64,000 nucleotides of DNA, from NCBI RefSeq assembly GCF_000422805.1, contig NZ_KE383923.1, forward strand, positions 71,296 through 135,295, given 5' to 3'. The notes under the pieces are model-generated. The model saw only the letters and a program-made list of their open reading frames with translations, was not told where the DNA came from and ran no database searches. The position numbers and the translations under genes were made by a program. Shown here one piece after another: positions 1 through 64,000 of this stretch (position 1 is its first letter; every line of letters begins with the position of its first letter). The DNA is from Nocardioides halotolerans DSM 19273 (GTDB taxonomy: Bacteria; Actinomycetota; Actinomycetes; Propionibacteriales; Nocardioidaceae).

Positions 1-1070
1 GCCTGGTCGGCGGCCACCACGCAGGTGCCGGCGTGCGCGAACGTCACCGTGCTCCCCGCCACCGTGCACGCGGCGTTGGTCGTGCCGGCCCCGACCGAGA
101 ACGTCACGGGGTTGCCCGACCCGCCACCCGTCGCGGTGACCGTGTAGGTCGCGCCGACCGAGCCGGGAGTCGGGGCCGTCGAGGTGAAGGAGATCGACTG
201 GCCGGACTTGGCGACACTGGTCGACTGCGTCACCTTGGGCGCGGGGTCGTAGCCCGGACCGCCGGCCTGGTCGGCCGCGATCTGGCAGGTGCCGGCGTGC
301 ACGAAGGTGACGGTGCTGCCCGCGACCGTGCAGGCGGCGTTGGTCGTGCCGGACCCGACCGAGAAGGTCACGGGGTTGCCCGACCCACCACCGGTGGCGC
401 TGACGCTGTAGGTGCTGCCGATCGAGGCCGGGTTGGGCGGCGTGGTGGTGAAGCTGATCGCCTGGGGCTGGTTGCCGCCGCTGCCGCTCGGGTTGACCGT
501 CGCGATCCGGCCGATGTTGAAGTTGTGCGGACCGTTGACGTTCGACCCGGGGAAGAACTGGAACGTCATCGACGCGATCTTGGTCTGGTCGCCGGGGCCG
601 TGCAGCTCGTAGCTCTCGGTGCCGGTCAGCGAGATCACCCCGACGGTCTGGCCGGCCGAGACCCCGAAGAAGGCCTGGTCCGACTGGCCCGTGTTGTCGG
701 TCGCGGTGACCGCCAGGTTGCCGGCCTGGCCACCGGGGTTGGGGCTCGTCACCGAGTCGAAGTCGAACTGGAGCACGGTGGCTCCGTTGGCGCCGAGGTT
801 CTGCAGCGTGTTGAACGTGTAGGCCACGCTCATCGACACCCCGTTGGCACCCGGCAACGAGATGTGACCCGCGCTGCCCGAGACGCTGAACGTCGCGCCG
901 CCCGCGCCGGTCGCGGTGCGTGGCCCGAGCGGGCCGGCGCCGGCACTGTCGAAACCATCGACGACCACGCCGACGGACTCGGCAGCGGCGGGGGCCTGCC
1001 CCCAGGGGCTCACCGGTCCCGCGAGCAGGACGGCGATCACGAGCACGAGCAGACGACGCGACAACGACAC
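1..1070 (-). CDS. Secreted Ig-like repeat protein, C-terminus cut off by the window edge
   Basis: About 356 codons are present and the frame stays open to position 1, so the C-terminus is missing. I chose the GTG at 1070 because AGAAGGA lies 9 bases upstream and the following residues form a signal peptide (MSLSRRLLVLVIAVLLAG, probable cleavage after QAPAAA). Residues 35-200 look like a lectin-like or choice-of-anchor jelly-roll domain. Two tandem repeats of 88 residues (264 bp period, unit starts near positions 1 and 265) follow, each with two Cys in a pattern like GTTNAACTVAGSTVTF...HAGTC. Such repeats resemble bacterial Ig-like surface domains. Likely a cell-surface or secreted protein; ligand unknown. 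Confidence 0.8.
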   Translation of the reverse strand, partial: MSLSRRLLVLVIAVLLAGPVSPWGQAPAAAESVGVVVDGFDSAGAGPLGPRTATGAGGATFSVSGSAGHISLPGANGVSMSVAYTFNTLQNLGANGATVLQFDFDSVTSPNPGGQAGNLAVTATDNTGQSDQAFFGVSAGQTVGVISLTGTESYELHGPGDQTKIASMTFQFFPGSNVNGPHNFNIGRIATVNPSGSGGNQPQAISFTTTPPNPASIGSTYSVSATGGGSGNPVTFSVGSGTTNAACTVAGSTVTFVHAGTCQIAADQAGGPGYDPAPKVTQSTSVAKSGQSISFTSTAPTPGSVGATYTVTATGGGSGNPVTFSVGAGTTNAACTVAGSTVTFAHAGTCVVAADQ

Positions 1071-1177
1071 GAGTAGCCATCCTTCTGACGGACCGGCGGG
1101 GTCCCGAGACCGCGTCATCATGCCACGGTGGAGCGACGACGGCTGGCGTTGTTCCGAAGAGCCCTACGCTCGACCTC

Positions 1178-1861
1178 GTGACCCCCCGCAGCGCCCGGAT
1201 CTGGCACGGGCTGACGGCCGCGGTCGCGGTCGCTGCGCTGGTGCTGCAGCTGGTGCTCGTGCTCCGGGGCGGCCGGGTGCTCGACGAGACCGAGCAGCCG
1301 GGACTCGGCATCCGGCTGGGGAGGCTCGTCTCGTACTTCACGATCCAGAGCAACCTGCTGGTGGCGGTGGTGACCGTGCAGCTGGCCCGCGACCCGCTGC
1401 GAGACGGCGCCTGGTGGCGGGTGCTGCGGCTGGCCGCGGTCTCGGGGATCCTCGTCACCGGCGTGGTGCACTTCATCCTGCTCCGGCCCCTGCTCGACCT
1501 CGACGGCGCGGACCGGGTCGCCGACACGCTCCTGCACCAGGTGGTGCCGGTGCTGGCGGTCGTCGGGTGGGCCGTGTTCGGGCCGCGGCCGAGGATCGAG
1601 AGCCGCGACGTGGCGTGGACGCTCGTCTGGCCGCTGGCCTGGCTCGTCTGGACGCTCGTGGTCGGCGGGCTGAGCGGCTGGTACCCCTACCCGTTCCTCG
1701 ACCACCGCGAGGACCACGGCACCATGGGGGTCGTGCTGACGAGCGCGGCCATCACGGTGTTCTTCGTGCTGCTGCTCGCGCTGGCGCGCCAGGTCGACCA
1801 GCGCACCCCACCGGCCCCGCAGGGGTGGGACCCCTACCGAGGAGGCGGCGTACGCCGATGA
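1178..1861 (+). CDS. Pr6Pr-family integral membrane protein
   Basis: 227 residues with about six hydrophobic helices. The motif YFTIQSNLLVAVV near residue 50, a central HFILLRPLL helix and the late PYPFLDHREDHGTMGVV segment match the Pr6Pr (FAR-17a/AIG1-like) membrane family, whose biochemical role in bacteria is not established. The GTG start at 1178 is the first good start before the first helix; longer in-frame extensions read through Arg-rich shadow sequence. The stop codon overlaps the ATG of the next gene (ATGA), so the two are probably translated together. Confidence 0.75.
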   Translation: MTPRSARIWHGLTAAVAVAALVLQLVLVLRGGRVLDETEQPGLGIRLGRLVSYFTIQSNLLVAVVTVQLARDPLRDGAWWRVLRLAAVSGILVTGVVHFILLRPLLDLDGADRVADTLLHQVVPVLAVVGWAVFGPRPRIESRDVAWTLVWPLAWLVWTLVVGGLSGWYPYPFLDHREDHGTMGVVLTSAAITVFFVLLLALARQVDQRTPPAPQGWDPYRGGGVRR

Positions 1862-2208
1862 CGACCGAGCAGAGCGAGATCGACCCCAGCGTGCCGCCCA
1901 GCGGCGCGGGTTGCGCGGAGTGCGACCCGGCCGGAGGCTGGTGGGTGCACCTGCGCCGCTGCGCCCGGTGCGGCCACGTCGGGTGCTGCGACTCCTCGCC
2001 GGCCCAGCACGCCACGGCGCACTTCCGGGCGACCGGGCACCCCGTGATCCAGAGCTTCGAGCCGGGCGAGGAGTGGTTCTGGGACTACCGCACCGACCAG
2101 CCCCTCGACGGTCCCGAGCTCGCGCCGCCGACCGCCCACCCGGTGGACCAGACCGTTCCCGGCCCTGCCGACCGGGTGCCCGCCGACTGGCGCTCGCACG
2201 TGCACTAG
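1858..2208 (+). CDS. UBP-type zinc finger protein
   Basis: 116 residues. The middle carries AGCAEC, RRCARCGHVGCCDSS, and then HATAHFRATGHPVIQSF and EEWFWDY, the Cys/His arrangement of the UBP (ZnF_UBP) zinc-binding fold. Bacterial stand-alone versions of this domain are common in actinobacteria and their partner is unknown; in eukaryotes the fold binds the ubiquitin C-terminus. It overlaps the upstream membrane-protein gene by 4 bp. The C-terminal 35 residues are Pro-rich and probably disordered. Confidence 0.85.
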   Translation: MTTEQSEIDPSVPPSGAGCAECDPAGGWWVHLRRCARCGHVGCCDSSPAQHATAHFRATGHPVIQSFEPGEEWFWDYRTDQPLDGPELAPPTAHPVDQTVPGPADRVPADWRSHVH

Positions 2209-2238
2209 GCACCACTGGTCCCCAGGCACCAGGCGGTC

Positions 2239-3022
2239 GTGACGCCTTCGCATGCACGTGTCCCGAGCCTCTCCGGGCGGCTCAGCCGGGTCCTGGGCGC
2301 CGCGAGGTCCGCGCCGTTCACCGTCCAGGTCGGGGCACCGACCGGCGGCACGGGCGGCGGCGCCGGCGTGGAGCCGACCGGCCCGATGGAGGTCCCGTCC
2401 GGCGACTGGGACCCGGCGGAGTACCCCGCTCTGGGTCTGCCCCTCGCGCTGGGCAACCCGCTGGACTGGACGTGGCTGTGGAACGGCGGGGCGCGGTGGA
2501 ACCCGTGCCGGGTGATCACCTGGGCCTACAACCCGGGGGCGGGCTACGCCGGGTCGCTCGCCGACGTGCAGCGGGCCTTCGCCAAGGTGGCCGGCCGCAC
2601 CGGGCTGCACTTCAAGTACGTCGGCGCCACCGGCTTCGTCTACCACGGCGGCAACGACAACCCGGCGGGGGTCGACGTCGTCGTCGGCTGGTCGGACGCC
2701 GCCCACCTCGGCTCGCTCGCAGGCGGCGTGGTCGGCGTCGGCTGGGCCTACCCCGTCTCGGGCCCTGGCGTGGCCAACGAGATCGTCTCCGGCTACGTCG
2801 TGCTCGACCGCGCCGAGCTGCTCAACGGCGGGTTCGCGACCGGCGGGATGCCGACGTGGGGCCAGGTGATGGAGCACGAGATCGGTCACGTCGTCGGGCT
2901 CGGGCACGCCCGGGGGCGACGACCAGCTGATGGCCGCCTCGGCTGGGGCGGGCAACCACCTGTTCGGCGCCGGGGACCTGCTGGGACTGACCCTCGCGGG
3001 CTCGGTCAGCGGCTGCCTGTGA
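2239..3022 (+). pseudogene. Matrixin-like zinc metalloprotease, interrupted by a +1 frameshift
   Basis: From the GTG at 2239 the frame encodes an approximately 225-residue metzincin ending in EHEIGHVVGLGHA, the HExxHxxGxxH zinc site (about residues 215-225). Immediately after it, the run GGGGG at 2912-2916 puts the rest out of frame. Reading with one G fewer gives ARGDDQLMAAS, then an ordinary matrixin tail with GAGDLLGL, and a TGA at 3020-3022. Without correction the frame runs on to 3324 as Arg/Pro-rich nonsense across the 3' end of the opposite gene. It may be a true inactivating mutation, programmed slippage or a sequencing error. No convincing signal peptide is visible. Confidence 0.8.
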
Positions 3023-3026
3023 CGGC

Positions 3027-4037
3027 TCAACCCAGCCGCTGCGTGACCTCGCGGACGCCGGGCGCGACGACCACGCGCGCGGACGCGCCGTTGACGAGCG
3101 GGAGGAACGGCTGGGTGTGGCCGATGTCCATCTGCGCGACGACCGGCACGCCGAGGTCGGAGAGCGCGTCCTCGACCGCCTCCAGCTGGGTGAGGTCGGG
3201 GGCGTCGGGCGCCGGGGTGCGGCCGACGAGCACCGCGGCGGCGTGCTCGAACCACCCGGCGAGGCGCAGCCCGTGGAGCAGGCGGCAGGCGTCGTACGCG
3301 CCGTGCTCGCACACCTCGAGGTAGACCAGCAGCCCCTCGTCGGCGTGCGCACGGCCGTAGGCGGGCACGTCGGCGTACGGCGTGGCGGCCATCGGGCTCA
3401 GCACCTCGAGGCAGCCTCCGACCAGGCGGCCCGAGACATCGACCTCTCCCCCGCCGAGCACGACCCAGTCCGTCGTCCGATCCAGCGACATCGTCGTCGT
3501 GTCGGCGACCCGGAAGTCGCCCCAGCCCTCGCGCGTGCGGCCCGGGCTGCGCTGCACGACCTCGCCGGTCGCGCCGACCAGGTCGGTCCAGTGCACGAGC
3601 CCCTCGGGCGGGGTGAGCGCGGTGTCCATCAGGTTCCAGCCGTGGGCGGTGGCCCACCCGAGGCGGGTGGTGAGCGGCACCAGGAGCGTGCAGATGTCGC
3701 TCCACCCGACCAGCCAGGTCGGCTCGGCGGCCGCCAAGCGGTCCCAGTCCAGCTGGTCGAGCAGGTCGATCGCCAGCTCGCCACCGAACGGCGGCACCAC
3801 GGCCGCTACCTCGGGGTCGCACAGGAAGTCGACGAGCTCGGCGGCGCGCTGCTCCTTGGGCGCGGACCGCACGAGGTCGCCCGACATGCACTCGCCGACG
3901 ACGACCTCGTAACCTCGGTCGCGGAGCCATTGCAGGTTGAACTCCAGCCGCGCCAGGCCCGCCTCCTCCACCCCGCTCGACGGCGAGGTGACCGCGATGC
4001 GGTCACCTGGCGTCAGCGGGCGCGGGAAGCGGGTCAT
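3027..4037 (-). CDS. S66-family LD-carboxypeptidase (MccF-like)
   Basis: 336 residues, normal length for the family. The nucleophile elbow GWSDICTL places the catalytic Ser at about 113, and the Glu/His partners fit YLEVCEH (Glu241) and DIGHTQP (His307). S66 enzymes cleave L,D bonds in cytoplasmic murein tetrapeptides or hydrolyse microcin C-type aminoacyl nucleotides; the sequence alone does not decide between these. No signal peptide, so cytoplasmic. It lies 4 bp downstream of kynureninase on the same strand and is probably cotranscribed with it. A YkfC/YkfB-like pair at 61-62.6 kb could act on the same peptides. Confidence 0.88.
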   Translation of the reverse strand: MTRFPRPLTPGDRIAVTSPSSGVEEAGLARLEFNLQWLRDRGYEVVVGECMSGDLVRSAPKEQRAAELVDFLCDPEVAAVVPPFGGELAIDLLDQLDWDRLAAAEPTWLVGWSDICTLLVPLTTRLGWATAHGWNLMDTALTPPEGLVHWTDLVGATGEVVQRSPGRTREGWGDFRVADTTTMSLDRTTDWVVLGGGEVDVSGRLVGGCLEVLSPMAATPYADVPAYGRAHADEGLLVYLEVCEHGAYDACRLLHGLRLAGWFEHAAAVLVGRTPAPDAPDLTQLEAVEDALSDLGVPVVAQMDIGHTQPFLPLVNGASARVVVAPGVREVTQRLG

Positions 4038-4041
4038 CGCC

Positions 4042-5283
4042 TCAGGATGCCAACTCGGCGAGCACCTCGCGAACGGATTCCAGCCCGGCGGTCACCTCGG
4101 CGTACGACGTGGACAGCGGCGAGAGCCCGATCCGCAGGCCGTGCGGGTCGCGGTAGTCGGGGATCACGTCGCGCTCCCACAGCGCGGCCGTGGCCTCGCG
4201 CATCAGCGGGTGGTTGAGCGTGACGTGGCCGCCACGCCGTTCCGGGTCGAGGGGCGAGGCGAGCACGACCCCGAGGGGCGCGAGCAGCTCGCCCGAGACC
4301 TCCACCGCGTGCTCGGTCAGCGCCACGGACTTGCGGCGCACGGCGTCGAGGCCGGCCTCCGCGACCAGGTCGACCATGTCCTCGAGGGCCAGCATGCCGA
4401 CGATCGACGGTGTGCCCGAGAGGAAGCGTCGGATGCCCGTCGCCGGGATGTACGACGGCCCCATCAGGAACGGGTCGTCCGCCCCCATCCATCCCTGGAT
4501 CGGCTGGGTCAGCCCGGTCTGGAGGCGCTCGGCGACGTAGAGGAACGCCGGCGAGCCGGGGCCGCCGTTCAGGTACTTGTAGGTGCAGCCGACGGCGAGG
4601 TCCACCTCCCAGGCGTCGAGCTCGACCGGCACCACAGCCGCCGAGTGGCACAGGTCCCAGAGCACGAGCGCCCCGGCGTCGTGGACGATCCGGGTGAGGG
4701 CGGGCACGTCGGCGAGCCACGCCGACCGGTAGGCGACGTGGTTGAGCACCACGAGCGCCGTCTGCGGCCCCACCACCTCGGCGAGCTGCTCGGCGGTGAC
4801 GCCGGCCGAGGTGTCGACCTCGATCCAGCGCAGCGTCAGCCCCGTCTCGCGCGCGACTCCGCCGGCGACGTAGCGGTCGGTCGGGAACTGGTCGCGGTCG
4901 AGCACGATCTCGGTCCGGCCGGCCCCGGCCTGCTCCTGGGCTTCGACCGCGGCCCGCATCAGCTTGTAGAGCAGCACCGTCGTGGAGTCGCCGATGGCGA
5001 CCTGGCCGGGCGCGGCACCGAGGCAGACCTCGCCGAGCCGGTCGCCGAGGGTGCGCGGCAGGTCGAACCACCGCTCGTCCCAGCCGCGGATCAGCCGGCC
5101 GCCCCACTCGCGCTCGACGAACTCGGCGATCCGGGGACCGGTCACCTTCAGCGGCCGGCCCAGCGAGTTGCCGTCGAAGTAGACCAGCGGTGTCTCGGCG
5201 CCGACGAAGCGGTCGCGGTAGGCCGCGAGTGGATCCGCCGCGTCGCGGGGGGCGGGATCGAGGGCGGCGCCGGCAGAGCTCAC
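4042..5283 (-). CDS. kynU: Kynureninase
   Basis: 413 residues, full length. PLP-dependent fold-type I enzyme that converts kynurenine (or 3-hydroxykynurenine) to anthranilate (or 3-hydroxyanthranilate) plus alanine. Diagnostic features are YFDGNSLGRP near the N-terminus, LWDLCHSAA (Asp210, pyridine nitrogen) and CTYKYLNGGPG with the Schiff-base Lys at about 236. The start is a GTG (MSSAGAALD). No tryptophan dioxygenase, formamidase or kynurenine monooxygenase is nearby, so the rest of the pathway must be elsewhere. Its partner here is the S66 peptidase 4 bp downstream. Confidence 0.93.
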   Translation of the reverse strand: MSSAGAALDPAPRDAADPLAAYRDRFVGAETPLVYFDGNSLGRPLKVTGPRIAEFVEREWGGRLIRGWDERWFDLPRTLGDRLGEVCLGAAPGQVAIGDSTTVLLYKLMRAAVEAQEQAGAGRTEIVLDRDQFPTDRYVAGGVARETGLTLRWIEVDTSAGVTAEQLAEVVGPQTALVVLNHVAYRSAWLADVPALTRIVHDAGALVLWDLCHSAAVVPVELDAWEVDLAVGCTYKYLNGGPGSPAFLYVAERLQTGLTQPIQGWMGADDPFLMGPSYIPATGIRRFLSGTPSIVGMLALEDMVDLVAEAGLDAVRRKSVALTEHAVEVSGELLAPLGVVLASPLDPERRGGHVTLNHPLMREATAALWERDVIPDYRDPHGLRIGLSPLSTSYAEVTAGLESVREVLAELAS

Positions 5284-5430
5284 CGTGCATGTCTACCCGA
5301 ATCGACACCCTGGGGGGTTTAGCCCGCGACCCCTCGGACACAGGACTTGAAGACGGGTCCAACGCCCGTCTGGACCTCACGGGGAGATTGGTCTGGGGAT
5401 CGGGTTCTCGAGCTCAGAAGGGAAAGACCG

Positions 5431-6087
5431 ATGTCCATTCCTCGTCACCACTCGACAGAACCCGGCGGGCGCCTGCCGGTGCGCTGGGCCGCCCTCGTCG
5501 CGGTCCTGCTGTCCGCCGCACTGACCCTGGCCGGGCAGCCGGGGGCGGTCTCCGCGACCACTGCCGATCGCACCCGTCCGGCCACCGTCGCGCACACCGA
5601 CCAGGGGTCGATGACCTCTCGCATCAAGGGCAAGACCTCCCACGGTGAGCGGGTCACCGGCACCTTCACCCCGCTCCGCGTCAAGAGCAAGCACGGCCGG
5701 CTCATGATGAAGGGGATCGTCCAGGGCGTCGTCCACGAGGCCGGCCGGACGAGCACGTTCACCTCGATCCGCAGCGTGCCGGTCAGGTCCGCCGCCGGGC
5801 ACTCGCTCAGCCGTGACGCGGCGAGCGGCGCTGTCGCGGGTCGTGCCGCGGCGTGCGACATCCTGCACCTCGTGCTGGGGCCGCTGGACCTCGATCTGCT
5901 CGGGCTCCAGATCCACCTCAACCGCGTGGTCCTCGACATCGTCGCGGCCACCGGGGCGGGGAACCTGCTCGGTAACCTGCTGTGCGCCATCACCGGGCTG
6001 CTCGACGGCACCCCGGCCGCGGGCCTGCTCGGCCAGCTCGCGAACCTGCTCAACCAGGTGCTCGCCGCGCTGCGGCTCGGCGCCTGA
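5431..6087 (+). CDS. Exported protein of unknown function with Leu-rich C-terminus
   Basis: 218 residues from the ATG at 5431, which has AGAAGGGAAAG just upstream. A signal peptide (RWAALVAVLLSAALTLAGQPGAVSA) ends near residue 45. The mature part has a basic region of about 90 residues, then a Cys-containing hydrophobic segment beginning ACDILHLVLGPLDLDLLGL and a second Cys in NLLCAITGLLDG; the two Cys may form a disulfide. The C-terminus is a series of amphipathic Leu-rich stretches. I recall similar exported proteins in other actinobacteria but no assigned function. It is divergent from kynU and convergent with the next gene. Confidence 0.75.
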   Translation: MSIPRHHSTEPGGRLPVRWAALVAVLLSAALTLAGQPGAVSATTADRTRPATVAHTDQGSMTSRIKGKTSHGERVTGTFTPLRVKSKHGRLMMKGIVQGVVHEAGRTSTFTSIRSVPVRSAAGHSLSRDAASGAVAGRAAACDILHLVLGPLDLDLLGLQIHLNRVVLDIVAATGAGNLLGNLLCAITGLLDGTPAAGLLGQLANLLNQVLAALRLGA

Positions 6088-6092
6088 ACGGG

Positions 6093-6120
6093 GGCCCGTC
6101 CGGCTCCGGCCGGGCGGGCC
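6093..6120. terminator. Bidirectional hairpin terminator between convergent genes
   Basis: An 11-bp stem GGCCCGTCCGG / CCGGGCGGGCC (one G-T pair) with a 6-base loop CTCCGG sits in the 44 bp between two convergent stop codons. There is no clear T-tract, as is common for GC-rich actinobacterial terminators. Confidence 0.6.
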
Positions 6121-6131
6121 TCACCAGGGGG

Positions 6132-7214
6132 TCACTGGAAGCTGACGAACCGGACCTTCGGCCTGATCCGGCGGACGTCGGCCGCCGACATCCGGTGGAC
6201 GTCCTCGTCGTAGAACAGCTTGAAGCCCATGAAGAACTGGCTCGGCCGGGCCACCGCGTGGAAGGTGTCGAGCTTCTGGCCCGGGGTGCCGAAGCCGTCG
6301 ACGTGCTGCACCATCACCAGGCCGCGGCGCGGCTCGATGGCACCGATGTCGTTGATCATGTCGGTGCGGAACTGGTGGAGCACGAACAGCTTCTGCGGGA
6401 GTGAGTGGCGGGCGACGAGGTCGCGGAGCCAGGCGGAGACGCGGTTGACCTCGCCGGCACCGACCGAGCCGATGCGCGTGCCGGGCACGCCGTGCTTGCC
6501 CATCCGCCACTCGGGGTCGAGCGCCAGGCCGACGTAGGGGTCCTTGAGCGCCCAGGCCCAGCGCTTGGCGGCGGTCAGGAAGTCGGAGCGGCCGGGCTGG
6601 ATGTCGAGCAGGAGCAGGGCATCGTGCCGGTGGGCGGCGTCGATGTACTTCTGCACCTCGGCGCGCGGGATGTCGTGGGAGTAGTTGCCGCCGGGGCCGG
6701 CGTAGCGGTCGGCGATGCTGACGATCAGCTCGTAGACGACCTGGACCGGCTGGTTCTTGCGGGCGAACGGCTTGGCCGCGCGGTGCACCCGGCGCTGCAT
6801 CTCGTCGGGTCGGGTCTCGCCGAGGACGCCGAGCGCGCCGGTCTCGGCGGTGCCGTAGTAGGCGACGAGGAACCGGCCGTCGCCGAAGATCTTGGTGGCG
6901 CCACCGGGCAGCGTCTGGGTGGGCTGGGGCGGCTCCGCGGGCTCCTGGGTCGGCTGCTGCGTCGGCTCCGACGTCGGCTCCGACGCCGGCGGTTGCGACT
7001 GGGGGTCGGTCACCGTGGTGCCGCTGCCGGTGTCGGTGTGCGCCGTGGCCGACAGCCCGGACGTCGAGGAGACGGTGGTCGCCGTCGTACCGGCCTCGCG
7101 CATCGCGCCCCAGGCCGGCAGGTTCGCGGCGTCCGGGACGGCGGCGGCGAGCCCGATCAGCGCGGCCATCGCGAGGAAGACGCCGACGAGGACGGGGCGA
7201 TCGGATTTGTCCAT
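6132..7214 (-). CDS. Membrane-anchored extracytoplasmic protein, possible TIM-barrel
   Basis: 360 residues. An N-terminal hydrophobic helix (VLVGVFLAMAALIGLAAAV) is followed by a Ser/Thr/Pro/Gln-rich linker of about 70 residues (repeats such as SEPTSEPTQQPTQEPAEPPQ), then a globular domain from about 108. That domain contains FLVAYYGTAETGALGVLG, LLLLDIQPGRSDF, YVGLALDPEWRM and RRGLVMVQHVDGFG, with strand-end acidic residues reminiscent of glycoside-hydrolase-like TIM barrels. I cannot assign a family or substrate. The linker suggests projection through the cell wall. Monocistronic; convergent with the upstream exported protein. Confidence 0.75.
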   Translation of the reverse strand: MDKSDRPVLVGVFLAMAALIGLAAAVPDAANLPAWGAMREAGTTATTVSSTSGLSATAHTDTGSGTTVTDPQSQPPASEPTSEPTQQPTQEPAEPPQPTQTLPGGATKIFGDGRFLVAYYGTAETGALGVLGETRPDEMQRRVHRAAKPFARKNQPVQVVYELIVSIADRYAGPGGNYSHDIPRAEVQKYIDAAHRHDALLLLDIQPGRSDFLTAAKRWAWALKDPYVGLALDPEWRMGKHGVPGTRIGSVGAGEVNRVSAWLRDLVARHSLPQKLFVLHQFRTDMINDIGAIEPRRGLVMVQHVDGFGTPGQKLDTFHAVARPSQFFMGFKLFYDEDVHRMSAADVRRIRPKVRFVSFQ

Positions 7215-7280
7215 CGGACAGGAGACGATATGCGATCGCCCCCGGTTGCGACCCGACGCCCCTCCGCGTCGTCGGGGGTT

Positions 7281-7778
7281 CTAGAGAGTGCCGTCGGCCA
7301 GCAGCGCGTCGAGCTTCGCGTAGCCGTCGTTCACGCCGACCTCCATACCGGAGGAGAGCCAGGCGTCGCGCTCCTCGAAGCTGTCGCATAGCGAGGTCGC
7401 GACGAGCCGGGTGCGGCCGCCGCCGAGGTCCTCGAAGACCATCGTCTCCAGCGCCACGCTGTCCGGCATCCCCTCGTAGGTGAAGGTCTGCACGAGCCGG
7501 TCCTCGCGGACGGTGTGGAAGCAGCCGCGGAAGGCGTACTCCTCCCCGCCCGCGGTGCCGTGCCAGCGCCAGCTGCCGCCGTTGCGCGCGTCCCAGTGGT
7601 CGATGGTGGCCTCCGTGCCGTCCGGGCCGGTCCAGCGCGAGAACAGGTCGGCCTCGGTGTGGGCGCGGAAGAGCTGCGCCGGAGTCGCCGCGAACTCGCG
7701 GGTCATCCGGATCAGCGGCAGGTCGGCGGGCGCCTCGATCGTCGTGGTGCCGTCGGCGGTCGTGGTCGTGGTGGTCAT
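7281..7778 (-). CDS. SRPBCC (AHSA1/START-like) domain protein
   Basis: 165 residues from the ATG at 7778, preceded by AAGGAGAGACC. The sequence has AHSA1-type SRPBCC features: an N-terminal strand IRMTREFAATPAQLFRAHTEADLFSRWTGPDG, then GGSWRWHG, FRGCFHTVREDRLVQTF and the C-terminal helix with GMEVGVNDGYAKLDALL. These small hydrophobic-cavity proteins are typically encoded directly after an ArsR regulator, as here (ATGA overlap). The ligand is unknown. The regulator-coupled position suggests a role in responding to a small molecule. Confidence 0.9.
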   Translation of the reverse strand: MTTTTTTADGTTTIEAPADLPLIRMTREFAATPAQLFRAHTEADLFSRWTGPDGTEATIDHWDARNGGSWRWHGTAGGEEYAFRGCFHTVREDRLVQTFTYEGMPDSVALETMVFEDLGGGRTRLVATSLCDSFEERDAWLSSGMEVGVNDGYAKLDALLADGTL

Positions 7779-8140
7779 GCGGTCTCTCCTTGCTCGGAAC
7801 GGTCGTTGCCGTCGGTCTCGTCGTTGAGCTCCGCCAGGACGGCGTCCAGGCGCTGGTAGCGCGCCTCCGCCTCGCGGCGGTAGCGCTCGATCCACTTCGT
7901 CATCAGGTCGAACACCTCTGCCTCGAGATGCACCGGCCGGCGCTGCGCGTCGCGGCCCCGGGTCACCAGCCCCGCACCCTCGAGCACCTTGAGGTGCTTG
8001 GAGACGGCCTGCAGGCTCACGTCGTACGGCGCCGCCAGCTCGCCGACCGTCGCGTCGCCCGCGCACAGGCGGGCCACCATGTCGCGCCGGGTCGGGTCCG
8101 CCAGTGCGGCGAACACCTGGGACAGCGGGTCGGCGGTCAT
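7775..8140 (-). CDS. ArsR-family winged-helix repressor
   Basis: 121 residues from the ATG at 8140 (GAGAGGCCGAG upstream). The wHTH reads DPLSQVFAALADPTRRDMVARL, then TVGELAAPYDVSLQAVSKHLKVLEGAGLVTRG. It lacks the Cys pairs of metal-sensing ArsR proteins and belongs to the subgroup paired with SRPBCC proteins. A 13-residue longer start (ATG at 8179) is possible but would overlap the palindrome at 8159-8176. It probably represses its own operon through the two palindromes immediately upstream. Confidence 0.9.
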   Translation of the reverse strand: MTADPLSQVFAALADPTRRDMVARLCAGDATVGELAAPYDVSLQAVSKHLKVLEGAGLVTRGRDAQRRPVHLEAEVFDLMTKWIERYRREAEARYQRLDAVLAELNDETDGNDRSEQGETA

Positions 8141-8158
8141 CTCGGCCTCTCGATCGTG

Positions 8159-8225
8159 TTCAACCGATCGGTTGAACACGAGCAGGTTGCCACGCCGCCC
8201 TGGTAGTTGTCAACCACATGGTTGA
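8159..8225. promoter_or_regulatory. Two ArsR-type operator palindromes
   Basis: A perfect 18-bp palindrome TTCAACCGATCGGTTGAA (8159-8176) and a second site TCAACCACATGGTTGA (8210-8225) share arms TCAACC/GGTTGA with a 4-base spacer. Their centres are 50 bp apart, close to five helical turns. They sit directly upstream of the ArsR-SRPBCC operon, so they are the likely autoregulatory operators. Confidence 0.7.
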
Positions 8226-8237
8226 GGACGTGCTGCT

Positions 8238-8325
8238 AAGACCGATTCCGCGCATTCGCGCCCATTCGGTCTTGTTCCACGCGTGAAACAAGACCGATCC
8301 GGCGCAATTGCGCCGAAACGGTCTT
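8238..8325. repeat. Twin 36-bp palindromic (REP-like) elements
   Basis: Two 36-bp copies, 8238-8273 and 8290-8325, each begin AAGACCGAT and end with CGGTCTT, so each can fold into a hairpin. They are separated by a near-palindromic 16-bp spacer GTTCCACGCGTGAAAC. They lie between the 3' end of ilvD and the ArsR operon promoter. A terminator role for the reverse strand or a mobile REP-like element are both possible. Confidence 0.7.
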
Positions 8326-8361
8326 GGAGCCGGCCGCACGTACGCCGGCCAGCACGCCGAA

Positions 8362-10053
8362 TCAGCCGGTGACGGCCCCGTCGGCGGCGGATGACACGAG
8401 CCTGCGGTACTTCGCCAGCACCCCGGAGGTGTAGCGCGACGGCAGCGGCTCCCAGCCGTCCTTGCGGGACTCCCAGTCGTCCCCCATCTCGACCTCGAGC
8501 GAGCGGTTGAGGACGTCGAGGGTGATCTGGTCGCCGTCGCGGACGAACGCGATCGGTCCCCCGTCGACCGCCTCGGGGGCGATGTGGCCGACGCACAGGC
8601 CGGTGGTGCCGCCCGAGAACCGGCCGTCGGTGATGAGCAGGACGTCCTTGCCCAGGCCCGCGCCCTTGATGGCGCCCGTGATCGCGAGCATCTCGCGCAT
8701 GCCGGGACCGCCCTTGGGGCCCTCGTTGCGGATCACCACGACGTCGCCGGCGGCGATACGGCCTGCCTCGAGGGCATCCATCGCGGCGCGCTCGCCGTCG
8801 AAGACCCGCGCCGTGCCGGTGAAGACCGAGTCGTCGAAGCCGGCGGTCTTCACGACCGCGCCCTCGGGGGCCAGCGACCCCTTGAGGATCGTGAGGCCGC
8901 CGGTCCTGTGGATCGGACGGTCGAGCGAGCGGATCACGTCGTCGTCGATCGCGGGCGGGTCCAGCTCGGAGAGGTTCTCGGCCATCGTCCGGCCGGTCAC
9001 GGTCAGGCAGTCGCCGTGCATCAGGCCGGCGTCGAGCAGCGCCTTCATCACGACGGGGATGCCGCCGACCTTGTCGACGTCGTTCATCACGTAGCGGCCG
9101 AACGGCTTGAGGTCGCCGAGGTGCGGCACCTTGTCGCCGATCCGGTTGAAGTCGTCGATGCTCAGCTCGACCTCGGCCTCGCGGGCCATCGCCAGCAGGT
9201 GCAGGACGGCGTTGGTCGAGCCGCCGAGCGCCATCACCACGGTGATGGCGTTCTCGAAGGCCTCGCGGGTCATGATCTGGCGCGCGGTGATGCCCTGCCG
9301 CAGCAGCCCGACCACGGCCTCCCCCGACCGGTGCGCGAAGCCGTCACGGCGCCGGTCCACCGCGGGCGGCGCGGCCGACCCCGGGAGCGACATGCCGATC
9401 GCCTCGGCGACCGCGGCCATTGTGTTGGCGGTGTACATCCCGCCGCACGCGCCCTCGCCCGGGCAGATCGCCCGCTCGATCCGGTCGACCTGCTCGCGGC
9501 TGATCTTGCCGGCCAGGCAGGCGCCGACCGCCTCGAACGCGTCGATGATCGTGACGTCCTGGCCGTCGACCTGGCCCGGCATGATCGACCCGGCGTAGAG
9601 GAACACGCTGGCGAGGTCGAGCCGCGCGGCGGCCATCATCATCCCCGGCAGCGACTTGTCGCAGCCGGCGAGCAGCACCGATCCGTCGAGCCGCTCCGCG
9701 CTCATCACGGTCTCCACCGAGTCGGCGATGATCTCGCGGCTGACCAGCGAGAAGTGCATGCCCTCGTGGCCCATCGAGATGCCGTCGGACACCGAGATCG
9801 TGCCGAACTCCAAGGGGTAGCCGCCCGCCGCGTGCACGCCGTTCTTGACCGCCTGCGCCAGGCGCTGCAGCGACAGGTTGCAGGGCGTGATCTCGTTCCA
9901 GCTCGACGCGACGCCGATCTGCGGCTTGAGGAAGTCGTCGTCGTCCATCCCGACCGCACGGAGCATCCCCCGCGCGGCGGCGCGCTCGAGCCCGTCGGTG
10001 ACGTCGCGCGACCGGGGCTTGATGTCCGGGGTGCCACCTGGAACCTGTGCCAT
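8362..10053 (-). CDS. ilvD: Dihydroxy-acid dehydratase
   Basis: 563 residues from the ATG at 10053 ([19 protein letters not shown]), the family's usual length; a further upstream extension is shadow sequence. It dehydrates 2,3-dihydroxy-isovalerate/methylvalerate in valine, isoleucine and CoA biosynthesis. Fe-S ligand cysteines are visible in [21 protein letters not shown] and [16 protein letters not shown], the C-terminal GRFSGGTTG loop is intact, and MGHEGM and [11 protein letters not shown] are conserved. It stands alone: no ilvBNC or leu genes are adjacent. Confidence 0.96.
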
Positions 10054-10190
10054 GGGCCGAGCGTACGGCGTGCGGAGGGGCTCTCCGGTCACGGCTTGGA
10101 ATGTGGCCGGGTGAGTGCGCGACCCGGTGTGGGTACTCCTTGACGTTGCTCTGGGCAACCGTCCGGGCAACCCCACGGAAGGAGCGGGGG

Positions 10191-11876
10191 ATGGCCACCA
10201 CCACCCAGGAAGCACCCGGACAGCAGGAGCACCACCTCAAGCGCCACGTCGGCGTCGTCGGGCTCCTCTTCGCCAGCGTGGGCTCGATCATCGGCTCCGG
10301 CTGGCTCTTCGGCGCCCTCAACGCCTCGGTCGAGGCGGGCCCGGCCGCCATCATCTCGTGGGCGCTGGGCGGGTTCATGATCCTGCTCATCGCGCTCGTC
10401 TACGCCGAGCTCGGGACGATGTTCCCGCTCTCCGGGGGCGTGGTCCGCTACCCCCACATGTCCTTCGGCTCGTTCGCGAGCTACACCACCGGCTGGATCA
10501 CGTGGGTCGCCGTCGCGACGACCGCGCCGATCGAGGTCGAGGCGGCGCTGCAGTACGGCACGAAGTACGCCGCGTTCACCAGCGAGCACACCGTCGACGG
10601 TGAGGCCGTGCACACCCTGACCGCGCTGGGGTACGGCGCCGCGGTCGTGCTGATGGCGGTCTTCGTGGTCGTCAACTACTACGGCATCAAGTGGTTCGCC
10701 CGCGTCAACAACGTGCTGGTCTGGTGGAAGATCGGCATCATCCTGCTGGTCATCGCGGCGTTCCTGATCTCGGCGTTCCACCCGGGCAACTTCAGCGACC
10801 ACGGCTTCGCCCCCAACGGCGTGCACGGCGTCTTCACGGCGGTCGCCACCTCGGGGATCGTGTTCTCCTACCTCGGCTTCCGTCAGGGCATCGAGCTCGC
10901 CGGCGAGACCGACAACCCGAGGCGCAACGTGCCGCTGGCCGTCATCGGCTCGGTGCTGCTGACCGCCGTCATCTACATCGCGCTGCAGGTCGCGTTCATC
11001 GGTTCGCTCAAGCCGTCGATCCTCGCCGACTCCGGCGGCTGGGCCGACCTCAGCTTCGAGAACGACTTCGGTCCGCTCGCGGCCCTCGCCACCATCCTCG
11101 GCCTGAGCTGGCTGGCGGTGCTCCTCTACATCGACGCGATCGTCTCCCCCGGCGACACCGGCCTGATCTACACCACGATCACCGCCCGGATCTCCTACGC
11201 GATGGCGCGCAACGGCAACGCCCCCAAGGCGCTGGCCCGCACCACCGACCGCGGCGTGCCGCTGCTGAGCCTGATCGTCACCTTCTTCGTCGGCCTGATC
11301 GTGTTCCTGCCCTTCCCGAGCTGGCAGCAGCTGGTCGGCTTCATCACCTCGGCCACGGTGCTGTCCTTCGCGTCCGGCCCGCTGGTCATGGTCGCCCTGC
11401 GCCAGCAGGTGCCCGACGAGGAGCGGCCGTTCCGCCTGCCCGGCGGCCACGCCATCCCGCTGCTGGCCTTCTTCGGCTCCAACCTGATCATCTACTGGTC
11501 GGGCTGGGACATCGTCTGGAAGCTGATGGTCTCGGTCGTGCTCGGGTTCGTGCTCCTCGGCGTCTTCGCCGCGACCGGGCGGGTCACTGCACCGCGGCTG
11601 GACCTGAAGGCGGGGGCGTCGTGGCTGCTGCCCTGGCTCGGCGGCCTGACGGTCATCTCGTGGATGGGCAGCTTCCCGGAGGACCCACTCAAGGGGAACC
11701 GCGGCTGGCTCAACTTCGAGTCCTCGATCGCGGTGATCCTCGCCTTCTCGGTGCTGATCTACGTGATCGCGTACGCCGTCCGGCTCTCCCCCGAGGACGC
11801 GCGTGAGCACATCGAGAAGGTGCGCGAGGAGGCCGCTGTCGAGGACGAGCAGCTGGAGGGCAGCGCGCCCGCCTGA
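10191..11876 (+). CDS. APC-family amino acid permease
   Basis: 561 residues with about 12 or more membrane helices. The start ATG at 10191 has ACGGAAGGAGC upstream. TM1 contains [15 protein letters not shown], the helix-breaking Gly-rich motif of the amino acid-polyamine-organocation superfamily. [30 protein letters not shown] is typical of APC TM6 and its following loop. The C-terminal 25 residues are charged ([19 protein letters not shown]). The substrate cannot be predicted, though an amino acid is likely. It is divergent from ilvD, with which a branched-chain amino acid link is possible but unproven. Confidence 0.88.
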
Positions 11877-11892
11877 GCCGCCGACCCCGGGG

Positions 11893-12978
11893 TCAGTACG
11901 CCGCGGCCCGGACGACCATGACGTCCGGGAGGTTGGCCACGACCTGGCGCCAGCTCTCCCCCGCGTCGGCGGAGGCCCACACGGCGCCGTTGCGTGCGCC
12001 GACGTAGAGACCCGCGGAGTCGTGGCTGTCGGCGCACATGGCGTCGCGCATGACGCCGACGAAGAAGTCGTCGGGCAGCCCGTCGCCGAGCTCCTCCCAG
12101 CTCTCGCCGGCGTCGCGCGAGCGCCACACCCGCGCCTTGGCGTCCGGCGGGTAGCGGCGGTCGCCGCCGTTGATCGGGAAGACGAAGACCGTGTCGGGCT
12201 CGTGGGGGTGGACGACGACGGGGAACCCGAAGTCGGCGGGCAGCCCGTCGCCGATGTAGGTCCACGAGGCGGCGTGGTCGTCGGAGCGGTAGACGCCACC
12301 GTGGTTCTGGAGGAACAGCCGGTCGGGGCGCGCGGGGTGCCGGGCGACCTTGTGCACGCACTGGCCGAACGGCGGGTACTGCTGGCCCTCCGGGAGGAAC
12401 TCGGCGCGGATGCCCGCGTTGCGCGCCTGCCACGAGGCGCCGCCGTCGGAGGTCTGGTAGACGCCGCCGGTCGAGATCGCCACGGTGACCGAGTCGGGGT
12501 CGTCGGGGTGCGGGAGGATCGTGTGGAAGGCCTGCCCGCCGAACCCCGCCCCCCACTCCTGCCGCTGCGGGTGGTCCCAGAGCTGCTGCTCGAGCGCGAA
12601 GGTGTGCCCGCCGTCGGACGAGCGCCAGACCGCGCCCGGCTCGGTGCCGGCCCAGACCGTCTCCGGCTCGTGGCCGGCGACCAGCTGCCAGATCCGCTCG
12701 ACGCTCGCGCCGCTGCCCTCGGGGAAGCGGATGCCGCCGTCGGCGCTCTCCGCCCAGGTGGCGCCCAGGTCGTCGGACCGGCGGACCCGCGGGCCCAGCC
12801 AGCTGGAGGAGGCGCCTGCGTAGAGGCGTGGCGGGTCGGACCGGGTGTCGGCCAGGCAGGAGTAGACCTCCTCCATGTCGAAGTGCGGTCCGGTGAACTG
12901 CCACTCCTCGCGCGTCTCGTCGGACGTGCCGACCCAGAGCCCCTTGCGGGTGCCGACCAGCAGGACGGTGTGGTTCAT
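11893..12978 (-). CDS. Sialidase/YCF48-like beta-propeller protein
   Basis: 361 residues from the ATG at 12978 (AAGGA 8 bases upstream; the nearer ATG at 12987 leaves no room for a ribosome site). It consists of repeated blades with Asp-box-like motifs: VRRSDDLGATWAES, WRSSDGGHTFAL, YQTSDGGASWQAR, YRSDDHAASWTYIG, WRSRDAGESWEELG and WASADAGESWRQV. No signal peptide is present. Such WD40/YVTN/BNR-like glycosidase-fold proteins are common in actinobacteria and usually lack a demonstrated activity; a true sialidase is unlikely because the catalytic RIP region is not evident. Confidence 0.85.
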   Translation of the reverse strand: MNHTVLLVGTRKGLWVGTSDETREEWQFTGPHFDMEEVYSCLADTRSDPPRLYAGASSSWLGPRVRRSDDLGATWAESADGGIRFPEGSGASVERIWQLVAGHEPETVWAGTEPGAVWRSSDGGHTFALEQQLWDHPQRQEWGAGFGGQAFHTILPHPDDPDSVTVAISTGGVYQTSDGGASWQARNAGIRAEFLPEGQQYPPFGQCVHKVARHPARPDRLFLQNHGGVYRSDDHAASWTYIGDGLPADFGFPVVVHPHEPDTVFVFPINGGDRRYPPDAKARVWRSRDAGESWEELGDGLPDDFFVGVMRDAMCADSHDSAGLYVGARNGAVWASADAGESWRQVVANLPDVMVVRAAAY

Positions 12979-13027
12979 GGTGTGCATCCTTGTCCGAGGC
13001 GGGGACGTGCGTCGATAGGTTGACCCG

Positions 13028-13930
13028 GTGGCGGCGCGCGACTCATCGGTCCGCGCCACCCGGGTCTCCCGGGTCTCCCGGGTCTCCCGGGTCCCGCCCT
13101 TCTGGCTGGTGCTCGCCGGCATCCTGTCGGTCCAGTTCGGCGCCGGCGTCGCGAAGACGCTCTTCGACGAGGTCGAGCCCACCACGATCGTCTGGCTTCG
13201 GCTGGCCACCAGCGCGCTCGTGCTGCTGGCGGTCGCCCGGCCCGCCCTGCGCGGCCGGACGGGTCGCGACTGGCTCGTGGTGGTCGCGTTCGGGCTGGTC
13301 CTCGGCCTGATGAACTGGGCGATCTACCAGTCCTTCGCCCGGATCCCCATCGGCCTGGCGGTCACGCTGGAGTTCGTCGGCCCGCTGACCCTGGCGGTGC
13401 TCGGCTCGCGGCGGGCGCGCGACCTGGTCTGGGTCGCGCTGGCCGGCCTCGGCGTCCTGCTCCTCGGCCTCCAGCCCGGCGACCTGACCTGGGCCGGCGT
13501 CGGCTTCGCGCTCCTGGCCGGCGGCTGCTGGGCGGCGTACATCCTGCTCAGCGGTGCGACCGGCCGCCGCTGGCAGGGCATCGACGGGCTCGCAGTCGCG
13601 AGCGTCGTGGCGGCGGTGGTGCTCACCCCGCTCGCGCTCGGGAGGTACGCCGACCAGGTAGCGGACGTGCGCATCATCGTGCTCGGGGCGCTCGTGGGCC
13701 TGCTCAGCTCGGTCATCCCCTACACCTGCGAGCTGGTCGCGCTGCGCACGATGCGCCCGGCCGTGTTCAGCATCCTGATGAGCCTCGAGCCGGCCGCGGC
13801 CGCGCTGGCCGGCCTCGTCGTCGTCCACGAGCTGCTCGGACCGGTGCAGCTGGTGGCCATGGCCTGCGTGGTCGCCGCAAGCGTCGGCGCGACGCGCAGC
13901 GGCACGCTCTCCGAGCCGGTGCCGGACTGA
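13028..13930 (+). CDS. EamA-family (RhtA-like) drug/metabolite exporter
   Basis: 300 residues, ten predicted helices, GTG start. Two EamA halves are visible: IYQSFARIPIGLAVTLEFVGPLTLAVL in the first and VIPYTCELVALRTMRPAVFSILMSLEPAAAALAGLVV in the second, the pattern of RhtA-type threonine/homoserine exporters. The N-terminus is odd: residues 11-22 are RVSRVSRVSRV, encoded by a 9-bp tandem repeat. The start may therefore be further downstream, although no better one is visible before the first helix. It is divergent from the propeller gene. Confidence 0.87.
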   Translation: MAARDSSVRATRVSRVSRVSRVPPFWLVLAGILSVQFGAGVAKTLFDEVEPTTIVWLRLATSALVLLAVARPALRGRTGRDWLVVVAFGLVLGLMNWAIYQSFARIPIGLAVTLEFVGPLTLAVLGSRRARDLVWVALAGLGVLLLGLQPGDLTWAGVGFALLAGGCWAAYILLSGATGRRWQGIDGLAVASVVAAVVLTPLALGRYADQVADVRIIVLGALVGLLSSVIPYTCELVALRTMRPAVFSILMSLEPAAAALAGLVVVHELLGPVQLVAMACVVAASVGATRSGTLSEPVPD

Positions 13931-13958
13931 ACCCACCGCCTCCGGCAGAATCGACGTC

Positions 13959-14873
13959 ATGCCGACCTCTGCGGCGCGGGTCGCGCCGGCGCCGAGCATC
14001 AGCTTCCACGACGTGCTGTCCGACGACGGCACCCGCCTCACTGCCTGGACCAACGACACCGACGGGACCATCGACGGCCCCACGGTCGTGCTCTGCAACG
14101 GGCTCGGCACCGGCCCGTGGGCCTGGCCGGCCCTGCTGCGGCCCGACTGCGGGGTGCGGGTCATCTCGTGGAACCACCGCGGCACCGGCGGCTCCGACCG
14201 CCCCGACGACGCCTCACACTGCGGCATCGAGGCCTTCGTCGAGGACGCGCTGTCGGTGATGGACCACTTCGGCGTCGACCGGGCGCCGCTGATGGGCTGG
14301 TCGATGGGCGTCAACACGATGTTCGAGCTGGCCTTCCGGCACCCCGAGCGGGTGTCCGGCCTGTTCGCGGTCGCGGGCGTGCCCGGTGACACCTTCGCGA
14401 CGATGCTGGCGCCGCTGCGGCTGCCTCGCCAGGTCGCCCACGGGCTCACGGTCAGCTTCGCCCGTGCCCTCAGGCTGACCGGGCGCGCGCTGACGCCCGT
14501 CACCACCCGGCTGCCGGTGGGGTCGCGCGCGATCGGCGTGCTGACGCACACCGGCTTCATGTTCCCCGTGCCGGACACCGAGGGCGCCGCCAACGCGGTG
14601 CGCGAGTTCCTCGAGACCCCCATCGAGTGGTACATGCACCTCGCGATCGCCACCTCCGAGCACGGCCGGGTCTCGCTCAGCAGGATCGCGGTGCCGGCGG
14701 CGTTCGTCGCCGCCAGGTGGGACGTCCTCGCCGGCTCGCGCGACATGGCCTCGGCCGCCGCCCGGATCCCCGGTGCGACGTACGTCGAGCTCGGCGGCAG
14801 CCACTTCGTGCAGATGGAGCAGCCCGAGAAGGTGCACGATCTGCTGCTCGAGTTCCTGGCCCGGATCCCCTGA
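13959..14873 (+). CDS. Alpha/beta-fold hydrolase
   Basis: 304 residues. Canonical elements are VVLCNGLGTGPWAW (oxyanion region), VISWNHRGTGGSDRP, the nucleophile elbow MGWSMGVNT (Ser115), an acid in ARWDVLAG (about 252) and the His in GGSHFVQME (about 284). Cytoplasmic; substrate unknown, but the cap region is small. Its TGA overlaps the ATG of the sugar dehydrogenase gene (TGATG), so the two are cotranslated. Confidence 0.88.
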   Translation: MPTSAARVAPAPSISFHDVLSDDGTRLTAWTNDTDGTIDGPTVVLCNGLGTGPWAWPALLRPDCGVRVISWNHRGTGGSDRPDDASHCGIEAFVEDALSVMDHFGVDRAPLMGWSMGVNTMFELAFRHPERVSGLFAVAGVPGDTFATMLAPLRLPRQVAHGLTVSFARALRLTGRALTPVTTRLPVGSRAIGVLTHTGFMFPVPDTEGAANAVREFLETPIEWYMHLAIATSEHGRVSLSRIAVPAAFVAARWDVLAGSRDMASAAARIPGATYVELGGSHFVQMEQPEKVHDLLLEFLARIP

Positions 14874-16012
14874 TGGCCCGCGCCGCCCTCTCGGCCGTCG
14901 CACTGCTCCTGGTGGCGGCCGGCTGCTCGCAGGGCGGTGACGAAGTGCGGGTCAACGTGGGCGGCGACGGCACGCCGCCGTCCGGCACCGCCACCGCGGG
15001 TGCGTCCGGGCCGGCGCCCGAGGTCGTCGACACGATCGCGACCGGCCTGGAGGTGCCGTGGGGCCTCGCGTTCCTGCCCAGCGGCGACGCGGTGGTCACC
15101 GAGCGCGACTCGGCGAGGGTGCTCGTCATCTCCGGGCCCGACCACGAGGTCACCGAGGTCGGCTCCGTCGGCGCGGCCGCGCCCCAGGGCGAGGGCGGCC
15201 TGCTCGGCGTCGCGGTCTCGCCGGCGTACGACCAGGACCACCTGGTGTTCTTCTACGTCTCCGCGCCCGACGACAACCGGATCGTGAAGGCCGAGCTCCG
15301 CGGCGACCGGCTCGGCCCGGTGTCGCCCGTCCTCACCGGCATCCCGCTAGGCGCGATCCACGACGGCGGGCGGCTCGCGTTCGGCCCCGACGGGATGCTC
15401 TACGCCTCGACCGGCGAGACCGGTGACGGCGACCTGGCCCAGGACCGCGACTCGCTCGGCGGCAAGATCCTGCGGATGACGCCCGGCGGCAAGCCGGCGC
15501 CGGGCAACCCGTTCGACACCGAGGTGTGGTCGTTCGGGCACCGCAACGTGCAGGGCCTCGCGTTCGTCGACGGCCAGCTGTGGGCCTCGGAGTTCGGGCA
15601 GAGCACGTTCGACGAGCTCAACCGCATCGACGCCGGCGCCAACTACGGCTGGCCGGTCCACGAGGGCACCGGCGGTGCCTCCGAGGGCTACACCGACCCG
15701 CAGGCCACCTGGGGCACCGACGTCGCCTCGCCGTCCGGGCTCGCGTACGCCGACGGTGCCCTCTGGATGGCGGCGCTCCGCGGCAACCGGCTCTGGAAGA
15801 TCCCGCTGACCGGCTCCGGCGCCGACCAGACCGCCGGCGAGCCCGAGCCCTACTTCGTGGGCGCCTACGGCCGGATGCGCACGGTCGTCGTCGCCCCCGA
15901 CGGCAACCTGTGGGTCACCACCAGCAACCGCGACGGCCGCGGCTCCCCCGGCGACGACGACGACCAGATCCTGGTGGTCGACCCGACCCCAGGCGATGCG
16001 TCGGCCGGTTGA
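14873..16012 (+). CDS. PQQ-dependent sugar dehydrogenase-like lipoprotein (Gdh-B type)
   Basis: 379 residues. A lipobox LLVAAGC puts the lipidated Cys at 18, so it is anchored on the outer face of the membrane. The six-bladed propeller has the soluble glucose-dehydrogenase (GdhB/YliI) signatures GLEVPWGLAFLPSG, GEGGLLGVAVSP, HDGGRLAFGPDGMLYASTGETGD, YDSLGG-like DSLGGKILRM, GHRNVQGLAF and NYGWPVHEG. The family oxidises aldose sugars, passing electrons to external acceptors; actual PQQ use and substrate are unverified, and no pqq genes lie in this window. Confidence 0.88.
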   Translation: MARAALSAVALLLVAAGCSQGGDEVRVNVGGDGTPPSGTATAGASGPAPEVVDTIATGLEVPWGLAFLPSGDAVVTERDSARVLVISGPDHEVTEVGSVGAAAPQGEGGLLGVAVSPAYDQDHLVFFYVSAPDDNRIVKAELRGDRLGPVSPVLTGIPLGAIHDGGRLAFGPDGMLYASTGETGDGDLAQDRDSLGGKILRMTPGGKPAPGNPFDTEVWSFGHRNVQGLAFVDGQLWASEFGQSTFDELNRIDAGANYGWPVHEGTGGASEGYTDPQATWGTDVASPSGLAYADGALWMAALRGNRLWKIPLTGSGADQTAGEPEPYFVGAYGRMRTVVVAPDGNLWVTTSNRDGRGSPGDDDDQILVVDPTPGDASAG

Positions 16013-16016
16013 CCTG

Positions 16017-16850
16017 TCACCCGCCGCTGGCGGCCGCAGACGGATCCGGTCGGTGCGCGGTCCCGACGACGGTGGCGCGGCGGGCGGCACGACGCAGCGT
16101 GGTGAGCACGGCCGGGCCGACGACGACGATCGCGATGGCGTTGGTGATCGCGCGGCCGGTGTCGAAGGACCCGGTCGACGTGATGAGCGTGTAGGCGCCG
16201 AAGCGCTGGAGGTTCTCCCAGAGAGGCGCCGCGGGATCGAAAGACAGCGCGGTCTGCTCGTGGCCGGGGATCACGATGCCGAGGAGGAACGGCCAGCCCG
16301 AGAGGTTCATGAGGAGGCCGTAGAGGTAGGCGGCGACGACGCCGTACGCCGCGAGCATCGCGATCTCCCAGCGACCGGTGACCCGGCGCGGCAGCAGCCC
16401 GGCACCCATGCCGACCCACGCCGAGACGAGCATCTGGAACGGCAGCCAGGGTCCGACGCCGGCGGTCATCAGCGCGGAGGCGAACAGCGAGGTCACGCCA
16501 AGGACGAAGCCGAAGCCGGGGCCGAACACCCGGCCGGCCAGCACCAGCAGGAAGAACGTCAGCTCCACCCCGCCCAGGCCCGGCGAGAGCCCGCGCAGGA
16601 TCGCGATGATCGCGCTGAGCACTCCGAGGACGGCGAGCACCCGGGTGTCGACGCCGCCCTCGCTCAGCTCGGCCAGCACCACCGCGATCACGACCGGCAG
16701 CAGCGCCAGGAACAGGAACGGCGGGTCGACCCGGTCGGTGGGCTGCACCCGGAGCAGCAGCGGCCAGACGAGCATCATCAGCCCGCCCAGGGAGGCAACG
16801 GCCAGGATCAGCGCGGCTCGGCGCGAGACGGGGAGGGCGTGGTCGGTCAC
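16017..16850 (-). CDS. ECF transporter S component, probably for cobalamin
   Basis: 277 residues, last gene of the riboswitch operon. GTG start at 16850, whose GTGA overlaps the stop of the ATPase gene. It has about six helices, including GLSPGLGGVELTFFLLVLAGRVFGPGFGF and PWLPFQMLVSAWVGMGAGLLP, typical of large S components of the CbrT-like kind. S components bind the vitamin at the membrane and dock on the shared T-A-A' module. The substrate is inferred to be a cobalamin because the operon leader is a cobalamin riboswitch; the sequence alone does not prove it. Confidence 0.82.
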   Translation of the reverse strand: MTDHALPVSRRAALILAVASLGGLMMLVWPLLLRVQPTDRVDPPFLFLALLPVVIAVVLAELSEGGVDTRVLAVLGVLSAIIAILRGLSPGLGGVELTFFLLVLAGRVFGPGFGFVLGVTSLFASALMTAGVGPWLPFQMLVSAWVGMGAGLLPRRVTGRWEIAMLAAYGVVAAYLYGLLMNLSGWPFLLGIVIPGHEQTALSFDPAAPLWENLQRFGAYTLITSTGSFDTGRAITNAIAIVVVGPAVLTTLRRAARRATVVGTAHRPDPSAAASGG

Positions 16851-18418
16851 GGCAGCTCCGCCAGGGCGTCGGTGACCTCGTCGACGCGCAGCCACGGCGC
16901 CCCGAGCACCTTGGTCACCTGGGGCGCGAACGCCGGCGACTCGGCCACGACGCGGCGTACCGGCCCGGACGAGACGACCTCGCCCTCCGCGAGCACCACC
17001 ACGTCGTCGGCCGCGAGCGCGGTGAACTCCACGTCGTGGGTGGAGACCAGCACCGTGCGGCCCTCCGCGGCGAGCCTGCGGAGGATCGTGGCGAGCGCGC
17101 GCTTGGCGCGGTAGTCGAGGCCGCGGGTCGGCTCGTCCAGGAGCACGACAGGAGGACGTCCGGCCAGCACGAGCGACAGGGCGAGAGCCAGCCGCTGACC
17201 CTCGGAGAGGTCGCGCGGGTGCTGGTCGCCAGGGATCCCGGGCGACAGGGTGTCGAGGACTGCCCGGGTGTCCGGGCCGCCGGCCGCGCACTCCTCGTCG
17301 ACGGTCTCGAGGTAGAGCAGGTCGGCCGACTGCTGCGGCAGCAGCCCGACGGCGCGGCGACGCTCGGCCGGCCGCAGCCCCGCGGGGTCGAGGTCGCCCA
17401 TCGAGACGCGCCCCGACCGGCGGGCGCCGCTCCCCTGCACCGCCCACAGCAGCGACGACTTGCCGGAGCCGTTGCGGCCCATCAGCGCGGTGACCCGGCC
17501 GCGCGCGAGGGTCAGTGACACCTCGCGCACGGCGACCGTCCGGCCGTGGACGACGGTGAGGCCGGAGACGACCACACCGGCCTCCCCGGCCGCAGGCGCC
17601 TCGGCCGCCGGGGGCGGCAGGGCCAGCGTCGCCGCCCGCCGTCGCGCCTCCCGCACGGTCAGCGGGAGCGGGGACCAGCCGACGGCCCGGCCCAGCTCGA
17701 CGAGCGGCGGGACGACCGGCGAGGTCGCGAGCAGCGAGGCGGGGTCGCCCACGACGAGGCTGCCGTCGCCGCCGACCAGGCCGATCCGGTCGGCGAACGG
17801 CACCACCCGCTCGAGACGGTGCTCGGCGAGCAGCACCGAGACGCCGAGGTCGTGCACCAGGCGGGTGATCGTCGCCAGCACGTCCTCGGCCGCGGTCGGG
17901 TCGAGGGCGGACGTCGGCTCGTCGAGCACCAGCAGCCTGGGATGCATGGTCAGCACCGCGCCGATCGCGACCCGCTGCTGCTGGCCGCCGGAGAGGGCGC
18001 GCAGGTCGCGGTCGCGCAGGTCGGCGATGCCGAGCAGGTCGAGGGTCTCCTCGACCCGGCGCCGCATGGTCTCGGGGGGCAGGCCGAGCTGCTCCATGCC
18101 GTAGGCGAGCTCCTCCTCGACCGTGTCGGTCACGAACCCGGCGAGCGGGTCCTGGCCGACGTACCCCATCGCGTGTGCGCGCTCCCGAGGCGGCGCCTCG
18201 AGGACGGAGACCCCGTCGAGCAGGACGTCGCCGCGGAGCGTGCCGCCGGAGAACCTCGGCACCAGTCCGGTCACCACGCCGAGCAGCGTCGACTTCCCCG
18301 ACCCGGTCGGGCCGGTGACCAGGACGAGCTCGCCCTCCTCGACCGACAGCGAGACACCGTCGAGCACGGGGGCGGACCCGTAGCCGAACGTGATGTCACG
18401 CAGCTCCAGCAAGGTCAC
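16847..18418 (-). CDS. ECF transporter ATPase, two ABC domains fused (A-A')
   Basis: 523 residues from the GTG at 18418. The first ABC domain has Walker A GPTGSGKST (about 36-44), signature ALSGGQQQRVAIG and [13 protein letters not shown]. The second has Walker A GRNGSGKSS (about 335), a slightly altered signature DLSEGQRLALALS, and VVLLDEPTRGLD. Fusion of the two energising subunits is common in actinobacterial ECF systems. It overlaps the T-component gene upstream and the S-component gene downstream by 4 bp each, so T, A-A' and S are cotranslated. Confidence 0.93.
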   Translation of the reverse strand: MTLLELRDITFGYGSAPVLDGVSLSVEEGELVLVTGPTGSGKSTLLGVVTGLVPRFSGGTLRGDVLLDGVSVLEAPPRERAHAMGYVGQDPLAGFVTDTVEEELAYGMEQLGLPPETMRRRVEETLDLLGIADLRDRDLRALSGGQQQRVAIGAVLTMHPRLLVLDEPTSALDPTAAEDVLATITRLVHDLGVSVLLAEHRLERVVPFADRIGLVGGDGSLVVGDPASLLATSPVVPPLVELGRAVGWSPLPLTVREARRRAATLALPPPAAEAPAAGEAGVVVSGLTVVHGRTVAVREVSLTLARGRVTALMGRNGSGKSSLLWAVQGSGARRSGRVSMGDLDPAGLRPAERRRAVGLLPQQSADLLYLETVDEECAAGGPDTRAVLDTLSPGIPGDQHPRDLSEGQRLALALSLVLAGRPPVVLLDEPTRGLDYRAKRALATILRRLAAEGRTVLVSTHDVEFTALAADDVVVLAEGEVVSSGPVRRVVAESPAFAPQVTKVLGAPWLRVDEVTDALAELP

Positions 18419-19497
18419 GACGCGACCGTCCGGGGCTCGGGTGCGGCCGCCGCCGCGGCGAGGCCGAGGACGGAGCCGGCCAGCGCGACGAGCGTGACCT
18501 GCGGGAACGACGTGAGGCCGGGGTAGGCCACGAGGATCTGGTGCCCGCTGACCCACCACCCGACGACGCCGGTGGCGACGCCCGACAGCATCACCGCCAC
18601 CTCCGGCCAGCGCCACGGGTCGGGCCGGTAGCGCGTGCGGGCGACGCGGCGGCCGGCCAGCGCCAGCCCCGCGAACGCCGCGAGCACGCCCAGCACCAGC
18701 ATCGGGGTCGCGAGGACCCGCGGCGCGGTGTGGTCGAGGCCGGCGTAGACCCCGACGGCGACGCCGCAGAGCCCCACCAGCATGAGGCCGCCGGTGACGC
18801 GGCGCTCGCTCGGCGGCGCACCCGCCGAGCGGCCGTAGCCGCGGGTGTCCATGCCGGCCGCCAGCGCCAGCGACCGCTCGAGCGCGTCCTCGAGCACCGG
18901 GACGAGGTAGCGGCGCAGCCGGCCGGTGCGCCGGGAGTCGCCCGCCCGGAGCGCCTGCGCGGTCCGGACCCGGCGCGCGCTGTCGACGAGCTGCGGCAGC
19001 ACCGTCACCGCCACGACCAGGGCGGTGCCGACCTCGTGCAGCGCCGCCGGCACCGACCGGAGCAGGCGCTTGGGGTTCGCGAGCGCGTTGGCGGCGCCGA
19101 CGCAGATGACGATCGTGCCGAGCCGCAGTCCGTCGTACAGCCCGGCCAGCAGGGCCTCGCGGGTCACCGGGCCCAGCAGCTGCAGCCCCAGCACCCAGTC
19201 GGGCAGCGGCACCTGGGGCAGGTCGAGCAGCACGTGCCCACCGCCGACGCTGCCGCCCAGGACGACCCGGAACAGCACCCGCATCGCCACGATGACGACC
19301 GCGACGACGACGTAGAGCCGGAACGCGTCGGCCCACGGCTGGTGGGAGCGCCGCGCCAGCACCACCAGCGTGGCCACCGCGACGATGGTCAGCAGCACCA
19401 GCGGGTTGGTCGTGAACGACGCCGCGGTCGCCAGCCCGAGCGCCCACACCCACCACGCGACCGGGTGCAGGTCGCGGGGCAGCCGCGCGGCGCTCAT
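18415..19497 (-). CDS. ECF transporter T component (CbiQ/EcfT-like)
   Basis: 360 residues from the ATG at 19497. Helices fill residues 10-130. The cytoplasmic coupling region has a first Ala-Arg-Gly-type motif, RAGDSRRTGR, and a second, AAGMDTRGYGRS, which in EcfT proteins bind the two ATPase domains. Unusually long: about 100 extra residues after the coupling helices add four more hydrophobic segments, as seen in some actinobacterial CbiQ-family proteins. It lies between the Pro/Thr-rich anchored protein and the ATPase. Confidence 0.88.
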   Translation of the reverse strand: MSAARLPRDLHPVAWWVWALGLATAASFTTNPLVLLTIVAVATLVVLARRSHQPWADAFRLYVVVAVVIVAMRVLFRVVLGGSVGGGHVLLDLPQVPLPDWVLGLQLLGPVTREALLAGLYDGLRLGTIVICVGAANALANPKRLLRSVPAALHEVGTALVVAVTVLPQLVDSARRVRTAQALRAGDSRRTGRLRRYLVPVLEDALERSLALAAGMDTRGYGRSAGAPPSERRVTGGLMLVGLCGVAVGVYAGLDHTAPRVLATPMLVLGVLAAFAGLALAGRRVARTRYRPDPWRWPEVAVMLSGVATGVVGWWVSGHQILVAYPGLTSFPQVTLVALAGSVLGLAAAAAAPEPRTVAS

Positions 19498-19537
19498 CGG
19501 GGCACCACGGGCCCAGCCGGCCGGGCTAGGCCACGGC

Positions 19538-20302
19538 CTAGGAGTCGTCGCCGCTCGGGGTGTCGTCGGACCTCGCCGGCGCGAGGGCCGGGCGGTTGCC
19601 CCGGCCGAGCACCCCACCGAGCAGTGCCAGCATCGAGGTGAGCACGAGCAGGATGCCCGGCACCACCCAGACGGGGGCGCTCTTGGTCTCTACCGGCGCC
19701 GAGCTGCTCAGGTAGGAGTCGTAGGTCTCGGCGTCGGTGCTGCCCTGGTCGCCACCGTTGGGGGTGGCGAGCGCCTCGAGCGTCGGGTCGGCGCTGGTCG
19801 GCGCGGACGTCGGCGCGGAGGTCGGCGCGGTCGAGGGTGCCGACGGCGAGCGGGTGGTCGCCGGTGCGGCGGGCGTGCTCGACGCCGCGGGCGGCACGTA
19901 CGGCGCGCTCGTCGACGCCGGTGGCGGCTTGCTCTGCTGCGAGCCACCGGAGCCCTGGTTGTGGGGCTTGCCGCCGTTGCTGCCGCCGTTGTTGCCGCCG
20001 TTGTGCAGCGTCGACGGCTTCTTCGTCGGCTTCTTGGTGGGCTTCTTGGTCGGCTTCTTGGTGGGCTTCTTGGTCGGTGAGGCCGGCGGCGGGGGCGGGG
20101 CCTGGGTGGTCGGCGCGACCGTCGCGGTGGGCGGCCTGGTCGGCGTCGGCGTCTTCTGGGTCGGCGCCGCCACCGACGGCGCACCCACGCTGGTCTGGCC
20201 CGAACCGGCCGCGCTCTGCGGCCACCAGGCGACCAAGCACGCGGCAAGACCCAGCAGCACCGCCACGGCGATGCGGACGATGTTCGTCCTGGTGCTGGTC
20301 AC
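19538..20302 (-). CDS. Bitopic Pro/Thr/Ser/Lys-rich wall-spanning protein of the cobalamin operon
   Basis: 254 residues from the GTG at 20302 (AGGAGG 5 bases upstream). An N-terminal helix (IVRIAVAVLLGLAACLVAWW) is followed by a low-complexity exterior of about 170 residues: a Pro/Thr part, a TKKPTKKP repeat encoded by a 12-bp DNA repeat near 20028-20074, a Gly/Asn/Gln part, then Ala/Pro/Ser/Thr with SAPTSAPTSAPTSADP. A C-terminal helix (APVWVVPGILLVLTSMLALLGG) re-enters the membrane. No enzymatic domain. A structural spacer or tether for the exported binding proteins is an inference from context. Confidence 0.75.
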   Translation of the reverse strand: MTSTRTNIVRIAVAVLLGLAACLVAWWPQSAAGSGQTSVGAPSVAAPTQKTPTPTRPPTATVAPTTQAPPPPPASPTKKPTKKPTKKPTKKPTKKPSTLHNGGNNGGSNGGKPHNQGSGGSQQSKPPPASTSAPYVPPAASSTPAAPATTRSPSAPSTAPTSAPTSAPTSADPTLEALATPNGGDQGSTDAETYDSYLSSSAPVETKSAPVWVVPGILLVLTSMLALLGGVLGRGNRPALAPARSDDTPSGDDS

Positions 20303-20392
20303 GACGTCCTCCTGAGGCCCCCACGCGACATGCCTCCGCGTCCATCATGAAAAATACAGCACGGCCGGGTGCCCCGGAGAAAGTTCGGACAT

Positions 20393-21379
20393 CTATGGGC
20401 TAGTCCGCCCACGACCGCGCAGGACGTACGCCGCCGCGCTGCCGCCGGCCAGCGCGAGCAGCACCAGCAGCACCGCCCAGCCCGGCAGCGTGCCCGACGT
20501 GGCCGCGTCGTCCGGGGGCTCCGACGCCGTGGGCGCCGCCACCTCGGACGGCGACGCCGTCGCGTCCGCGGGCGCGGTCTCCGACGGGCTCGACGGCGCG
20601 CTGGTCGTCGCGGGCGAGCCCGTCGGGGTCGGCTCCTCGGAGGCCGACCGCGTGGCGGAGGTCGGCACCGCGCTCTGCGTGGGCGCCACCGTCGGGGTGG
20701 CGGCCGAGCTCGCCGACGGCCTCCCGCTCGGCGGGGCCGTGGGCGTGGGCGAGGCGTGAGCGCCCGAGCCGCCGCCGTTCCCGCCACCGCTGCCACCGCC
20801 GTTGCCGCCGCCCTGACCGTGGCCGCCGCCCGACCCGCCGCCCGACCCGCCACCACCGGGCGGTGCGGTCGTGGACGGCGCCGCTGTCGGGGTGCTGGCG
20901 TGCGGCGCGGGCGGGACGCCGGGCGGGTTGCTGGAGCCGGTCTGCCACGCGAACGCGACGTACCCGCCGCTCGGGATCGACAGCGCCCCGGCGGCCAGCG
21001 AGGAGTAGCTCCACGAACCGGACCTGCCGTCGGACCACCACAGGCCCCAGTAGGCGTTGGAGGGCGGGGTGTTGACGCACGGGTCGGAGGCCGGCTGCCC
21101 GTCGATCCGGCACACGAACCCGGGCTGGCGCTGCACGTAGGTGAGGGAGAACCCGGCCGACGCGAACAGCGAGGCGCCGTCCTGGCCGCCGCTGGTGACG
21201 CACACCTGGTCGACACCGCCGCCGAGGGCGCCGTGGTCGACGACGACCGTGACGCCGGTCGCCCCCGAGCAGGCGGCCGCCGTCGCGGGTGCGGGCGAGC
21301 CGGCGACGATGCCCAGGCCCGCCGTCGCGGTCGCGAGGACCACGGCGAGTCGGGCGACCAGCCCCTTCGGACCGGTCAT
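20393..21379 (-). CDS. Membrane-anchored DUF4430/SCO2322-like protein, putative cobalamin-capture partner
   Basis: 328 residues. A signal peptide ends near ATAA at 35. Residues 40-152 form a single compact domain with VTVVVDHGALGGGVDQVCV, FVCRIDGQPASDPC and AYWGLWWSDGRSGSWSYSS, matching the DUF4430-type fold (the C-terminal domain of animal transcobalamin/intrinsic factor) and the actinobacterial SCO2322 family as I remember them. Four Cys could make two disulfides. A Gly-rich then Ser/Thr/Pro-rich linker (about 153-295) leads to a C-terminal membrane helix and a basic tail, with no LPXTG motif. It overlaps the barrel protein gene by 4 bp. Confidence 0.8.
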   Translation of the reverse strand: MTGPKGLVARLAVVLATATAGLGIVAGSPAPATAAACSGATGVTVVVDHGALGGGVDQVCVTSGGQDGASLFASAGFSLTYVQRQPGFVCRIDGQPASDPCVNTPPSNAYWGLWWSDGRSGSWSYSSLAAGALSIPSGGYVAFAWQTGSSNPPGVPPAPHASTPTAAPSTTAPPGGGGSGGGSGGGHGQGGGNGGGSGGGNGGGSGAHASPTPTAPPSGRPSASSAATPTVAPTQSAVPTSATRSASEEPTPTGSPATTSAPSSPSETAPADATASPSEVAAPTASEPPDDAATSGTLPGWAVLLVLLALAGGSAAAYVLRGRGRTSP

Positions 21380-22986
21380 CGCGTGACCGTCACCGCTCGG
21401 ACGCCCTTGCGGCCACGGAACTCGCCCTTGACCTTGATCTTCGACGTGCCGAGCCTCGTCGCCTTGAGCTTGACCTTGACGACGCCCTTGGCGTTGGCCT
21501 GCTTCTTGACCTTCTTGCCCAGGAACGTCACGACGGCGCTCTCCCGCGGTGCCAGGCCGGTGACCTTCACGGTGAGCTTCGCGCCCAGGTGGACGGAGGT
21601 GCGGCCCTTCAGCCTGAAGGTGGCCTTCGCGAGCCCGGCGACGGTGACGGAGTCGGTCTCACCGCCGGCGTCGACCGCCGACACGGTCACGTCCGCCGTC
21701 TTCTTGGGCATGGCCACCGCGATCGTCGCGGTGCCCGCGGCGTCGAGGACGACCCGGCTCGAGGTGCTGCCCACGGTGACGCACAGGGTGTTGCCCGGAG
21801 CGCCGCTGACGCCGACCGACTGGGTGCTGCCGGCCTTCACGAAGTCGGCGGGTCCGGTCAGCGTGGTGGCACCCGCCGCCGAGCCGCCGGGCGCCCACAG
21901 CAGCGCGGGCAGGGCCTGGGTGGTGGCCCTGGTGTTCACGCTGGTGTCCACGGCTCCGAGCGGCCCCGACCTGGCCTTGACGAGGGCGGCAGCGTCGAGC
22001 GCGACCGCGCCGTCGTCCTTGGCGGCGTACGCGACGCACGACCCGGCGTTGACCAGCTGCTGGCCGCGCAGCCACTGCGCGGCCTTGGCCGCGGCCGCGG
22101 TGCGGCCCCCGACGCCCAGAGCCCAGCCCGCGACGCCGGTGCTGTTGGCGTTGCCGCCGTTGAACGAGCCGTCGGCCCCTTGCTGGGAGACCAGCCAGTC
22201 GAGCGCCTTGGTGATGCTGGCCGAGACGGCCGGCGCGGCCTTCTGGTCCTGGAGCATGAGGACGGTGAGACCGGTGACGTCGATGCTGCCGCCCGTGGGG
22301 GCGTCGTCGGTGCAGCCCTGCTCGGTGTCGGCCTTCGGCGAGAACGCCTCGCGGAAGAAGCCCGCGGCGCACTGCTGGCGCAGGTCGAACGCGAGGGCCG
22401 AGGCCGCCAGTGACGACCCCGCGTCGTGGAGCGTCGCGACGGCGAAGGCCTGGGTCAGCGGGCTGTTGAAGTCGTCGTCCCACTCCGTGGCGGGGTCGTC
22501 GGCGTCGACGAGCCGTCCGAGGTAGTCGGTGTCGACGGCCTCGATGTGGGCCTCCACCGCGGCGACGAGGTCGTCGACGAGCGCGCCGCTGCGTCCCTGC
22601 GACTGCAGGAACGCGGACAGCTTGGCGGCCGCTCCGGTGCCGGAGAAGTCGTTGTAGTAGCTGCTCGAGCTGGCGACGAGGGCGTTGGTCATCGCGGTCA
22701 GCGCGGCCGCCTGCCCACCCACCGCGTCGAGCGCGAAGCCGGCGTCGATGGTGAGCCCGTAGTCGTCGTAGAACTCCCCCGGCCCCTGGCCCCAGGTGGT
22801 CCGCAGGATGTCGTTGGCCTGGCGCTGGGCGGCGAGGTACGACGCGGCGCCCGCGGCAGGAGCGGGGTCGGCCCCGGCCGGTGCCGGGATGGCGGATGCC
22901 TGTGCGCTCGGCGCGACGAGGCACAGCCCCGCCGCCAGAGCAGAGCCGGCGACCACGGCGGCGCCGTGGACGAAGGTGATGCGCAT
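21376..22986 (-). CDS. Exported alpha/alpha-barrel (prenyltransferase-repeat) protein, putative cobalamin binder
   Basis: 536 residues, first gene after the riboswitch. A signal peptide (cleavage near SAQASA, 31) precedes an approximately 320-residue helical-repeat domain with squalene-cyclase-like repeats such as ALDWLVSQQGADGSFNGGNA and AKAAQWLRGQQ. This is the toroid fold used by terpene cyclases and by the N-terminal domain of transcobalamin/intrinsic factor. The DxDD cyclase motif is not seen. Two Ig-like beta domains follow, the last Lys-rich (about 450-536). There is no anchor; it is probably retained on the wall or by the neighbouring protein. A cobalamin-binding role is inferred from the riboswitch and gene order. 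Confidence 0.8.
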   Translation of the reverse strand: MRITFVHGAAVVAGSALAAGLCLVAPSAQASAIPAPAGADPAPAAGAASYLAAQRQANDILRTTWGQGPGEFYDDYGLTIDAGFALDAVGGQAAALTAMTNALVASSSSYYNDFSGTGAAAKLSAFLQSQGRSGALVDDLVAAVEAHIEAVDTDYLGRLVDADDPATEWDDDFNSPLTQAFAVATLHDAGSSLAASALAFDLRQQCAAGFFREAFSPKADTEQGCTDDAPTGGSIDVTGLTVLMLQDQKAAPAVSASITKALDWLVSQQGADGSFNGGNANSTGVAGWALGVGGRTAAAAKAAQWLRGQQLVNAGSCVAYAAKDDGAVALDAAALVKARSGPLGAVDTSVNTRATTQALPALLWAPGGSAAGATTLTGPADFVKAGSTQSVGVSGAPGNTLCVTVGSTSSRVVLDAAGTATIAVAMPKKTADVTVSAVDAGGETDSVTVAGLAKATFRLKGRTSVHLGAKLTVKVTGLAPRESAVVTFLGKKVKKQANAKGVVKVKLKATRLGTSKIKVKGEFRGRKGVRAVTVTR

Positions 22987-22993
22987 GGATGGT

Positions 22994-23051
22994 TCCTTCC
23001 CGCTGCAGACAGCGGGAACGGCCCCGGAGATCCGGGCTCGACCCGCTGCAG
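22994..23051 (-). promoter_or_regulatory. Riboswitch expression platform: hairpin masking the ribosome site
   Basis: On the minus strand a perfect 9-bp stem TTCCCGCTG / CAGCGGGAA (22997-23018, 4-base loop) includes the first part of the Shine-Dalgarno GGAAGGA (22994-23000) of the barrel-protein gene. Upstream, at 23042-23051, the 10-mer CTGCAGCGGG repeats the masking arm exactly and could pair with the opposite arm instead, freeing the ribosome site. A GC hairpin (CCCGGATCTCCGGG) separates the two copies. Confidence 0.7.
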
Positions 23052-23059
23052 TTTCCTCG

Positions 23060-23210
23060 ACAGCGACTGGTCAGGACGCGTCGCAGCAGGTGCTCCGGCT
23101 CGCAGCACCACCGAGGTGGTGCGGCCTACGGTTGCGGGTCAGCGCCGGACTTGGACCGGCTTCCCCCACGGCGGGCGTGATGAATGAAGTTGTTCGTGCT
23201 TCTCGTGGCG
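23060..23210 (-). ncRNA. Cobalamin riboswitch controlling the ECF/transcobalamin-like operon
   Basis: On the minus strand the leader reads GGGGGAAGCCGGTCCAAGT, CCGGCGCTGACCCGCAACCG, TAGGCC, a GC-rich hairpin, and then GAGCCGGAGCACCTGCTGCG. The B12-box-like core GCTGACCCGCAACCGTA and the 3' loop GGAGCACCTGC are characteristic of the cobalamin riboswitch class. It lies about 75 bases before the start codon of the exported barrel protein. Ligand binding should hide the ribosome site (see the hairpin at 22997-23018). Ends are approximate. Confidence 0.85.
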
Positions 23211-23234
23211 GAGCCTAGCGCCGACCGGACCGAT

Positions 23235-23311
23235 CCGCCGAGTCGGCGTTACTGATGAGCAGTAGCGCCGACTCGGCCGGTTACTCGTCAGCAGCAACGC
23301 CGACTCGGCGG
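23235..23311. repeat. REP-like palindrome after gatB
   Basis: CCGCCGAGTCGGCG at 23235-23248 is complementary to GCCGACTCGGCGG at 23299-23311, and a third arm GCGCCGACTCGG lies at 23265-23276. The two halves are also imperfect direct repeats (TTACT...AGCAG...CGCCGACTCGGC). It starts 2 bp after the gatB stop, so it can act as the gatCAB terminator and insulates the riboswitch operon that follows on the same strand. Confidence 0.7.
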
Positions 23312-23312
23312 C

Positions 23313-24815
23313 TCAGGAGAGCTTGTCGAGGATCAGCTCACGGACGCGGGCGGCGTCGGCCTGGCCCTTCATCTCCTTCATCACCGCGCCGATGAGCGCG
23401 CCGGCCGCGGCGACCTTGCCGTCGCGGATCTTGTCGGCGACGTCGGGGTTGGCGGCGATGGCGGCGTCGACGGCGGCCGAGAGCGCGCCCTCGTCGGAGA
23501 CGATCGCGAGCCCGCGGGCGGCGACGATCTCGTCGGGGGTGCCCTCGCCGGCGAAGAGACCGTCGAAGACCTGGCGGGCCAGCTTGTCGTTGAGCGCGCC
23601 CTCGTCGACCAGGGCCTGGATGCGGGCGACGTCGGCCGGCGTGACGCCGAGGTCGGCGAGGTCGACACCGGAGTCGTTGGCGCGGCGGGCCAGCTCGCCC
23701 AGCCACCACTTGCGCGCCGCCTGCGGCGACGACCCGGCGGCGATGGTCTCCTCGACCAGCCCGAGCGCGCCCGCGCCCACGGTGTCGCGCATCTCGAGGT
23801 CGCTGAAGCCCCACTCCGCCTGGAGCCGGGCGCGCTTCTCGGTGGGGTTCTCGGGCAGCGTTCCGCGCAGCTCCTCCACCCACTCCCGCGGCGGCGCGAT
23901 CGGCACCAGGTCGGGCTCGGGGAAGTAGCGGTAGTCCTCCGCGTCGGACTTCTCGCGGCCGCTCGTGGTGATCCCGGTGTCCTCATGCCAGTGCCGGGTC
24001 TCCTGCAGGATCGAGCCGCCCGCGTCGAGGACGCCGGCGTGCCGCTGCATCTCGTAGCGGACCGCGCGCTCCACCGAGCGGAACGAGTTGACGTTCTTGG
24101 TCTCGGTGCGGGTGCCGAGCGTGCCGGACCCCTTCGGCGCGAGCGAGAGGTTGACGTCGGCGCGCAGGTTGCCCTGGTCCATCCGCGCCTCGGAGACGCC
24201 GAGCGCGACGATGAGGTCGCGCAGCTGGCTGACGTAGGCGCGCGCGACGGCCGGCGCCTTCTCCCCCGCGCCGACGATCGGCTTGGTCACGATCTCGATG
24301 AGCGGGATGCCGGCCCGGTTGTAGTCGACCAGCGAGTAGTCGGCGCCGTGGATCCGGCCGGTGAGCCCCCCGACGTGGGTGGACTTGCCGGTGTCCTCCT
24401 CCATGTGGGCGCGCTCGATCTCGACCCGGACGGTCTCGCCGTCCACGTCGACGTCCATGAACCCGTCGAAGCAGATCGGCTCGTCGTACTGGGAGGTCTG
24501 GAAGTTCTTCGGCATGTCCGGGTAGAAGTAGTTCTTCCGGGCGAACCGGCACCACTCCGCGATCGAGCAGTTGAGCGCGAGCCCGATCCGGATCGCCGAC
24601 TCCACGGCCCGGCGGTTGACCACCGGCATCGAGCCGGGCAGGCCCAGGCAGGTCGGGCAGACGTGCGTGTTGGGCTCGCCGCCGAACGCCGCGGGGCAGC
24701 CGCAGAACATCTTCGTCGCCGTGTTGAGCTCGACGTGCACCTCGAGGCCGAGCGCCGGGTCGTAGCGCTCGAGCACCTCGTCGAAGGGCACCAGCGTGTC
24801 GGTCGTGGTGGTCAT
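23313..24815 (-). CDS. gatB: Asp-tRNA(Asn)/Glu-tRNA(Gln) amidotransferase subunit B
   Basis: 500 residues, full length. It carries the tRNA-binding and kinase half of the GatCAB enzyme that converts Glu-tRNA(Gln) and Asp-tRNA(Asn) to the amidated forms. The cradle begins [19 protein letters not shown]; zinc ligands are Cys38, Cys40, Cys53 and Cys56 (FCGC...HVCPTCLG). [21 protein letters not shown] and [14 protein letters not shown] are conserved, and the C-terminal YqeY-like tail domain is intact. The ATG overlaps the gatA stop (ATGA). Confidence 0.97.
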
Positions 24816-26335
24816 GCGCTCGCTCCCTCGAGGTCCGGCGCGCGGTCGAGCAGCGGGCCGCCCCACTGCTCCAGCAGCAGCGACTCCAGGGCGGCGCCGA
24901 CCCGGTAGACGCGGTCGTCGGCGAGCGCCGGCGCCAGGATCTGGAAGCCCGCCGGCAGGCCGTCCTCGTCGGCCAGCCCGCTCGGCACCGAGATGCCCGG
25001 GACGCCGGAGAGGTTGGCCGGGATCGTGGCGAGGTCGTTGAGGTACATCGCCATCGGGTCGTCGACCTTGTCGCCGATCGGGAACGCCGTGGTCGGCGCG
25101 GTCGGCGAGACCAGCACGTCGGCCTGCTCGAAGGCGCGGGCGAAGTCCTGCGAGATCAGCGTCCGAACCTTCTGGGCCTGGCCGTAATAGGCGTCGTAGT
25201 AGCCGCTCGAGAGTGCGTAGGTGCCGAGGATGATCCGCCGCTTGACCTCGTCGCCGAACCCGGCCTCGCGGGTCGCCCGCATGACGTCCTCGGCCGACGG
25301 CGCGTCGACCCCCTCGGGCAGCACCCGCAGTCCGTAGCGCATCGCGTCGAAGCGCGCGAGGTTGCTCGACGCCTCGGCCGGCAAGATGAGGTAGTAGGTC
25401 GCCAGCGCGTGCACGAAGTGCGGGCACGACACCTCGACGACCTCCGCACCCGCCTTGGTCAGCAGCTCGACCGACTCCTGGAACCGGGCCAGCACGCCCG
25501 CCTGGTAGCCCTCGCCGCCGAGCTCCTTCACCACGCCGATCCGGACGCCGGTCAGGTCGCCCGACGCGCCTTGACGGACCGCCTCGACCAGCGCGGGCAA
25601 CGGCTGGTCGATCGAGGTGGAGTCCTTGGGGTCGTGGCCGCCGATGACCTCGTGCAGCAGGGCCGCGTCGAGCACCGTGCGGGTGACCGGGCCGACCTGG
25701 TCGAGGGAGTTGGCGAGCGCGACGAGGCCGTAGCGCGAGACACCGCCGTAGGTCGGCTTCACGCCCACCGTGCCGGTGACCGCGCCGGGCTGGCGGATCG
25801 AGCCGCCAGTGTCGGTGCCGAGCGCGATCGGCGCCTCGAAGGCGGCCACCGCGGCGGCCGAGCCGCCGCCCGAGCCGCCGGGGATCCGGGTGAGGTCCCA
25901 CGGGTTGTGCGTGACGCCGTACGCCGAGTGCTCGGTGGAGGACCCCATCGCGAACTCGTCCATGTTGGTCTTGCCGAGGATCGGCAGCCCGGCCGCACGA
26001 ACCTTGGCGACCACGGTCGCGTCGTACGGCGGCACCCAGCCCTCGAGGATCCGCGAGCCGCAGGTGGTGGGCAGGCCCTCGGTCGCGAGCACGTCCTTGA
26101 CCGCGATCGGCACGCCGTCGAGGGCCGAGGCGACCTGCCCGGCCGCGCGGCGCTCGTCGGAGGCCCGCGCGGCGGCCAGTGCGCCCTCGGCGTCCACTTG
26201 GAGGAAGGCGTGCACGGCGCCGTCGACCGCGCCGATCCGGTCGAGGGACGCCTGGGTCAGCTCGACGCTCGTGGTGGCGCCGGAGGCAAGGTCGTCGGCC
26301 AGCTCGGCCGCGGTCCGCCGGATGTCGGCGGTCAC
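24812..26335 (-). CDS. gatA: Asp-tRNA(Asn)/Glu-tRNA(Gln) amidotransferase subunit A
   Basis: 507 residues from the GTG at 26335, which overlaps the gatC stop (GTGA). It is an amidase-signature enzyme that releases ammonia from glutamine for GatB. The Ser-cisSer-Lys triad is visible: Lys80 in IAVKDVL, the Gly-rich [11 protein letters not shown] (Ser155) and [12 protein letters not shown] (Ser179). Normal length and no anomalies. Confidence 0.97.
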
Positions 26336-26634
26336 TGCTCGTCGCCCAGGATCCGCGGGACCGAGAACCGCTGCAGCTCCTGCTCGGGCGCGCCCGACAG
26401 CGCCTGCTCGGGGGTGAGGCACGGCTCGACGACGTCCTCGCGGAAGACGTTGGTCAGCGGCAGCGCGTGCGAGGTGGGCGGCACGTCTGCGGACGCGACC
26501 CCCTGGAGCGACGCGACCGAGTCGAGGATCACCGACAGCTGCGGCGCCAGGTGGTCGAGCTCGGCCTCGGTGAGGTCGATCCGCGCGAGCGTGGCCAGGT
26601 GCGCCACCTCGTCGCGGGACAGCGATGCGGACAT
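26332..26634 (-). CDS. gatC: Asp-tRNA(Asn)/Glu-tRNA(Gln) amidotransferase subunit C
   Basis: 100 residues. It is the small belt subunit that stabilises the GatA-GatB interface, recognised by [33 protein letters not shown] and the C-terminal [24 protein letters not shown]. The ATG at 26634 begins [10 protein letters not shown]. It heads the gatCAB operon; in many actinobacteria ligA lies next to gatC, whereas here about 26 kb separates them. Confidence 0.95.
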
Positions 26635-26709
26635 GCGGTCAATCCTATGGACGCCGTCATCCGGCTTCTCGCTCGCCCACTGGCATACGTCCGGCGCCTG
26701 CGCTGCGGA

Positions 26710-26815
26710 GGCTTCGAGGCTCGTGCCTGGCGCTCCTCGCACCTCAGCCACCGTGCCGCGGGCCGAATCACGGTGGCTGAGGTGCGAAGGCGTTCTGCGC
26801 CTGAGCCTCGAAGCC
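26710..26815. repeat. Composite palindromic element, copy 1 (between gatC and the RNR leader)
   Basis: Two nested arm pairs: outer GGCTTCGAGGCTC (26710-26722) with GAGCCTCGAAGCC (26803-26815), inner GCACCTCAGCCACCGT (26739-26754) with ACGGTGGCTGAGGTGC (26770-26785). The same two arm sequences recur at 34753-34858, so this is a dispersed family. The 638 bp between gatC and nrdA hold this element, the NrdR-like sites and the riboswitch; no gene is visible there. Confidence 0.85.
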
Positions 26816-26877
26816 CCTGAAGGCCGCGCTGGGACGCGACCGCGGCAGGTACGCCATCGAGACCCCACGACACGCCG

Positions 26878-26924
26878 ACACAACATGTGGTCCCGAACTT
26901 CGCGGCGACCACTACATACGGTGG
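26878..26924 (+). promoter_or_regulatory. Pair of NrdR-box-like sites in the nrdAB promoter
   Basis: ACACAACATGTGGTCC (26878-26893) and CCACTACATACGGTGG (26909-26924) each match 11 of 16 positions of the NrdR box consensus as I recall it (ACACWATATMTWGTGT). Their centres are 31 bp apart, three helical turns, the usual arrangement for paired NrdR boxes. They immediately precede the riboswitch, so the promoter probably overlaps them. Confidence 0.65.
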
Positions 26925-26929
26925 TCGGC

Positions 26930-27136
26930 GCAGCTGGTTCCGGACCTCATCCAGAGGTTCGGAGGCAAGAGGGAACCCGGTGGGACTCCGGGACTGCCCC
27001 GCAGCGGTGAGTGGGAACGACCGCCGTCAGACGCACTGGGTCAACCAGACCTGGGAAGCGACGGCCAGTAGGGATCGGACCTTGGGCGACCAGGGTCCGG
27101 CGCGCCCACGAGTCCGAAGACCTGCCAGCGCACCGC
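26930..27136 (+). ncRNA. Cobalamin riboswitch upstream of class Ia ribonucleotide reductase
   Basis: Classic B12 element: AAGAGGGAACCCGGTGGGAC, TCCGGGACTGCCCCGCAGCG, GTGAGTGGGAACGACCGCCG, then ACACTGGGTC-like ACGCACTGGGTCAACCAGAC, CTGGGAAGCGACGGCCAGTAGG split across the core, and the 3' loop AGTCCGAAGACCTGCCAGCG. It ends about 135 bases before nrdA. In Streptomyces a B12 riboswitch represses the class Ia RNR when cobalamin is available for the class II enzyme; the same logic fits here. Confidence 0.93.
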
Positions 27137-27272
27137 ACCCGCCGGGTGCGGTGGTCCGAGGCCGCGTGGGACGGCCGACGGCTGGGACGACGCGGCCCCT
27201 ACTCCGCGGCGTACGACCGTCTCCCCTGCGCGACCTCGGGCCTTCTGGAAGCGCCTCGCGAGGAGAGAGACG

Positions 27273-29621
27273 ATGCAGGTACGCAAGAGGAACGGCGACC
27301 CGGAGGACGTCGACGTCAACAAGATCGTGCGAGCGGTCGACCGGGTCTGCAACGACCTGGCCGACGTCGACCCGATGCGGGTCGCCACCCGCACCATCAG
27401 CGGGCTGTACGACGGAGCGACCACCGCGGAGCTCGACCGGCTGTCGATCCAGACGGCCGCCGAGATGATCGGCGAGGAGCCGGAGTACTCCCGGCTCGCC
27501 GCGCGGCTGCTGTCGGGCTACATCGACAAGGAGGTCCGCAACCAGGGCGTCATGTCGTTCAGCCAGTCGGTCGCGCTCGGCCACGCCGAAGGGCTGATCG
27601 GCGACGACACCGCGAGGTTCGTCAAGGACAACGCCCGGAAGCTCGACTTCGCTGTCGACGCGGAGCTGGCGGCAGGCGCCGACCGTCGGTTCGAGTACTT
27701 CGGGCTGCGCACGGTCTACGACCGCTACCTGCTCAAGCACCCCTCGGACCGGCTCGTGATCGAGACGCCGCAGTACTTCCTGCTGCGCGTCGCCTGCGGG
27801 CTGGCCCGGACGCCGGGCGAGGCCGTCGACTTCTACCGGCTGATGGCGTCGCTCGCCTACCTCCCGAGCAGCCCGACGCTGTTCAACTCCGGCACCCGGC
27901 ACACCCAGATGTCGAGCTGCTACCTCGTCGACAGCCCGCGCGACGACCTCGACTCGATCTACGCGCGCTACCAGCAGGTGGCACGGCTCTCGAAGTTCGC
28001 CGGCGGCATCGGCATCGGCTTCTCGCGGGTGCGCTCGCGCGGTGCGTTGATCCGGGGGACGAACGGCGCCTCCAACGGCATCGTGCCGTTCCTCCGGACG
28101 CTCGACTCGTCGGTGGCCGCGGTCAACCAGGGTGGCCGGCGCAAGGGCGCCGCGTGCGTCTACCTCGAGCCGTGGCACCCGGACGTCGAGGAGTTCCTCG
28201 AGCTGCGCGACAACACCGGCGAGGACGCCCGGCGCACCCACAACCTCAACCTCGCGAACTGGGTCCCCGACGAGTTCATGCGCCGGGTCGAGGCGGACGC
28301 CGACTGGTCGCTCATCGACCCCGACCAGGCGCCGGAGCTCCTCGACCTGTGGGGCGCGGCCTTCGACGTGGCGTACCGCCGGGCCGAGGAGGAGGGCCGG
28401 TTCGTGCGCAAGGTCAAGGCGCGCGAGCTGTTCGGCAAGATGATGCGCACGCTCGCGCAGACCGGCAACGGCTGGATGACGTTCAAGGACGCCGCCAACC
28501 GCACCTGCAACCAGACCTCCGACGAGCCGGGTGGACCCGTCGTCCACCTCTCCAACCTCTGCACCGAGATCATCGAGGTCTCCTCCGACGCCGAGACCGC
28601 GGTCTGCAACCTCGGCTCGATCAACCTCGCGCGACACGTGACCCCGTCGGGCATGGACTGGGAGCGGTTGCGCGCGACCGTCCGGACGGCCCTGCCGCTG
28701 CTCGACCGGGTGATCGACGTCAACTACTACCCGAGCCCCGAGGCGGCGGCGTCCAACCCGCAGTGGCGCCCGGTCGGCCTCGGGCTGATGGGCCTGCAGG
28801 ACGTCTTCTTCGCCCTGCGCCTGCCGTTCGACTCGTCCGAGGCGCGGGAGCTGTCGACGCGGATCCAGGAGGACGTCTACCTCACCGCGCTCGAGGTGTC
28901 GTGCGAGCTCGCCCGCGAGCACGGCCCCCATCCGGCGTACGCCGCGACGCGGGCTGCCGCCGGCCACCTCCAGCCGGACTTCTGGCCGGACTCAGCACCC
29001 GCGCAGCCCGAGCGCTGGGCGGCACTGCGTGCCGACGTCGCCGAGCACGGGCTGCGCAACTCGCTGCTCGTGGCGATCGCGCCGACCGCGACCATCGCGT
29101 CGATCGCCGGCTGCTACGAGTGCATCGAGCCGCAGGTGTCCAACCTGTTCAAGCGCGAGACGCTCTCCGGTGAGTTCCTCCAGGTCAACGCGGCGCTGAC
29201 CCGGGAGCTGAAGGAGCGGGGACTGTGGACCGCGGAGGTCCGCGACGCCATCAAGCGGGCCGAGGGCTCGGTGCAGGGCGTCGCAGCGCTGCCCGAGGAC
29301 GTGCGGCTGCTGTTCCGCACGGCGTGGGAGCTGCCACAACGGGCGCTGATCGACATGGCGGCCGCGCGGGCGGCGTACGTCGACCAGAGCCAGTCGCTCA
29401 ACCTCTTCATCGCAGGTCCGTCGATCGGGAAGCTCTCGTCGATGTACCTCCACGCCTGGAAGTCCGGGCTGAAGACGACCTACTACCTGCGGTCGCGCCC
29501 GGCGACCCGGATCCAGCAGACGACCGTGCTGTCGGAGCCGACCGCCGTCCCCAACACCACCGACCAGGAGGCACTCGCGTGCTCCCTGGAGAACCCCGAG
29601 AGCTGCGAGGCCTGCCAGTGA
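27273..29621 (+). CDS. nrdA: Class Ia ribonucleoside-diphosphate reductase, alpha subunit
   Basis: 782 residues. It reduces ribonucleotides to deoxyribonucleotides using a radical passed from NrdB. An N-terminal ATP-cone (MQVRKRNGDPEDVDVNKIVR) gives allosteric control. Active-site residues are Cys216 (MSSCYLVD), the NxCxE radical triad Asn428/Cys430/Glu432 (SNLCTEI) and the partner Cys445 (VCNLGS). The shuttle Cys pair sits at the very end (SCEACQ). The ATG at 27273 has GAGGAGAG upstream. The long leader holds a B12 riboswitch and NrdR-like boxes. Its TGA overlaps the nrdB start. Confidence 0.96.
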   Translation: MQVRKRNGDPEDVDVNKIVRAVDRVCNDLADVDPMRVATRTISGLYDGATTAELDRLSIQTAAEMIGEEPEYSRLAARLLSGYIDKEVRNQGVMSFSQSVALGHAEGLIGDDTARFVKDNARKLDFAVDAELAAGADRRFEYFGLRTVYDRYLLKHPSDRLVIETPQYFLLRVACGLARTPGEAVDFYRLMASLAYLPSSPTLFNSGTRHTQMSSCYLVDSPRDDLDSIYARYQQVARLSKFAGGIGIGFSRVRSRGALIRGTNGASNGIVPFLRTLDSSVAAVNQGGRRKGAACVYLEPWHPDVEEFLELRDNTGEDARRTHNLNLANWVPDEFMRRVEADADWSLIDPDQAPELLDLWGAAFDVAYRRAEEEGRFVRKVKARELFGKMMRTLAQTGNGWMTFKDAANRTCNQTSDEPGGPVVHLSNLCTEIIEVSSDAETAVCNLGSINLARHVTPSGMDWERLRATVRTALPLLDRVIDVNYYPSPEAAASNPQWRPVGLGLMGLQDVFFALRLPFDSSEARELSTRIQEDVYLTALEVSCELAREHGPHPAYAATRAAAGHLQPDFWPDSAPAQPERWAALRADVAEHGLRNSLLVAIAPTATIASIAGCYECIEPQVSNLFKRETLSGEFLQVNAALTRELKERGLWTAEVRDAIKRAEGSVQGVAALPEDVRLLFRTAWELPQRALIDMAAARAAYVDQSQSLNLFIAGPSIGKLSSMYLHAWKSGLKTTYYLRSRPATRIQQTTVLSEPTAVPNTTDQEALACSLENPESCEACQ

Positions 29622-30649
29622 CCACCACGACCGACGCCCAGACGACCGCCAAGAACCTGCTCGACCCCGGGCTCGACCTGACCCTGCGGCCGATGCGCTA
29701 CCCGTACTTCTACGACCGGTTCCGCGACGCCATCAAGAACACGTGGACCGTCGAGGAGGTCGACCTGCACTCCGACCTCAAGGACCTGCAGCGGCTCACC
29801 GAGGCCGAGCGGCACCTGGTCTCGCGGCTGGTCGCGTTCTTCGCCACCGGCGACACGATCGTGGCCAACAACCTGGTGCTGAACCTCTACCAGCACGTCA
29901 ACTCCCCCGAGGGCCGGCTCTACCTGTCGCGGCAGCTGTTCGAGGAGGCCGTGCACGTGCAGTTCTACCTGACCCTGCTCGACACCTACGTGCCCGACGA
30001 GGCCGAGCGGCACCAGGCGTTCGCGGCCGTCGAGAACATCCCGTCGATCAAGGCCAAGGCCGACTACTGCTTCCGGTGGATCGACTCGGTCTTCGAGCTG
30101 GACCGGCTCGAGACCCGCGAGCACCGACGAGCGTTCCTGCTCAACCTGATCTGCTTCGCGGCCGTGATCGAGGGGCTGTTCTTCTACGGCGCGTTCGCCT
30201 ACGTCTACTTCCTCCGCTCCCGCGGGCTGCTCAACGGACTGGCCTCGGGCACCAACTGGGTCTTCCGCGACGAGTCGATGCACATGGCGTTCGCGTTCGA
30301 CGTGGTCGACACGGTGCGCGAGGAGGAGCCCGAGCTCTTCGACGACGAGCTCGGCGCCCAGATCCGGCAGATGCTCGTCGAGGGGGTGGACGCCGAGGCG
30401 CAGTTCGCCGAGGACCTCCTGGGCCGGGGCGTCGCCGGCCTGTCGACCGCGGACATGCGCAGCTACCTCGAGTACGTCGCCGACCAGCGCATGCAGCGCC
30501 TCGGGCTGCCTGTGATCTACGGCTCGAAGAACCCGCTGGCGTTCATGGAGCTCCAGGACGTGCAGGAGCTGTCGAACTTCTTCGAGCGGAAGGTGTCGGC
30601 GTACCAGGTCGGCGTCACCGGCGCGGTCGGGTTCGACGAGGACTTCTGA
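29618..30649 (+). CDS. nrdB: Class Ia ribonucleoside-diphosphate reductase, beta subunit
   Basis: 343 residues from the GTG at 29618, in the GTGA overlap with nrdA. It is a ferritin-like diiron protein that generates the tyrosyl radical. Metal ligands fit Asp79 (FFATGDTI), Glu110 and His113 in EEAVHVQFY, and later Glu/His in AVIEGLFF and RDESMHMAF. Tyr117, four residues after His113, occupies the radical-tyrosine position, so this is a Tyr-containing class I enzyme. The C-terminal GFDEDF tail resembles the docking peptide for NrdA. Confidence 0.95.
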   Translation: MTTTTDAQTTAKNLLDPGLDLTLRPMRYPYFYDRFRDAIKNTWTVEEVDLHSDLKDLQRLTEAERHLVSRLVAFFATGDTIVANNLVLNLYQHVNSPEGRLYLSRQLFEEAVHVQFYLTLLDTYVPDEAERHQAFAAVENIPSIKAKADYCFRWIDSVFELDRLETREHRRAFLLNLICFAAVIEGLFFYGAFAYVYFLRSRGLLNGLASGTNWVFRDESMHMAFAFDVVDTVREEEPELFDDELGAQIRQMLVEGVDAEAQFAEDLLGRGVAGLSTADMRSYLEYVADQRMQRLGLPVIYGSKNPLAFMELQDVQELSNFFERKVSAYQVGVTGAVGFDEDF

Positions 30650-30685
30650 CGCGCGCCTCCGCCTCCTTTGCCAGACTGTGACGTG

Positions 30686-31381
30686 ATGGAACCCGGGAGG
30701 AGCGCGTCGGTCCTGTGGCTGCGCGCGCTCTTCGCCGGGACCTTCGCGTTCTTCCTCGGCACCGCCGGTCACCTGATGGCGGACGGGCTGCTGCCCGGTC
30801 CGGCCTTCTTGGTGATGCTCTACGTCGTGCTCGTGGGGCTCAGCGTCCCGGTGCTCGCCCGGCCGGCGTCGCGGCTCCGGACGCTCGGGGTGCTGGTCGG
30901 CGGGCAGACGGTCATCCACCTGTGCCTCACCCTGAGCGCCGGCCACGTCGGCGATCCCGAGGCGTCGGCGGCGTCTGTGCCGCGCGGCACCGGGTTCGCC
31001 CCGTTGCCCGAGGTCGACGGCCGCCGGGTCGGCTCGCTGCAGGACGCGTTCGTGGGCTCCGACGCGATGCCTCACCAGACCCCGACGCTCCCGGTCCACC
31101 ACCTCGTCGCGGACCTGTCGGCGCACGCGCCGATGATGGCCGCCCACCTCGCCGCCGCGACGCTCGTCGGGCTCTGGCTGGCCTACGGCGAGCGCTGCCT
31201 GGTCCGCGTCGTCCAGCTCACGGCCCGCGTGCTGCTCCGGCTCGCGCGGCCGGTTCTCATCGTCACCGTCCGTCCGGCTCCGCGGCCCGGCTGGGTCGCC
31301 GACGCGGTCGCCGCGGGCCTCCGCTCCGTGCTCCTCGGCCCGTCCGTCTCCCGACGCGGCCCACCTCTCCTCGCAGGCTGA
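30686..31381 (+). CDS. Multi-helix membrane protein with His-rich loops, unknown function
   Basis: 231 residues from the ATG at 30686 (earlier TTG or GTG starts are possible; the ribosome site is weak). Four to five hydrophobic helices: FAGTFAFFLGTAGHLMADGL, FLVMLYVVLVGLSVPVL, LGVLVGGQTVIHLCLTLSAGHVG, and MMAAHLAAATLVGLWLAYG. His residues are frequent near the membrane (HQTPTLPVHHLVADLSAHAP). A metal-related role would suit the following PepSY gene, but this is only an association. I do not recognise the family. Confidence 0.7.
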   Translation: MEPGRSASVLWLRALFAGTFAFFLGTAGHLMADGLLPGPAFLVMLYVVLVGLSVPVLARPASRLRTLGVLVGGQTVIHLCLTLSAGHVGDPEASAASVPRGTGFAPLPEVDGRRVGSLQDAFVGSDAMPHQTPTLPVHHLVADLSAHAPMMAAHLAAATLVGLWLAYGERCLVRVVQLTARVLLRLARPVLIVTVRPAPRPGWVADAVAAGLRSVLLGPSVSRRGPPLLAG

Positions 31382-31463
31382 TCGGCTCCTGATCCGTCCT
31401 TGACCCGCCCGGTCCCCGGGCGGGCTGTCCTGCGTTCCCATCATCTGCTCGAGGAGAGCACTC

Positions 31464-32900
31464 ATGACCACCTCTGCGGCGCCCTCGCGCCCTCATGCAC
31501 CCCCACCCGACCCACGGCGTACGCCGGCACGCGGCTCCGGCTGGTTCCGTGCGGCCTGGCGCTGGCACTTCTTCGCCAGCTTCCTCGTCGTCCCGGTCCT
31601 GCTGCTGCTGGCGACGACCGGGCTGATCTACCTGCTCCGGTTCCAGCTGGAGCCGCTGCTGCACCCCGGCCTGTACGACGTCGACACACGTGCGTCGGGC
31701 GGGATCGCGCAGCCCTACGTCAGTCAGCTCGCCGTGGTCGAGGAGGCCGTCCCCGGCTCGACCGCGGTGTCGCTGGCCGAGCCGCGCGACACCGGCGACC
31801 CGACGATCGTCTCGGTCACCACCGCCGACGGCGCCGGGCGCGACGTGTTCGTCGATCCCTACCGGCTGAGGGTGCTCGGCTCCGTCGACCCCGACACCAC
31901 GCTCTCCGGCCGGGCGATCCGGCTGCACGGCGAGCTGATGTCCGGCACCTGGGGCGACCGCGTGATCGAGGTCGGCGTCTGCTGGGCGCTGGTGATGGCG
32001 CTGACGGGCTACTACCTGTTCGTCCGCGGCTTCCAGGCCCGGCGCCGGGCCAAGAGGGCCGAGCGCCGGACAGCCCGGCTCCGCTACCGCCACGGGATGG
32101 TGGGTGCCTTCGTGGGCGTCGGCCTGCTCACCCTCCTGGTGACGGGCCTGCCGTGGACCGGCTTCTGGGGCGAGAAGGTGCAGTCGATCGCGACCGACCA
32201 TGGCTCGTCGCTGTGGAGCCTCGACCCCGGCGCGCAGAGCGACCCGAGCTCCACCCTGGACGAGTCGCTGCCCCACAGCCACGCGCAGGACGTGCCCTGG
32301 GGCCAGGGCGACTCACCCGTCCCCGACGGTGCGACCGAGGATGACGGCCGAAGTGTCGCCAACGTCGACACGGCGATCGCCGTCGCCGACCGGGAGGGGC
32401 TGCGGCACCCGATGACAGTGGCGCTCCCCGCTGACGACGACGCGACCGGCGTGTTCTCGGTGATCGGCTACGCGTTCGACGCGCCGTCGGACGAGCGGAC
32501 CGTGCACGTCGGCCGCTACGGCGGCGAGGTCGAGTCGACGTACGGCTTCGACGACTACCCGCTCCTCGCCAAGGTCGTCGCGCAGGGCATCGGTCTGCAC
32601 GAGGGCCGCAGCCTCGGGCTGTGGTCGTTCTGGGGCTCGGCGGCGATGTGCCTGTCGGTCGTCTTCATGTGCGTCACCGGGCCGCTGATGTGGTGGCGCC
32701 GCCGACCACGCGGCGCCGCGGTCATGGGCGCTCCGCGGGGCCGGATGCCGGTGCGCGCCACCCCTCTGCTCGCTGTTGTGCTCGTCGCTCTCGGCGTCCT
32801 CCTGCCGCTGTTCGGACTCACGCTGGTGGTCGCGCTGCTGCTCGACCAGGTGGCCCTGCGACGCCTGCCCGTGCTGGCTCGGTGGTTCGGCGTGACCTGA
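31464..32900 (+). CDS. PepSY-associated membrane protein
   Basis: 478 residues, start ATG at 31464 with GAGGAG upstream. The layout is that of PepSY-TM proteins: a first helix after WRWHFFASFLVVPVLLLLATTGLIYLLRF, an extracytoplasmic PepSY domain (VSQLAVVEEAVPGSTAVSLAEP, VFVDPYRLRVLGSV), helices near 175 and 215, a second PepSY region, then WSFWGSAAMCLSVVFMCVTGPLMWWRRRP and a final helix pair. Members are linked to iron/siderophore reduction or copper handling; here the partner is unknown. It lies 80 bp after the His-rich membrane protein and is probably cotranscribed with it. Confidence 0.88.
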   Translation: MTTSAAPSRPHAPPPDPRRTPARGSGWFRAAWRWHFFASFLVVPVLLLLATTGLIYLLRFQLEPLLHPGLYDVDTRASGGIAQPYVSQLAVVEEAVPGSTAVSLAEPRDTGDPTIVSVTTADGAGRDVFVDPYRLRVLGSVDPDTTLSGRAIRLHGELMSGTWGDRVIEVGVCWALVMALTGYYLFVRGFQARRRAKRAERRTARLRYRHGMVGAFVGVGLLTLLVTGLPWTGFWGEKVQSIATDHGSSLWSLDPGAQSDPSSTLDESLPHSHAQDVPWGQGDSPVPDGATEDDGRSVANVDTAIAVADREGLRHPMTVALPADDDATGVFSVIGYAFDAPSDERTVHVGRYGGEVESTYGFDDYPLLAKVVAQGIGLHEGRSLGLWSFWGSAAMCLSVVFMCVTGPLMWWRRRPRGAAVMGAPRGRMPVRATPLLAVVLVALGVLLPLFGLTLVVALLLDQVALRRLPVLARWFGVT

Positions 32901-32985
32901 GGAACTCCGGCCCGGCGTCCAACCGATCGCCGGGCTGGCGCATCTTGGAGGGCACAGGACCGCAACCAGCAGCAGGAGGTACGTC

Positions 32986-33501
32986 GTGCCGGCACCCTCG
33001 GACGAGGCGTTCGCCGAGCTCGTGCACGCCGCGTGGCCCGGGCTCTACCGCACGGCGTACCTCCTGCTCGGCGAGCACCAGCTCGCCGAGGACCTCGTGC
33101 AGACCGCGCTCGCGAAGACCTACGCGTCATGGGGCAAGGTCCGCGAGCCGGCCGCGGCCGCCGGGTACGCCCGGGTGGTGCTGGCCAACACGGCGGCGTC
33201 GTGGTTCCGGCGGCGTTCGTGGCGCAACGAGCTGCCGTCCTCGGCGCTGCCCGAGCTGCCGACCAGCGCCGAGCCGTCGGACCGGCCGGCGGTGCTCGCG
33301 GCGCTGGCCACCCTGCCGCCGCGGCAGCGGGCGGTCGTGGTGCTGCGCTATTACGACGACCTCAGCGTCCGCGACGTCGCGCACGCCCTCGGCATCAGCG
33401 AGGGCACGGTCAAGAGCCAGACCTCGGCCGCGTTGCTCAAGCTGCGGGCGCAGCTCGGCGACGCGGTCGTGCCTCAGGAGACGGGAGCCCGACATGACTG
33501 A
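32986..33501 (+). CDS. SigE-family ECF RNA polymerase sigma factor
   Basis: 171 residues, GTG start with AGGAGG upstream. Region 2 is AFAELVHAAWPGLYRTAYLLLGEHQLAEDLVQTALAKTYASW and region 4 is LPPRQRAVVVLRYYDDLSVRDVAHALGISEGTVKSQTSAALLKL, the pattern of the actinobacterial SigE-family ECF group. It overlaps the next gene by 8 bp (ATG at 33494 inside its last codons), so the partner, a probable membrane-bound regulator, is translationally coupled. Confidence 0.92.
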   Translation: MPAPSDEAFAELVHAAWPGLYRTAYLLLGEHQLAEDLVQTALAKTYASWGKVREPAAAAGYARVVLANTAASWFRRRSWRNELPSSALPELPTSAEPSDRPAVLAALATLPPRQRAVVVLRYYDDLSVRDVAHALGISEGTVKSQTSAALLKLRAQLGDAVVPQETGARHD

Positions 33502-34594
33502 GCGGCTGAGCGTGCTGCTGCGGGAGGAGGCCGACGGGCTCGAGGTCCCGTCGCCGTCGACCGCCGCGATCCTGGAGCGCGGCCACGGGCTGCGCCGTCG
33601 TCGCCGGTGGACCCAGGCCGCGACCGGCGCCCTCGTGGCCGCCGTGGTGGTCGCCGGCGGCGCGACCGGTGCGCACCGGCTGCAGGCCGACGACGACATC
33701 GTCGACCCGGCCCGCGCCGCCGAGGCGTTCGCGTCCCAGGGTGCGTTCGCCGTCGGCCGTGACCTCTACCTCGGGGACGAGGTCGTCCACTGGGAGGAGT
33801 CGATCAAGGCGATCTACTACACCTCCGCCGGCGTCGTGGTCCGCAGCGGCACGTCGAGCGACACCAACGACGGCCGATCGCACTACGAGCTCGTCACCCC
33901 GACCGGCGCGCGCTCCCCCGTCGACGTCGCCATGGGCGACCGCATCCCCGGCTTCGAGCCGGACAGCTCGAGGTTCGCCTACGCCACCCAGGACTCCGGC
34001 CGGCTCGAGGTGGTCGTCCACGACGTGGTGTCAAACCGCGAGCTCGCCCGGGTCGTCGTCCTCGACCACCCCGTCGAGACCGGCTGGGAGGCGCCGCCGG
34101 TGTCGATCGACGGCGACGTGGTCTGGGTGCGGACCGGCCGTGGCTGGACCGAGGTCGACTGGCGCACCGGCGCGACCCGAGCGGTGCCGGGCACCGAGGA
34201 CACCTACGAGCTGCAGAACGGCCACTACGCCGTCCAGCGCGGGAGCGTCTGGGAGGTCCGCGCCATGTCCGACCAGTCGCTCGTCGGCGAGGTGCGGACG
34301 CCCGAGGGCTGGTACGCGTTCTTCTCCCCCGACGGGCGCCTGATGCGCAGCTTCCCCGACGACGTCCCCGACGCGGAGGCGGTGCCGAGCGCCTTCGTGC
34401 ACGACGTCGCCGCCGGCTCGCGGTTCGAGCACGCGCACGCGGGCTACGACCTCGGCTGGACGCCCGACGGCAACCTGCTCGTGCTCGACGGCGAGACCGT
34501 CCGGGTCTGCGAGCCGCTGTCGGACGCCTGCACCGTGCGGGCCTTCGACGACACCGGGACGGTCCGGCTGGGCGGCGCGCCGTACGAGTCCTGA
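33494..34594 (+). CDS. Membrane-anchored extracytoplasmic propeller protein, probable partner of the sigma factor
   Basis: 366 residues. A short cytoplasmic N-terminus (MTERLSVLLREEADGLEVPSP) leads to an Arg-rich stop and a single helix (AATGALVAAVVVAGGATG, about 42-60). The exterior, residues 65-366, has repeated strand motifs such as FAVGRDLYLGDEVVHW, VSIDGDVVWVRTGRGWTEVDW and AFFSPDGRLMRSF, suggesting a beta-propeller. The N-terminus lacks the classical zinc anti-sigma HxxxCxxC motif. Overlap with the sigma gene supports an anti-sigma or sensor role, but this is inference. Confidence 0.75.
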   Translation: MTERLSVLLREEADGLEVPSPSTAAILERGHGLRRRRRWTQAATGALVAAVVVAGGATGAHRLQADDDIVDPARAAEAFASQGAFAVGRDLYLGDEVVHWEESIKAIYYTSAGVVVRSGTSSDTNDGRSHYELVTPTGARSPVDVAMGDRIPGFEPDSSRFAYATQDSGRLEVVVHDVVSNRELARVVVLDHPVETGWEAPPVSIDGDVVWVRTGRGWTEVDWRTGATRAVPGTEDTYELQNGHYAVQRGSVWEVRAMSDQSLVGEVRTPEGWYAFFSPDGRLMRSFPDDVPDAEAVPSAFVHDVAAGSRFEHAHAGYDLGWTPDGNLLVLDGETVRVCEPLSDACTVRAFDDTGTVRLGGAPYES

Positions 34595-34670
34595 GGCCGG
34601 ACCGCCGGACTCGCGCCCCGCCGGGGCTGGGAGGCAACCGAGCCCGATCCAGCAGGTGCCAACGCTGCGG

Positions 34671-34926
34671 AGGTTTCGAGACAGGCGCTAGCGCGCCTTC
34701 CTCAACCAGCGATGCGTGCCCGTCGAGGTCGGCCCCGGCTCCCAGGCCACCTGGCTTCGAGGCTCAGGCGCAGCACGCCTTTGCACCTCAGCCACCGTAC
34801 GACGCGCGCCCAGACGCTGGCTGAGGTGCGAGGAGCGCTGGCGACGAGCCTCGAAGCCACCGCAGCGAAGGCACCCGCTCGACCACCGCTGGTTGAGGAG
34901 GGCGCGCAGCGACCGTCTCGAAACCT
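34671..34926. repeat. Composite palindromic element, copy 2, nested inside a second inverted repeat
   Basis: Outer arms GGTTTCGAGACAGGCGC...CTCAACCAGCG (34671-34711) and CGCTGGTTGAGGAGG...GTCTCGAAACC (34887-34926) enclose an inner element. The inner arms are GGCTTCGAGGCTC (34753-34765) with GAGCCTCGAAGCC (34846-34858), and GCACCTCAGCCACCGT (34783-34798) with GCTGGCTGAGGTGC (34816-34829). The inner element is the same family as at 26710-26815. Together with the hairpin at 34991-35036 this fills the 457 bp between genes; I see no coding sequence there. Confidence 0.85.
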
Positions 34927-34990
34927 CGCACGCCGGGGCTGGGACGCACGCGGGGGGCAGTGGCGCGCGTGCGGGATTCCGCGCCGGATC

Positions 34991-35036
34991 CCGCCGGCCT
35001 GGTAGTGGCTGCTGCGCAGCTACTCCTGGCCGGCGG
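34991..35036. terminator. Long GC hairpin downstream of the HU gene
   Basis: CCGCCGGCC (34991-34999) pairs with GGCCGGCGG (35028-35036), and the interior is also largely self-complementary around GCTGCGCAGC. It begins 15 bp after the HU stop codon on the minus strand, so termination of the HU transcript is the likely role. Confidence 0.55.
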
Positions 35037-35051
35037 GGCCGGCGTACGGCG

Positions 35052-35327
35052 TCAGCCTGCGACGGCCGACTTGAACTTCGCGCCGGCCTTGAAGCCGGGC
35101 ACGCTGGTCGCCGCGATGTTGATCTCGGCGCCGGTCTGCGGGTTGCGACCGGTCCGGGCCGAACGCTCGCGCTTCTCGAACGTGCCGAAGCCCGGGATGG
35201 TGACCTTGTCGCCCTTGGCCACGGTCTTGGTGATCGTGTCGAGGACCGCGTCGAGCGCGCGCTCCGCGTCGGCGCCGCTGAGCCCGGCGGCCTCGGCCAC
35301 CGCGTCCTTGAGCTCTCCCTTGTTCAA
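35052..35327 (-). CDS. HU-family DNA-binding protein
   Basis: 91 residues from a TTG start at 35327 (MNKGELKDAVAEAAGL), with AAGGG upstream. It has the normal length of a bacterial HU/IHF subunit: two N-terminal helices, then KGDKVTIPGFGTFEKRERSARTGRNPQTGAEINI, the beta arm that bends DNA. It lacks the Lys/Ala/Pro-rich C-terminal tail of mycobacterial HupB, so it is the short actinobacterial form. Nucleoid organisation is the established family role. Divergent from the DinB gene. Confidence 0.93.
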   Translation of the reverse strand: MNKGELKDAVAEAAGLSGADAERALDAVLDTITKTVAKGDKVTIPGFGTFEKRERSARTGRNPQTGAEINIAATSVPGFKAGAKFKSAVAG

Positions 35328-35437
35328 TGTTCAACCCTTCTCGGTGTGTGTTGTGCGGGTCCATCCTGCACGAGGGGTGCCCCAGCGTGCGGAGGCGCAC
35401 CTATGGCGCGGCCTGTCGCAGCCTAGGCTCGTGCCCC

Positions 35438-35941
35438 GTGACCGAGACGCAGTACCTCAGTGAGGACGCCCTGATCGGCAGCGAACGAGCTCAGCTGCTG
35501 GCCTTCGTGCACGACACCCGGACCGAGATCGCGCGGCTGCTCGACGGCCTCACCGAGGAGCAGGCGAGGGCCGGGCTGGTGCCCTCGGCGACCACGCTGC
35601 TGGGCCTGGTCAAGCACTGCGCGTTCGTCGAGCGGGTGTGGTTCCACGTCTCGCTGGCGGGGCGCAGCCGCGAGGAGGTGGGCATCCCGGAGGACGCCGA
35701 CGAGAGCTGGGTCCTGCGCGACGACGACACCGTCGCGTCGGTCGTGGCCGACTACCGGGCCGCGTGGGCGGAGGCCGACGAGATCGCGGCGCCGTACGAC
35801 CTCTACGACCTCGCGGTGCACAACCGCCGTGGGCCGCTCACGCTGCGCTGGATCTACGTCCACATGGTCGAGGAGCTCGCCCGGCACGCCGGCCACGGCG
35901 ACATCCTGCGCGAGCAGGTGCTGGCCAGGGAGACGGCCTAG
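35438..35941 (+). CDS. DinB/DUF664 family protein
   Basis: 167 residues from the GTG at 35438. The four-helix DinB fold is suggested by RTEIARLLDGLTEEQARAGLVPSATTLLGLVKHCAFVERVWFH and TLRWIYVHMVEELARHAGHGDILREQ. The three putative metal-binding His are in LVKHCAF, IYVHMVEE and HAGHGD, in the spacing expected for DUF664 (mini-circle) proteins. Some DinB proteins are thiol-dependent S-transferases; the substrate here is unknown. It overlaps nothing and ends 3 bp before the convergent DUF1272 gene. Confidence 0.88.
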   Translation: MTETQYLSEDALIGSERAQLLAFVHDTRTEIARLLDGLTEEQARAGLVPSATTLLGLVKHCAFVERVWFHVSLAGRSREEVGIPEDADESWVLRDDDTVASVVADYRAAWAEADEIAAPYDLYDLAVHNRRGPLTLRWIYVHMVEELARHAGHGDILREQVLARETA

Positions 35942-35944
35942 CGC

Positions 35945-36181
35945 TCAGGGGCAGTGCTCGCGCACGACCCGTTGCGTCGACGCGGGGTTCGTGGCCAGCA
36001 GCTCGGCCGGTCGGATCGGCCGGGGCTGGAGGTTGCCGCCGCAGTTGGGGCACACGCCGTGCAGGACGTTGTCGACGCAGTCGCGGCACCACGTGCACTC
36101 GTAGGTGCAGATCATCGCGTCGGGCGAGTCGGGCGGCAGGTCACGGTCGCAGCACTCGCAGCCGGGTCGCAGGTCGAGCAT
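35945..36181 (-). CDS. DUF1272 zinc-ribbon-like small protein
   Basis: 78 residues, ATG at 36181. The sequence MLDLRPGCECCDRDLPPDSP then ICTYECTWCRDCVDNVLHGVCPNCGG holds four CxxC-type pairs and fits the DUF1272 family, probably a small metal-binding protein of unknown function. The C-terminus has LQPRPIRPAELL. It lies 26 bp downstream of iolD on the same strand, so it may be read as the last gene of the inositol operon, though no functional link is known. Confidence 0.88.
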   Translation of the reverse strand: MLDLRPGCECCDRDLPPDSPDAMICTYECTWCRDCVDNVLHGVCPNCGGNLQPRPIRPAELLATNPASTQRVVREHCP

Positions 36182-36207
36182 GCGCCCAGCGTGGCAGCAG
36201 CGGCGCC

Positions 36208-38088
36208 TCAGAGCCAGCGCACCTGCCGCGCCTTGCCCTCGTCGTACGCCGGGCGGCCGGACAGCGACCCAGGGGTGCCGGTCTCCCACCACGCGCCCGA
36301 CTCGGTCCAGGCCGACGGCGCCACCCGGCAGACGACGACGGCCGGGCGCTGCTGGGCCACCGCGGCCTCCCGCGCGGCGGCGTACGCCGTCCGGAAGCCG
36401 TCGAGGTGGCCGTCCGCGACGGTCTCGACGTGGCAGCCCAGCGAGCGGGCGTGCGCGGCGAAGTCGACCGTCAGCCCGGCGGACGCGCCGGGACCGCGGG
36501 AGTCGGCGAACAGGTTGTTGAAGCCGTCGGCGCCCTGCCCGGTCTGCAGCCGGTGGATGACCGCGAACCCGCCGTTGTCGCACAGCACGGCGACGAACGG
36601 CACGCCCGCGAACGCCGCGGAGTAGAGCTCGGAGTTGAGCATCAGGTAGGAGCCGTCGCCGAAGATCGAGGTGACCAGCCCGTCGGGGTGGGTACGCGCC
36701 CGGGCCATCGCGGCGCCCCACGGCGCGGCGATCTCGTAACCCATGCAGGAGAAGCCGTACTCCAGGTCCATGGTGGCGCCGGACGTGGCGCCCGGAGTCA
36801 CCGCGCCGGTGCGCCAGCCGCCGTGCAGCTCGCCCGGCATGCCGCCCGAGGCGGTGAGCACGTAGTCGTCCGGCCCCGACGCGTCGTTGACCGCGCCCGT
36901 GACCTGGGCGTAGGTGAGCACTCCCGGCTCGACCCCTGCGCGCAGCCGGTCGATCTCGGCGTCCCAGTCTGCCTTCACGGCACGCGCCCGGTCGGCCCAC
37001 GACGGCGGCGCGGCGAAGTCGCCCAGGGCGGCCGCGAGCTCGACCAGCACCTCGCGCGCGTCGCCCACGACCTCGTGCGCGCCGCGCTTGACCGCGTCGA
37101 AGCGCGCGGCGTTGACGCTGACGATCCGCACGCCGGAGGCGAAGCCGGTCCACGACGACGTGGTGAAGTCCTGGAGCCGGGTGCCGACCGCGACCACCAC
37201 GTCGGCCTCGGCCGCGAGCGCGTTGGCCGACGCCGAGCCGACGATGCCGAGGGCGCCGGCGTGGAGCGGGTGGTCGTGCGGCACGAGAGTGCGCCCGGCG
37301 ACGGTCTCGACGACCGGTACGCCGTGCACCTCCGCGAGCTCGAGGGCCTGCGCCGCCGCGCCGGAGTAGCGCACGCCACCTCCCAGCACCAGCAACGGAC
37401 GGGACGACGCGCGGACCACCTCGACGGCGTCCGCCAGCGCGGACCGGTCGGCCCGCGGTCGCGGCACGCGGTGCAGCCGCGGCTCGAAGAACGCCTCGGG
37501 GAAGTCCCACTCCTCGGCCTGCACGTCCTGCGGCAGCGCGAGCACGACCGGTCCGCAGTCGGCCGGGTCGGTGAGCACTCGCGCCACCTGCGGCAGCGAC
37601 GCCAGCAGCTGCTCGGGCCGGGTGATCCGGTCGAAGTACCGCGAGACGGCCCGGAACGAGTCGTTGACGGAGAGGGTCGGGTCGCCGAAGTGCTCCACCT
37701 GCTGCAGCACCGGGTCGGGCGCGCGGCCGACGAAGGTGTCGCCGGCCAGCAGGAGCACGGGCAGCCGGTTGGCGTGCGCGACGCCGGCGGCGGTGACCAT
37801 GTTGAGCGCTCCCGGTCCGATCGACGACGTCGCCGCCATCACCTGGCGCCGGTCGGTCGCCCGCGCGTAGGCGACCGCGGCCAGCGCCATGCCCTGCTCG
37901 TTCTGCCCCCGCCACGTCGGCAGCTCGTCGCCGGCCTCGTGCAGCGCGGTGCCGAGGCCGAGCACGTTGCCGTGGCCGAAGATCGCGAACACCCCGGCGA
38001 AGAGCGGGACCTGCGTGCCGTCGAGCAGCTCCGACCGCTGCGCGGTCATCCAGCGCACCAGCGCCTGCGCGGTGGTGAGACGAGGCAT
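36208..38088 (-). CDS. iolD: 3D-(3,5/4)-trihydroxycyclohexane-1,2-dione hydrolase
   Basis: 626 residues. It is a thiamine-diphosphate enzyme that opens the ring of trihydroxycyclohexanedione to 5-deoxyglucuronate in myo-inositol catabolism. ThDP-family features are an N-terminal Glu region (WRGQNEQGMALAAVAYARA), a central domain (GIVGSASANALAAEADVVVAVGTRL) and the cofactor motif IFGDGSYLMLNSELYSAAF. Length is typical. The ATG at 38088 shares a base with the iolB stop. Last enzyme gene of the operon beginning at iolE. Confidence 0.94.
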   Translation of the reverse strand: MPRLTTAQALVRWMTAQRSELLDGTQVPLFAGVFAIFGHGNVLGLGTALHEAGDELPTWRGQNEQGMALAAVAYARATDRRQVMAATSSIGPGALNMVTAAGVAHANRLPVLLLAGDTFVGRAPDPVLQQVEHFGDPTLSVNDSFRAVSRYFDRITRPEQLLASLPQVARVLTDPADCGPVVLALPQDVQAEEWDFPEAFFEPRLHRVPRPRADRSALADAVEVVRASSRPLLVLGGGVRYSGAAAQALELAEVHGVPVVETVAGRTLVPHDHPLHAGALGIVGSASANALAAEADVVVAVGTRLQDFTTSSWTGFASGVRIVSVNAARFDAVKRGAHEVVGDAREVLVELAAALGDFAAPPSWADRARAVKADWDAEIDRLRAGVEPGVLTYAQVTGAVNDASGPDDYVLTASGGMPGELHGGWRTGAVTPGATSGATMDLEYGFSCMGYEIAAPWGAAMARARTHPDGLVTSIFGDGSYLMLNSELYSAAFAGVPFVAVLCDNGGFAVIHRLQTGQGADGFNNLFADSRGPGASAGLTVDFAAHARSLGCHVETVADGHLDGFRTAYAAAREAAVAQQRPAVVVCRVAPSAWTESGAWWETGTPGSLSGRPAYDEGKARQVRWL

Positions 38089-38981
38089 CAGCTCTCCCTC
38101 CGCCCGGCCGCCGAGGTCATCGGGCAGCGGGGGTCGGTCGTCAGGTCGGCCCAGGTGTCGCGCACCCAGCCGTGGTCGGGGTCGTCGCAGAACGCGAGCT
38201 CGCGCTCGGCGCCCGGCCCGGCCATCACGTTGAGGTAGTACATCTCGTAGCCCGGCGCCGCCACGCACGGTCCGTGGTAGCCGTGCGGCACCAGCACCAC
38301 GTCGTGGTCGCGCACGCGGTGCGTCTCGTCGAGCGCCGCCAGCCCGGCCGCCTCGTGCTCGGGCCCGGTGTACGTCGTGTGGTAGCCGAAGCCACTCGAC
38401 CCGTCCGCGCCGGCGTGGATCCGGTAGTAGTAGATCTCCTCGTTGACCACCCGGCACGGCTCGCTCGCGTCGTGCTTGTGTGGCGGGTAGCTCGACCAGT
38501 TGCCGTCCGGCGTCAGCAGCTCGCAGCAGACCAGCTTGTCGGCGTGGTCCCACACGCCTGGGATGCCGAAGTTGGCCACCTGACGGGTGGCCGGCCCGGC
38601 ACCGCGCACCTCGACCGGCACGTCCTCCGCGGCGCCGTACGCCGGCGGGAGCGCGCGCTCGCACCGCGACGACGGCAGCGCGACCTCCGCGCCCTCCTGC
38701 GACACCAGCGTCAGCTCGCTGTCGCGGCCGACGTAGCAGAAGTCGGTGACCCGGCTGAACACCGAGTCGCGGCCCTCAAGCCCGAACTCCCGGCCCTCGG
38801 CGCGGACCTCCAGCGAACCGGACAGCGGCAGCACGAACAGCTCCGAGTCGCCCGTGCGCACCGTCGTGGGCGCTCCGGCAGCGAGACGCAGCACCCGCAG
38901 ACCGGTCCACTCCCACCCGGCGTCCGCCGGCGTCAGGTCCACGACCACCGGCCCGGCCGGCGCCGGGCGCACCAGCGTCAC
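38088..38981 (-). CDS. iolB: 5-deoxy-glucuronate isomerase
   Basis: 297 residues from the GTG at 38981, which overlaps the aldolase stop (GTGA). It is a bicupin that isomerises 5-deoxyglucuronate to 2-deoxy-5-keto-gluconate. Metal-site motifs are SSYPPHKHDASEPC and EEIYYYRIHAG, followed by FGYHTTYT and VLVPHGYHGPCVAAPGYEMYYLNVMAG, all diagnostic of IolB. Order and overlap place it between the aldolase and iolD. Confidence 0.95.
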   Translation of the reverse strand: MTLVRPAPAGPVVVDLTPADAGWEWTGLRVLRLAAGAPTTVRTGDSELFVLPLSGSLEVRAEGREFGLEGRDSVFSRVTDFCYVGRDSELTLVSQEGAEVALPSSRCERALPPAYGAAEDVPVEVRGAGPATRQVANFGIPGVWDHADKLVCCELLTPDGNWSSYPPHKHDASEPCRVVNEEIYYYRIHAGADGSSGFGYHTTYTGPEHEAAGLAALDETHRVRDHDVVLVPHGYHGPCVAAPGYEMYYLNVMAGPGAERELAFCDDPDHGWVRDTWADLTTDPRCPMTSAAGRRES

Positions 38982-39892
38982 GGCTCCTCCCCCGCCGCCC
39001 GCAACACGGCGGCCGCGGCGTCGACCGCGGCGAAGACCTCGCCGTCCGGCGGGTAGAGGAGCGCCCGGCCGACCACCAGACCGCGCACCGCGGGCTGGAC
39101 CAGCGCGCGCCCCCACGACGCGAGGTCCTGGGCGGGGTCGGCGTGCGGCACCCCGCCCAGCACGACGCAGGGCAGCGTGGTCGTGGCGAACACCGCCTCC
39201 GGGTCGTCGCAGGACGGCATCTTCAGCCAGGTGTGCGCGCTGGTCGTGCCGAGGCCGCTCGCGACCGCGACCGCGCGGGCGAGGGACGCGACGTCCTTGA
39301 GGAGGCGCAGCGAGCCGTCCTCCTCACGGTGGTAGGGCAGCGGCTCCACCATCGCCACGAGCCCGTGAGCCGCGAGCTCGGTCACCGCCCTGGCACAGCC
39401 CTCGAGGGTTTCGGCGGTGCCGTCGTCGCTGTCGTCGATGCGCAGCAGCATCTTGCCGCCCTCGAGCCCGCGGTCGGCGATGCTCGCGGCGTCGTAGCCG
39501 GTGAAGCGGTCGTCCATCGTCCACGCGGCGCCGTCGAGCCCGCCGCGGTTCATCGACCCGATCACGACCTTGCCCTCGAGTGCGCCGAGCAGCAGCAGCT
39601 CCTCAACGACGTCGGGGGTGCCGAGCACCCCGTCGACGTCGGGGTGGCTGAGCGCCTCGGCGAGCCGCGCGAGGAGCGAGCGCCGGTCGGCCATCGCCAT
39701 CGGGTCGCCGCCCGAGGCCAGCGCGCCCCGGGCGGGGTGGTCGGCCGCGACGAGGAACAGCGTGCCGCGGTCGTTGAGGACCCGGCCCGGCCGTCGCCGG
39801 GCGGAGTAGGCCCGCGCGATGGCGCCCGGGTCGCCCGCGCGGGTCGCGAGCAGGTCTCGCCACTGCTCGTCGGTGAGGGTCGGCACGCTCAC
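38978..39892 (-). CDS. Class I aldolase of the inositol pathway (functional counterpart of IolJ)
   Basis: 304 residues, GTG start at 39892. A DeoC/LacD-like TIM barrel with a probable Schiff-base Lys in TSAHTWLKMPSCDDP (about 225) and VVIGSMNRGGLDGAAWTMDDRF earlier. Position between iolC and iolB suggests it cleaves 2-deoxy-5-keto-gluconate 6-phosphate to malonate semialdehyde and dihydroxyacetone phosphate. The classical class II IolJ is absent here. The product often appears under the name deoxyribose-phosphate aldolase in actinobacterial genomes, but the context argues for the inositol step. Confidence 0.85.
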   Translation of the reverse strand: MSVPTLTDEQWRDLLATRAGDPGAIARAYSARRRPGRVLNDRGTLFLVAADHPARGALASGGDPMAMADRRSLLARLAEALSHPDVDGVLGTPDVVEELLLLGALEGKVVIGSMNRGGLDGAAWTMDDRFTGYDAASIADRGLEGGKMLLRIDDSDDGTAETLEGCARAVTELAAHGLVAMVEPLPYHREEDGSLRLLKDVASLARAVAVASGLGTTSAHTWLKMPSCDDPEAVFATTTLPCVVLGGVPHADPAQDLASWGRALVQPAVRGLVVGRALLYPPDGEVFAAVDAAAAVLRAAGEEP

Positions 39893-40866
39893 GTCGCGGC
39901 CCCCCGCGAGGCGACGAGCTCCTCGAGCTCGGCGAGGTCCGGCATCGCGTCGGCGCAGGCCAGCCGCGAGGCGACGATGGCGCCGGCGGCGTTGGCGTAC
40001 TCGGCGCAGCGCGCCGGCTCCCAGCCCGACAGCAGCCCGTGCACCAGGGCGCCGCCGAACGCGTCGCCGGCGCCGAGACCGCACACGACCTCGACCGGAT
40101 GAGGGGGTACGACGGTGCTGCCGTCGGCGGTGGCGACCAGCACGCCGTCGCCGCCGAGCTTCACCAGCGCGAGCTCGACACCGCGCGCGAGCAGCCGGGC
40201 GGCCGCCTCGTGCGGGTCGCCGGTGCCGACGGCGACCTCGACCTCGGCCCGGTTGCCGACCACGACCGTGACGTGGCCGAGCATGGCGGCGTACTCCTCC
40301 CGCGCCTCCTCCGGCGAGGGCCAGAACATCTCGCGCCAGTCGAGGTCGAGGATGGTCCAGCGGCCCGAGCCGGGCGCCGGGCGCGGCCGCCGGGCCAGCA
40401 TCTCGAGCTGGGTGCCGCGGGCCGGCTCGACGCTCACCCCGGTGCCGGTCACCCACAGCACCGGCACGTCCGGCACGACGTCCCAGGGCACGTCGTCGAC
40501 GGTCAGCGTGAGGTCGGGGGCGATCGGCGCGCGGTAGAAGGTCAGTGGCGGGTCCTCGGGCGGGTCGAGCGCGCAGAACACCACCGGCGTCTGCAGGCCG
40601 TCGGCCGTGCCGACGTACGACGCGTCGACGCCGAAGCCCGTCAGCGCCTCACGCACGTAGTCGCCGAAGCCGCCAGGCCCGTCGGCCCCCACCTTCGTGA
40701 GCACGGCCGCGCGCCGACCGAGCCTGGTCGCGCCGACCGCCACGTTGGTCGCGGTGCCGCCGAGGGACTTCGCGAACGTCGCGACGTCCTTGAGCGGCAC
40801 GCCCGACTGCTCGGGGTAGAGGTCCACCCCCACCCGGCCGACGGTGAGCAGCTCGAGGGCCGGCAT
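39889..40866 (-). CDS. iolC: 5-dehydro-2-deoxygluconokinase
   Basis: 325 residues, a PfkB/ribokinase-family kinase that phosphorylates 2-deoxy-5-keto-gluconate. The first signature is KSLGGTATNVAVGATRLG and the second is VCGLGAGDAFGGALVHGLL with the catalytic Asp at about 277. VGADGPGGFGDYVREAL is also conserved. The N-terminus TVGRVGVDLYPEQSGVPL is characteristic of IolC. Its ATG overlaps the mmsA stop (TGATG). Confidence 0.94.
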   Translation of the reverse strand: MPALELLTVGRVGVDLYPEQSGVPLKDVATFAKSLGGTATNVAVGATRLGRRAAVLTKVGADGPGGFGDYVREALTGFGVDASYVGTADGLQTPVVFCALDPPEDPPLTFYRAPIAPDLTLTVDDVPWDVVPDVPVLWVTGTGVSVEPARGTQLEMLARRPRPAPGSGRWTILDLDWREMFWPSPEEAREEYAAMLGHVTVVVGNRAEVEVAVGTGDPHEAAARLLARGVELALVKLGGDGVLVATADGSTVVPPHPVEVVCGLGAGDAFGGALVHGLLSGWEPARCAEYANAAGAIVASRLACADAMPDLAELEELVASRGAAT

Positions 40867-42374
40867 CAGCTCGACGTCGGGAAGTGGAGGCTGGCCCCGC
40901 TGGCCTGCGCCTGCTCGGGCCAGCGAGCGGTCACGACCTTGGCGCGCGTGTAGAAGCTCACGCCCTCCGGGCCGTGCACGTGCTTGTCGCCGAACAGCGA
41001 GTCCTTCCAGCCCCCGAAGGAGTAGAACGCCATCGGCACCGGGACCGGCACGTTGATGCCGATCATGCCTACGTTGACGCCCCGCTGGAACCGGCGCGCC
41101 GCCTCGCCCGACGAGGTGAAGATCGCGGTGCCGTTGCCGTAGGGGTTGGCGTTGATGAGCGCGATCGCCTCGTCGGCGTCGTCGGCTCGCACCACGGAGA
41201 GCACCGGGCCGAAGATCTCCTGGGTGTAGACGTCCATCTCGGTGCCGACCCGGTCGATGACCGTCGGCCCGACGAAGAACCCGTCCTCGTGGCCCGGCAC
41301 CACGAGCCCGCGGCCGTCGACCGCGACCTCCGCGCCCTGCTCCTCGCCGCTGCCGATCAGGCCGACGATCCGCTGCTGCGCCTCGCGGGTCACGACCGGG
41401 CCCATGTCGCTGCCCGCCTCGCGACCCGGGCCCACCTTCACCGCGCGTGCGCGCGCCGAGACCGCCTCGACGACCAGGTCAGCTCCGGAGCCGACGGCGA
41501 CCGCGGCCGAGATCGCCATGCAGCGCTCGCCGGCGGAGCCGAACGCCGCCGCCGACAGGTGGTCGGCCGCGAAGTCGATGTCGGCGTCCGGCATCACGAT
41601 CGCGTGGTTCTTGGCGCCTCCGAGGGCCTGCACCCGCTTGCCGTTCGCGCTGCCGCGCTCGTGGATGTAGCGCGCGATCGGGGTCGAGCCGACGAACGAC
41701 ACGGCCGCGACGCGCGGCGAGTCGAGGATCGCGTCGACGGCGACCTTGTCGCCGTGCACGACGTTGAAGACGCCGTCGGGCAGGCCCGCCTGCCGCCAGA
41801 GCTCCGCGATGACGAGCGACGCCGAGGGGTCGCGCTCGCTCGGCTTGAGCACGAACGTGTTGCCGCAGGCGATCGCGACCGGGAACATCCACATCGGCAC
41901 CATCGCCGGGAAGTTGAACGGCGTGATGCCGGCGACGACGCCGAGCGGCTCGCGGAACGAGAACGTGTCCACCCCGCTCGACACCTGGTCGGAGTAGTCG
42001 CCCTTCAGCAGGCTCGGGATGCCGCACGCGAACTCGACGACCTCGAGCCCCCGCTGCACCTCGCCGAGCGCGTCGGAGAGCACCTTGCCGTGCTCGTCGG
42101 TGATCGCCTCGGCGAGCCGGCCGGCGTTCGCGTTGAGCAGCTCGCGGAAGCCGAACATGATCTTGGTCCGGGCGCTGATCGACGTCTGCGACCAGGCCGG
42201 GAACGCCTCCCACGCGGCGTCGACCGCGCGCTCGACGTCGGCGGCCTCGGCGAGCAGCACCTCGGCCGCTACCTGGCCGGTGGCCGGGTTGTAGACGGGA
42301 GACGTGCGGGTCGAGCCCGCGTCGGTCAGGGAGCCCGAGATCCAGTGCCGGATGGTGGTCGTTCCTGTGCTCAT
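40866..42374 (-). CDS. mmsA: CoA-acylating methylmalonate-semialdehyde dehydrogenase
   Basis: 502 residues, also called IolA. It oxidises malonate semialdehyde (or methylmalonate semialdehyde) to acetyl- or propionyl-CoA, the last step of inositol degradation. The catalytic Cys285 is in [18 protein letters not shown]-binding elements are [31 protein letters not shown] and [12 protein letters not shown], and [24 protein letters not shown] is the family signature. The ATG at 42374 overlaps the iolE stop (ATGA). Confidence 0.95.
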
Positions 42375-43252
42375 GACCGGGAGCCTGTCAGGTAGTGGAG
42401 GCAGGTGCGTACGTCGGCCAGCGGTCCCTCGCCGTCCGGCTCGCCGGGGAGCATCACGTCCTGCTCCAGGACGTACCACCCGTCGTAGCCCGCCGCCTCG
42501 AGGATCTCGACGATCCCGTCGACGTCGACGTCGCCGGTGCCGAGCGGCACGAACATCCCGGCACGCACGCCGTCGGCGAAGGTGAGCGAGCCCGCCGCGA
42601 CCTGCGCGGCGAGGCTCGCGTCGACGTCCTTGAGGTGGACGTGGCGGACCCGCCCGGGCTGCGCGGCGACGATCGCCGCGGGGTCGGCGCCCGCGGCGGC
42701 GAGGTGGCCGGTGTCCACGCACAGGCCGATGCGCGAGCCCTCGAGGACCCGCGCCGTCTCGGCTCCGGTCTCGACCATCGTCCCCATGTGGGGGTGGAGG
42801 ACGGCCTCGACCCCGCGGCTCGCGGCGTGGTCGGCGATGCGGTCGAGGTTGGCGAGCAGGGCCTGCCACCCGGTTTCGTCGAGCTCGGGGCGGGCGTCGT
42901 AGCCGGCCTGACCGGTGCCGGCCGCCAGCACGACGATGCCGGCCTTCGCGGCCAGGCACTCGTCGATGAACGCGTCGACCGCCGGCACGGGGTCGTGGCC
43001 CGGGTCGTGCAGCACCGCCACGTGGAAGCCGCCCACCGCGCGCAGACCGTGCCCGGCGAGCTGCGCGACCCGCGACTCCCCGTCGGCCTCCAGGAAGCCG
43101 GGCGGCCCGAACTCCGTGGCCACGAGGCCGAGCTCCTGCATCTCCGCCAGCACGCGCTTCGGTGCGAGCTGGTGGCCCCAGCCGGGCACCTCGCACAGCC
43201 CCCACGAGATCGGCGCGCCGGCGATGCGGCCTACCGCCAGTGATGTGGTCAC
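42371..43252 (-). CDS. iolE: Inosose dehydratase/isomerase-like TIM-barrel protein
   Basis: 293 residues from the GTG at 43252. It is a sugar phosphate isomerase/epimerase (AP endonuclease 2) fold with metal ligands in [18 protein letters not shown] and VHLKDVD. As first gene of the inositol operon it most likely dehydrates scyllo-inosose (IolE), but the related inosose isomerase IolI has the same fold and cannot be excluded from sequence alone. N-terminus [17 protein letters not shown] is typical of IolE. Divergent from the GntR regulator with a 73 bp gap. Confidence 0.82.
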
Positions 43253-43285
43253 AACTACCGGATCTCCTCGACGAACGGCGAAACG

Positions 43286-43310
43286 ACTTTGTTCTAACAT
43301 TAGATCATCT
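43286..43310. promoter_or_regulatory. AT-rich promoter/operator region between iolE and the GntR gene
   Basis: The only AT-rich stretch of this 73-bp divergent region holds an inverted repeat TCTAACATTAGA (43293-43304), followed by a TGACATACT -10-like box toward the regulator. It is a candidate GntR operator controlling both directions. Confidence 0.5.
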
Positions 43311-43325
43311 GACATACTCGCACCC

Positions 43326-44087
43326 ATGTCCGCCCGCCGTTCCGCCGACGACGCACTCACGACGCTGGCGCCCGACCGCACCAGCCCGATCCCCCTGTGG
43401 TTCCAGGTCGCGCAGCATTTCGAGCGGTCGATCGCGTCGGGCGACTTCCCACCGGGCATGCTGCTCGACAACGAGGTCGTGCTCGCCCAGCGTCTCGGGA
43501 TCTCCCGGCCGACGATGCGTCGGGCCATGGAGCAGCTGGTCGACCAGGGCCTCATCGTCCGCAGGCGGGGCATCGGCACGCGCGTCGTGCAGCCCAAGGT
43601 GCGCCGCCCGCTCGAGCTGACCAGCCTCCACGACGACCTCGCCAGCACCGGCCAGCAGCCCGCCACGACGGTGCTGCGCTTCGAGACGCTGGGGGCCGGC
43701 GCGGAGGTCGCCGGGCGGCTGCGCGTGGAGCCCGGCTCGCCGGTGGTGCTCGTCGAGAGGCTGCGCACCGCGCGCGACCAGCCGATCGCCCGGATGACGA
43801 ACTGGCTGCCCGCCTCCGTCGTGACGTTCGAGGAGGACGCCCTCGTCTCCTCGGGCCTCTACGACCTGCTCCGGCGCACCGGGGTGCACCTGCACTCCGC
43901 CTCGCAGACCGTCGGCGCGCGCACGGCGACCGCCGCCGAGGCCCGGGAGCTCGGCGAGCCCCGAGGGGCGGCGCTGCTGACCATGGAGCGGGAGACGCTC
44001 GACGACCACGGCACCGTGGTGGAGCTCGCGAGCCACCTCTACGCCGCCAGCCGCTACAGCTTCGAGATCCACCTGGTCCACGGCTAG
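43326..44087 (+). CDS. GntR-family (HutC/UTRA) regulator of the inositol genes
   Basis: 253 residues. N-terminal winged helix: IPLWFQVAQHFERSIASGDFPPGMLLDNEVVLAQRLGISRPTMRRAMEQLVDQGLIVRRRGIGTRV. The C-terminal UTRA ligand domain includes ELTSLHDDLASTGQQP, FETLGAGAEVAGRLRVEPGSPVVLVERLRTARDQPIARMTNWLP and SRYSFEIHLVHG. It sits between, and in reverse orientation to, the two inositol operons and should respond to an inositol-pathway intermediate; target and effector are inferred. Confidence 0.9.
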   Translation: MSARRSADDALTTLAPDRTSPIPLWFQVAQHFERSIASGDFPPGMLLDNEVVLAQRLGISRPTMRRAMEQLVDQGLIVRRRGIGTRVVQPKVRRPLELTSLHDDLASTGQQPATTVLRFETLGAGAEVAGRLRVEPGSPVVLVERLRTARDQPIARMTNWLPASVVTFEEDALVSSGLYDLLRRTGVHLHSASQTVGARTATAAEARELGEPRGAALLTMERETLDDHGTVVELASHLYAASRYSFEIHLVHG

Positions 44088-44100
44088 GCCTGCCTCTTAC

Positions 44101-45051
44101 TCAGCTCAGCGGCGCGGGCGCGCCGGTCTCCAGCTCGGCCCTGAGCGCGGCCAGCTGAGCCTCGATCGGGTGGGCGGTGGCGCCGAGACGCGCCATCGTC
44201 GCGCCCGCGGCCATGCTGGTGTCGTGGGGCACGGGGGCCGGCAGCCGTGCCTCGTCGGGCGGCGGTCCGAAGTCGAGCCGGTCTGCGTCGAGGCCGAAGA
44301 CCTCGCACGTGGCGAGGGCGAGCTCGCGCCGCGTCACCGCTGTGGCTCCGGCCAGGTGGAGGACGCCGTCGACCCTCTTGTCGACGGCCAGCCCGAGCAG
44401 CGCGCCGATCTCGGGCGAGACGATCGGGGTGGCCACGCAGTTGATGTCGGGGTCCTCCCAGACCGTGAACCGGCCACCGGCGCGGAGCGCGTCGACCAGC
44501 GCCAGCACGAAGTAGCCGAACCCGCAGTCCTGCGACCGCGGGCCGCTCGCCTGGGTCTGGTGGAGGCCCTGCACCCCGCCGACCCGGGCCACGAAACCCG
44601 CCCTGGCCCGCTCGAGGACCACCAGCTCCGACGCGGCCTTCAGGAAGCCGTAGAGGTTCACCGGGTTGGGCGGCTCCTCCTCGTCGACCAGGTGGCCGGT
44701 GCCGTCGAAGACCCAGTCGGTGGACACCAGGCCGACCCGCGCGCCGGTCTCGTTGGCGGCGTCGACCACGCGGCGGGTGAGGCCCACGTAGCCGTCCCAC
44801 GCGCGCTGCCGGTCGGCGTACATGGCGATCAGGTCGTTCCAGATCGCCAGGTGGAGGACGGCGTCGGCGCCGTCGAGGGCCTCCGTGAGCGAGTCGACGT
44901 CCTGCACGTCGACGACGCGGCTCGGCCATGGCAGGTCAGGACCGGGGTCGCGGCGCACCAGGCAGAGCACGTCGTGGCCCCTCGCCGCGAGCACCGCCGC
45001 GACCGTGCCGCCGACGAACCCCGTCGCCCCGGTGACCGCGATCCTGCTCAC
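44101..45051 (-). CDS. NAD(P)-dependent sugar-nucleotide-type reductase/epimerase (SDR extended)
   Basis: 316 residues from the GTG at 45051, overlapping the iolG stop. Rossmann motif VTGATGFVGGTVAAVLAARG; LVSTDWVFDGTG and NLYGFLKAASELVV (YxxxK, Tyr/Lys pair) match RmlD-type or extended SDR enzymes; VDAANETGARVG and GVLHLAGATAVTRRELA are also typical. It ends the ABC-iol operon, so a side reaction on an inositol derivative or cyclitol is plausible. Exact substrate unknown. Confidence 0.82.
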   Translation of the reverse strand: MSRIAVTGATGFVGGTVAAVLAARGHDVLCLVRRDPGPDLPWPSRVVDVQDVDSLTEALDGADAVLHLAIWNDLIAMYADRQRAWDGYVGLTRRVVDAANETGARVGLVSTDWVFDGTGHLVDEEEPPNPVNLYGFLKAASELVVLERARAGFVARVGGVQGLHQTQASGPRSQDCGFGYFVLALVDALRAGGRFTVWEDPDINCVATPIVSPEIGALLGLAVDKRVDGVLHLAGATAVTRRELALATCEVFGLDADRLDFGPPPDEARLPAPVPHDTSMAAGATMARLGATAHPIEAQLAALRAELETGAPAPLS

Positions 45052-46109
45052 CCGACCTCCTCGACGCGGACCGGACGCCCCTCGCGCAGCGAGAGCCCCG
45101 CGGCGAGCGCCACCGCGGTGCAGTGCCGGGCGGCGTCGGTCCCGACCGGCGACGGGCCGCCGTCGACGAGGTAGGAGTGGAACGCCGCCCACTCCTGGCG
45201 GTAGGACTCGAGGTAGCGGTCGAGGAAGAACCACGGCAGCGGCTCGCCCGTCCGCACCTCGCGGCCCAGGTGCCAGCCCGCGTGCCGGGCCGGGTTGTCG
45301 GAGACGGCCAGGCCCGCGCTGCCGAACGCCTCGACGCGCTGGTCGAAGCCGTAGACCGCCTCCCGGCTGTTGTCGATCGTCGTCAGCGTGCCGTCGTCGT
45401 GGGTGAGCACGGTGACCGCGGTGTCGACGTCGCCCGCCGCGCCGATCCTCGGGTCCACCCGCACCGCGCCGCGGGCGAACACCTCCGCCACGGGGCTCTG
45501 GACGACGTACTGGGCCATGTCGAAGTCGTGGATCACCATGTCGAGGAAGATCCCGCCGCTCACGGCGACGTACTCCGGGGGCGGCGGAGCGGGGTCCCGG
45601 CTGGTGATCCGCAGGACGTGCAGGTCACCGACGGAGCCGTCGGCCACGCGGTCGCGCACCGAGCGGTGCCCGGGATCGAAGCGACGGTTGAAGCCGATCA
45701 TGAAGGGCACGCCGGAGTCCTCGACCGCCGCGAGCGCGCGGTCGACCTGGGCGAGGTCGAGGCTGACCGGCTTCTCGCAGAAGATCGCCTTGCCGGCCCG
45801 CGCGGCCGCCACGACCAGGTCGACGTGGGTGTCGGTGCTCGTGCAGATCGCGACGGTGTCGACGTCGTCGGAGCCGAGCACCTCCTCGATCGAGCGCACC
45901 GGCGCTCCGGTCGCCTCCGAGACGCCCTCCGCGGCCGCGGGTACGGCGTCGGCGACCGCCGCGACCACCCAGCCGGGGACCTCGCGGGCGAGCAGCGAGG
46001 CGTGCATGCGACCGATCCGGCCGCACCCGATCACGCCGATCCGGCGCAGCGGGAGCTGCGGGCCGGTGTCGACGGCGAACCCCGCGTCGCCCTGCTTCGG
46101 CTGCGTCAC
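45048..46109 (-). CDS. iolG: Inositol 2-dehydrogenase
   Basis: 353 residues, GTG start at 46109. Gfo/Idh/MocA family: NAD(P)-binding IGVIGCGRIGRMHASLLA, catalytic Lys113 in FCEKPVSLDL, and Asp190/His194 in FLDMVIHDFDMAQY. The motif MIGFNRRFDPGHRSVRD is characteristic of IolG enzymes that oxidise myo-inositol to scyllo-inosose. It overlaps both neighbours by 4 bp, inside the transporter operon. Confidence 0.9.
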   Translation of the reverse strand: MTQPKQGDAGFAVDTGPQLPLRRIGVIGCGRIGRMHASLLAREVPGWVVAAVADAVPAAAEGVSEATGAPVRSIEEVLGSDDVDTVAICTSTDTHVDLVVAAARAGKAIFCEKPVSLDLAQVDRALAAVEDSGVPFMIGFNRRFDPGHRSVRDRVADGSVGDLHVLRITSRDPAPPPPEYVAVSGGIFLDMVIHDFDMAQYVVQSPVAEVFARGAVRVDPRIGAAGDVDTAVTVLTHDDGTLTTIDNSREAVYGFDQRVEAFGSAGLAVSDNPARHAGWHLGREVRTGEPLPWFFLDRYLESYRQEWAAFHSYLVDGGPSPVGTDAARHCTAVALAAGLSLREGRPVRVEEVG

Positions 46110-47272
46110 AGGTCGACCCACCCTCCCGTGTCGTGCGACGCGACCATGGCGTCGAGGACGGCCGCCGAGGCGACGGCGTCGTCGAGCGTCGCGAGCTCCA
46201 CCGGCTCGCCCGAGATCGCCCGCACGAAGTTGCGGGCCTCCACCACCTTCGTGTCGTCGTAGCCCATGGCGATGCCGGCGCCCGGCTGGAACGCGGCGTA
46301 CTCGCCGTCGCCGGGCTCGCTGAAGACGGTGCTGGTGGGCTGGCCCGAGTAGTGGTCCCCAGCAGACACCTGCAGCTCGCCGGGACGGCGGAAGTCCCAG
46401 CGCACCAGGCCGCGGGTGCCGTGCACCTCCAACCCGTAGCTGTTCTGCTCCCCCACCGCGGCCCGGTCGGCCTCGCAGACGCCCAGGGTGCCGTTCGCCA
46501 TCCGGAGGATCGCCACGACGTAGTCCTCGTTCTCGACCTCCCCGAACGCGAGGCCCGGCTCGGTGACGTCGAGGACCGCGTAGTGCCCGGCGGTGTCGGC
46601 GATCGGCCGCTGCGGGATGTGCACCGCGGTCCGCGCCACAACGCCGACGACGTCGCCGAGCACGAAGCGCAGGAGGTCGACGCCGTGGGAGGCCAGGTCG
46701 CCGAGGGCTCCGTGACCGCCGGTCTCCACGGCGTAGCGCCACGACAGCGGGCTGCCGGGGTGGGCGGCGTAGTCGGTGAGCAGCTGGACCCGCGCGTGCG
46801 TCGGCACGCCGATCTGGCCCGACGCGACGATCGCCCGTGCCCGGGCCACGGCCGGCACGTGGCGGTAGTTGAAGCCGACGCACGCGACGACGCCGTTGGC
46901 GTGCACGGCGTCGCGCACCGCCCCGGCGTCGGCCGCGGTGAGGCCCACCGGCTTCTCGATCCACAGGTGCTTGCCTGCCTCGGCGACCGCGACCCCCAGC
47001 TCGCGGTGCAGGAAGTTGGGCGCGGTCACGCTCACCGCCGCGACGTCCGGGTCGGCGAGCAGGTCGCGCCAGTCCGGGAAGGACCGCACCGGCGTCGTGG
47101 CGCCGTGCGCCCGGGCGAACGTCTCGGCCGCCGCCGCGGACGAGTCGGCCACCGCCACCACCTCGGGGCGCACCGCGAGGTCCGGCCAGTGCTGGGCGAG
47201 CCGCTGGTAGGCGCGGGCGTGCACGTGCCCCATCCAGCCGGCACCGACGATGCCGACCGCGAGCGTCTCCAC
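46106..47272 (-). CDS. Second Gfo/Idh/MocA-family dehydrogenase
   Basis: 388 residues, GTG start at 47272 (GGGGAGGT upstream). N-terminal Rossmann: VGIVGAGWMGHVHARAYQRL; catalytic Lys in LWIEKPVGLTAADA; GALGDLASHGVDLLRFVLG carries the Asp/His pair. It is longer than IolG and more divergent. In inositol clusters such paralogues act on scyllo-inositol or other cyclitols (IolW/IolX-like); the context suggests this, but specificity cannot be read from sequence. Confidence 0.87.
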   Translation of the reverse strand: METLAVGIVGAGWMGHVHARAYQRLAQHWPDLAVRPEVVAVADSSAAAAETFARAHGATTPVRSFPDWRDLLADPDVAAVSVTAPNFLHRELGVAVAEAGKHLWIEKPVGLTAADAGAVRDAVHANGVVACVGFNYRHVPAVARARAIVASGQIGVPTHARVQLLTDYAAHPGSPLSWRYAVETGGHGALGDLASHGVDLLRFVLGDVVGVVARTAVHIPQRPIADTAGHYAVLDVTEPGLAFGEVENEDYVVAILRMANGTLGVCEADRAAVGEQNSYGLEVHGTRGLVRWDFRRPGELQVSAGDHYSGQPTSTVFSEPGDGEYAAFQPGAGIAMGYDDTKVVEARNFVRAISGEPVELATLDDAVASAAVLDAMVASHDTGGWVDL

Positions 47273-47274
47273 GG

Positions 47275-48110
<836 letters not shown>

Positions 48111-48114
<4 letters not shown>

Positions 48115-49160
48115 CGCTTCGCTCCCGCCGCGCGCTTGCTGATGAGGGTGTTGACCAGGACCGCGACGAAGAGGATCACGCCCAGGAACAGCCAGGTCCA
48201 GTCGGTGTTCCAGCCGGCGTAGGAGATGCCGATGAACGCCATGCCGATGATCGAGGCGCCGATGCTCGCCCCGATGGCCGAGCCGAAGCCGCCGGTCAGC
48301 AGGCAGCCGCCGACGACCGCGGCGATGATGAAGGTGAACTCGTCGCCGATGCCCTGGCCGGCCTGCATCGAGTGCAGCCGGGTCAGGCTGATGATGCCGA
48401 CGAGCGCCGCGCTCATCGAGGTCATCATGAAGAGGGTGATCTTGGTGCGCCGCACCGGCACGCCGGCGTTGCGCGCGGCGTTCGCGTCGCCGCCGACGGC
48501 GTAGATCCAGTTGCCGAAGCGGGTCTTGGTCAGCACGATCGTCGCGACGATCGTGATGCCGATCCACCACACCACCGAGATGCGGTAGTTGTACGGCTCC
48601 CAGAGCGTGGTGGCGAAGACCTTCGCCGCCGAGTCGAAGCCGTCGACGTCGTCGACGCCCGCCACCCGGACCGTGTCGGTGAGCGCCTTCGTCACGCCGA
48701 GGTTGATCCCGCGCAGGGAGAAGAACATCGCCAGGGTGACGATGAACGACGGCAGGCCGGTCAGCATCACCAGCCAGCCGTTGATGAGCCCGATGCCGGC
48801 GGCGAACGCGAAGGTGAGCGCGATCGCGGGCCACATCGGGATGCCGTACTCGGTGGTCAGCAGGCCGCAGAGCAGGCCCGAGGTGCCGACCATGACCCCG
48901 GAGCTGAGGTCGAACTCGCCGGCGATCATGAGCAGGGCGACCGGGACGGCCACGATGCCGACGCCCGAGGCGTAGTCGGTCCAGCGGGCCGTGCCGGTGA
49001 TCGTGATGAAGACGCCGTTCCTCGTGGAGTCGGCCGTGGCGAACATGATGTAGATGACGATCGCGCCCATGAGGGCACCCAGCTCGGGACGCCGGAGCAG
49101 GCGGGTGAGACGCGACGTCGTGAGCAGGCGCTCGTCGGCCTGGACGGACACTTCAGCCAC
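48111..49160 (-). CDS. CUT2-type (RbsC-like) ABC transporter permease, probably for inositol
   Basis: 349 residues with about 9-10 helices. [50 protein letters not shown] and the coupling-region motif [21 protein letters not shown], followed by [31 protein letters not shown], are standard for the ribose/xylose/inositol branch. Inositol is inferred from the linked iolG, regulator and catabolic genes. It lies downstream of a strong hairpin that separates it from the binding-protein gene. Confidence 0.92.
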
Positions 49161-49189
49161 GGAGTCCTCCTGGGTGCGGTGGCGGATGG

Positions 49190-49229
49190 TCTCCGTGGTG
49201 GGGCGGCGTGCGCCGCCCCACCACGGAGA
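49190..49229 (-). terminator. Perfect 18-bp-stem hairpin between binding protein and permease genes
   Basis: TCTCCGTGGTGGGGCGGC (49190-49207) and its exact complement (49212-49229) flank a GTGC loop, 5 bp after the binding-protein stop on the transcribed strand. It likely acts as an attenuating terminator or 3' stabiliser so that the binding protein is made in excess over the membrane components. Confidence 0.75.
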
Positions 49230-49234
49230 AGGAG

Positions 49235-50215
49235 TCAGCGGGTGCCCTGCTCCGCGAGCTTCTGGACCAGCTCCGCGTTCTCCTGCGTCACGAAGCCCGG
49301 GCCGGTGTACATCGGCTGACCGCCGCCGAGCACGTGACCGTTGAGCTTGTTGAGGTAGAGCAGCACGACCGGCAGGTAGCCCTGGGCGAACTGCTGCTGG
49401 TCGATCGCGAACGCGAGGTCACCGTCGGCGATCGCCTGCACCGCGTCGCCGGACAGGTCGACGGTGCCGTTGATGATGTCGCGTCCCGCCGCCTCGGAGG
49501 CCGGCATCGACGAGCCGGTCGCGATGTCGGCGTTGAGCGAGAAGATCGCGTCGATGTCGGGGTCCGACTCGAGCTTGGCCTGGATCTCGGCCTCGCTCTT
49601 GGTCAGGTCGGCGAGGCCGGCCGACAGCTGGAGGTTCTCGACGTTGCCGAAGGTGTCCTTCGCGCCGTCGCAGCGCTGCTGCAGGCCGATGTTGCTGGCC
49701 TCCTGGAGCGGGCAGAGGACCTTGGTCGCGCCGAGCTCCTTGAACTTCTTGCCGGCCTCCTGGCCCGCGATGAACTCGTCCTGACCGACGTGGGTGAACG
49801 CGTGGAGGTCCTGGAAGACCGCGGAGCCGGAGTTCATCGTCACCAGCGGGATGCCCGCGTCGTTGGCCTTGTCCATCGCGCCCTGGATGGCGTCGGGGTT
49901 GGGCGCGGAGACGGCGATGCCGTCGCAGCCGCCGCTGACGCCGGCCTCGATGAGCTGCGCCTGCGCCTCGGGGTCGTTGTTCGACTCCTGGTAGTCCAGC
50001 TCGACCCCGAGGTCGTCAGCGGCCTTCTCGGCACCCTTCTTGGCGACCGACCAGAACCCGCCGCCGTCGCCGTGGGTGTACATGCAGATCTTCATGTCGG
50101 CGCTCTTGCTGTCGCCGTCGCCGCTGTCGTCGTCGGAGTCCTGCCCGCTCCCGCAGGCCGACAGGACCAGGACGGCCGCCACTGCGGCGGCCAGACCCAA
50201 CTTCGGAGCCTTCAT
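49235..50215 (-). CDS. Periplasmic-binding-protein-type lipoprotein, probable inositol receptor
   Basis: 326 residues. Lipobox LVLSACGSG with the lipid Cys at about 21, followed by an acidic linker. Peripla_BP_4/RbsB fold: ICMYTHGDGGGFWSVAKKGAEKAADDLGVELDYQESNND, GIAVSAPNPDAIQGAMDKANDAGIPLVTMNSG, IFSLNADIA and DLAFAIDQQQFAQGYLPVVLLYL. First gene of the transporter-dehydrogenase operon; it faces the LacI gene across operator-like palindromes. Confidence 0.92.
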   Translation of the reverse strand: MKAPKLGLAAAVAAVLVLSACGSGQDSDDDSGDGDSKSADMKICMYTHGDGGGFWSVAKKGAEKAADDLGVELDYQESNNDPEAQAQLIEAGVSGGCDGIAVSAPNPDAIQGAMDKANDAGIPLVTMNSGSAVFQDLHAFTHVGQDEFIAGQEAGKKFKELGATKVLCPLQEASNIGLQQRCDGAKDTFGNVENLQLSAGLADLTKSEAEIQAKLESDPDIDAIFSLNADIATGSSMPASEAAGRDIINGTVDLSGDAVQAIADGDLAFAIDQQQFAQGYLPVVLLYLNKLNGHVLGGGQPMYTGPGFVTQENAELVQKLAEQGTR

Positions 50216-50263
50216 GCTTCCTCCTTGGTCGCGGGGCTGGCCCGCACTGCGCCCTCTGCGCGT

Positions 50264-50317
50264 TAGCGCGCGCTACTGATTAGAGCGCGCTAATCGGGTA
50301 CTGTGGTGCCGATCACA
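50264..50317. promoter_or_regulatory. LacI-type operator pair and a CRP-like site in the divergent promoter
   Basis: TAGCGCGCGCTA (50264-50275, perfect palindrome) and TAGAGCGCGCTA (50281-50292, within the 18-bp GATTAGAGCGCGCTAATC) have centres 17 bp apart, as expected for LacI-family operators. Next to them TGTGGTGCCGATCACA (50302-50317) matches the CRP/GlxR pattern TGTGA-N6-TCACA at nine of ten positions. All lie between the inositol transporter operon and the LacI gene. Confidence 0.65.
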
Positions 50318-50385
50318 CAGGCACCACAAGGGCCCGTTATCGAACCGTTACACAAAGTCCTGACATTTCGACGCACGAGGTGGCT

Positions 50386-51393
50386 GTGGGACCCACGCAG
50401 GAAGACGTGGCCAAGCGGGCCAGGGTCTCGCGCGCGCTGGTGTCGCTGGTCATGCGCGACTCCCCCAACGTCTCCGAGCAGCGCCGCCGCCGGGTGCTGC
50501 GGGCGGCCGAGGAGCTCGGCTACCGGCCCAACGCGTTCGCCCGGTCCCTCGCGAGCAAGCGCCTCCACACCATCGGCGTGCTGATCAACGACGTCACCAA
50601 CCCCTACTTCGGGGGCGTCTACTCCTCACTCGCGACGGCCGCCGAGGCGGCGGGCTTCGACCTGCTGGTGGCGCCCGGCACCCGCTCGGCCGACAAGGAG
50701 GCGGCGCTGGTCCGCACGCTGCTCGAGCACCGCGTCGCGGGGCTGGCGCTGCTCAGTCCGCTGATGACGACCAAGGAGCTGCGCAGCCTCACGTCGTCCT
50801 GGCCCACGGTGCTGATCGGGCGCGACGCCGCGCTGCCCGGCGTCGACGTCGTCACCACCGACGAACTGCAGGCCGCGCGGCTGGTCCTCGGCCACCTCAC
50901 CGAGCTCGGCCACCGCCACATCGTCCACGTCACCGGTGGCGCCAACCGGTCCGCGCGCGACCGGGCATCGGGCTACCGCACCGCGATGCGCGAGCTCGGC
51001 CTGGAGTCGCGCGAGCTCCCCGGGGCGTTCTCCCACGAGGCCGGTCAGGTGGCCGCGCGCGAGATCCTGACGATGGCGCCGCGGCCCACGGCGGTCGTCG
51101 CCGCCAACGACCTGGTGGCCGTGGGCGCGATGGGGGTCTTCGAGTCCCACGGCCTGCGGGTGCCCGACGACCTCAGCGTGGTCGGCTACGACGACTCGCA
51201 GATCGCCCGGCTCGACCTCGTGCAGCTCACGAGCGTGTGCCAGGGCGTCGACCACTTCGGCTCCGCGGCGGTCCGGCTGCTGCTCCGGCGGATCGACGAC
51301 CCCGAGACCTCGCGCGCGGTCGAGCGGATCGAGACCACCCTGGTCGTCCGGCGCACCACCTGTCCGCCGCGGAGCTCCTCGGTCGTCGCGTGA
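50386..51393 (+). CDS. LacI-family transcriptional regulator
   Basis: 335 residues from the GTG at 50386, chosen because ACGAGG lies 5 bases upstream; the GTG at 50380 would leave no spacer. HTH: TQEDVAKRARVSRALVSLVM, then NVSEQRRRRVLRAAEELGYRPNAFARSLASKR. The C-terminal Peripla_BP domain includes IGVLINDVTNPYFGGVYSSL and VVAANDLVAVGAMGVFESHG. It most likely represses the adjacent inositol-transport operon and itself through the operators at 50264-50295; the effector is unknown. Confidence 0.92.
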   Translation: MGPTQEDVAKRARVSRALVSLVMRDSPNVSEQRRRRVLRAAEELGYRPNAFARSLASKRLHTIGVLINDVTNPYFGGVYSSLATAAEAAGFDLLVAPGTRSADKEAALVRTLLEHRVAGLALLSPLMTTKELRSLTSSWPTVLIGRDAALPGVDVVTTDELQAARLVLGHLTELGHRHIVHVTGGANRSARDRASGYRTAMRELGLESRELPGAFSHEAGQVAAREILTMAPRPTAVVAANDLVAVGAMGVFESHGLRVPDDLSVVGYDDSQIARLDLVQLTSVCQGVDHFGSAAVRLLLRRIDDPETSRAVERIETTLVVRRTTCPPRSSSVVA

Positions 51394-51405
51394 CCTGAGA
51401 GGTGC

Positions 51406-52532
51406 CTAGGACGTCGTGCGCCGTCGGGCGGCGTGGGCGTCGAGCGTGGCGTCGAGCGCGGCGGGCTCCCAGCCCTCGGCCAGCGCGTGGCGCACGAGCT
51501 CGGCCTGGCTCAGCGGCGTCGGCCCGTCGACCGGCTGGTCGAGATCGAGGTTGGTCGGGAACGGGTAGCCCTCGGCAGCCGCGGCGACCGCGGCCTCCAG
51601 CTCGTCGCCGCGGAGGCCGCCGCGTCGGAGCACGGGATAGACCGCACTCACCACTCGCGCCCGGTCGACCTGCTCCATGGCCCGGCCGAACGCCGAGGAG
51701 ACCTGGAGCAGGTTGGCCATCCGCTGGATGTCGCGCGAGACGTTGGACCCGGCGCCGTGGAGGACCGCGGGGTTGAAGAAGCCGGCGTCGCCCTTGTGCA
51801 GCGGCAGCTGGACGTGGTGCTGGGCGAAGTAGGCCTTGACGTCGTCGCGCCGCCAGGCGAGGTAGCCGGGGAGGTACTGGTGGGAGAACGGGAGGTAGAG
51901 GGTCGGCCCGCTCTCGAGCGGCATGTCGGTGTGCGCCACGGCGCCCTGGAGGGTCAGCACGGGCGAGAGCGCGTGCACGTGGTCGGGGTAGCGCGCGGCC
52001 TGCTCGTCGGAGAGGAAGCCGAGGTGGTAGTCGCGGTGGGGCTCCTGCGCCCGGCCGCCGGGGCGGACGACGTTGACCTGCGAGGTGAGCTGGTAGCCCG
52101 GCCCCAGCCAGGCCGAGGACACCAGCGCGATAACGTCGTTGGCGTAGTAGGAGACGAACGCCTCCGGGTCGCGGACGGCGAGCTTCTCCAGCGCGTTCCA
52201 GACCCGGCTGTTGGCCCCCGGCGGGGCGAAGTGGTCGCCGGCCGCCGCACCGGTCGCGGCCTCCTCGGCGATGATCGCGTCGAAGACCTCGGTGACCCGG
52301 TCGACCACGGCGAGGTCGGGGAACGCGCCCTCGAAAACGACGATGCCGGGACCGTCGGTGAGCGCGCGGACGAGCTCGGCGGCCAGGGCGGCGCGGTCGG
52401 AGCTGGAGGTCGCACGGGCCTGTGCCGCGTCGTAGACGAGCACGTTGCGCTCGACCCGCGCGGCGTGGGGGAAGCCGGCCGGGTCGGTGGTCTGCTCGAC
52501 GACGGCGGCGAGGTCGTCGAGCCGGACCTCCA

Positions 52533-52533
<1 letters not shown>
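51406..52533 (-). CDS. Phytanoyl-CoA dioxygenase (PhyH) family Fe(II)/2-oxoglutarate enzyme
   Basis: 375 residues. The facial triad fits His166 and Asp168 in QEPHRDYHLGF and the distal His259 in PAVLHGAGSNVSRDIQRM, with Arg267/Arg271 placed for 2-oxoglutarate. Double-stranded beta-helix elements are YQLTSQVNVVRPG and GPTLYLPFSHQYLPG. Substrate is unknown. The ATG at 52533 overlaps the ligA stop (TGATG), so translation is coupled to an essential DNA ligase, which is an unusual pairing. It ends convergently with the LacI gene. Confidence 0.85.
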
Positions 52534-54747
<2,214 letters not shown>

Positions 54748-54774
54748 ACGTGTTTCAACGAGGAGCCACGTCCG

Positions 54775-55377
54775 ATGTCCACGCAGACCGACACCGCCCA
54801 GACCCGTCCCCGGGTCGACGGCGTCCGCGAGGCGGAGATCCTCGAGGCGACGCTTCAGGTGCTTGCGGAGGTCGGCTACGACCGGCTGACGATGGACGCG
54901 GTGGCGCTGCGGGGCAAGGCCTCCAAGGCCACGCTCTACCGCCGCTGGAACGGCAAGGTCGCGCTGATCATCGAGGGGCTGCAGCACCACCACCAGCTGC
55001 CCGAGGAGCCGGTCGTCGACACCGGCACCCTGCGCGGTGACCTGATCGAGTCCTACTGCGGCACTCGCGGCCTGACCGACAAGCCCGAGGTCGCCGCGTT
55101 CGGCGCGGTCCTCACTGCGATCATGCGCGACCCCGAGTTCGCCGCGGCGTTCCGGCGCGACGTGATCGCCCCCAAGCTGGCCGCCGCCTCGGCGGTCTTC
55201 GAGCGGGCCGTCCAGCGCGGCGAGATCCCGCCCGGCGTCGACATCGAGCTCCTGGCCCCGGCCCTCGCCGGGATCGTCATGCATCGCCTGATCCTCGTCG
55301 GCGAGGCGCCCACCCGCGACCTCGTCACGAGCGTCATCGACCAGATCATCCTGCCGGCCGCAGCCGCGGCCGCCTGA
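54775..55377 (+). CDS. TetR-family repressor, first of two paralogues
   Basis: 200 residues. N-terminal HTH: REAEILEATLQVLAEVGYDRLTMDAVALRGKASKATLYRRWNGKVALIIEGL. The C-terminal ligand domain ends in APTRDLVTSVIDQIILPAA. It is closely related to the regulator at 57175-57792. ATG start with CGAGGAG upstream. Followed 32 bp later by an efflux gene, which it presumably represses with itself through the palindrome at 54723-54747. Confidence 0.93.
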   Translation: MSTQTDTAQTRPRVDGVREAEILEATLQVLAEVGYDRLTMDAVALRGKASKATLYRRWNGKVALIIEGLQHHHQLPEEPVVDTGTLRGDLIESYCGTRGLTDKPEVAAFGAVLTAIMRDPEFAAAFRRDVIAPKLAAASAVFERAVQRGEIPPGVDIELLAPALAGIVMHRLILVGEAPTRDLVTSVIDQIILPAAAAAA

Positions 55378-55409
55378 CCACCCATCGACCCCGAAACAGA
55401 GAGATCACC

Positions 55410-57017
55410 ATGACCGACACCACGACTCCCGAGGCCATCGCGCCGGAGGAGAGCTCCGAGTCCGGGGTGGGCAAGCGCCTCGGCTGGGCCCTCGTCCTCA
55501 TCTCGGTGGCACAGCTGATGGTCGTGCTCGACGGCACGATCGTGAACATCGCCCTCCCCTACATCCAGGCCGACCTCGGCTTCAGCCAGGCGAACCTGCC
55601 CTGGGTCGTCACCGGCTACGCGCTGGCCTTCGGTGGCCTGCTGCTCCTCGGCGGACGACTCGGAGACCTCTACGGTCGCCGGCGGATCTTCGCCCTCGGG
55701 CTCACGATCTTCGGCGTCGCCTCGCTGCTCGGTGGCGTGGCGGCCAACGCCGAGATGCTGCTCGCCGCCCGCGGGCTCCAGGGCCTCGGCGCCGCGCTGG
55801 CCTCCCCGGCCGCGCTCGCCCTCATCACCACCACGTTCCCGGCCGGTCCGGCGCGCAACCGCGCCTTCGCGGTGTACGCCGCGATGTCCGGCGCCGGCGC
55901 GGCCGTGGGCCTGATCCTCGGCGGGTGGCTGACCGGTACGTCGCTCGACGTTCTCGGCACCACCATCGACGGCTGGCGGTTGACCCTGCTGATCAACACC
56001 CCGATCGGCCTGGCCGCGGCCGCCCTCGCCCCGCGCTTCTTCGACGAGTCGGAGAAGAACACCGGCGCGCTGGACGTCCCCGGCGCGGTCACCGGCACGC
56101 TCGGCCTCCTGGGTGTGGTCTACGGCCTCTCCCGGGCCGCGACCGAGGGCTGGGGCGACGTCTGGACGGTGCTGAGCCTGGCCACCGGAGCCGCCCTCTT
56201 GGTCGCCTTCGCGGTGATCGAGTCGCGCACGGAGCACCCGCTGCTCCCGATCCGGATCTTCCAGAACCGCACGCGGGCGGCCAGCTTCGTGGCGATGATG
56301 CTGCTGCCGGCGGCGATGTTCGCGATGTTCTTCTACCTCAGCCAGTACATCCAGAACGTCATGGGCTACAGCCCGCTGCACGCGGGCTTCGCGTTCCTGC
56401 CGTTCTCGGCGGGCATCGTGGTGGCGGCGGGCATCTCCTCCAACCTGGTCAACCGGGTCGACCCGAAGTACCTCGCCGGGATCGGCACGCTGATGGCCGC
56501 GGCGGCGCTGTTCTGGTTCTCGCGGATCCCGTACGACACGACGTTCCCGATCACCGAGAACGTCCAAGCGTCCTACGTCACCGACATCCTGCCCGGCATC
56601 GTCCTGATGTCGCTGGGCATGGGCGCGACGTTCGTCCCGGTCACCCTCACCGCCGTGCACCACGTGCGCGCGGAGGACTCCGGCATCGGGTCGGGCGTGC
56701 TCAACACCATGCAGCAGGTCGGTGGGGCGCTCGGTCTCGCGACGCTGAGCACCGTGGCGAGCCACGTGTTCACCAGCTCCGGCGACCGGATCGCCGCCGC
56801 CACCCAGGCGGCCGGCGGGCCGGCACCCGACCCGTCCACCCTCGACCGCATCCAGCACGTGATCGGCCTGCAGATCTTCGCCGACGGGGCGTCGCAGGCC
56901 TTCCTCGTCGGGTCGGTCATGGCACTGGCCGGCTCGCTGGTGATCTGGCTGTTCCTCGACGTGAAGCACGAGGAGCTCGCCACCGACGGACCCGAGGTGG
57001 CGCACGCGGGGGTCTGA
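55410..57017 (+). CDS. DHA2-family (EmrB/QacA-like) MFS drug exporter, first paralogue
   Basis: 535 residues, about 14 helices. TM1 carries LMVVLDGTIVNIALPYIQADLG, the loop motif A is GGRLGDLYGRRRIF, and the antiporter motif C is GAAVGLILGGWLTG. The end of the protein (VKHEELATDGPEVAHAGV) matches that of the second paralogue. Proton-coupled efflux of a hydrophobic toxic compound is the family role; the substrate is unknown. Start ATG with AGAGAG upstream. Confidence 0.93.
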   Translation: MTDTTTPEAIAPEESSESGVGKRLGWALVLISVAQLMVVLDGTIVNIALPYIQADLGFSQANLPWVVTGYALAFGGLLLLGGRLGDLYGRRRIFALGLTIFGVASLLGGVAANAEMLLAARGLQGLGAALASPAALALITTTFPAGPARNRAFAVYAAMSGAGAAVGLILGGWLTGTSLDVLGTTIDGWRLTLLINTPIGLAAAALAPRFFDESEKNTGALDVPGAVTGTLGLLGVVYGLSRAATEGWGDVWTVLSLATGAALLVAFAVIESRTEHPLLPIRIFQNRTRAASFVAMMLLPAAMFAMFFYLSQYIQNVMGYSPLHAGFAFLPFSAGIVVAAGISSNLVNRVDPKYLAGIGTLMAAAALFWFSRIPYDTTFPITENVQASYVTDILPGIVLMSLGMGATFVPVTLTAVHHVRAEDSGIGSGVLNTMQQVGGALGLATLSTVASHVFTSSGDRIAAATQAAGGPAPDPSTLDRIQHVIGLQIFADGASQAFLVGSVMALAGSLVIWLFLDVKHEELATDGPEVAHAGV

Positions 57018-57132
57018 TCCCGTCGTACCCGTCGGCGCGGCGGTCGTTCGCAGCAGTGCGAGCGGCCGCCGCGCCTCGCGTTGAGGTCCTGTAGAGGGGC
57101 TTGTCCCCCGGTCGCTCTCCGTGCCACCATGT

Positions 57133-57153
57133 GAAACGAAACCGTTTCGTTTC
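57133..57153. promoter_or_regulatory. TetR operator, copy 2
   Basis: Perfect palindrome GAAACGAAAC-C-GTTTCGTTTC, identical to the core of the site at 54723-54747, 21 bp upstream of the second TetR start. Either repressor could bind both sites. Confidence 0.8.
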
Positions 57154-57174
57154 GTCGTACTGGAGCGCATGCCG

Positions 57175-57792
57175 ATGTCGGTGCAGAACGAGGCCACGAG
57201 CCCCCAGGCTCGACCCCGCATCGAGGGCGACCGCCAGTCCGAGATCCTCGAGGCCGCGCTGGCCGTGCTCAGCGAGGTCGGCTACGACCGGTTCACGATG
57301 GACGCCGTGGCCCTGCGCGCCAAGGCCTCGAAGGCCACGCTCTACCGCCGGTGGAACGGCAAGGTGCAGCTGGTGATCGACGCGCTGCACCACGACCACG
57401 AGCAGCACCACTACACCGAGCACCGGCCGGTCGACACCGGCTCGCTGCGCGAGGACCTCATCGCCGCGTTCTGCGGCGAGGGCGGACTGACCGACAAGCC
57501 GGAGGTGGACGCGTTCGGCGCGATCCTCACCGCGATCAGCCGTGACGCGGAGTTCGCGGAGGCGTTCCGCACCCAGGTCCTGGCCCCCAAGCTGGCGGGC
57601 ACCAAGGCGCTCTTCGAGCGCGCCCGCGAACGGGGAGAGATCCGCGACGACCTCGACATCGAGCTGCTCGCGCCGGCGCTGGCCGGCATCGTGCTGCACC
57701 GCTTCTTCCTCGTCGGCGAGCGCCCCACCCGGGAGCTCGTCACCAACGTCATCGACCAGATCATCCTGCCGGCCGCTGGCGTCGTCCGCTGA
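57175..57792 (+). CDS. TetR-family repressor, second paralogue
   Basis: 205 residues from the ATG at 57175, which has GGAG 9 bases upstream; the ATG at 57169 is too close to it. HTH: RQSEILEAALAVLSEVGYDRFTMDAVALRAKASKATLYRRWNGKVQLVIDAL, nearly the same recognition helix as the first paralogue, consistent with the shared operator. The ligand domain is more diverged (HHYTEHRPVDTGSLREDLIAAF), so the inducers may differ. Confidence 0.93.
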   Translation: MSVQNEATSPQARPRIEGDRQSEILEAALAVLSEVGYDRFTMDAVALRAKASKATLYRRWNGKVQLVIDALHHDHEQHHYTEHRPVDTGSLREDLIAAFCGEGGLTDKPEVDAFGAILTAISRDAEFAEAFRTQVLAPKLAGTKALFERARERGEIRDDLDIELLAPALAGIVLHRFFLVGERPTRELVTNVIDQIILPAAGVVR

Positions 57793-57833
57793 CCCGTCCC
57801 GCCGAACCGCCCTTGCGAGGGCAAGGAGTGCCC

Positions 57834-59465
57834 ATGACCGAGCTGACCGCTCCCGAGGACAGCGCCTTCGACGACGAGCCGGTCAAGGCACCGACGCACG
57901 CGACGTGGGCGCTGGTGCTGATCTGCGTCGCGCAGCTCATGGTGGTGCTCGACAGCACCATCGCCAACATCGCGCTCCCCTACATCGGGACCGACCTCGA
58001 CATCGACAGCACGAACCTCTCGTGGATCGTCACCGGCTACGCGCTGGCCTTCGGCGGGCTGCTGCTGCTCGGCGGGCGCCTCGGCGACCTCTACGGGCGC
58101 CGGCGGATCTTCATGGCCGGCGTGATCCTGTTCGCCCTCGCGTCCGCCCTCGGCGGCCTGGCGCAGAACGAGGCGATGCTGCTCTCCTCCCGCGGGCTCC
58201 AGGGGGTAGGCGCCGCCATGGCCTCCCCGACGGCCCTCGCCCTGATCACCACCACCTTCCCGGCCGGACCGCTGCGCAACCGGGCCTTCTCGGTGTTCGC
58301 GGCGATGTCCGGGGTCGGTGCGGCGATCGGCCTGATCCTGGGTGGCTGGCTGACCGGCATCGACCCCATCTGGGGATGGCGGCTCACCTTCCTGATCAAC
58401 GTCCCGATCGGCCTCGCGGCGGCATACTTCGCCCCCAAGGTGCTGCCCGACTCCGATCACCACGCCGGCGAGCTCGACGTGCCTGGCGCCCTGCTCGGCA
58501 CGGTCGGGCTGCTCGCCCTCGTCTTCGGCATCACGCGCACCGGCAACCGCGACTCGTCAGGCGACACCTACGGCTGGGGCGACCCGCTGGCGCTCACCAG
58601 CATGGGTCTCGCGGTCGTGCTCCTGGTGGCCTTCGTCTTCCTCGAGACCCGCATCAAGCACCCGCTCATGCCGCTGAGCATCTTTGCCAACCGCACCCGC
58701 GCGACGGCGTTCCTGGCCATGATGATCACGCCCGCCGCCATGTTCGCGATGTTCTTCTTCCTGTCGCTGTTCGTGCAGAACGTCATGGGCTACTCACCGC
58801 TCAAGGCCGGCTTCGCGTTCCTGCCGTTCTGCTTCGGCATGGTCTTCGGGGCGACGCTGGGGTCCAAGCTGCTGAGCCTGGTCGACCCGCGGTTCATCGC
58901 CGGCACGGGCACGCTGCTCGGCGGCGTCGCGCTGTTCATGTTCAACCGCCTCGACCCGGCCACCGGCGCCGAGGACGTGCTGGACGCGGCCAGCGGCGGC
59001 GACGCCCTGGGTCACACGGTGAGCTACTGGCTCGACCTGATGCCCTGGATCGTGCTCATGTCCTTCGCGATGGGGCTCACGTTCGTCTCGATGATGATGG
59101 CCGCCGTGCACCACGTCAGGGAGCAGGACGCCGGCATCGGCTCGGGGGTGCTCAACACCATGCAGCAGGTCGGCGGCGCGCTCGGCCTGGCGATCCTGTC
59201 GACGGTGTCTGCGCACTACACCACCGCGCACCTCGGCTCGATCGGCGCCGCCGTCCAGGGTCTCGGCGGCCAGCTGGCCGGCGTCGACGCGGGCGCGCTG
59301 AGCCAGCAGACCTACTTCGCGGCGTTCTCCTCGGGCGCGACCCACGCGTTCCTCGTCGGCGCCTTCATGCTGTGGGGCGCGTCGGCGATCGTGTGGATCT
59401 TCCTCAACGTGAAGAAGGACGAGATGGCCACCGACAACCCCGAGACGATGGGGGCCGGCGTCTAG
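57834..59465 (+). CDS. DHA2-family MFS drug exporter, second paralogue
   Basis: 543 residues from the ATG at 57834 (GCAAGGAG upstream). It has the same architecture as the transporter at 55410: LMVVLDSTIANIALPYIGTDLD, GGRLGDLYGRRRIF and GAAIGLILGGWLTG. It differs by an insertion near GNRDSSGDTYGWGD and a longer extracytoplasmic loop near residue 375-395. The last four bases (CTAG) are shared with the stop of the convergent PfpI gene. Confidence 0.93.
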   Translation: MTELTAPEDSAFDDEPVKAPTHATWALVLICVAQLMVVLDSTIANIALPYIGTDLDIDSTNLSWIVTGYALAFGGLLLLGGRLGDLYGRRRIFMAGVILFALASALGGLAQNEAMLLSSRGLQGVGAAMASPTALALITTTFPAGPLRNRAFSVFAAMSGVGAAIGLILGGWLTGIDPIWGWRLTFLINVPIGLAAAYFAPKVLPDSDHHAGELDVPGALLGTVGLLALVFGITRTGNRDSSGDTYGWGDPLALTSMGLAVVLLVAFVFLETRIKHPLMPLSIFANRTRATAFLAMMITPAAMFAMFFFLSLFVQNVMGYSPLKAGFAFLPFCFGMVFGATLGSKLLSLVDPRFIAGTGTLLGGVALFMFNRLDPATGAEDVLDAASGGDALGHTVSYWLDLMPWIVLMSFAMGLTFVSMMMAAVHHVREQDAGIGSGVLNTMQQVGGALGLAILSTVSAHYTTAHLGSIGAAVQGLGGQLAGVDAGALSQQTYFAAFSSGATHAFLVGAFMLWGASAIVWIFLNVKKDEMATDNPETMGAGV

Positions 59466-60001
59466 CTCCCCAAGGCGTCCGAGATGGCACCGACGAACGC
59501 GTCCAGGTCGCCGGGGTTGCGGCTGGTGATGAGGTTCTGGTCGACGACGACCTCCTCGTCGACCCAGGTGCCTCCGGCGTTCTTGATGTCCTCGGCCAGC
59601 GAGGAGTAGCTCGTGAGGCGGCGACCTTCGACCAGCCCGGCCGAGACGAGCAGCCACGGCCCGTGGCAGATCACGGCCAGCGGCTTGCCGGAGCCGGCGA
59701 CCTGGCGGGCCAACGTCTGGGCTGCCGTCTCTACGCGGAGCTTGTCGGCGTTGACGGTGCCGCCCGGGACGACGAGCGCATCGATGGTGTCGGCGTCGAG
59801 GTCGTCGAACGACCCGTCGACGTCGATCTTCCGCGTCGGCTCGGTGTCGCCCTCGACGGCCTGGATCGGGCTGCCGTCCGGTGAGTAGACCTTCACCGCG
59901 GCGCCCGCCTCGCGCAGGCGGTCGCGCGGGGTGGTCAGCTCGGCGTCCTCGACGAAGTCGACGGCGATGATCGCGACGTTCTTCCCAGTCAGGTCAGGCA
60001 T
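59462..60001 (-). CDS. DJ-1/PfpI-family protein (type 1 glutamine amidotransferase fold)
   Basis: 179 residues from the ATG at 60001; the ribosome site is weak. Fold markers are NVAIIAVDFVEDAELTTP and the nucleophile elbow LAVICHGPWLLVSAGL with Cys112-His113. Related general stress and deglycase-like proteins act on aldehydes, but specific activity here is not shown. Stop codon overlaps that of the convergent efflux gene. Confidence 0.9.
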   Translation of the reverse strand: MPDLTGKNVAIIAVDFVEDAELTTPRDRLREAGAAVKVYSPDGSPIQAVEGDTEPTRKIDVDGSFDDLDADTIDALVVPGGTVNADKLRVETAAQTLARQVAGSGKPLAVICHGPWLLVSAGLVEGRRLTSYSSLAEDIKNAGGTWVDEEVVVDQNLITSRNPGDLDAFVGAISDALGS

Positions 60002-60036
60002 GGCCGGGTGGTACCCGTGCCGGCGCAGATGACGCC

Positions 60037-61041
60037 TCACCCCGACAGGTGAGCGGCGCTCTCCCGCACCAGGGTCAGCGCCCGCCGCACCCAGTCGTAC
60101 GACGCCCCGGCGAGCCCGCACGCCGGCGTGAGCACCAGCAGGTCGCCGACCGCCTCGGGGTCGAGGCCGAGCATGTCGAGCCAGCGCAGGACGCCCTCGG
60201 TCACCTCGGTGTCCGACGGCGCCAGGCTCGGGTCCGACGCCGGGACGACACCCAGCGCCACCGTCTCACCCGCCTCCAGGGCGCCCGCCACCTCGTCGAG
60301 GTCGCGGGCCGACAGCTGGGCCCGGTCGACCGACAGCCCGCGCGCGCCCGCGCCCCGGACCAGGTCGAGGGGCGTGCCTGGCGCGCACGAGTGCACCCAC
60401 GGCTCCGCACCTGCCGCGGTGGCCGCGTCGAGCACCCACCCGAGCGCCTCGGAGGCCTCGGGCGGGTGCACGCTGCGGTGCCGGCCGAAGCCGGACGCCG
60501 TCGGCACCGAGCCCGCGAGCACTCCCGCGAGCGCGGGCTCGTCGACCTGGACGACGAGCCGGTCCGCGCCGGGCAGCCGGCGGCGCACGTCGGCGAGGTG
60601 CACGCCGAGTCCTTCGGCCAGCGCCTGCGCGACCTCCCTCCGCGCGCCCGGGTCTGCGAGCACCTTGTCGCCGCGCGGTCGCTCGACGGTGGCGGCCAGC
60701 GTCCACGGACCGGCGACCTGGACCTTGAAGGCGCCGGTGTACTCCTGCGCCTGCTCCTCGAGCGTGTCGAGGTCCCGGGCCAGCAGGCTGCGGGCGCGGC
60801 GGTGGTCGACGCCGGGTGTGCCGCCGAGCCCGGTGAGCCGCCAGCCGGCAGGCTGCAGGTCGGCGCCGAGCTCGGCCATGACGGCGAGCGCGCGGCCGGT
60901 CATCGACGCGGTCGCTCCGCGGCCGGGCACCTCGGGGAGGTAGGGCAGCTGCGGGAGCTCGCCGAGGACGAGCCGCACCGCGTCGTCGAGGGCGCGCTGG
61001 TCGGCGCCCGGGTGCGACCCGACGCCCGAGGCCAGCGTCAT
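60037..61041 (-). CDS. Cobalamin-independent methionine synthase (MetE) C-terminal-domain-like protein
   Basis: 334 residues, only the catalytic barrel of MetE. Zinc ligands fit His217 and Cys219 in PWVHSCAPGTP and Cys308 in LLVLTPACGLAGAS; VQVDEPALAG is the substrate-side Asp/Glu motif. The N-terminal half of full-length MetE is absent. Short forms near mnmA are common in actinobacteria; whether they make methionine, or use another methyl donor, is unknown. The ATG at 61041 overlaps the NlpC/P60 stop, beginning a chain of five overlapping genes. Confidence 0.85.
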   Translation of the reverse strand: MTLASGVGSHPGADQRALDDAVRLVLGELPQLPYLPEVPGRGATASMTGRALAVMAELGADLQPAGWRLTGLGGTPGVDHRRARSLLARDLDTLEEQAQEYTGAFKVQVAGPWTLAATVERPRGDKVLADPGARREVAQALAEGLGVHLADVRRRLPGADRLVVQVDEPALAGVLAGSVPTASGFGRHRSVHPPEASEALGWVLDAATAAGAEPWVHSCAPGTPLDLVRGAGARGLSVDRAQLSARDLDEVAGALEAGETVALGVVPASDPSLAPSDTEVTEGVLRWLDMLGLDPEAVGDLLVLTPACGLAGASYDWVRRALTLVRESAAHLSG

Positions 61042-61580
61042 GAGGTGAGCCGGCCGGCGCCGAGCAGGGTGGCGCGGCGTTCCTCGGGCATCGGCTGCTC
61101 GACCACGCCGACGCCGTCGCTCGCGTGCAGCAGGCCCGCGTCGGTCACGAAGCCGACGTGGCTGACCGCCTCGTCGGGCCGCCCGAAGAAGTAGAGGTCG
61201 CCCGGCCGCGGGTCCTGGACCGGGGTGGCGGCCGCCGCCTGGTCGGCCGCGTCGCGCGGCACGCGGACGCCGAAGGCGCGGAACGCGAGGTGCACGAGGC
61301 CCGAGCAGTCGATGCCGTCGCGGCCCAGGCCGCCCCAGACGTACGGCGTGCCGAGGAACCCACGGGCCGCCGCGAGCGGGTCGGCGGCGAGGTCGTCGGT
61401 GCGCACCCAGCCGGGGTAGCCGGCCGGGTCGAGGTGGGTCGGTTGGTCGGGCGCGATCACCTGGGTCCACTCCCCGCGCGCCTCGACGACGAAGACCTCC
61501 TCGCCGAAGGCCAGCGAGGTGACCCGCTCGGACGCCTCCTCGGGCTCGCGGTGGATGCCGGTCTCGCGGGCCGCCCTCAT
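61038..61580 (-). CDS. NlpC/P60 peptidase, YkfC-like, cytoplasmic
   Basis: 180 residues. An N-terminal SH3-like part (HREPEEASERVTSLAFGEEVFVVEARGEWTQVI) is followed by the C-terminal NlpC/P60 domain: GTPYVWGGLGRDGIDCSGLVHLAF with Cys92, VSHVGFV with His141 and LLHAS with His152. No signal peptide is present, so it should act inside the cell. Overlap with a dipeptide epimerase matches the Bacillus ykfABC arrangement, where the NlpC/P60 protein cleaves gamma-D-Glu-diamino acid bonds in recycled murein peptides. Confidence 0.88.
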   Translation of the reverse strand: MRAARETGIHREPEEASERVTSLAFGEEVFVVEARGEWTQVIAPDQPTHLDPAGYPGWVRTDDLAADPLAAARGFLGTPYVWGGLGRDGIDCSGLVHLAFRAFGVRVPRDAADQAAAATPVQDPRPGDLYFFGRPDEAVSHVGFVTDAGLLHASDGVGVVEQPMPEERRATLLGAGRLTS

Positions 61581-62599
61581 GCCACCATCCTGACGAGGTG
61601 CCCGTCGGCGTACGTCACCCGGTCGGCGTACGGCGCACCGGCGGCGAGCCACCAGGCGCCGTCGAGGTCGGGGTCGAGGTCGCAACCGGCGCGGTCGGCG
61701 ACGAGGGCGGCGGCGCTCACCCCGACCGCGCTCTCGACCATGCAGCCGACGCTCACGCCGAGACCGTGCTGCCGCGCGACAGCGGCGAGCTCGAGCGCGG
61801 GCGTGATGCCGCCGGTCTTGGAGACCTTGAGGTTGACGAGGTCGGCGGCCTCGTGGCGGACGATCTCGACGAGGTCGTCGAGGTCGAACACCGACTCGTC
61901 GGCCATGATCGGCGTCGCGACGTGCCGCCGCACGTGGGCCAGCCCGGCCAGGTCGCGCCGCCCGACGGGCTGCTCGACGACCTCCACGCCGAGGCCGGCG
62001 TCCTCGAGGGCGCGGATGACGCGCACGGCCTCGAAGCAGTCCCAGCCGGTGTTGGCGTCGACGCGCAGCGCCACGTCCGGCCCGGCGCCCTCGCGGCAGG
62101 CTCGGACCCGCGCCACGTCGGTGGCCGCGTCCGTGCCGACCTTGAGCTTGAGCGTGCGGAAGCCCTCGGCGACCCTCGCCCGGGCGTTCGCCGCGACCTC
62201 GTCGGGCTCGCCGACCGGCACCGTGACCAGCGTCGGGAGCCGCAACGGCGGGTGGCCCACGAGGTCGTGCAGCGCGCTGTCGAGCGCGCCCTTGGCCGGG
62301 CCGTTGCCCGCCACCGTGCGGTCGATGAGCGGCCACGCCGCGACCGGGTCGGCGGAGCGGCCGAGCAGGGCGTCGCGCAGCGGCCCCTCCAGGCAGGCGG
62401 CCGAGCCGGCGACCGAGGTGCCGAGCACCGGCCAGTTCTGCGGCGCCTCGCCGAGCCCGACCCTGCCATCGCTGTCGGTCACCCGCACGATGACGCTGTC
62501 GGCGGTCGTCGCGCTGCGCCGCGCCGTCGCGAACGGCGAGTGCAGCGGCAGGCTGAGGCGCTCGACCTCGATCCGCTCGATGGTCGCTGCGGCGTTCAC
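61577..62599 (-). CDS. L-Ala-D/L-Glu (dipeptide) epimerase
   Basis: 340 residues from the GTG at 62599. It is an enolase-superfamily enzyme (YkfB/YcjG-like): acid/base Lys151 and Lys153 in TLKLKVGTD, metal ligands Asp181 (RVDANTGW), Glu209 (VVEQPVG) and Asp234 (MADESVFD), and the second catalytic Lys261 in NLKVSKTGG. It would convert L-Ala-D-Glu from murein to L-Ala-L-Glu. Overlaps the NlpC/P60 and serine hydrolase genes. Confidence 0.92.
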   Translation of the reverse strand: MNAAATIERIEVERLSLPLHSPFATARRSATTADSVIVRVTDSDGRVGLGEAPQNWPVLGTSVAGSAACLEGPLRDALLGRSADPVAAWPLIDRTVAGNGPAKGALDSALHDLVGHPPLRLPTLVTVPVGEPDEVAANARARVAEGFRTLKLKVGTDAATDVARVRACREGAGPDVALRVDANTGWDCFEAVRVIRALEDAGLGVEVVEQPVGRRDLAGLAHVRRHVATPIMADESVFDLDDLVEIVRHEAADLVNLKVSKTGGITPALELAAVARQHGLGVSVGCMVESAVGVSAAALVADRAGCDLDPDLDGAWWLAAGAPYADRVTYADGHLVRMVA

Positions 62600-63312
62600 T
62601 GTCGGCGCCCCCACGCCTCGCGCGCCACCTCGGCGATGCGGGCATTGCCGTCGTCGGTCGGAACGCCCGCCAGCCGGGTCAGCACGACGAGCGCGAACGG
62701 CGTCGCACCGTCCGGGCGCACGATCGCCATGTCGTGGGTGTGGTCGTCGATCCAGCCGGTCTTGTTGGCGACGGGCGTGCCGGGTGGCAGCCCCGCGGGG
62801 ATGCCGGACCGGTAGGTCTGGCCGCGCATCACGTCCTCCACCTCGGGGTGGGCGGTGGCGACCCGGCCGAGCAGCAGCCCCCAGTCGCGGGCCGAGGCTG
62901 CGTTGACGATGCCCGCGTCGGTGGCCGGCAGGTCGCTGATCATCCGGCGCACCTGCGGCATCGCGGCGGTGACCGCGTCGACGCCGGTCTGCTCCATCAC
63001 CAGGTTGGTCGCGAGGTTGCCGGAGAACACGATCGAGCGCCGCCGCAGCTCGCGCAGCGTCTGGGTAGCTCCGACCTCGGCCCAGGTGTCGGGGTCCTGG
63101 TCGCCGTCCTCGTCGAGCTCGAACCGCTCCCCCGCGACCACCGAGCCGAAGTCGGGGTGGACAGCTACCCGCGCGTCGAGGTCGAGCGCCTCCGCCGCGA
63201 TCGCGACCGGCACCTTCATCAGGCTGGCCGCCAGCACCGGCTCGTCGGCGTCCTGCTCCCACCACGTGGTGCCGTCGAGCCCGCCGAGCCAGATCCCGAC
63301 GACGTCGCGCAT
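62596..63312 (-). CDS. Class A beta-lactamase-fold serine hydrolase
   Basis: 238 residues, ATG at 63312. Active-site motifs: SLMK with the nucleophile Ser30 and Lys33, SGN (97-99) in the place of SDN, and NKTG with Lys184. No signal peptide and no Glu166-like omega loop of true lactamases is apparent, so antibiotic hydrolysis is unlikely; a cytoplasmic peptidase or amidase acting in peptidoglycan peptide recycling suits the operon. Overlaps the epimerase gene by 4 bp. Confidence 0.88.
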   Translation of the reverse strand: MRDVVGIWLGGLDGTTWWEQDADEPVLAASLMKVPVAIAAEALDLDARVAVHPDFGSVVAGERFELDEDGDQDPDTWAEVGATQTLRELRRRSIVFSGNLATNLVMEQTGVDAVTAAMPQVRRMISDLPATDAGIVNAASARDWGLLLGRVATAHPEVEDVMRGQTYRSGIPAGLPPGTPVANKTGWIDDHTHDMAIVRPDGATPFALVVLTRLAGVPTDDGNARIAEVAREAWGRRQ

Positions 63313-63336
63313 GGGGCGAGCCTAGGCCGCGGGGGT

Positions 63337-63483
63337 GTTTCACCGGGTACCCGGTGAATCTGCCGCTTCCCGGCTGGAGTTCCATCGGGTCAGCGGCAGT
63401 TTCACCGGGTACCCGGTGAATCTGCCGCTTCCCGGCTGGAGTTCCATCGGGTCAGCGGCAGTTTCACCGGGTAACCGGTGAAA
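63337..63483. repeat. 62-bp tandem repeat of palindromes between mnmA and the serine hydrolase
   Basis: Two complete 62-bp units (63337-63398, 63399-63460) and a partial third (63461-63483). Each unit starts with the perfect 20-bp palindrome TTCACCGGGTACCCGGTGAA and continues with a second potential hairpin whose arms are CTGCCGCT and AGCGGCAG. In the third, partial copy the palindrome reads GGGTAACC and contains the mnmA stop codon. Not a CRISPR: there are no unique spacers. Confidence 0.9.
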
Positions 63484-64000
63484 CGCGTGACTCGAGGGGC
63501 GCGCGGGACGTGCTCACGATCGTCGCGCTCCCGACCACCCGCGTGCCGTCGTAGATCACGGCGGCCTGGCCGGGCGCGATGCCGTACGCCGGGTCGAGCA
63601 GCTCGACCTCGACCGTGCCGTCGACCACCGTGACCGTGGCGCGGTGCTCGTCGCCGTGCGCGCGCAGCTGCACGGTGACGCCCGGCCCGTCCAGTCGCGC
63701 CGGCGGGGTGCCGCACCAGCGCGGGCGGATCGCGGTCAGGCCGTGCACCGCGAGCCGCTCGCGGGGGCCGACCGTGACCGTGCCCGCCACGGGCTCGATG
63801 TCGAGCACGAAGCGCGGCTTCCCGTCGGGCGCCGGGACGCCGAGTCGCAGCCCCTTGCGCTGGCCGATCGTGAAGCCGTAGGTGCCGTCGTGGCGCCCGA
63901 GCTCCACGCCCGCCTCGTCGAGGATCGCGCCGCCCTGGTTGGGGGCGCGGTCGCCGAGCTTCTCGCGCAGCCACCCGGGGGTGTCGCCGTCGGCGACGAA
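63464..64000 (-). CDS. mnmA: tRNA 2-thiouridylase MnmA, 3' part
   Basis: 178 codons of the C-terminal half; the frame remains open at position 64000. VELGRHDGTYGFTIGQRKGLRLG is the family signature preceding the beta-barrel domain (VGPRERLAVHGLTAIRPRW, PAYGIAPGQAAVIYDGTRVVGSATI). MnmA thiolates U34 of Lys, Glu and Gln tRNAs. The last residues (RVSPVTR) are encoded by the palindromic repeat. The N-terminal PP-loop ATPase domain and catalytic Cys lie outside the window. Confidence 0.95.
   Translation of the reverse strand, partial: FVADGDTPGWLREKLGDRAPNQGGAILDEAGVELGRHDGTYGFTIGQRKGLRLGVPAPDGKPRFVLDIEPVAGTVTVGPRERLAVHGLTAIRPRWCGTPPARLDGPGVTVQLRAHGDEHRATVTVVDGTVEVELLDPAYGIAPGQAAVIYDGTRVVGSATIVSTSRAPLESRVSPVTR

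Follow-up and report, generated by a model that had tools for sequence, protein, structure and literature searches.

A riboswitch-led actinobacterial operon linking an alpha/alpha-toroid protein and a transcobalamin-type beta-domain protein to an ECF transporter as a probable vitamin B12 uptake system

The question raised by an operon of Nocardioides halotolerans, lying on the minus strand between positions 23165 and 16017 of the 64,000-nucleotide stretch analysed here (the window), is whether it serves the uptake of vitamin B12, and whether its two exported proteins capture the vitamin at the cell surface, as an earlier note on this DNA had proposed. The general idea is not new. Bacterial B12 scavenging by transcobalamin-like proteins was predicted by Burroughs et al. 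(2007; PMC1796856), who described a clade of secreted beta-grasp domains, often fused to a toroid and encoded in operons with CbiO and CbiQ. We found no experimental test of this prediction in the open-licence literature. Furthermore, an ECF-type importer, ECF-CbrT, has been proven to carry cobalamin (eLife 2018, PMC5997447).

The operon runs from a leader through genes for the toroid protein, the beta-domain protein, a Pro/Thr/Lys-rich protein and the T, A-A' and S components of an ECF transporter. All six minus-strand genes listed by the earlier note were found in place, and the overlaps it had described were read directly in the sequence as 4-base ATGA/GTGA overlaps at the toroid/beta-domain (ATGA), T/A-A' and A-A'/S junctions. 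Pfam bore out the transporter assignments: the T component (18415..19497) belongs to the CbiQ family (PF02361, 1.3e-13), the A-A' double ATPase (16847..18418) contains PF00005 (ABC_tran) twice (4.9e-49), and the S component (16017..16850) matches PF12822 (ECF_trnsprt, 1.6e-8). The transporter has its own module, with the T, double ATPase and S genes side by side, and T, A and S profiles were matched in 19 of 20 wider loci. In RAST annotation, CbrT, CbrU, CbrV and an "additional lipoprotein component" are names for a predicted cobalamin ECF transporter. The contiguous order toroid, beta-domain, T, A, S was observed in 78 of 88 loci, window counted in, a set in which at least six contigs are present twice and in which 64 of the 67 named loci are Nocardioidaceae by name; locus L115, whose reading frames are broken, falls outside the 78. 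The Pro/Thr/Lys-rich protein (19538..20302), described in the earlier note as wall-spanning, is rejected as a core part: a gap of its size between the beta-domain and T genes occurs in only 2 of 83 loci, phmmer over 20 loci gave no match at 1e-3, and the gene looks like an accessory insertion.

The leader (23034..23218, minus strand), aligned across 36 loci, carries a cobalamin riboswitch aptamer. Its core (23165-23089) matches the Rfam Cobalamin family RF00174 with 27.8 bits and an E-value of 2.6e-5, below the gathering threshold of 31.5 bits; among 15 related loci, 12 gave matches (E <= 0.01) and seven exceeded gathering. The claimed riboswitch was borne out, the window copy being sub-gathering and several copies in relatives passing Rfam. 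A search for the riboswitch box located it in 82 of 86 toroid-bearing loci and in 17 of 20 loci picked by protein profile alone, against a background of four matches elsewhere in 646,126 strand-bases and three in shuffles. Compensatory changes were seen at 15 of 31 consensus pairs (36 leaders; both sides changed in at least one sequence), and the alignment thus indicates a conserved Cobalamin aptamer core that such changes appear to maintain. Given this frequency of the box and the contiguous gene order, the arrangement is not due to chance.

Evidence on the two exported proteins came through homologues, profiles and models only, as direct Pfam, NCBIfam and PDB sequence searches returned nothing useful for either; signal peptides were called by eye and membrane anchors by hydropathy count only. 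The smaller protein (20393..21379, minus strand), a distant SCO2322-type protein, consists of a beta-domain (residues about 39-149; 20933..21265), a low-complexity stalk and a C-terminal hydrophobic segment predicted to span the membrane (20420..20479); a C-terminal hydrophobic stretch is present in 84 of 91 homologous frames. When the AlphaFold2 model of the beta-domain (pLDDT 87.2) was compared with known structures by VIA-align, ranks 1-15 were all transcobalamin, haptocorrin, intrinsic factor or the DUF4430-type structure 3u7z (Z 9.5-10.7, rmsd 2.9-3.5, 94-99 residues), with the next unrelated fold at Z 6.2. The top 17 Foldseek matches were likewise transcobalamin, haptocorrin or 3u7z, at E-values of 5.5e-3 to 7.6e-2, none being below 1e-3. 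The order of elements in the model (E16-21 E29-34 H41-47 E52-54 E62-65 E82-89 E113-120) places a beta-hairpin after the helix, a feature that distinguishes the transcobalamin-like clade (PMC1796856). On this model we assign the small domain to the transcobalamin-type beta-domains of the transcobalamin-like SLBB clade. Sequence profiles were less responsive. The window domain was not matched by DUF4430 (PF14478), which gave one match among 51 members (E 0.22), nor the window protein by the SCO2322 family NF040672 (curated cut-off 85 bits), matched weakly by 17 of the 51 members (best 0.0079); hhalign of the beta-domain against DUF4430 gave a probability of 48 and an E-value of 1.8e-4. Against PDB chains the A4 profile gave no match and a DUF4430 profile a single one, to haptocorrin (E 0.19), and phmmer with the beta-domain protein retrieved glycine- or proline-rich look-alikes (best E 8.6e-4). 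Of the membrane-anchored DUF4430/SCO2322-like domain proposed earlier, the fold and, by hydropathy, the anchor stand, while the family matches do not, including the HMM check with PF14478.

The larger exported protein (21376..22986, minus strand; 536 aa) is of a distant SCO2321 type and was modelled over residues 33-536 (pLDDT 93.1). It comprises a toroid domain (residues about 36-367; 21886..22881) and an all-strand C-terminal part (residues about 373-536; 21379..21870), which on the model may be read as two Ig-like domains. The toroid is a six-hairpin alpha/alpha toroid, a class of fold shared with the alpha-domain of transcobalamin, in agreement with the exported alpha/alpha-barrel protein of the earlier note. 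Structure prediction, on which that note had staked its reading, did not yield folds unrelated to transcobalamin: the beta-domain matches and the toroid shares the fold class. The HMM check with PF01122, also suggested there, gave no match to the window protein and weak matches in 3 of 52 homologues (best 0.036); in 296 genomes it gave none, in a search where no control matched either. The SCO2321 family NF053823 (curated cut-off 300 bits) likewise gave no match to the window protein at E <= 0.01, although 34 of 52 toroid members matched it (best 2e-22), and toroid families picked up its relatives but, at the cut-offs, not the window protein itself.

The closest structural matches of the toroid were prenylcyclase, drimenyl diphosphate synthase and GH76 mannanases (VIA-align Z 22-24; 24.2 to 6ij1 and 23.1 to a GH76 mannanase); the transcobalamin alpha-domain was absent among the best 50 of 990 chains aligned, and in sequence searches the toroid profile matched terpene cyclases and complement proteins, not transcobalamin. 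These matches would suit a secreted enzyme akin to terpene cyclases or glycoside hydrolases, which would alter or release a substrate and so yield a product for the operon to import. DxDDT is the acid motif of class II terpene cyclases. It is present in none of the 52 toroid rows, which disfavours a class II cyclase; the Asp that we aligned with its middle Asp is invariant in all of them. The Cobalamin leader and the fusion of toroids to beta-domains at other loci also speak against an enzyme, and we regard this explanation as very improbable.

The wider loci bear on whether toroid and beta-domain act together. The two domains occupy separate chains in the window and a single frame, toroid first, in 5 of 20 wider loci, four of these five one-chain loci having an Rfam Cobalamin match above gathering. 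In other classes, detectable DUF4430 proteins adjoin ECF genes, and both such loci that were run against Rfam match Cobalamin (107.8 and 88.8 bits); Pfam found no toroid domain in long DUF4430 proteins of these classes (1538, 1839 and 1944 aa). No toroid was found next to the beta-domain in 6 of the 20 wider loci, as would be expected if the beta-domain protein alone bound B12 for import by the ECF transporter, with no sandwich, and the toroid protein were a secreted structural or wall-anchoring partner or bound another ligand. The isolated beta-domain of transcobalamin does bind B12 (PMC5599065; structure 5np4, present in our VIA-align list), and by profile the toroid is closer to terpene cyclases and to the TED domains of complement. 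However, the toroid gene lies directly upstream of the beta-domain gene in most of the 88 loci, the fusions join the same two domains, and all 52 toroid rows keep the NxNxT residues unchanged, a pattern consistent with a conserved site, though not one that by itself names the ligand. We consider a role for the beta-domain alone unlikely.

The genome itself points to a need for B12. CbiC and CobS were not found in it, and the host seems unable to make the vitamin, yet eight B12-binding domains exceed the cut-off. Its only other Cobalamin leader lies upstream of ribonucleotide reductase genes, and it also has a FecCD importer pair. Across the family, the expected link between toroid presence and CbiC loss was not observed: CbiC is present in 35 of 55 genomes with a toroid and 15 of 21 without (p 0.60), in an incomplete table that omits some of the genomes for which both searches were negative. 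A transporter for cobalt or another B12-related ligand, with exported proteins binding precursors such as cobinamide, might be suggested by the CbiQ-family T component, by B12 riboswitches upstream of predicted cobalt uptake genes (PMC2667541) and by the binding of cobinamide to the transcobalamin beta-domain (PMC5599065). An organism without CbiC or CobS could do little with cobalt or cobinamide, and the beta-domain resembles cobalamin carriers; such a ligand is, in our judgement, a slim prospect.

Together, this evidence supports the transcobalamin-like interpretation of the earlier note. The operon is probably the B12 uptake system of a B12-requiring actinobacterium, in which a toroid protein and a beta-domain protein would capture the vitamin at the surface; the predicted folds, gene order, leader, conservation, one-chain versions and missing biosynthesis genes are the observed part of this explanation, from which we infer binding, sandwiching and hand-over of B12. 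With ample B12 in the cell, the aptamer in the leader would bind the vitamin and turn the operon off, as its riboswitch family suggests; when B12 is scarce, the secreted toroid protein and the membrane-tethered beta-domain protein would be made, and B12 would be sandwiched between them and then handed over. Separately expressed transcobalamin domains do assemble in a B12-dependent manner (PMC5599065). A split transcobalamin of this kind, in which B12 itself joins two separately anchored surface proteins and the complex docks on the ECF S component, would make capture and assembly one event; we give this more specific model, with its evolutionary corollary below, even chances.

The system resembles the clade of Burroughs et al. 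in its secreted beta-grasp with post-helix hairpin, its toroid, its ECF genes and its predicted B12 scavenging (PMC1796856). That clade is reported from low-GC Gram-positives, planctomycetes and, less often, euryarchaea, whereas the window is actinobacterial; a figure legend names one Mycobacterium, with no clade stated in the available portion. The window system further differs in having two chains, in being missed by Pfam DUF4430 and in its attached cobalamin riboswitch. The actinobacterial branch, the two-chain form and the riboswitch were not found in the available text of that paper, and the word "riboswitch" is absent from its main text. With the animal carriers transcobalamin, haptocorrin and intrinsic factor the window proteins share the beta-domain fold and the six-hairpin toroid class, and fused bacterial forms share the order of toroid then beta-domain. 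In contrast, the window proteins form two chains without a PF01122 match, are membrane- or wall-bound and are tied to an ABC-type importer, the animal carriers to endocytosis. The SCO2321 and SCO2322 families of NCBIfam, distant homologues from the same type of ECF gene group (L138, L154), have models that the window proteins fall below, and none of the model names seen refers to B12; no mention of SCO2322 or RUMGNA_00854 was found in the open-licence literature. In ECF-CbrT the ECF module is common to other S components and the available text mentions no extracellular binding protein (PMC5997447), whereas the ECF module in the window is accompanied by capture proteins of its own. Bacteroides BtuG (PMC6143338) and BtuJ (PMC13398666) are also surface proteins catching B12 for an importer, but BtuJ, from the DUF4465 family, folds as a beta-jelly roll and the Bacteroides systems feed the outer-membrane protein BtuB.

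These results single out two small exported proteins on which the 2007 prediction on Gram-positive B12 scavenging and the origin of the animal carriers can be tested, suggest what proteins of the SCO2321 and SCO2322 families may do, and show that Pfam DUF4430 misses an actinobacterial branch of the transcobalamin-like clade. If the split model is true, a ligand-assembled carrier would be a ready-made B12 sensor. Furthermore, since split and one-chain versions both occur in actinobacteria, and the one-chain proteins have the animal domain order, this group may, beside the low-GC Gram-positives, be a lineage from which transcobalamin and intrinsic factor came.

A leader and six genes lie together on the minus strand at 23218-16017. 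The first gene after the leader encodes a secreted alpha/alpha-toroid protein (22986-21376) and the second an exported, putatively membrane-anchored protein with a transcobalamin-type small domain (21379-20393), here called the toroid and beta-domain proteins, neither of which matches a Pfam or NCBIfam model at cut-off. A Pro/Thr/Lys protein gene follows (20302-19538), and then three genes with Pfam matches to ECF transporter components: T (19497-18415), the double ATPase A-A' (18418-16847) and S (16850-16017). ATGA/GTGA overlaps are present in the sequence at the toroid/beta-domain, T/A-A' and A-A'/S junctions. An inverted repeat at 23233-23310, strong and with arms of the GCCGAGTCGGCG type, lies just upstream of the leader, behind gatB, and attracts spurious microRNA matches in Rfam.

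The AlphaFold2 model of the beta-domain, built from 51 input sequences, had a pLDDT of 87.2. Foldseek against the PDB placed transcobalamin, haptocorrin and the DUF4430-type structure 3u7z in its top 17 positions, with probabilities of 0.97-1.00 before a drop to 0.23, at modest E-values of 5.5e-3 to 7.6e-2. When Foldseek's own candidates were re-aligned (VIA-align), transcobalamin, haptocorrin, intrinsic factor and 3u7z took ranks 1-15 (Z 9.5-10.7; next 6.2), upholding for the predicted fold the likeness to transcobalamin proposed in the earlier note. The model has a two-strand hairpin after the helix, given in the consulted text of PMC1796856 as the defining mark of the transcobalamin-like clade. 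The window's FVCRIDG...YWGL...GALSIPSGGYVAFAW aligns by eye with haptocorrin YITCIQG...YWEL...GAGSYVVRNGENLEVRW. Profile comparison with true DUF4430 domains was borderline (probability 48, E 1.8e-4), and Pfam DUF4430 has no match in the window's genome.

The toroid model (pLDDT 93.1) matched best the prenylcyclase 6ij1 (Z 24.2) and, at Z 22-24, class II terpene cyclases and GH76; the transcobalamin alpha-domain was absent among the best 50 structural matches listed. Of the 52 toroid homologues, 40 matched the toroid family TED, 31 squalene cyclase C, 24 Prenyltrans and three Cobalamin_bind. None of the 52 carries DxDDT, the class II cyclase motif, and the Asp that we aligned with its middle Asp is invariant in all of them. 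Rat transcobalamin's alpha-domain is described, in the part of PMC11107200 consulted, as a six-hairpin glycosidase-like domain, the same fold class as that predicted for the window toroid.

The cobalamin riboswitch claimed for the leader was recovered as an aptamer core at 23165-23089, with a score (27.8 bits) below the Rfam gathering score. Rfam Cobalamin was found in 12 of 15 related loci at E <= 0.01, seven of them above gathering, and in an alignment of 36 leaders 15 of the 31 consensus pairs show compensatory changes. A search for 17 bases of the aptamer core with up to three mismatches recovered this box in 82 of the 86 loci with a toroid. Of the four without it, L110 carries an insertion of one base, and in the other three the upstream sequence is no longer than 105 bases. 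In 55 of the 82, the box precedes the first toroid gene by no more than 700 bases; in the remaining 27 it is about 1.4-1.6 kb further downstream, between two toroid genes except in L089, where it separates the single detected toroid gene from the beta-domain gene. Tandem loci such as L034, L041 and L044 have the riboswitch between successive toroid genes, so that the first copy is outside the riboswitch-controlled part.

The order toroid-domain-T-A-S was unbroken in 78 of 88 loci (87 fetched ones plus the window). This set counts at least six contigs twice, because the loci came from two genome sets (20 + 67). Seven of the ten exceptions are truncated by contig ends (L053, L057, L062, L065, L073, L092, L117), L110 and L115 keep the order with frames broken or missing, and L037 has a toroid only. 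By their titles, 64 of the 67 loci are from Nocardioides, Marmoricola, Aeromicrobium, Pimelobacter or Nocardioidaceae, and three from MAGs named only to phylum or class. A hydrophobic segment occurs near the C-terminus in 84 of 91 beta-domain frames. The Pro/Thr/Lys protein, previously counted as part of the system, is not conserved: a gap able to hold its gene is present in 2 of 83 loci.

Of 296 genomes from the phylum, 47 had a match to the beta-domain profile. In 20 stretches inspected from 19 of these, T, A and S profiles were present in 19, a toroid in 14 and an upstream box in 17; the box pattern occurred elsewhere on them four times (three times in shuffles), twice ahead of further beta-domain genes or modules. 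Five of the 20, from three different families, encode toroid and beta-domain in one open frame, toroid first (L178, L179, L180, L183, L190), with triple CWB2 in L178-L180, SLH domains in L183 and, as read from the sequence, a C-terminal hydrophobic segment in L190. Rfam Cobalamin is above gathering in all but L178, whose fusion (6397-9279, plus strand) runs from toroid through two tandem beta-domains to CWB2 repeats. Directly behind the beta-domain gene, L188 (6037-9075) and L189 (5608-8661) have single minus-strand frames of 1013 and 1018 aa with T-A-S profile matches in series, seemingly single-chain ECF transporters; neither stretch has an Rfam match above gathering. In L197 (3291-9260) the toroid and beta-domain genes are opposite in strand to T-A-S, with their own cobalamin box ahead.

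Pfam DUF4430 matched in 51 of the 296 genomes. Of 20 loci fetched from among them, 14 also match an S-component profile within the stretch; Rfam, run on two of these loci, found Cobalamin in both (107.8 and 88.8 bits). One cluster, L138, holds both domain types: box, SCO2322-type domain, T, A, S, toroid and DUF4430. In L139, from a 7.9-Mb actinobacterial genome, an exported DUF4430 protein (9598-10292, minus strand) lies directly behind a cobalamin box on a stretch that matches none of the T, A and S profiles.

The host genome has two Cobalamin riboswitch matches, the operon leader and a full riboswitch (26917-27143, plus strand; 84.6 bits) ahead of ribonucleotide reductase genes, whose large chain (27273-29621) and small chain (ending at 30649) were identified by Pfam; this is an established type of control. 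B12-binding domains gave nine matches, eight over cut-off, and neither CobS nor CbiC was found in the genome. Within the family, toroid presence did not track CbiC absence. One FecCD pair in the genome is a further candidate importer, at which no cobalamin leader was found.

Burroughs et al. 2007 (PMC1796856), as far as its text was consulted, predicted B12 scavenging by transcobalamin-like proteins in bacteria, and the locus is therefore a variant of an already predicted kind. What appears new relative to that text is the actinobacterial branch of the clade (a Mycobacterium appears in one figure legend, clade not stated), the occurrence of toroid and beta-domain on separate, adjacent chains, and the riboswitch link, none of which we found there; the word 'riboswitch' is absent from its main text. 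Transcobalamin's alpha- and beta-domains, expressed separately, assemble in a B12-dependent way (from the portion of PMC5599065 consulted), and the beta-domain takes B12 first, after which the alpha-domain closes (likewise from PMC11107200). By analogy, the two bacterial chains may also assemble B12-dependently: B12 would bind the beta-domain protein first, the toroid protein would then close over it, and the captured B12, we infer, would be handed over to the S component.
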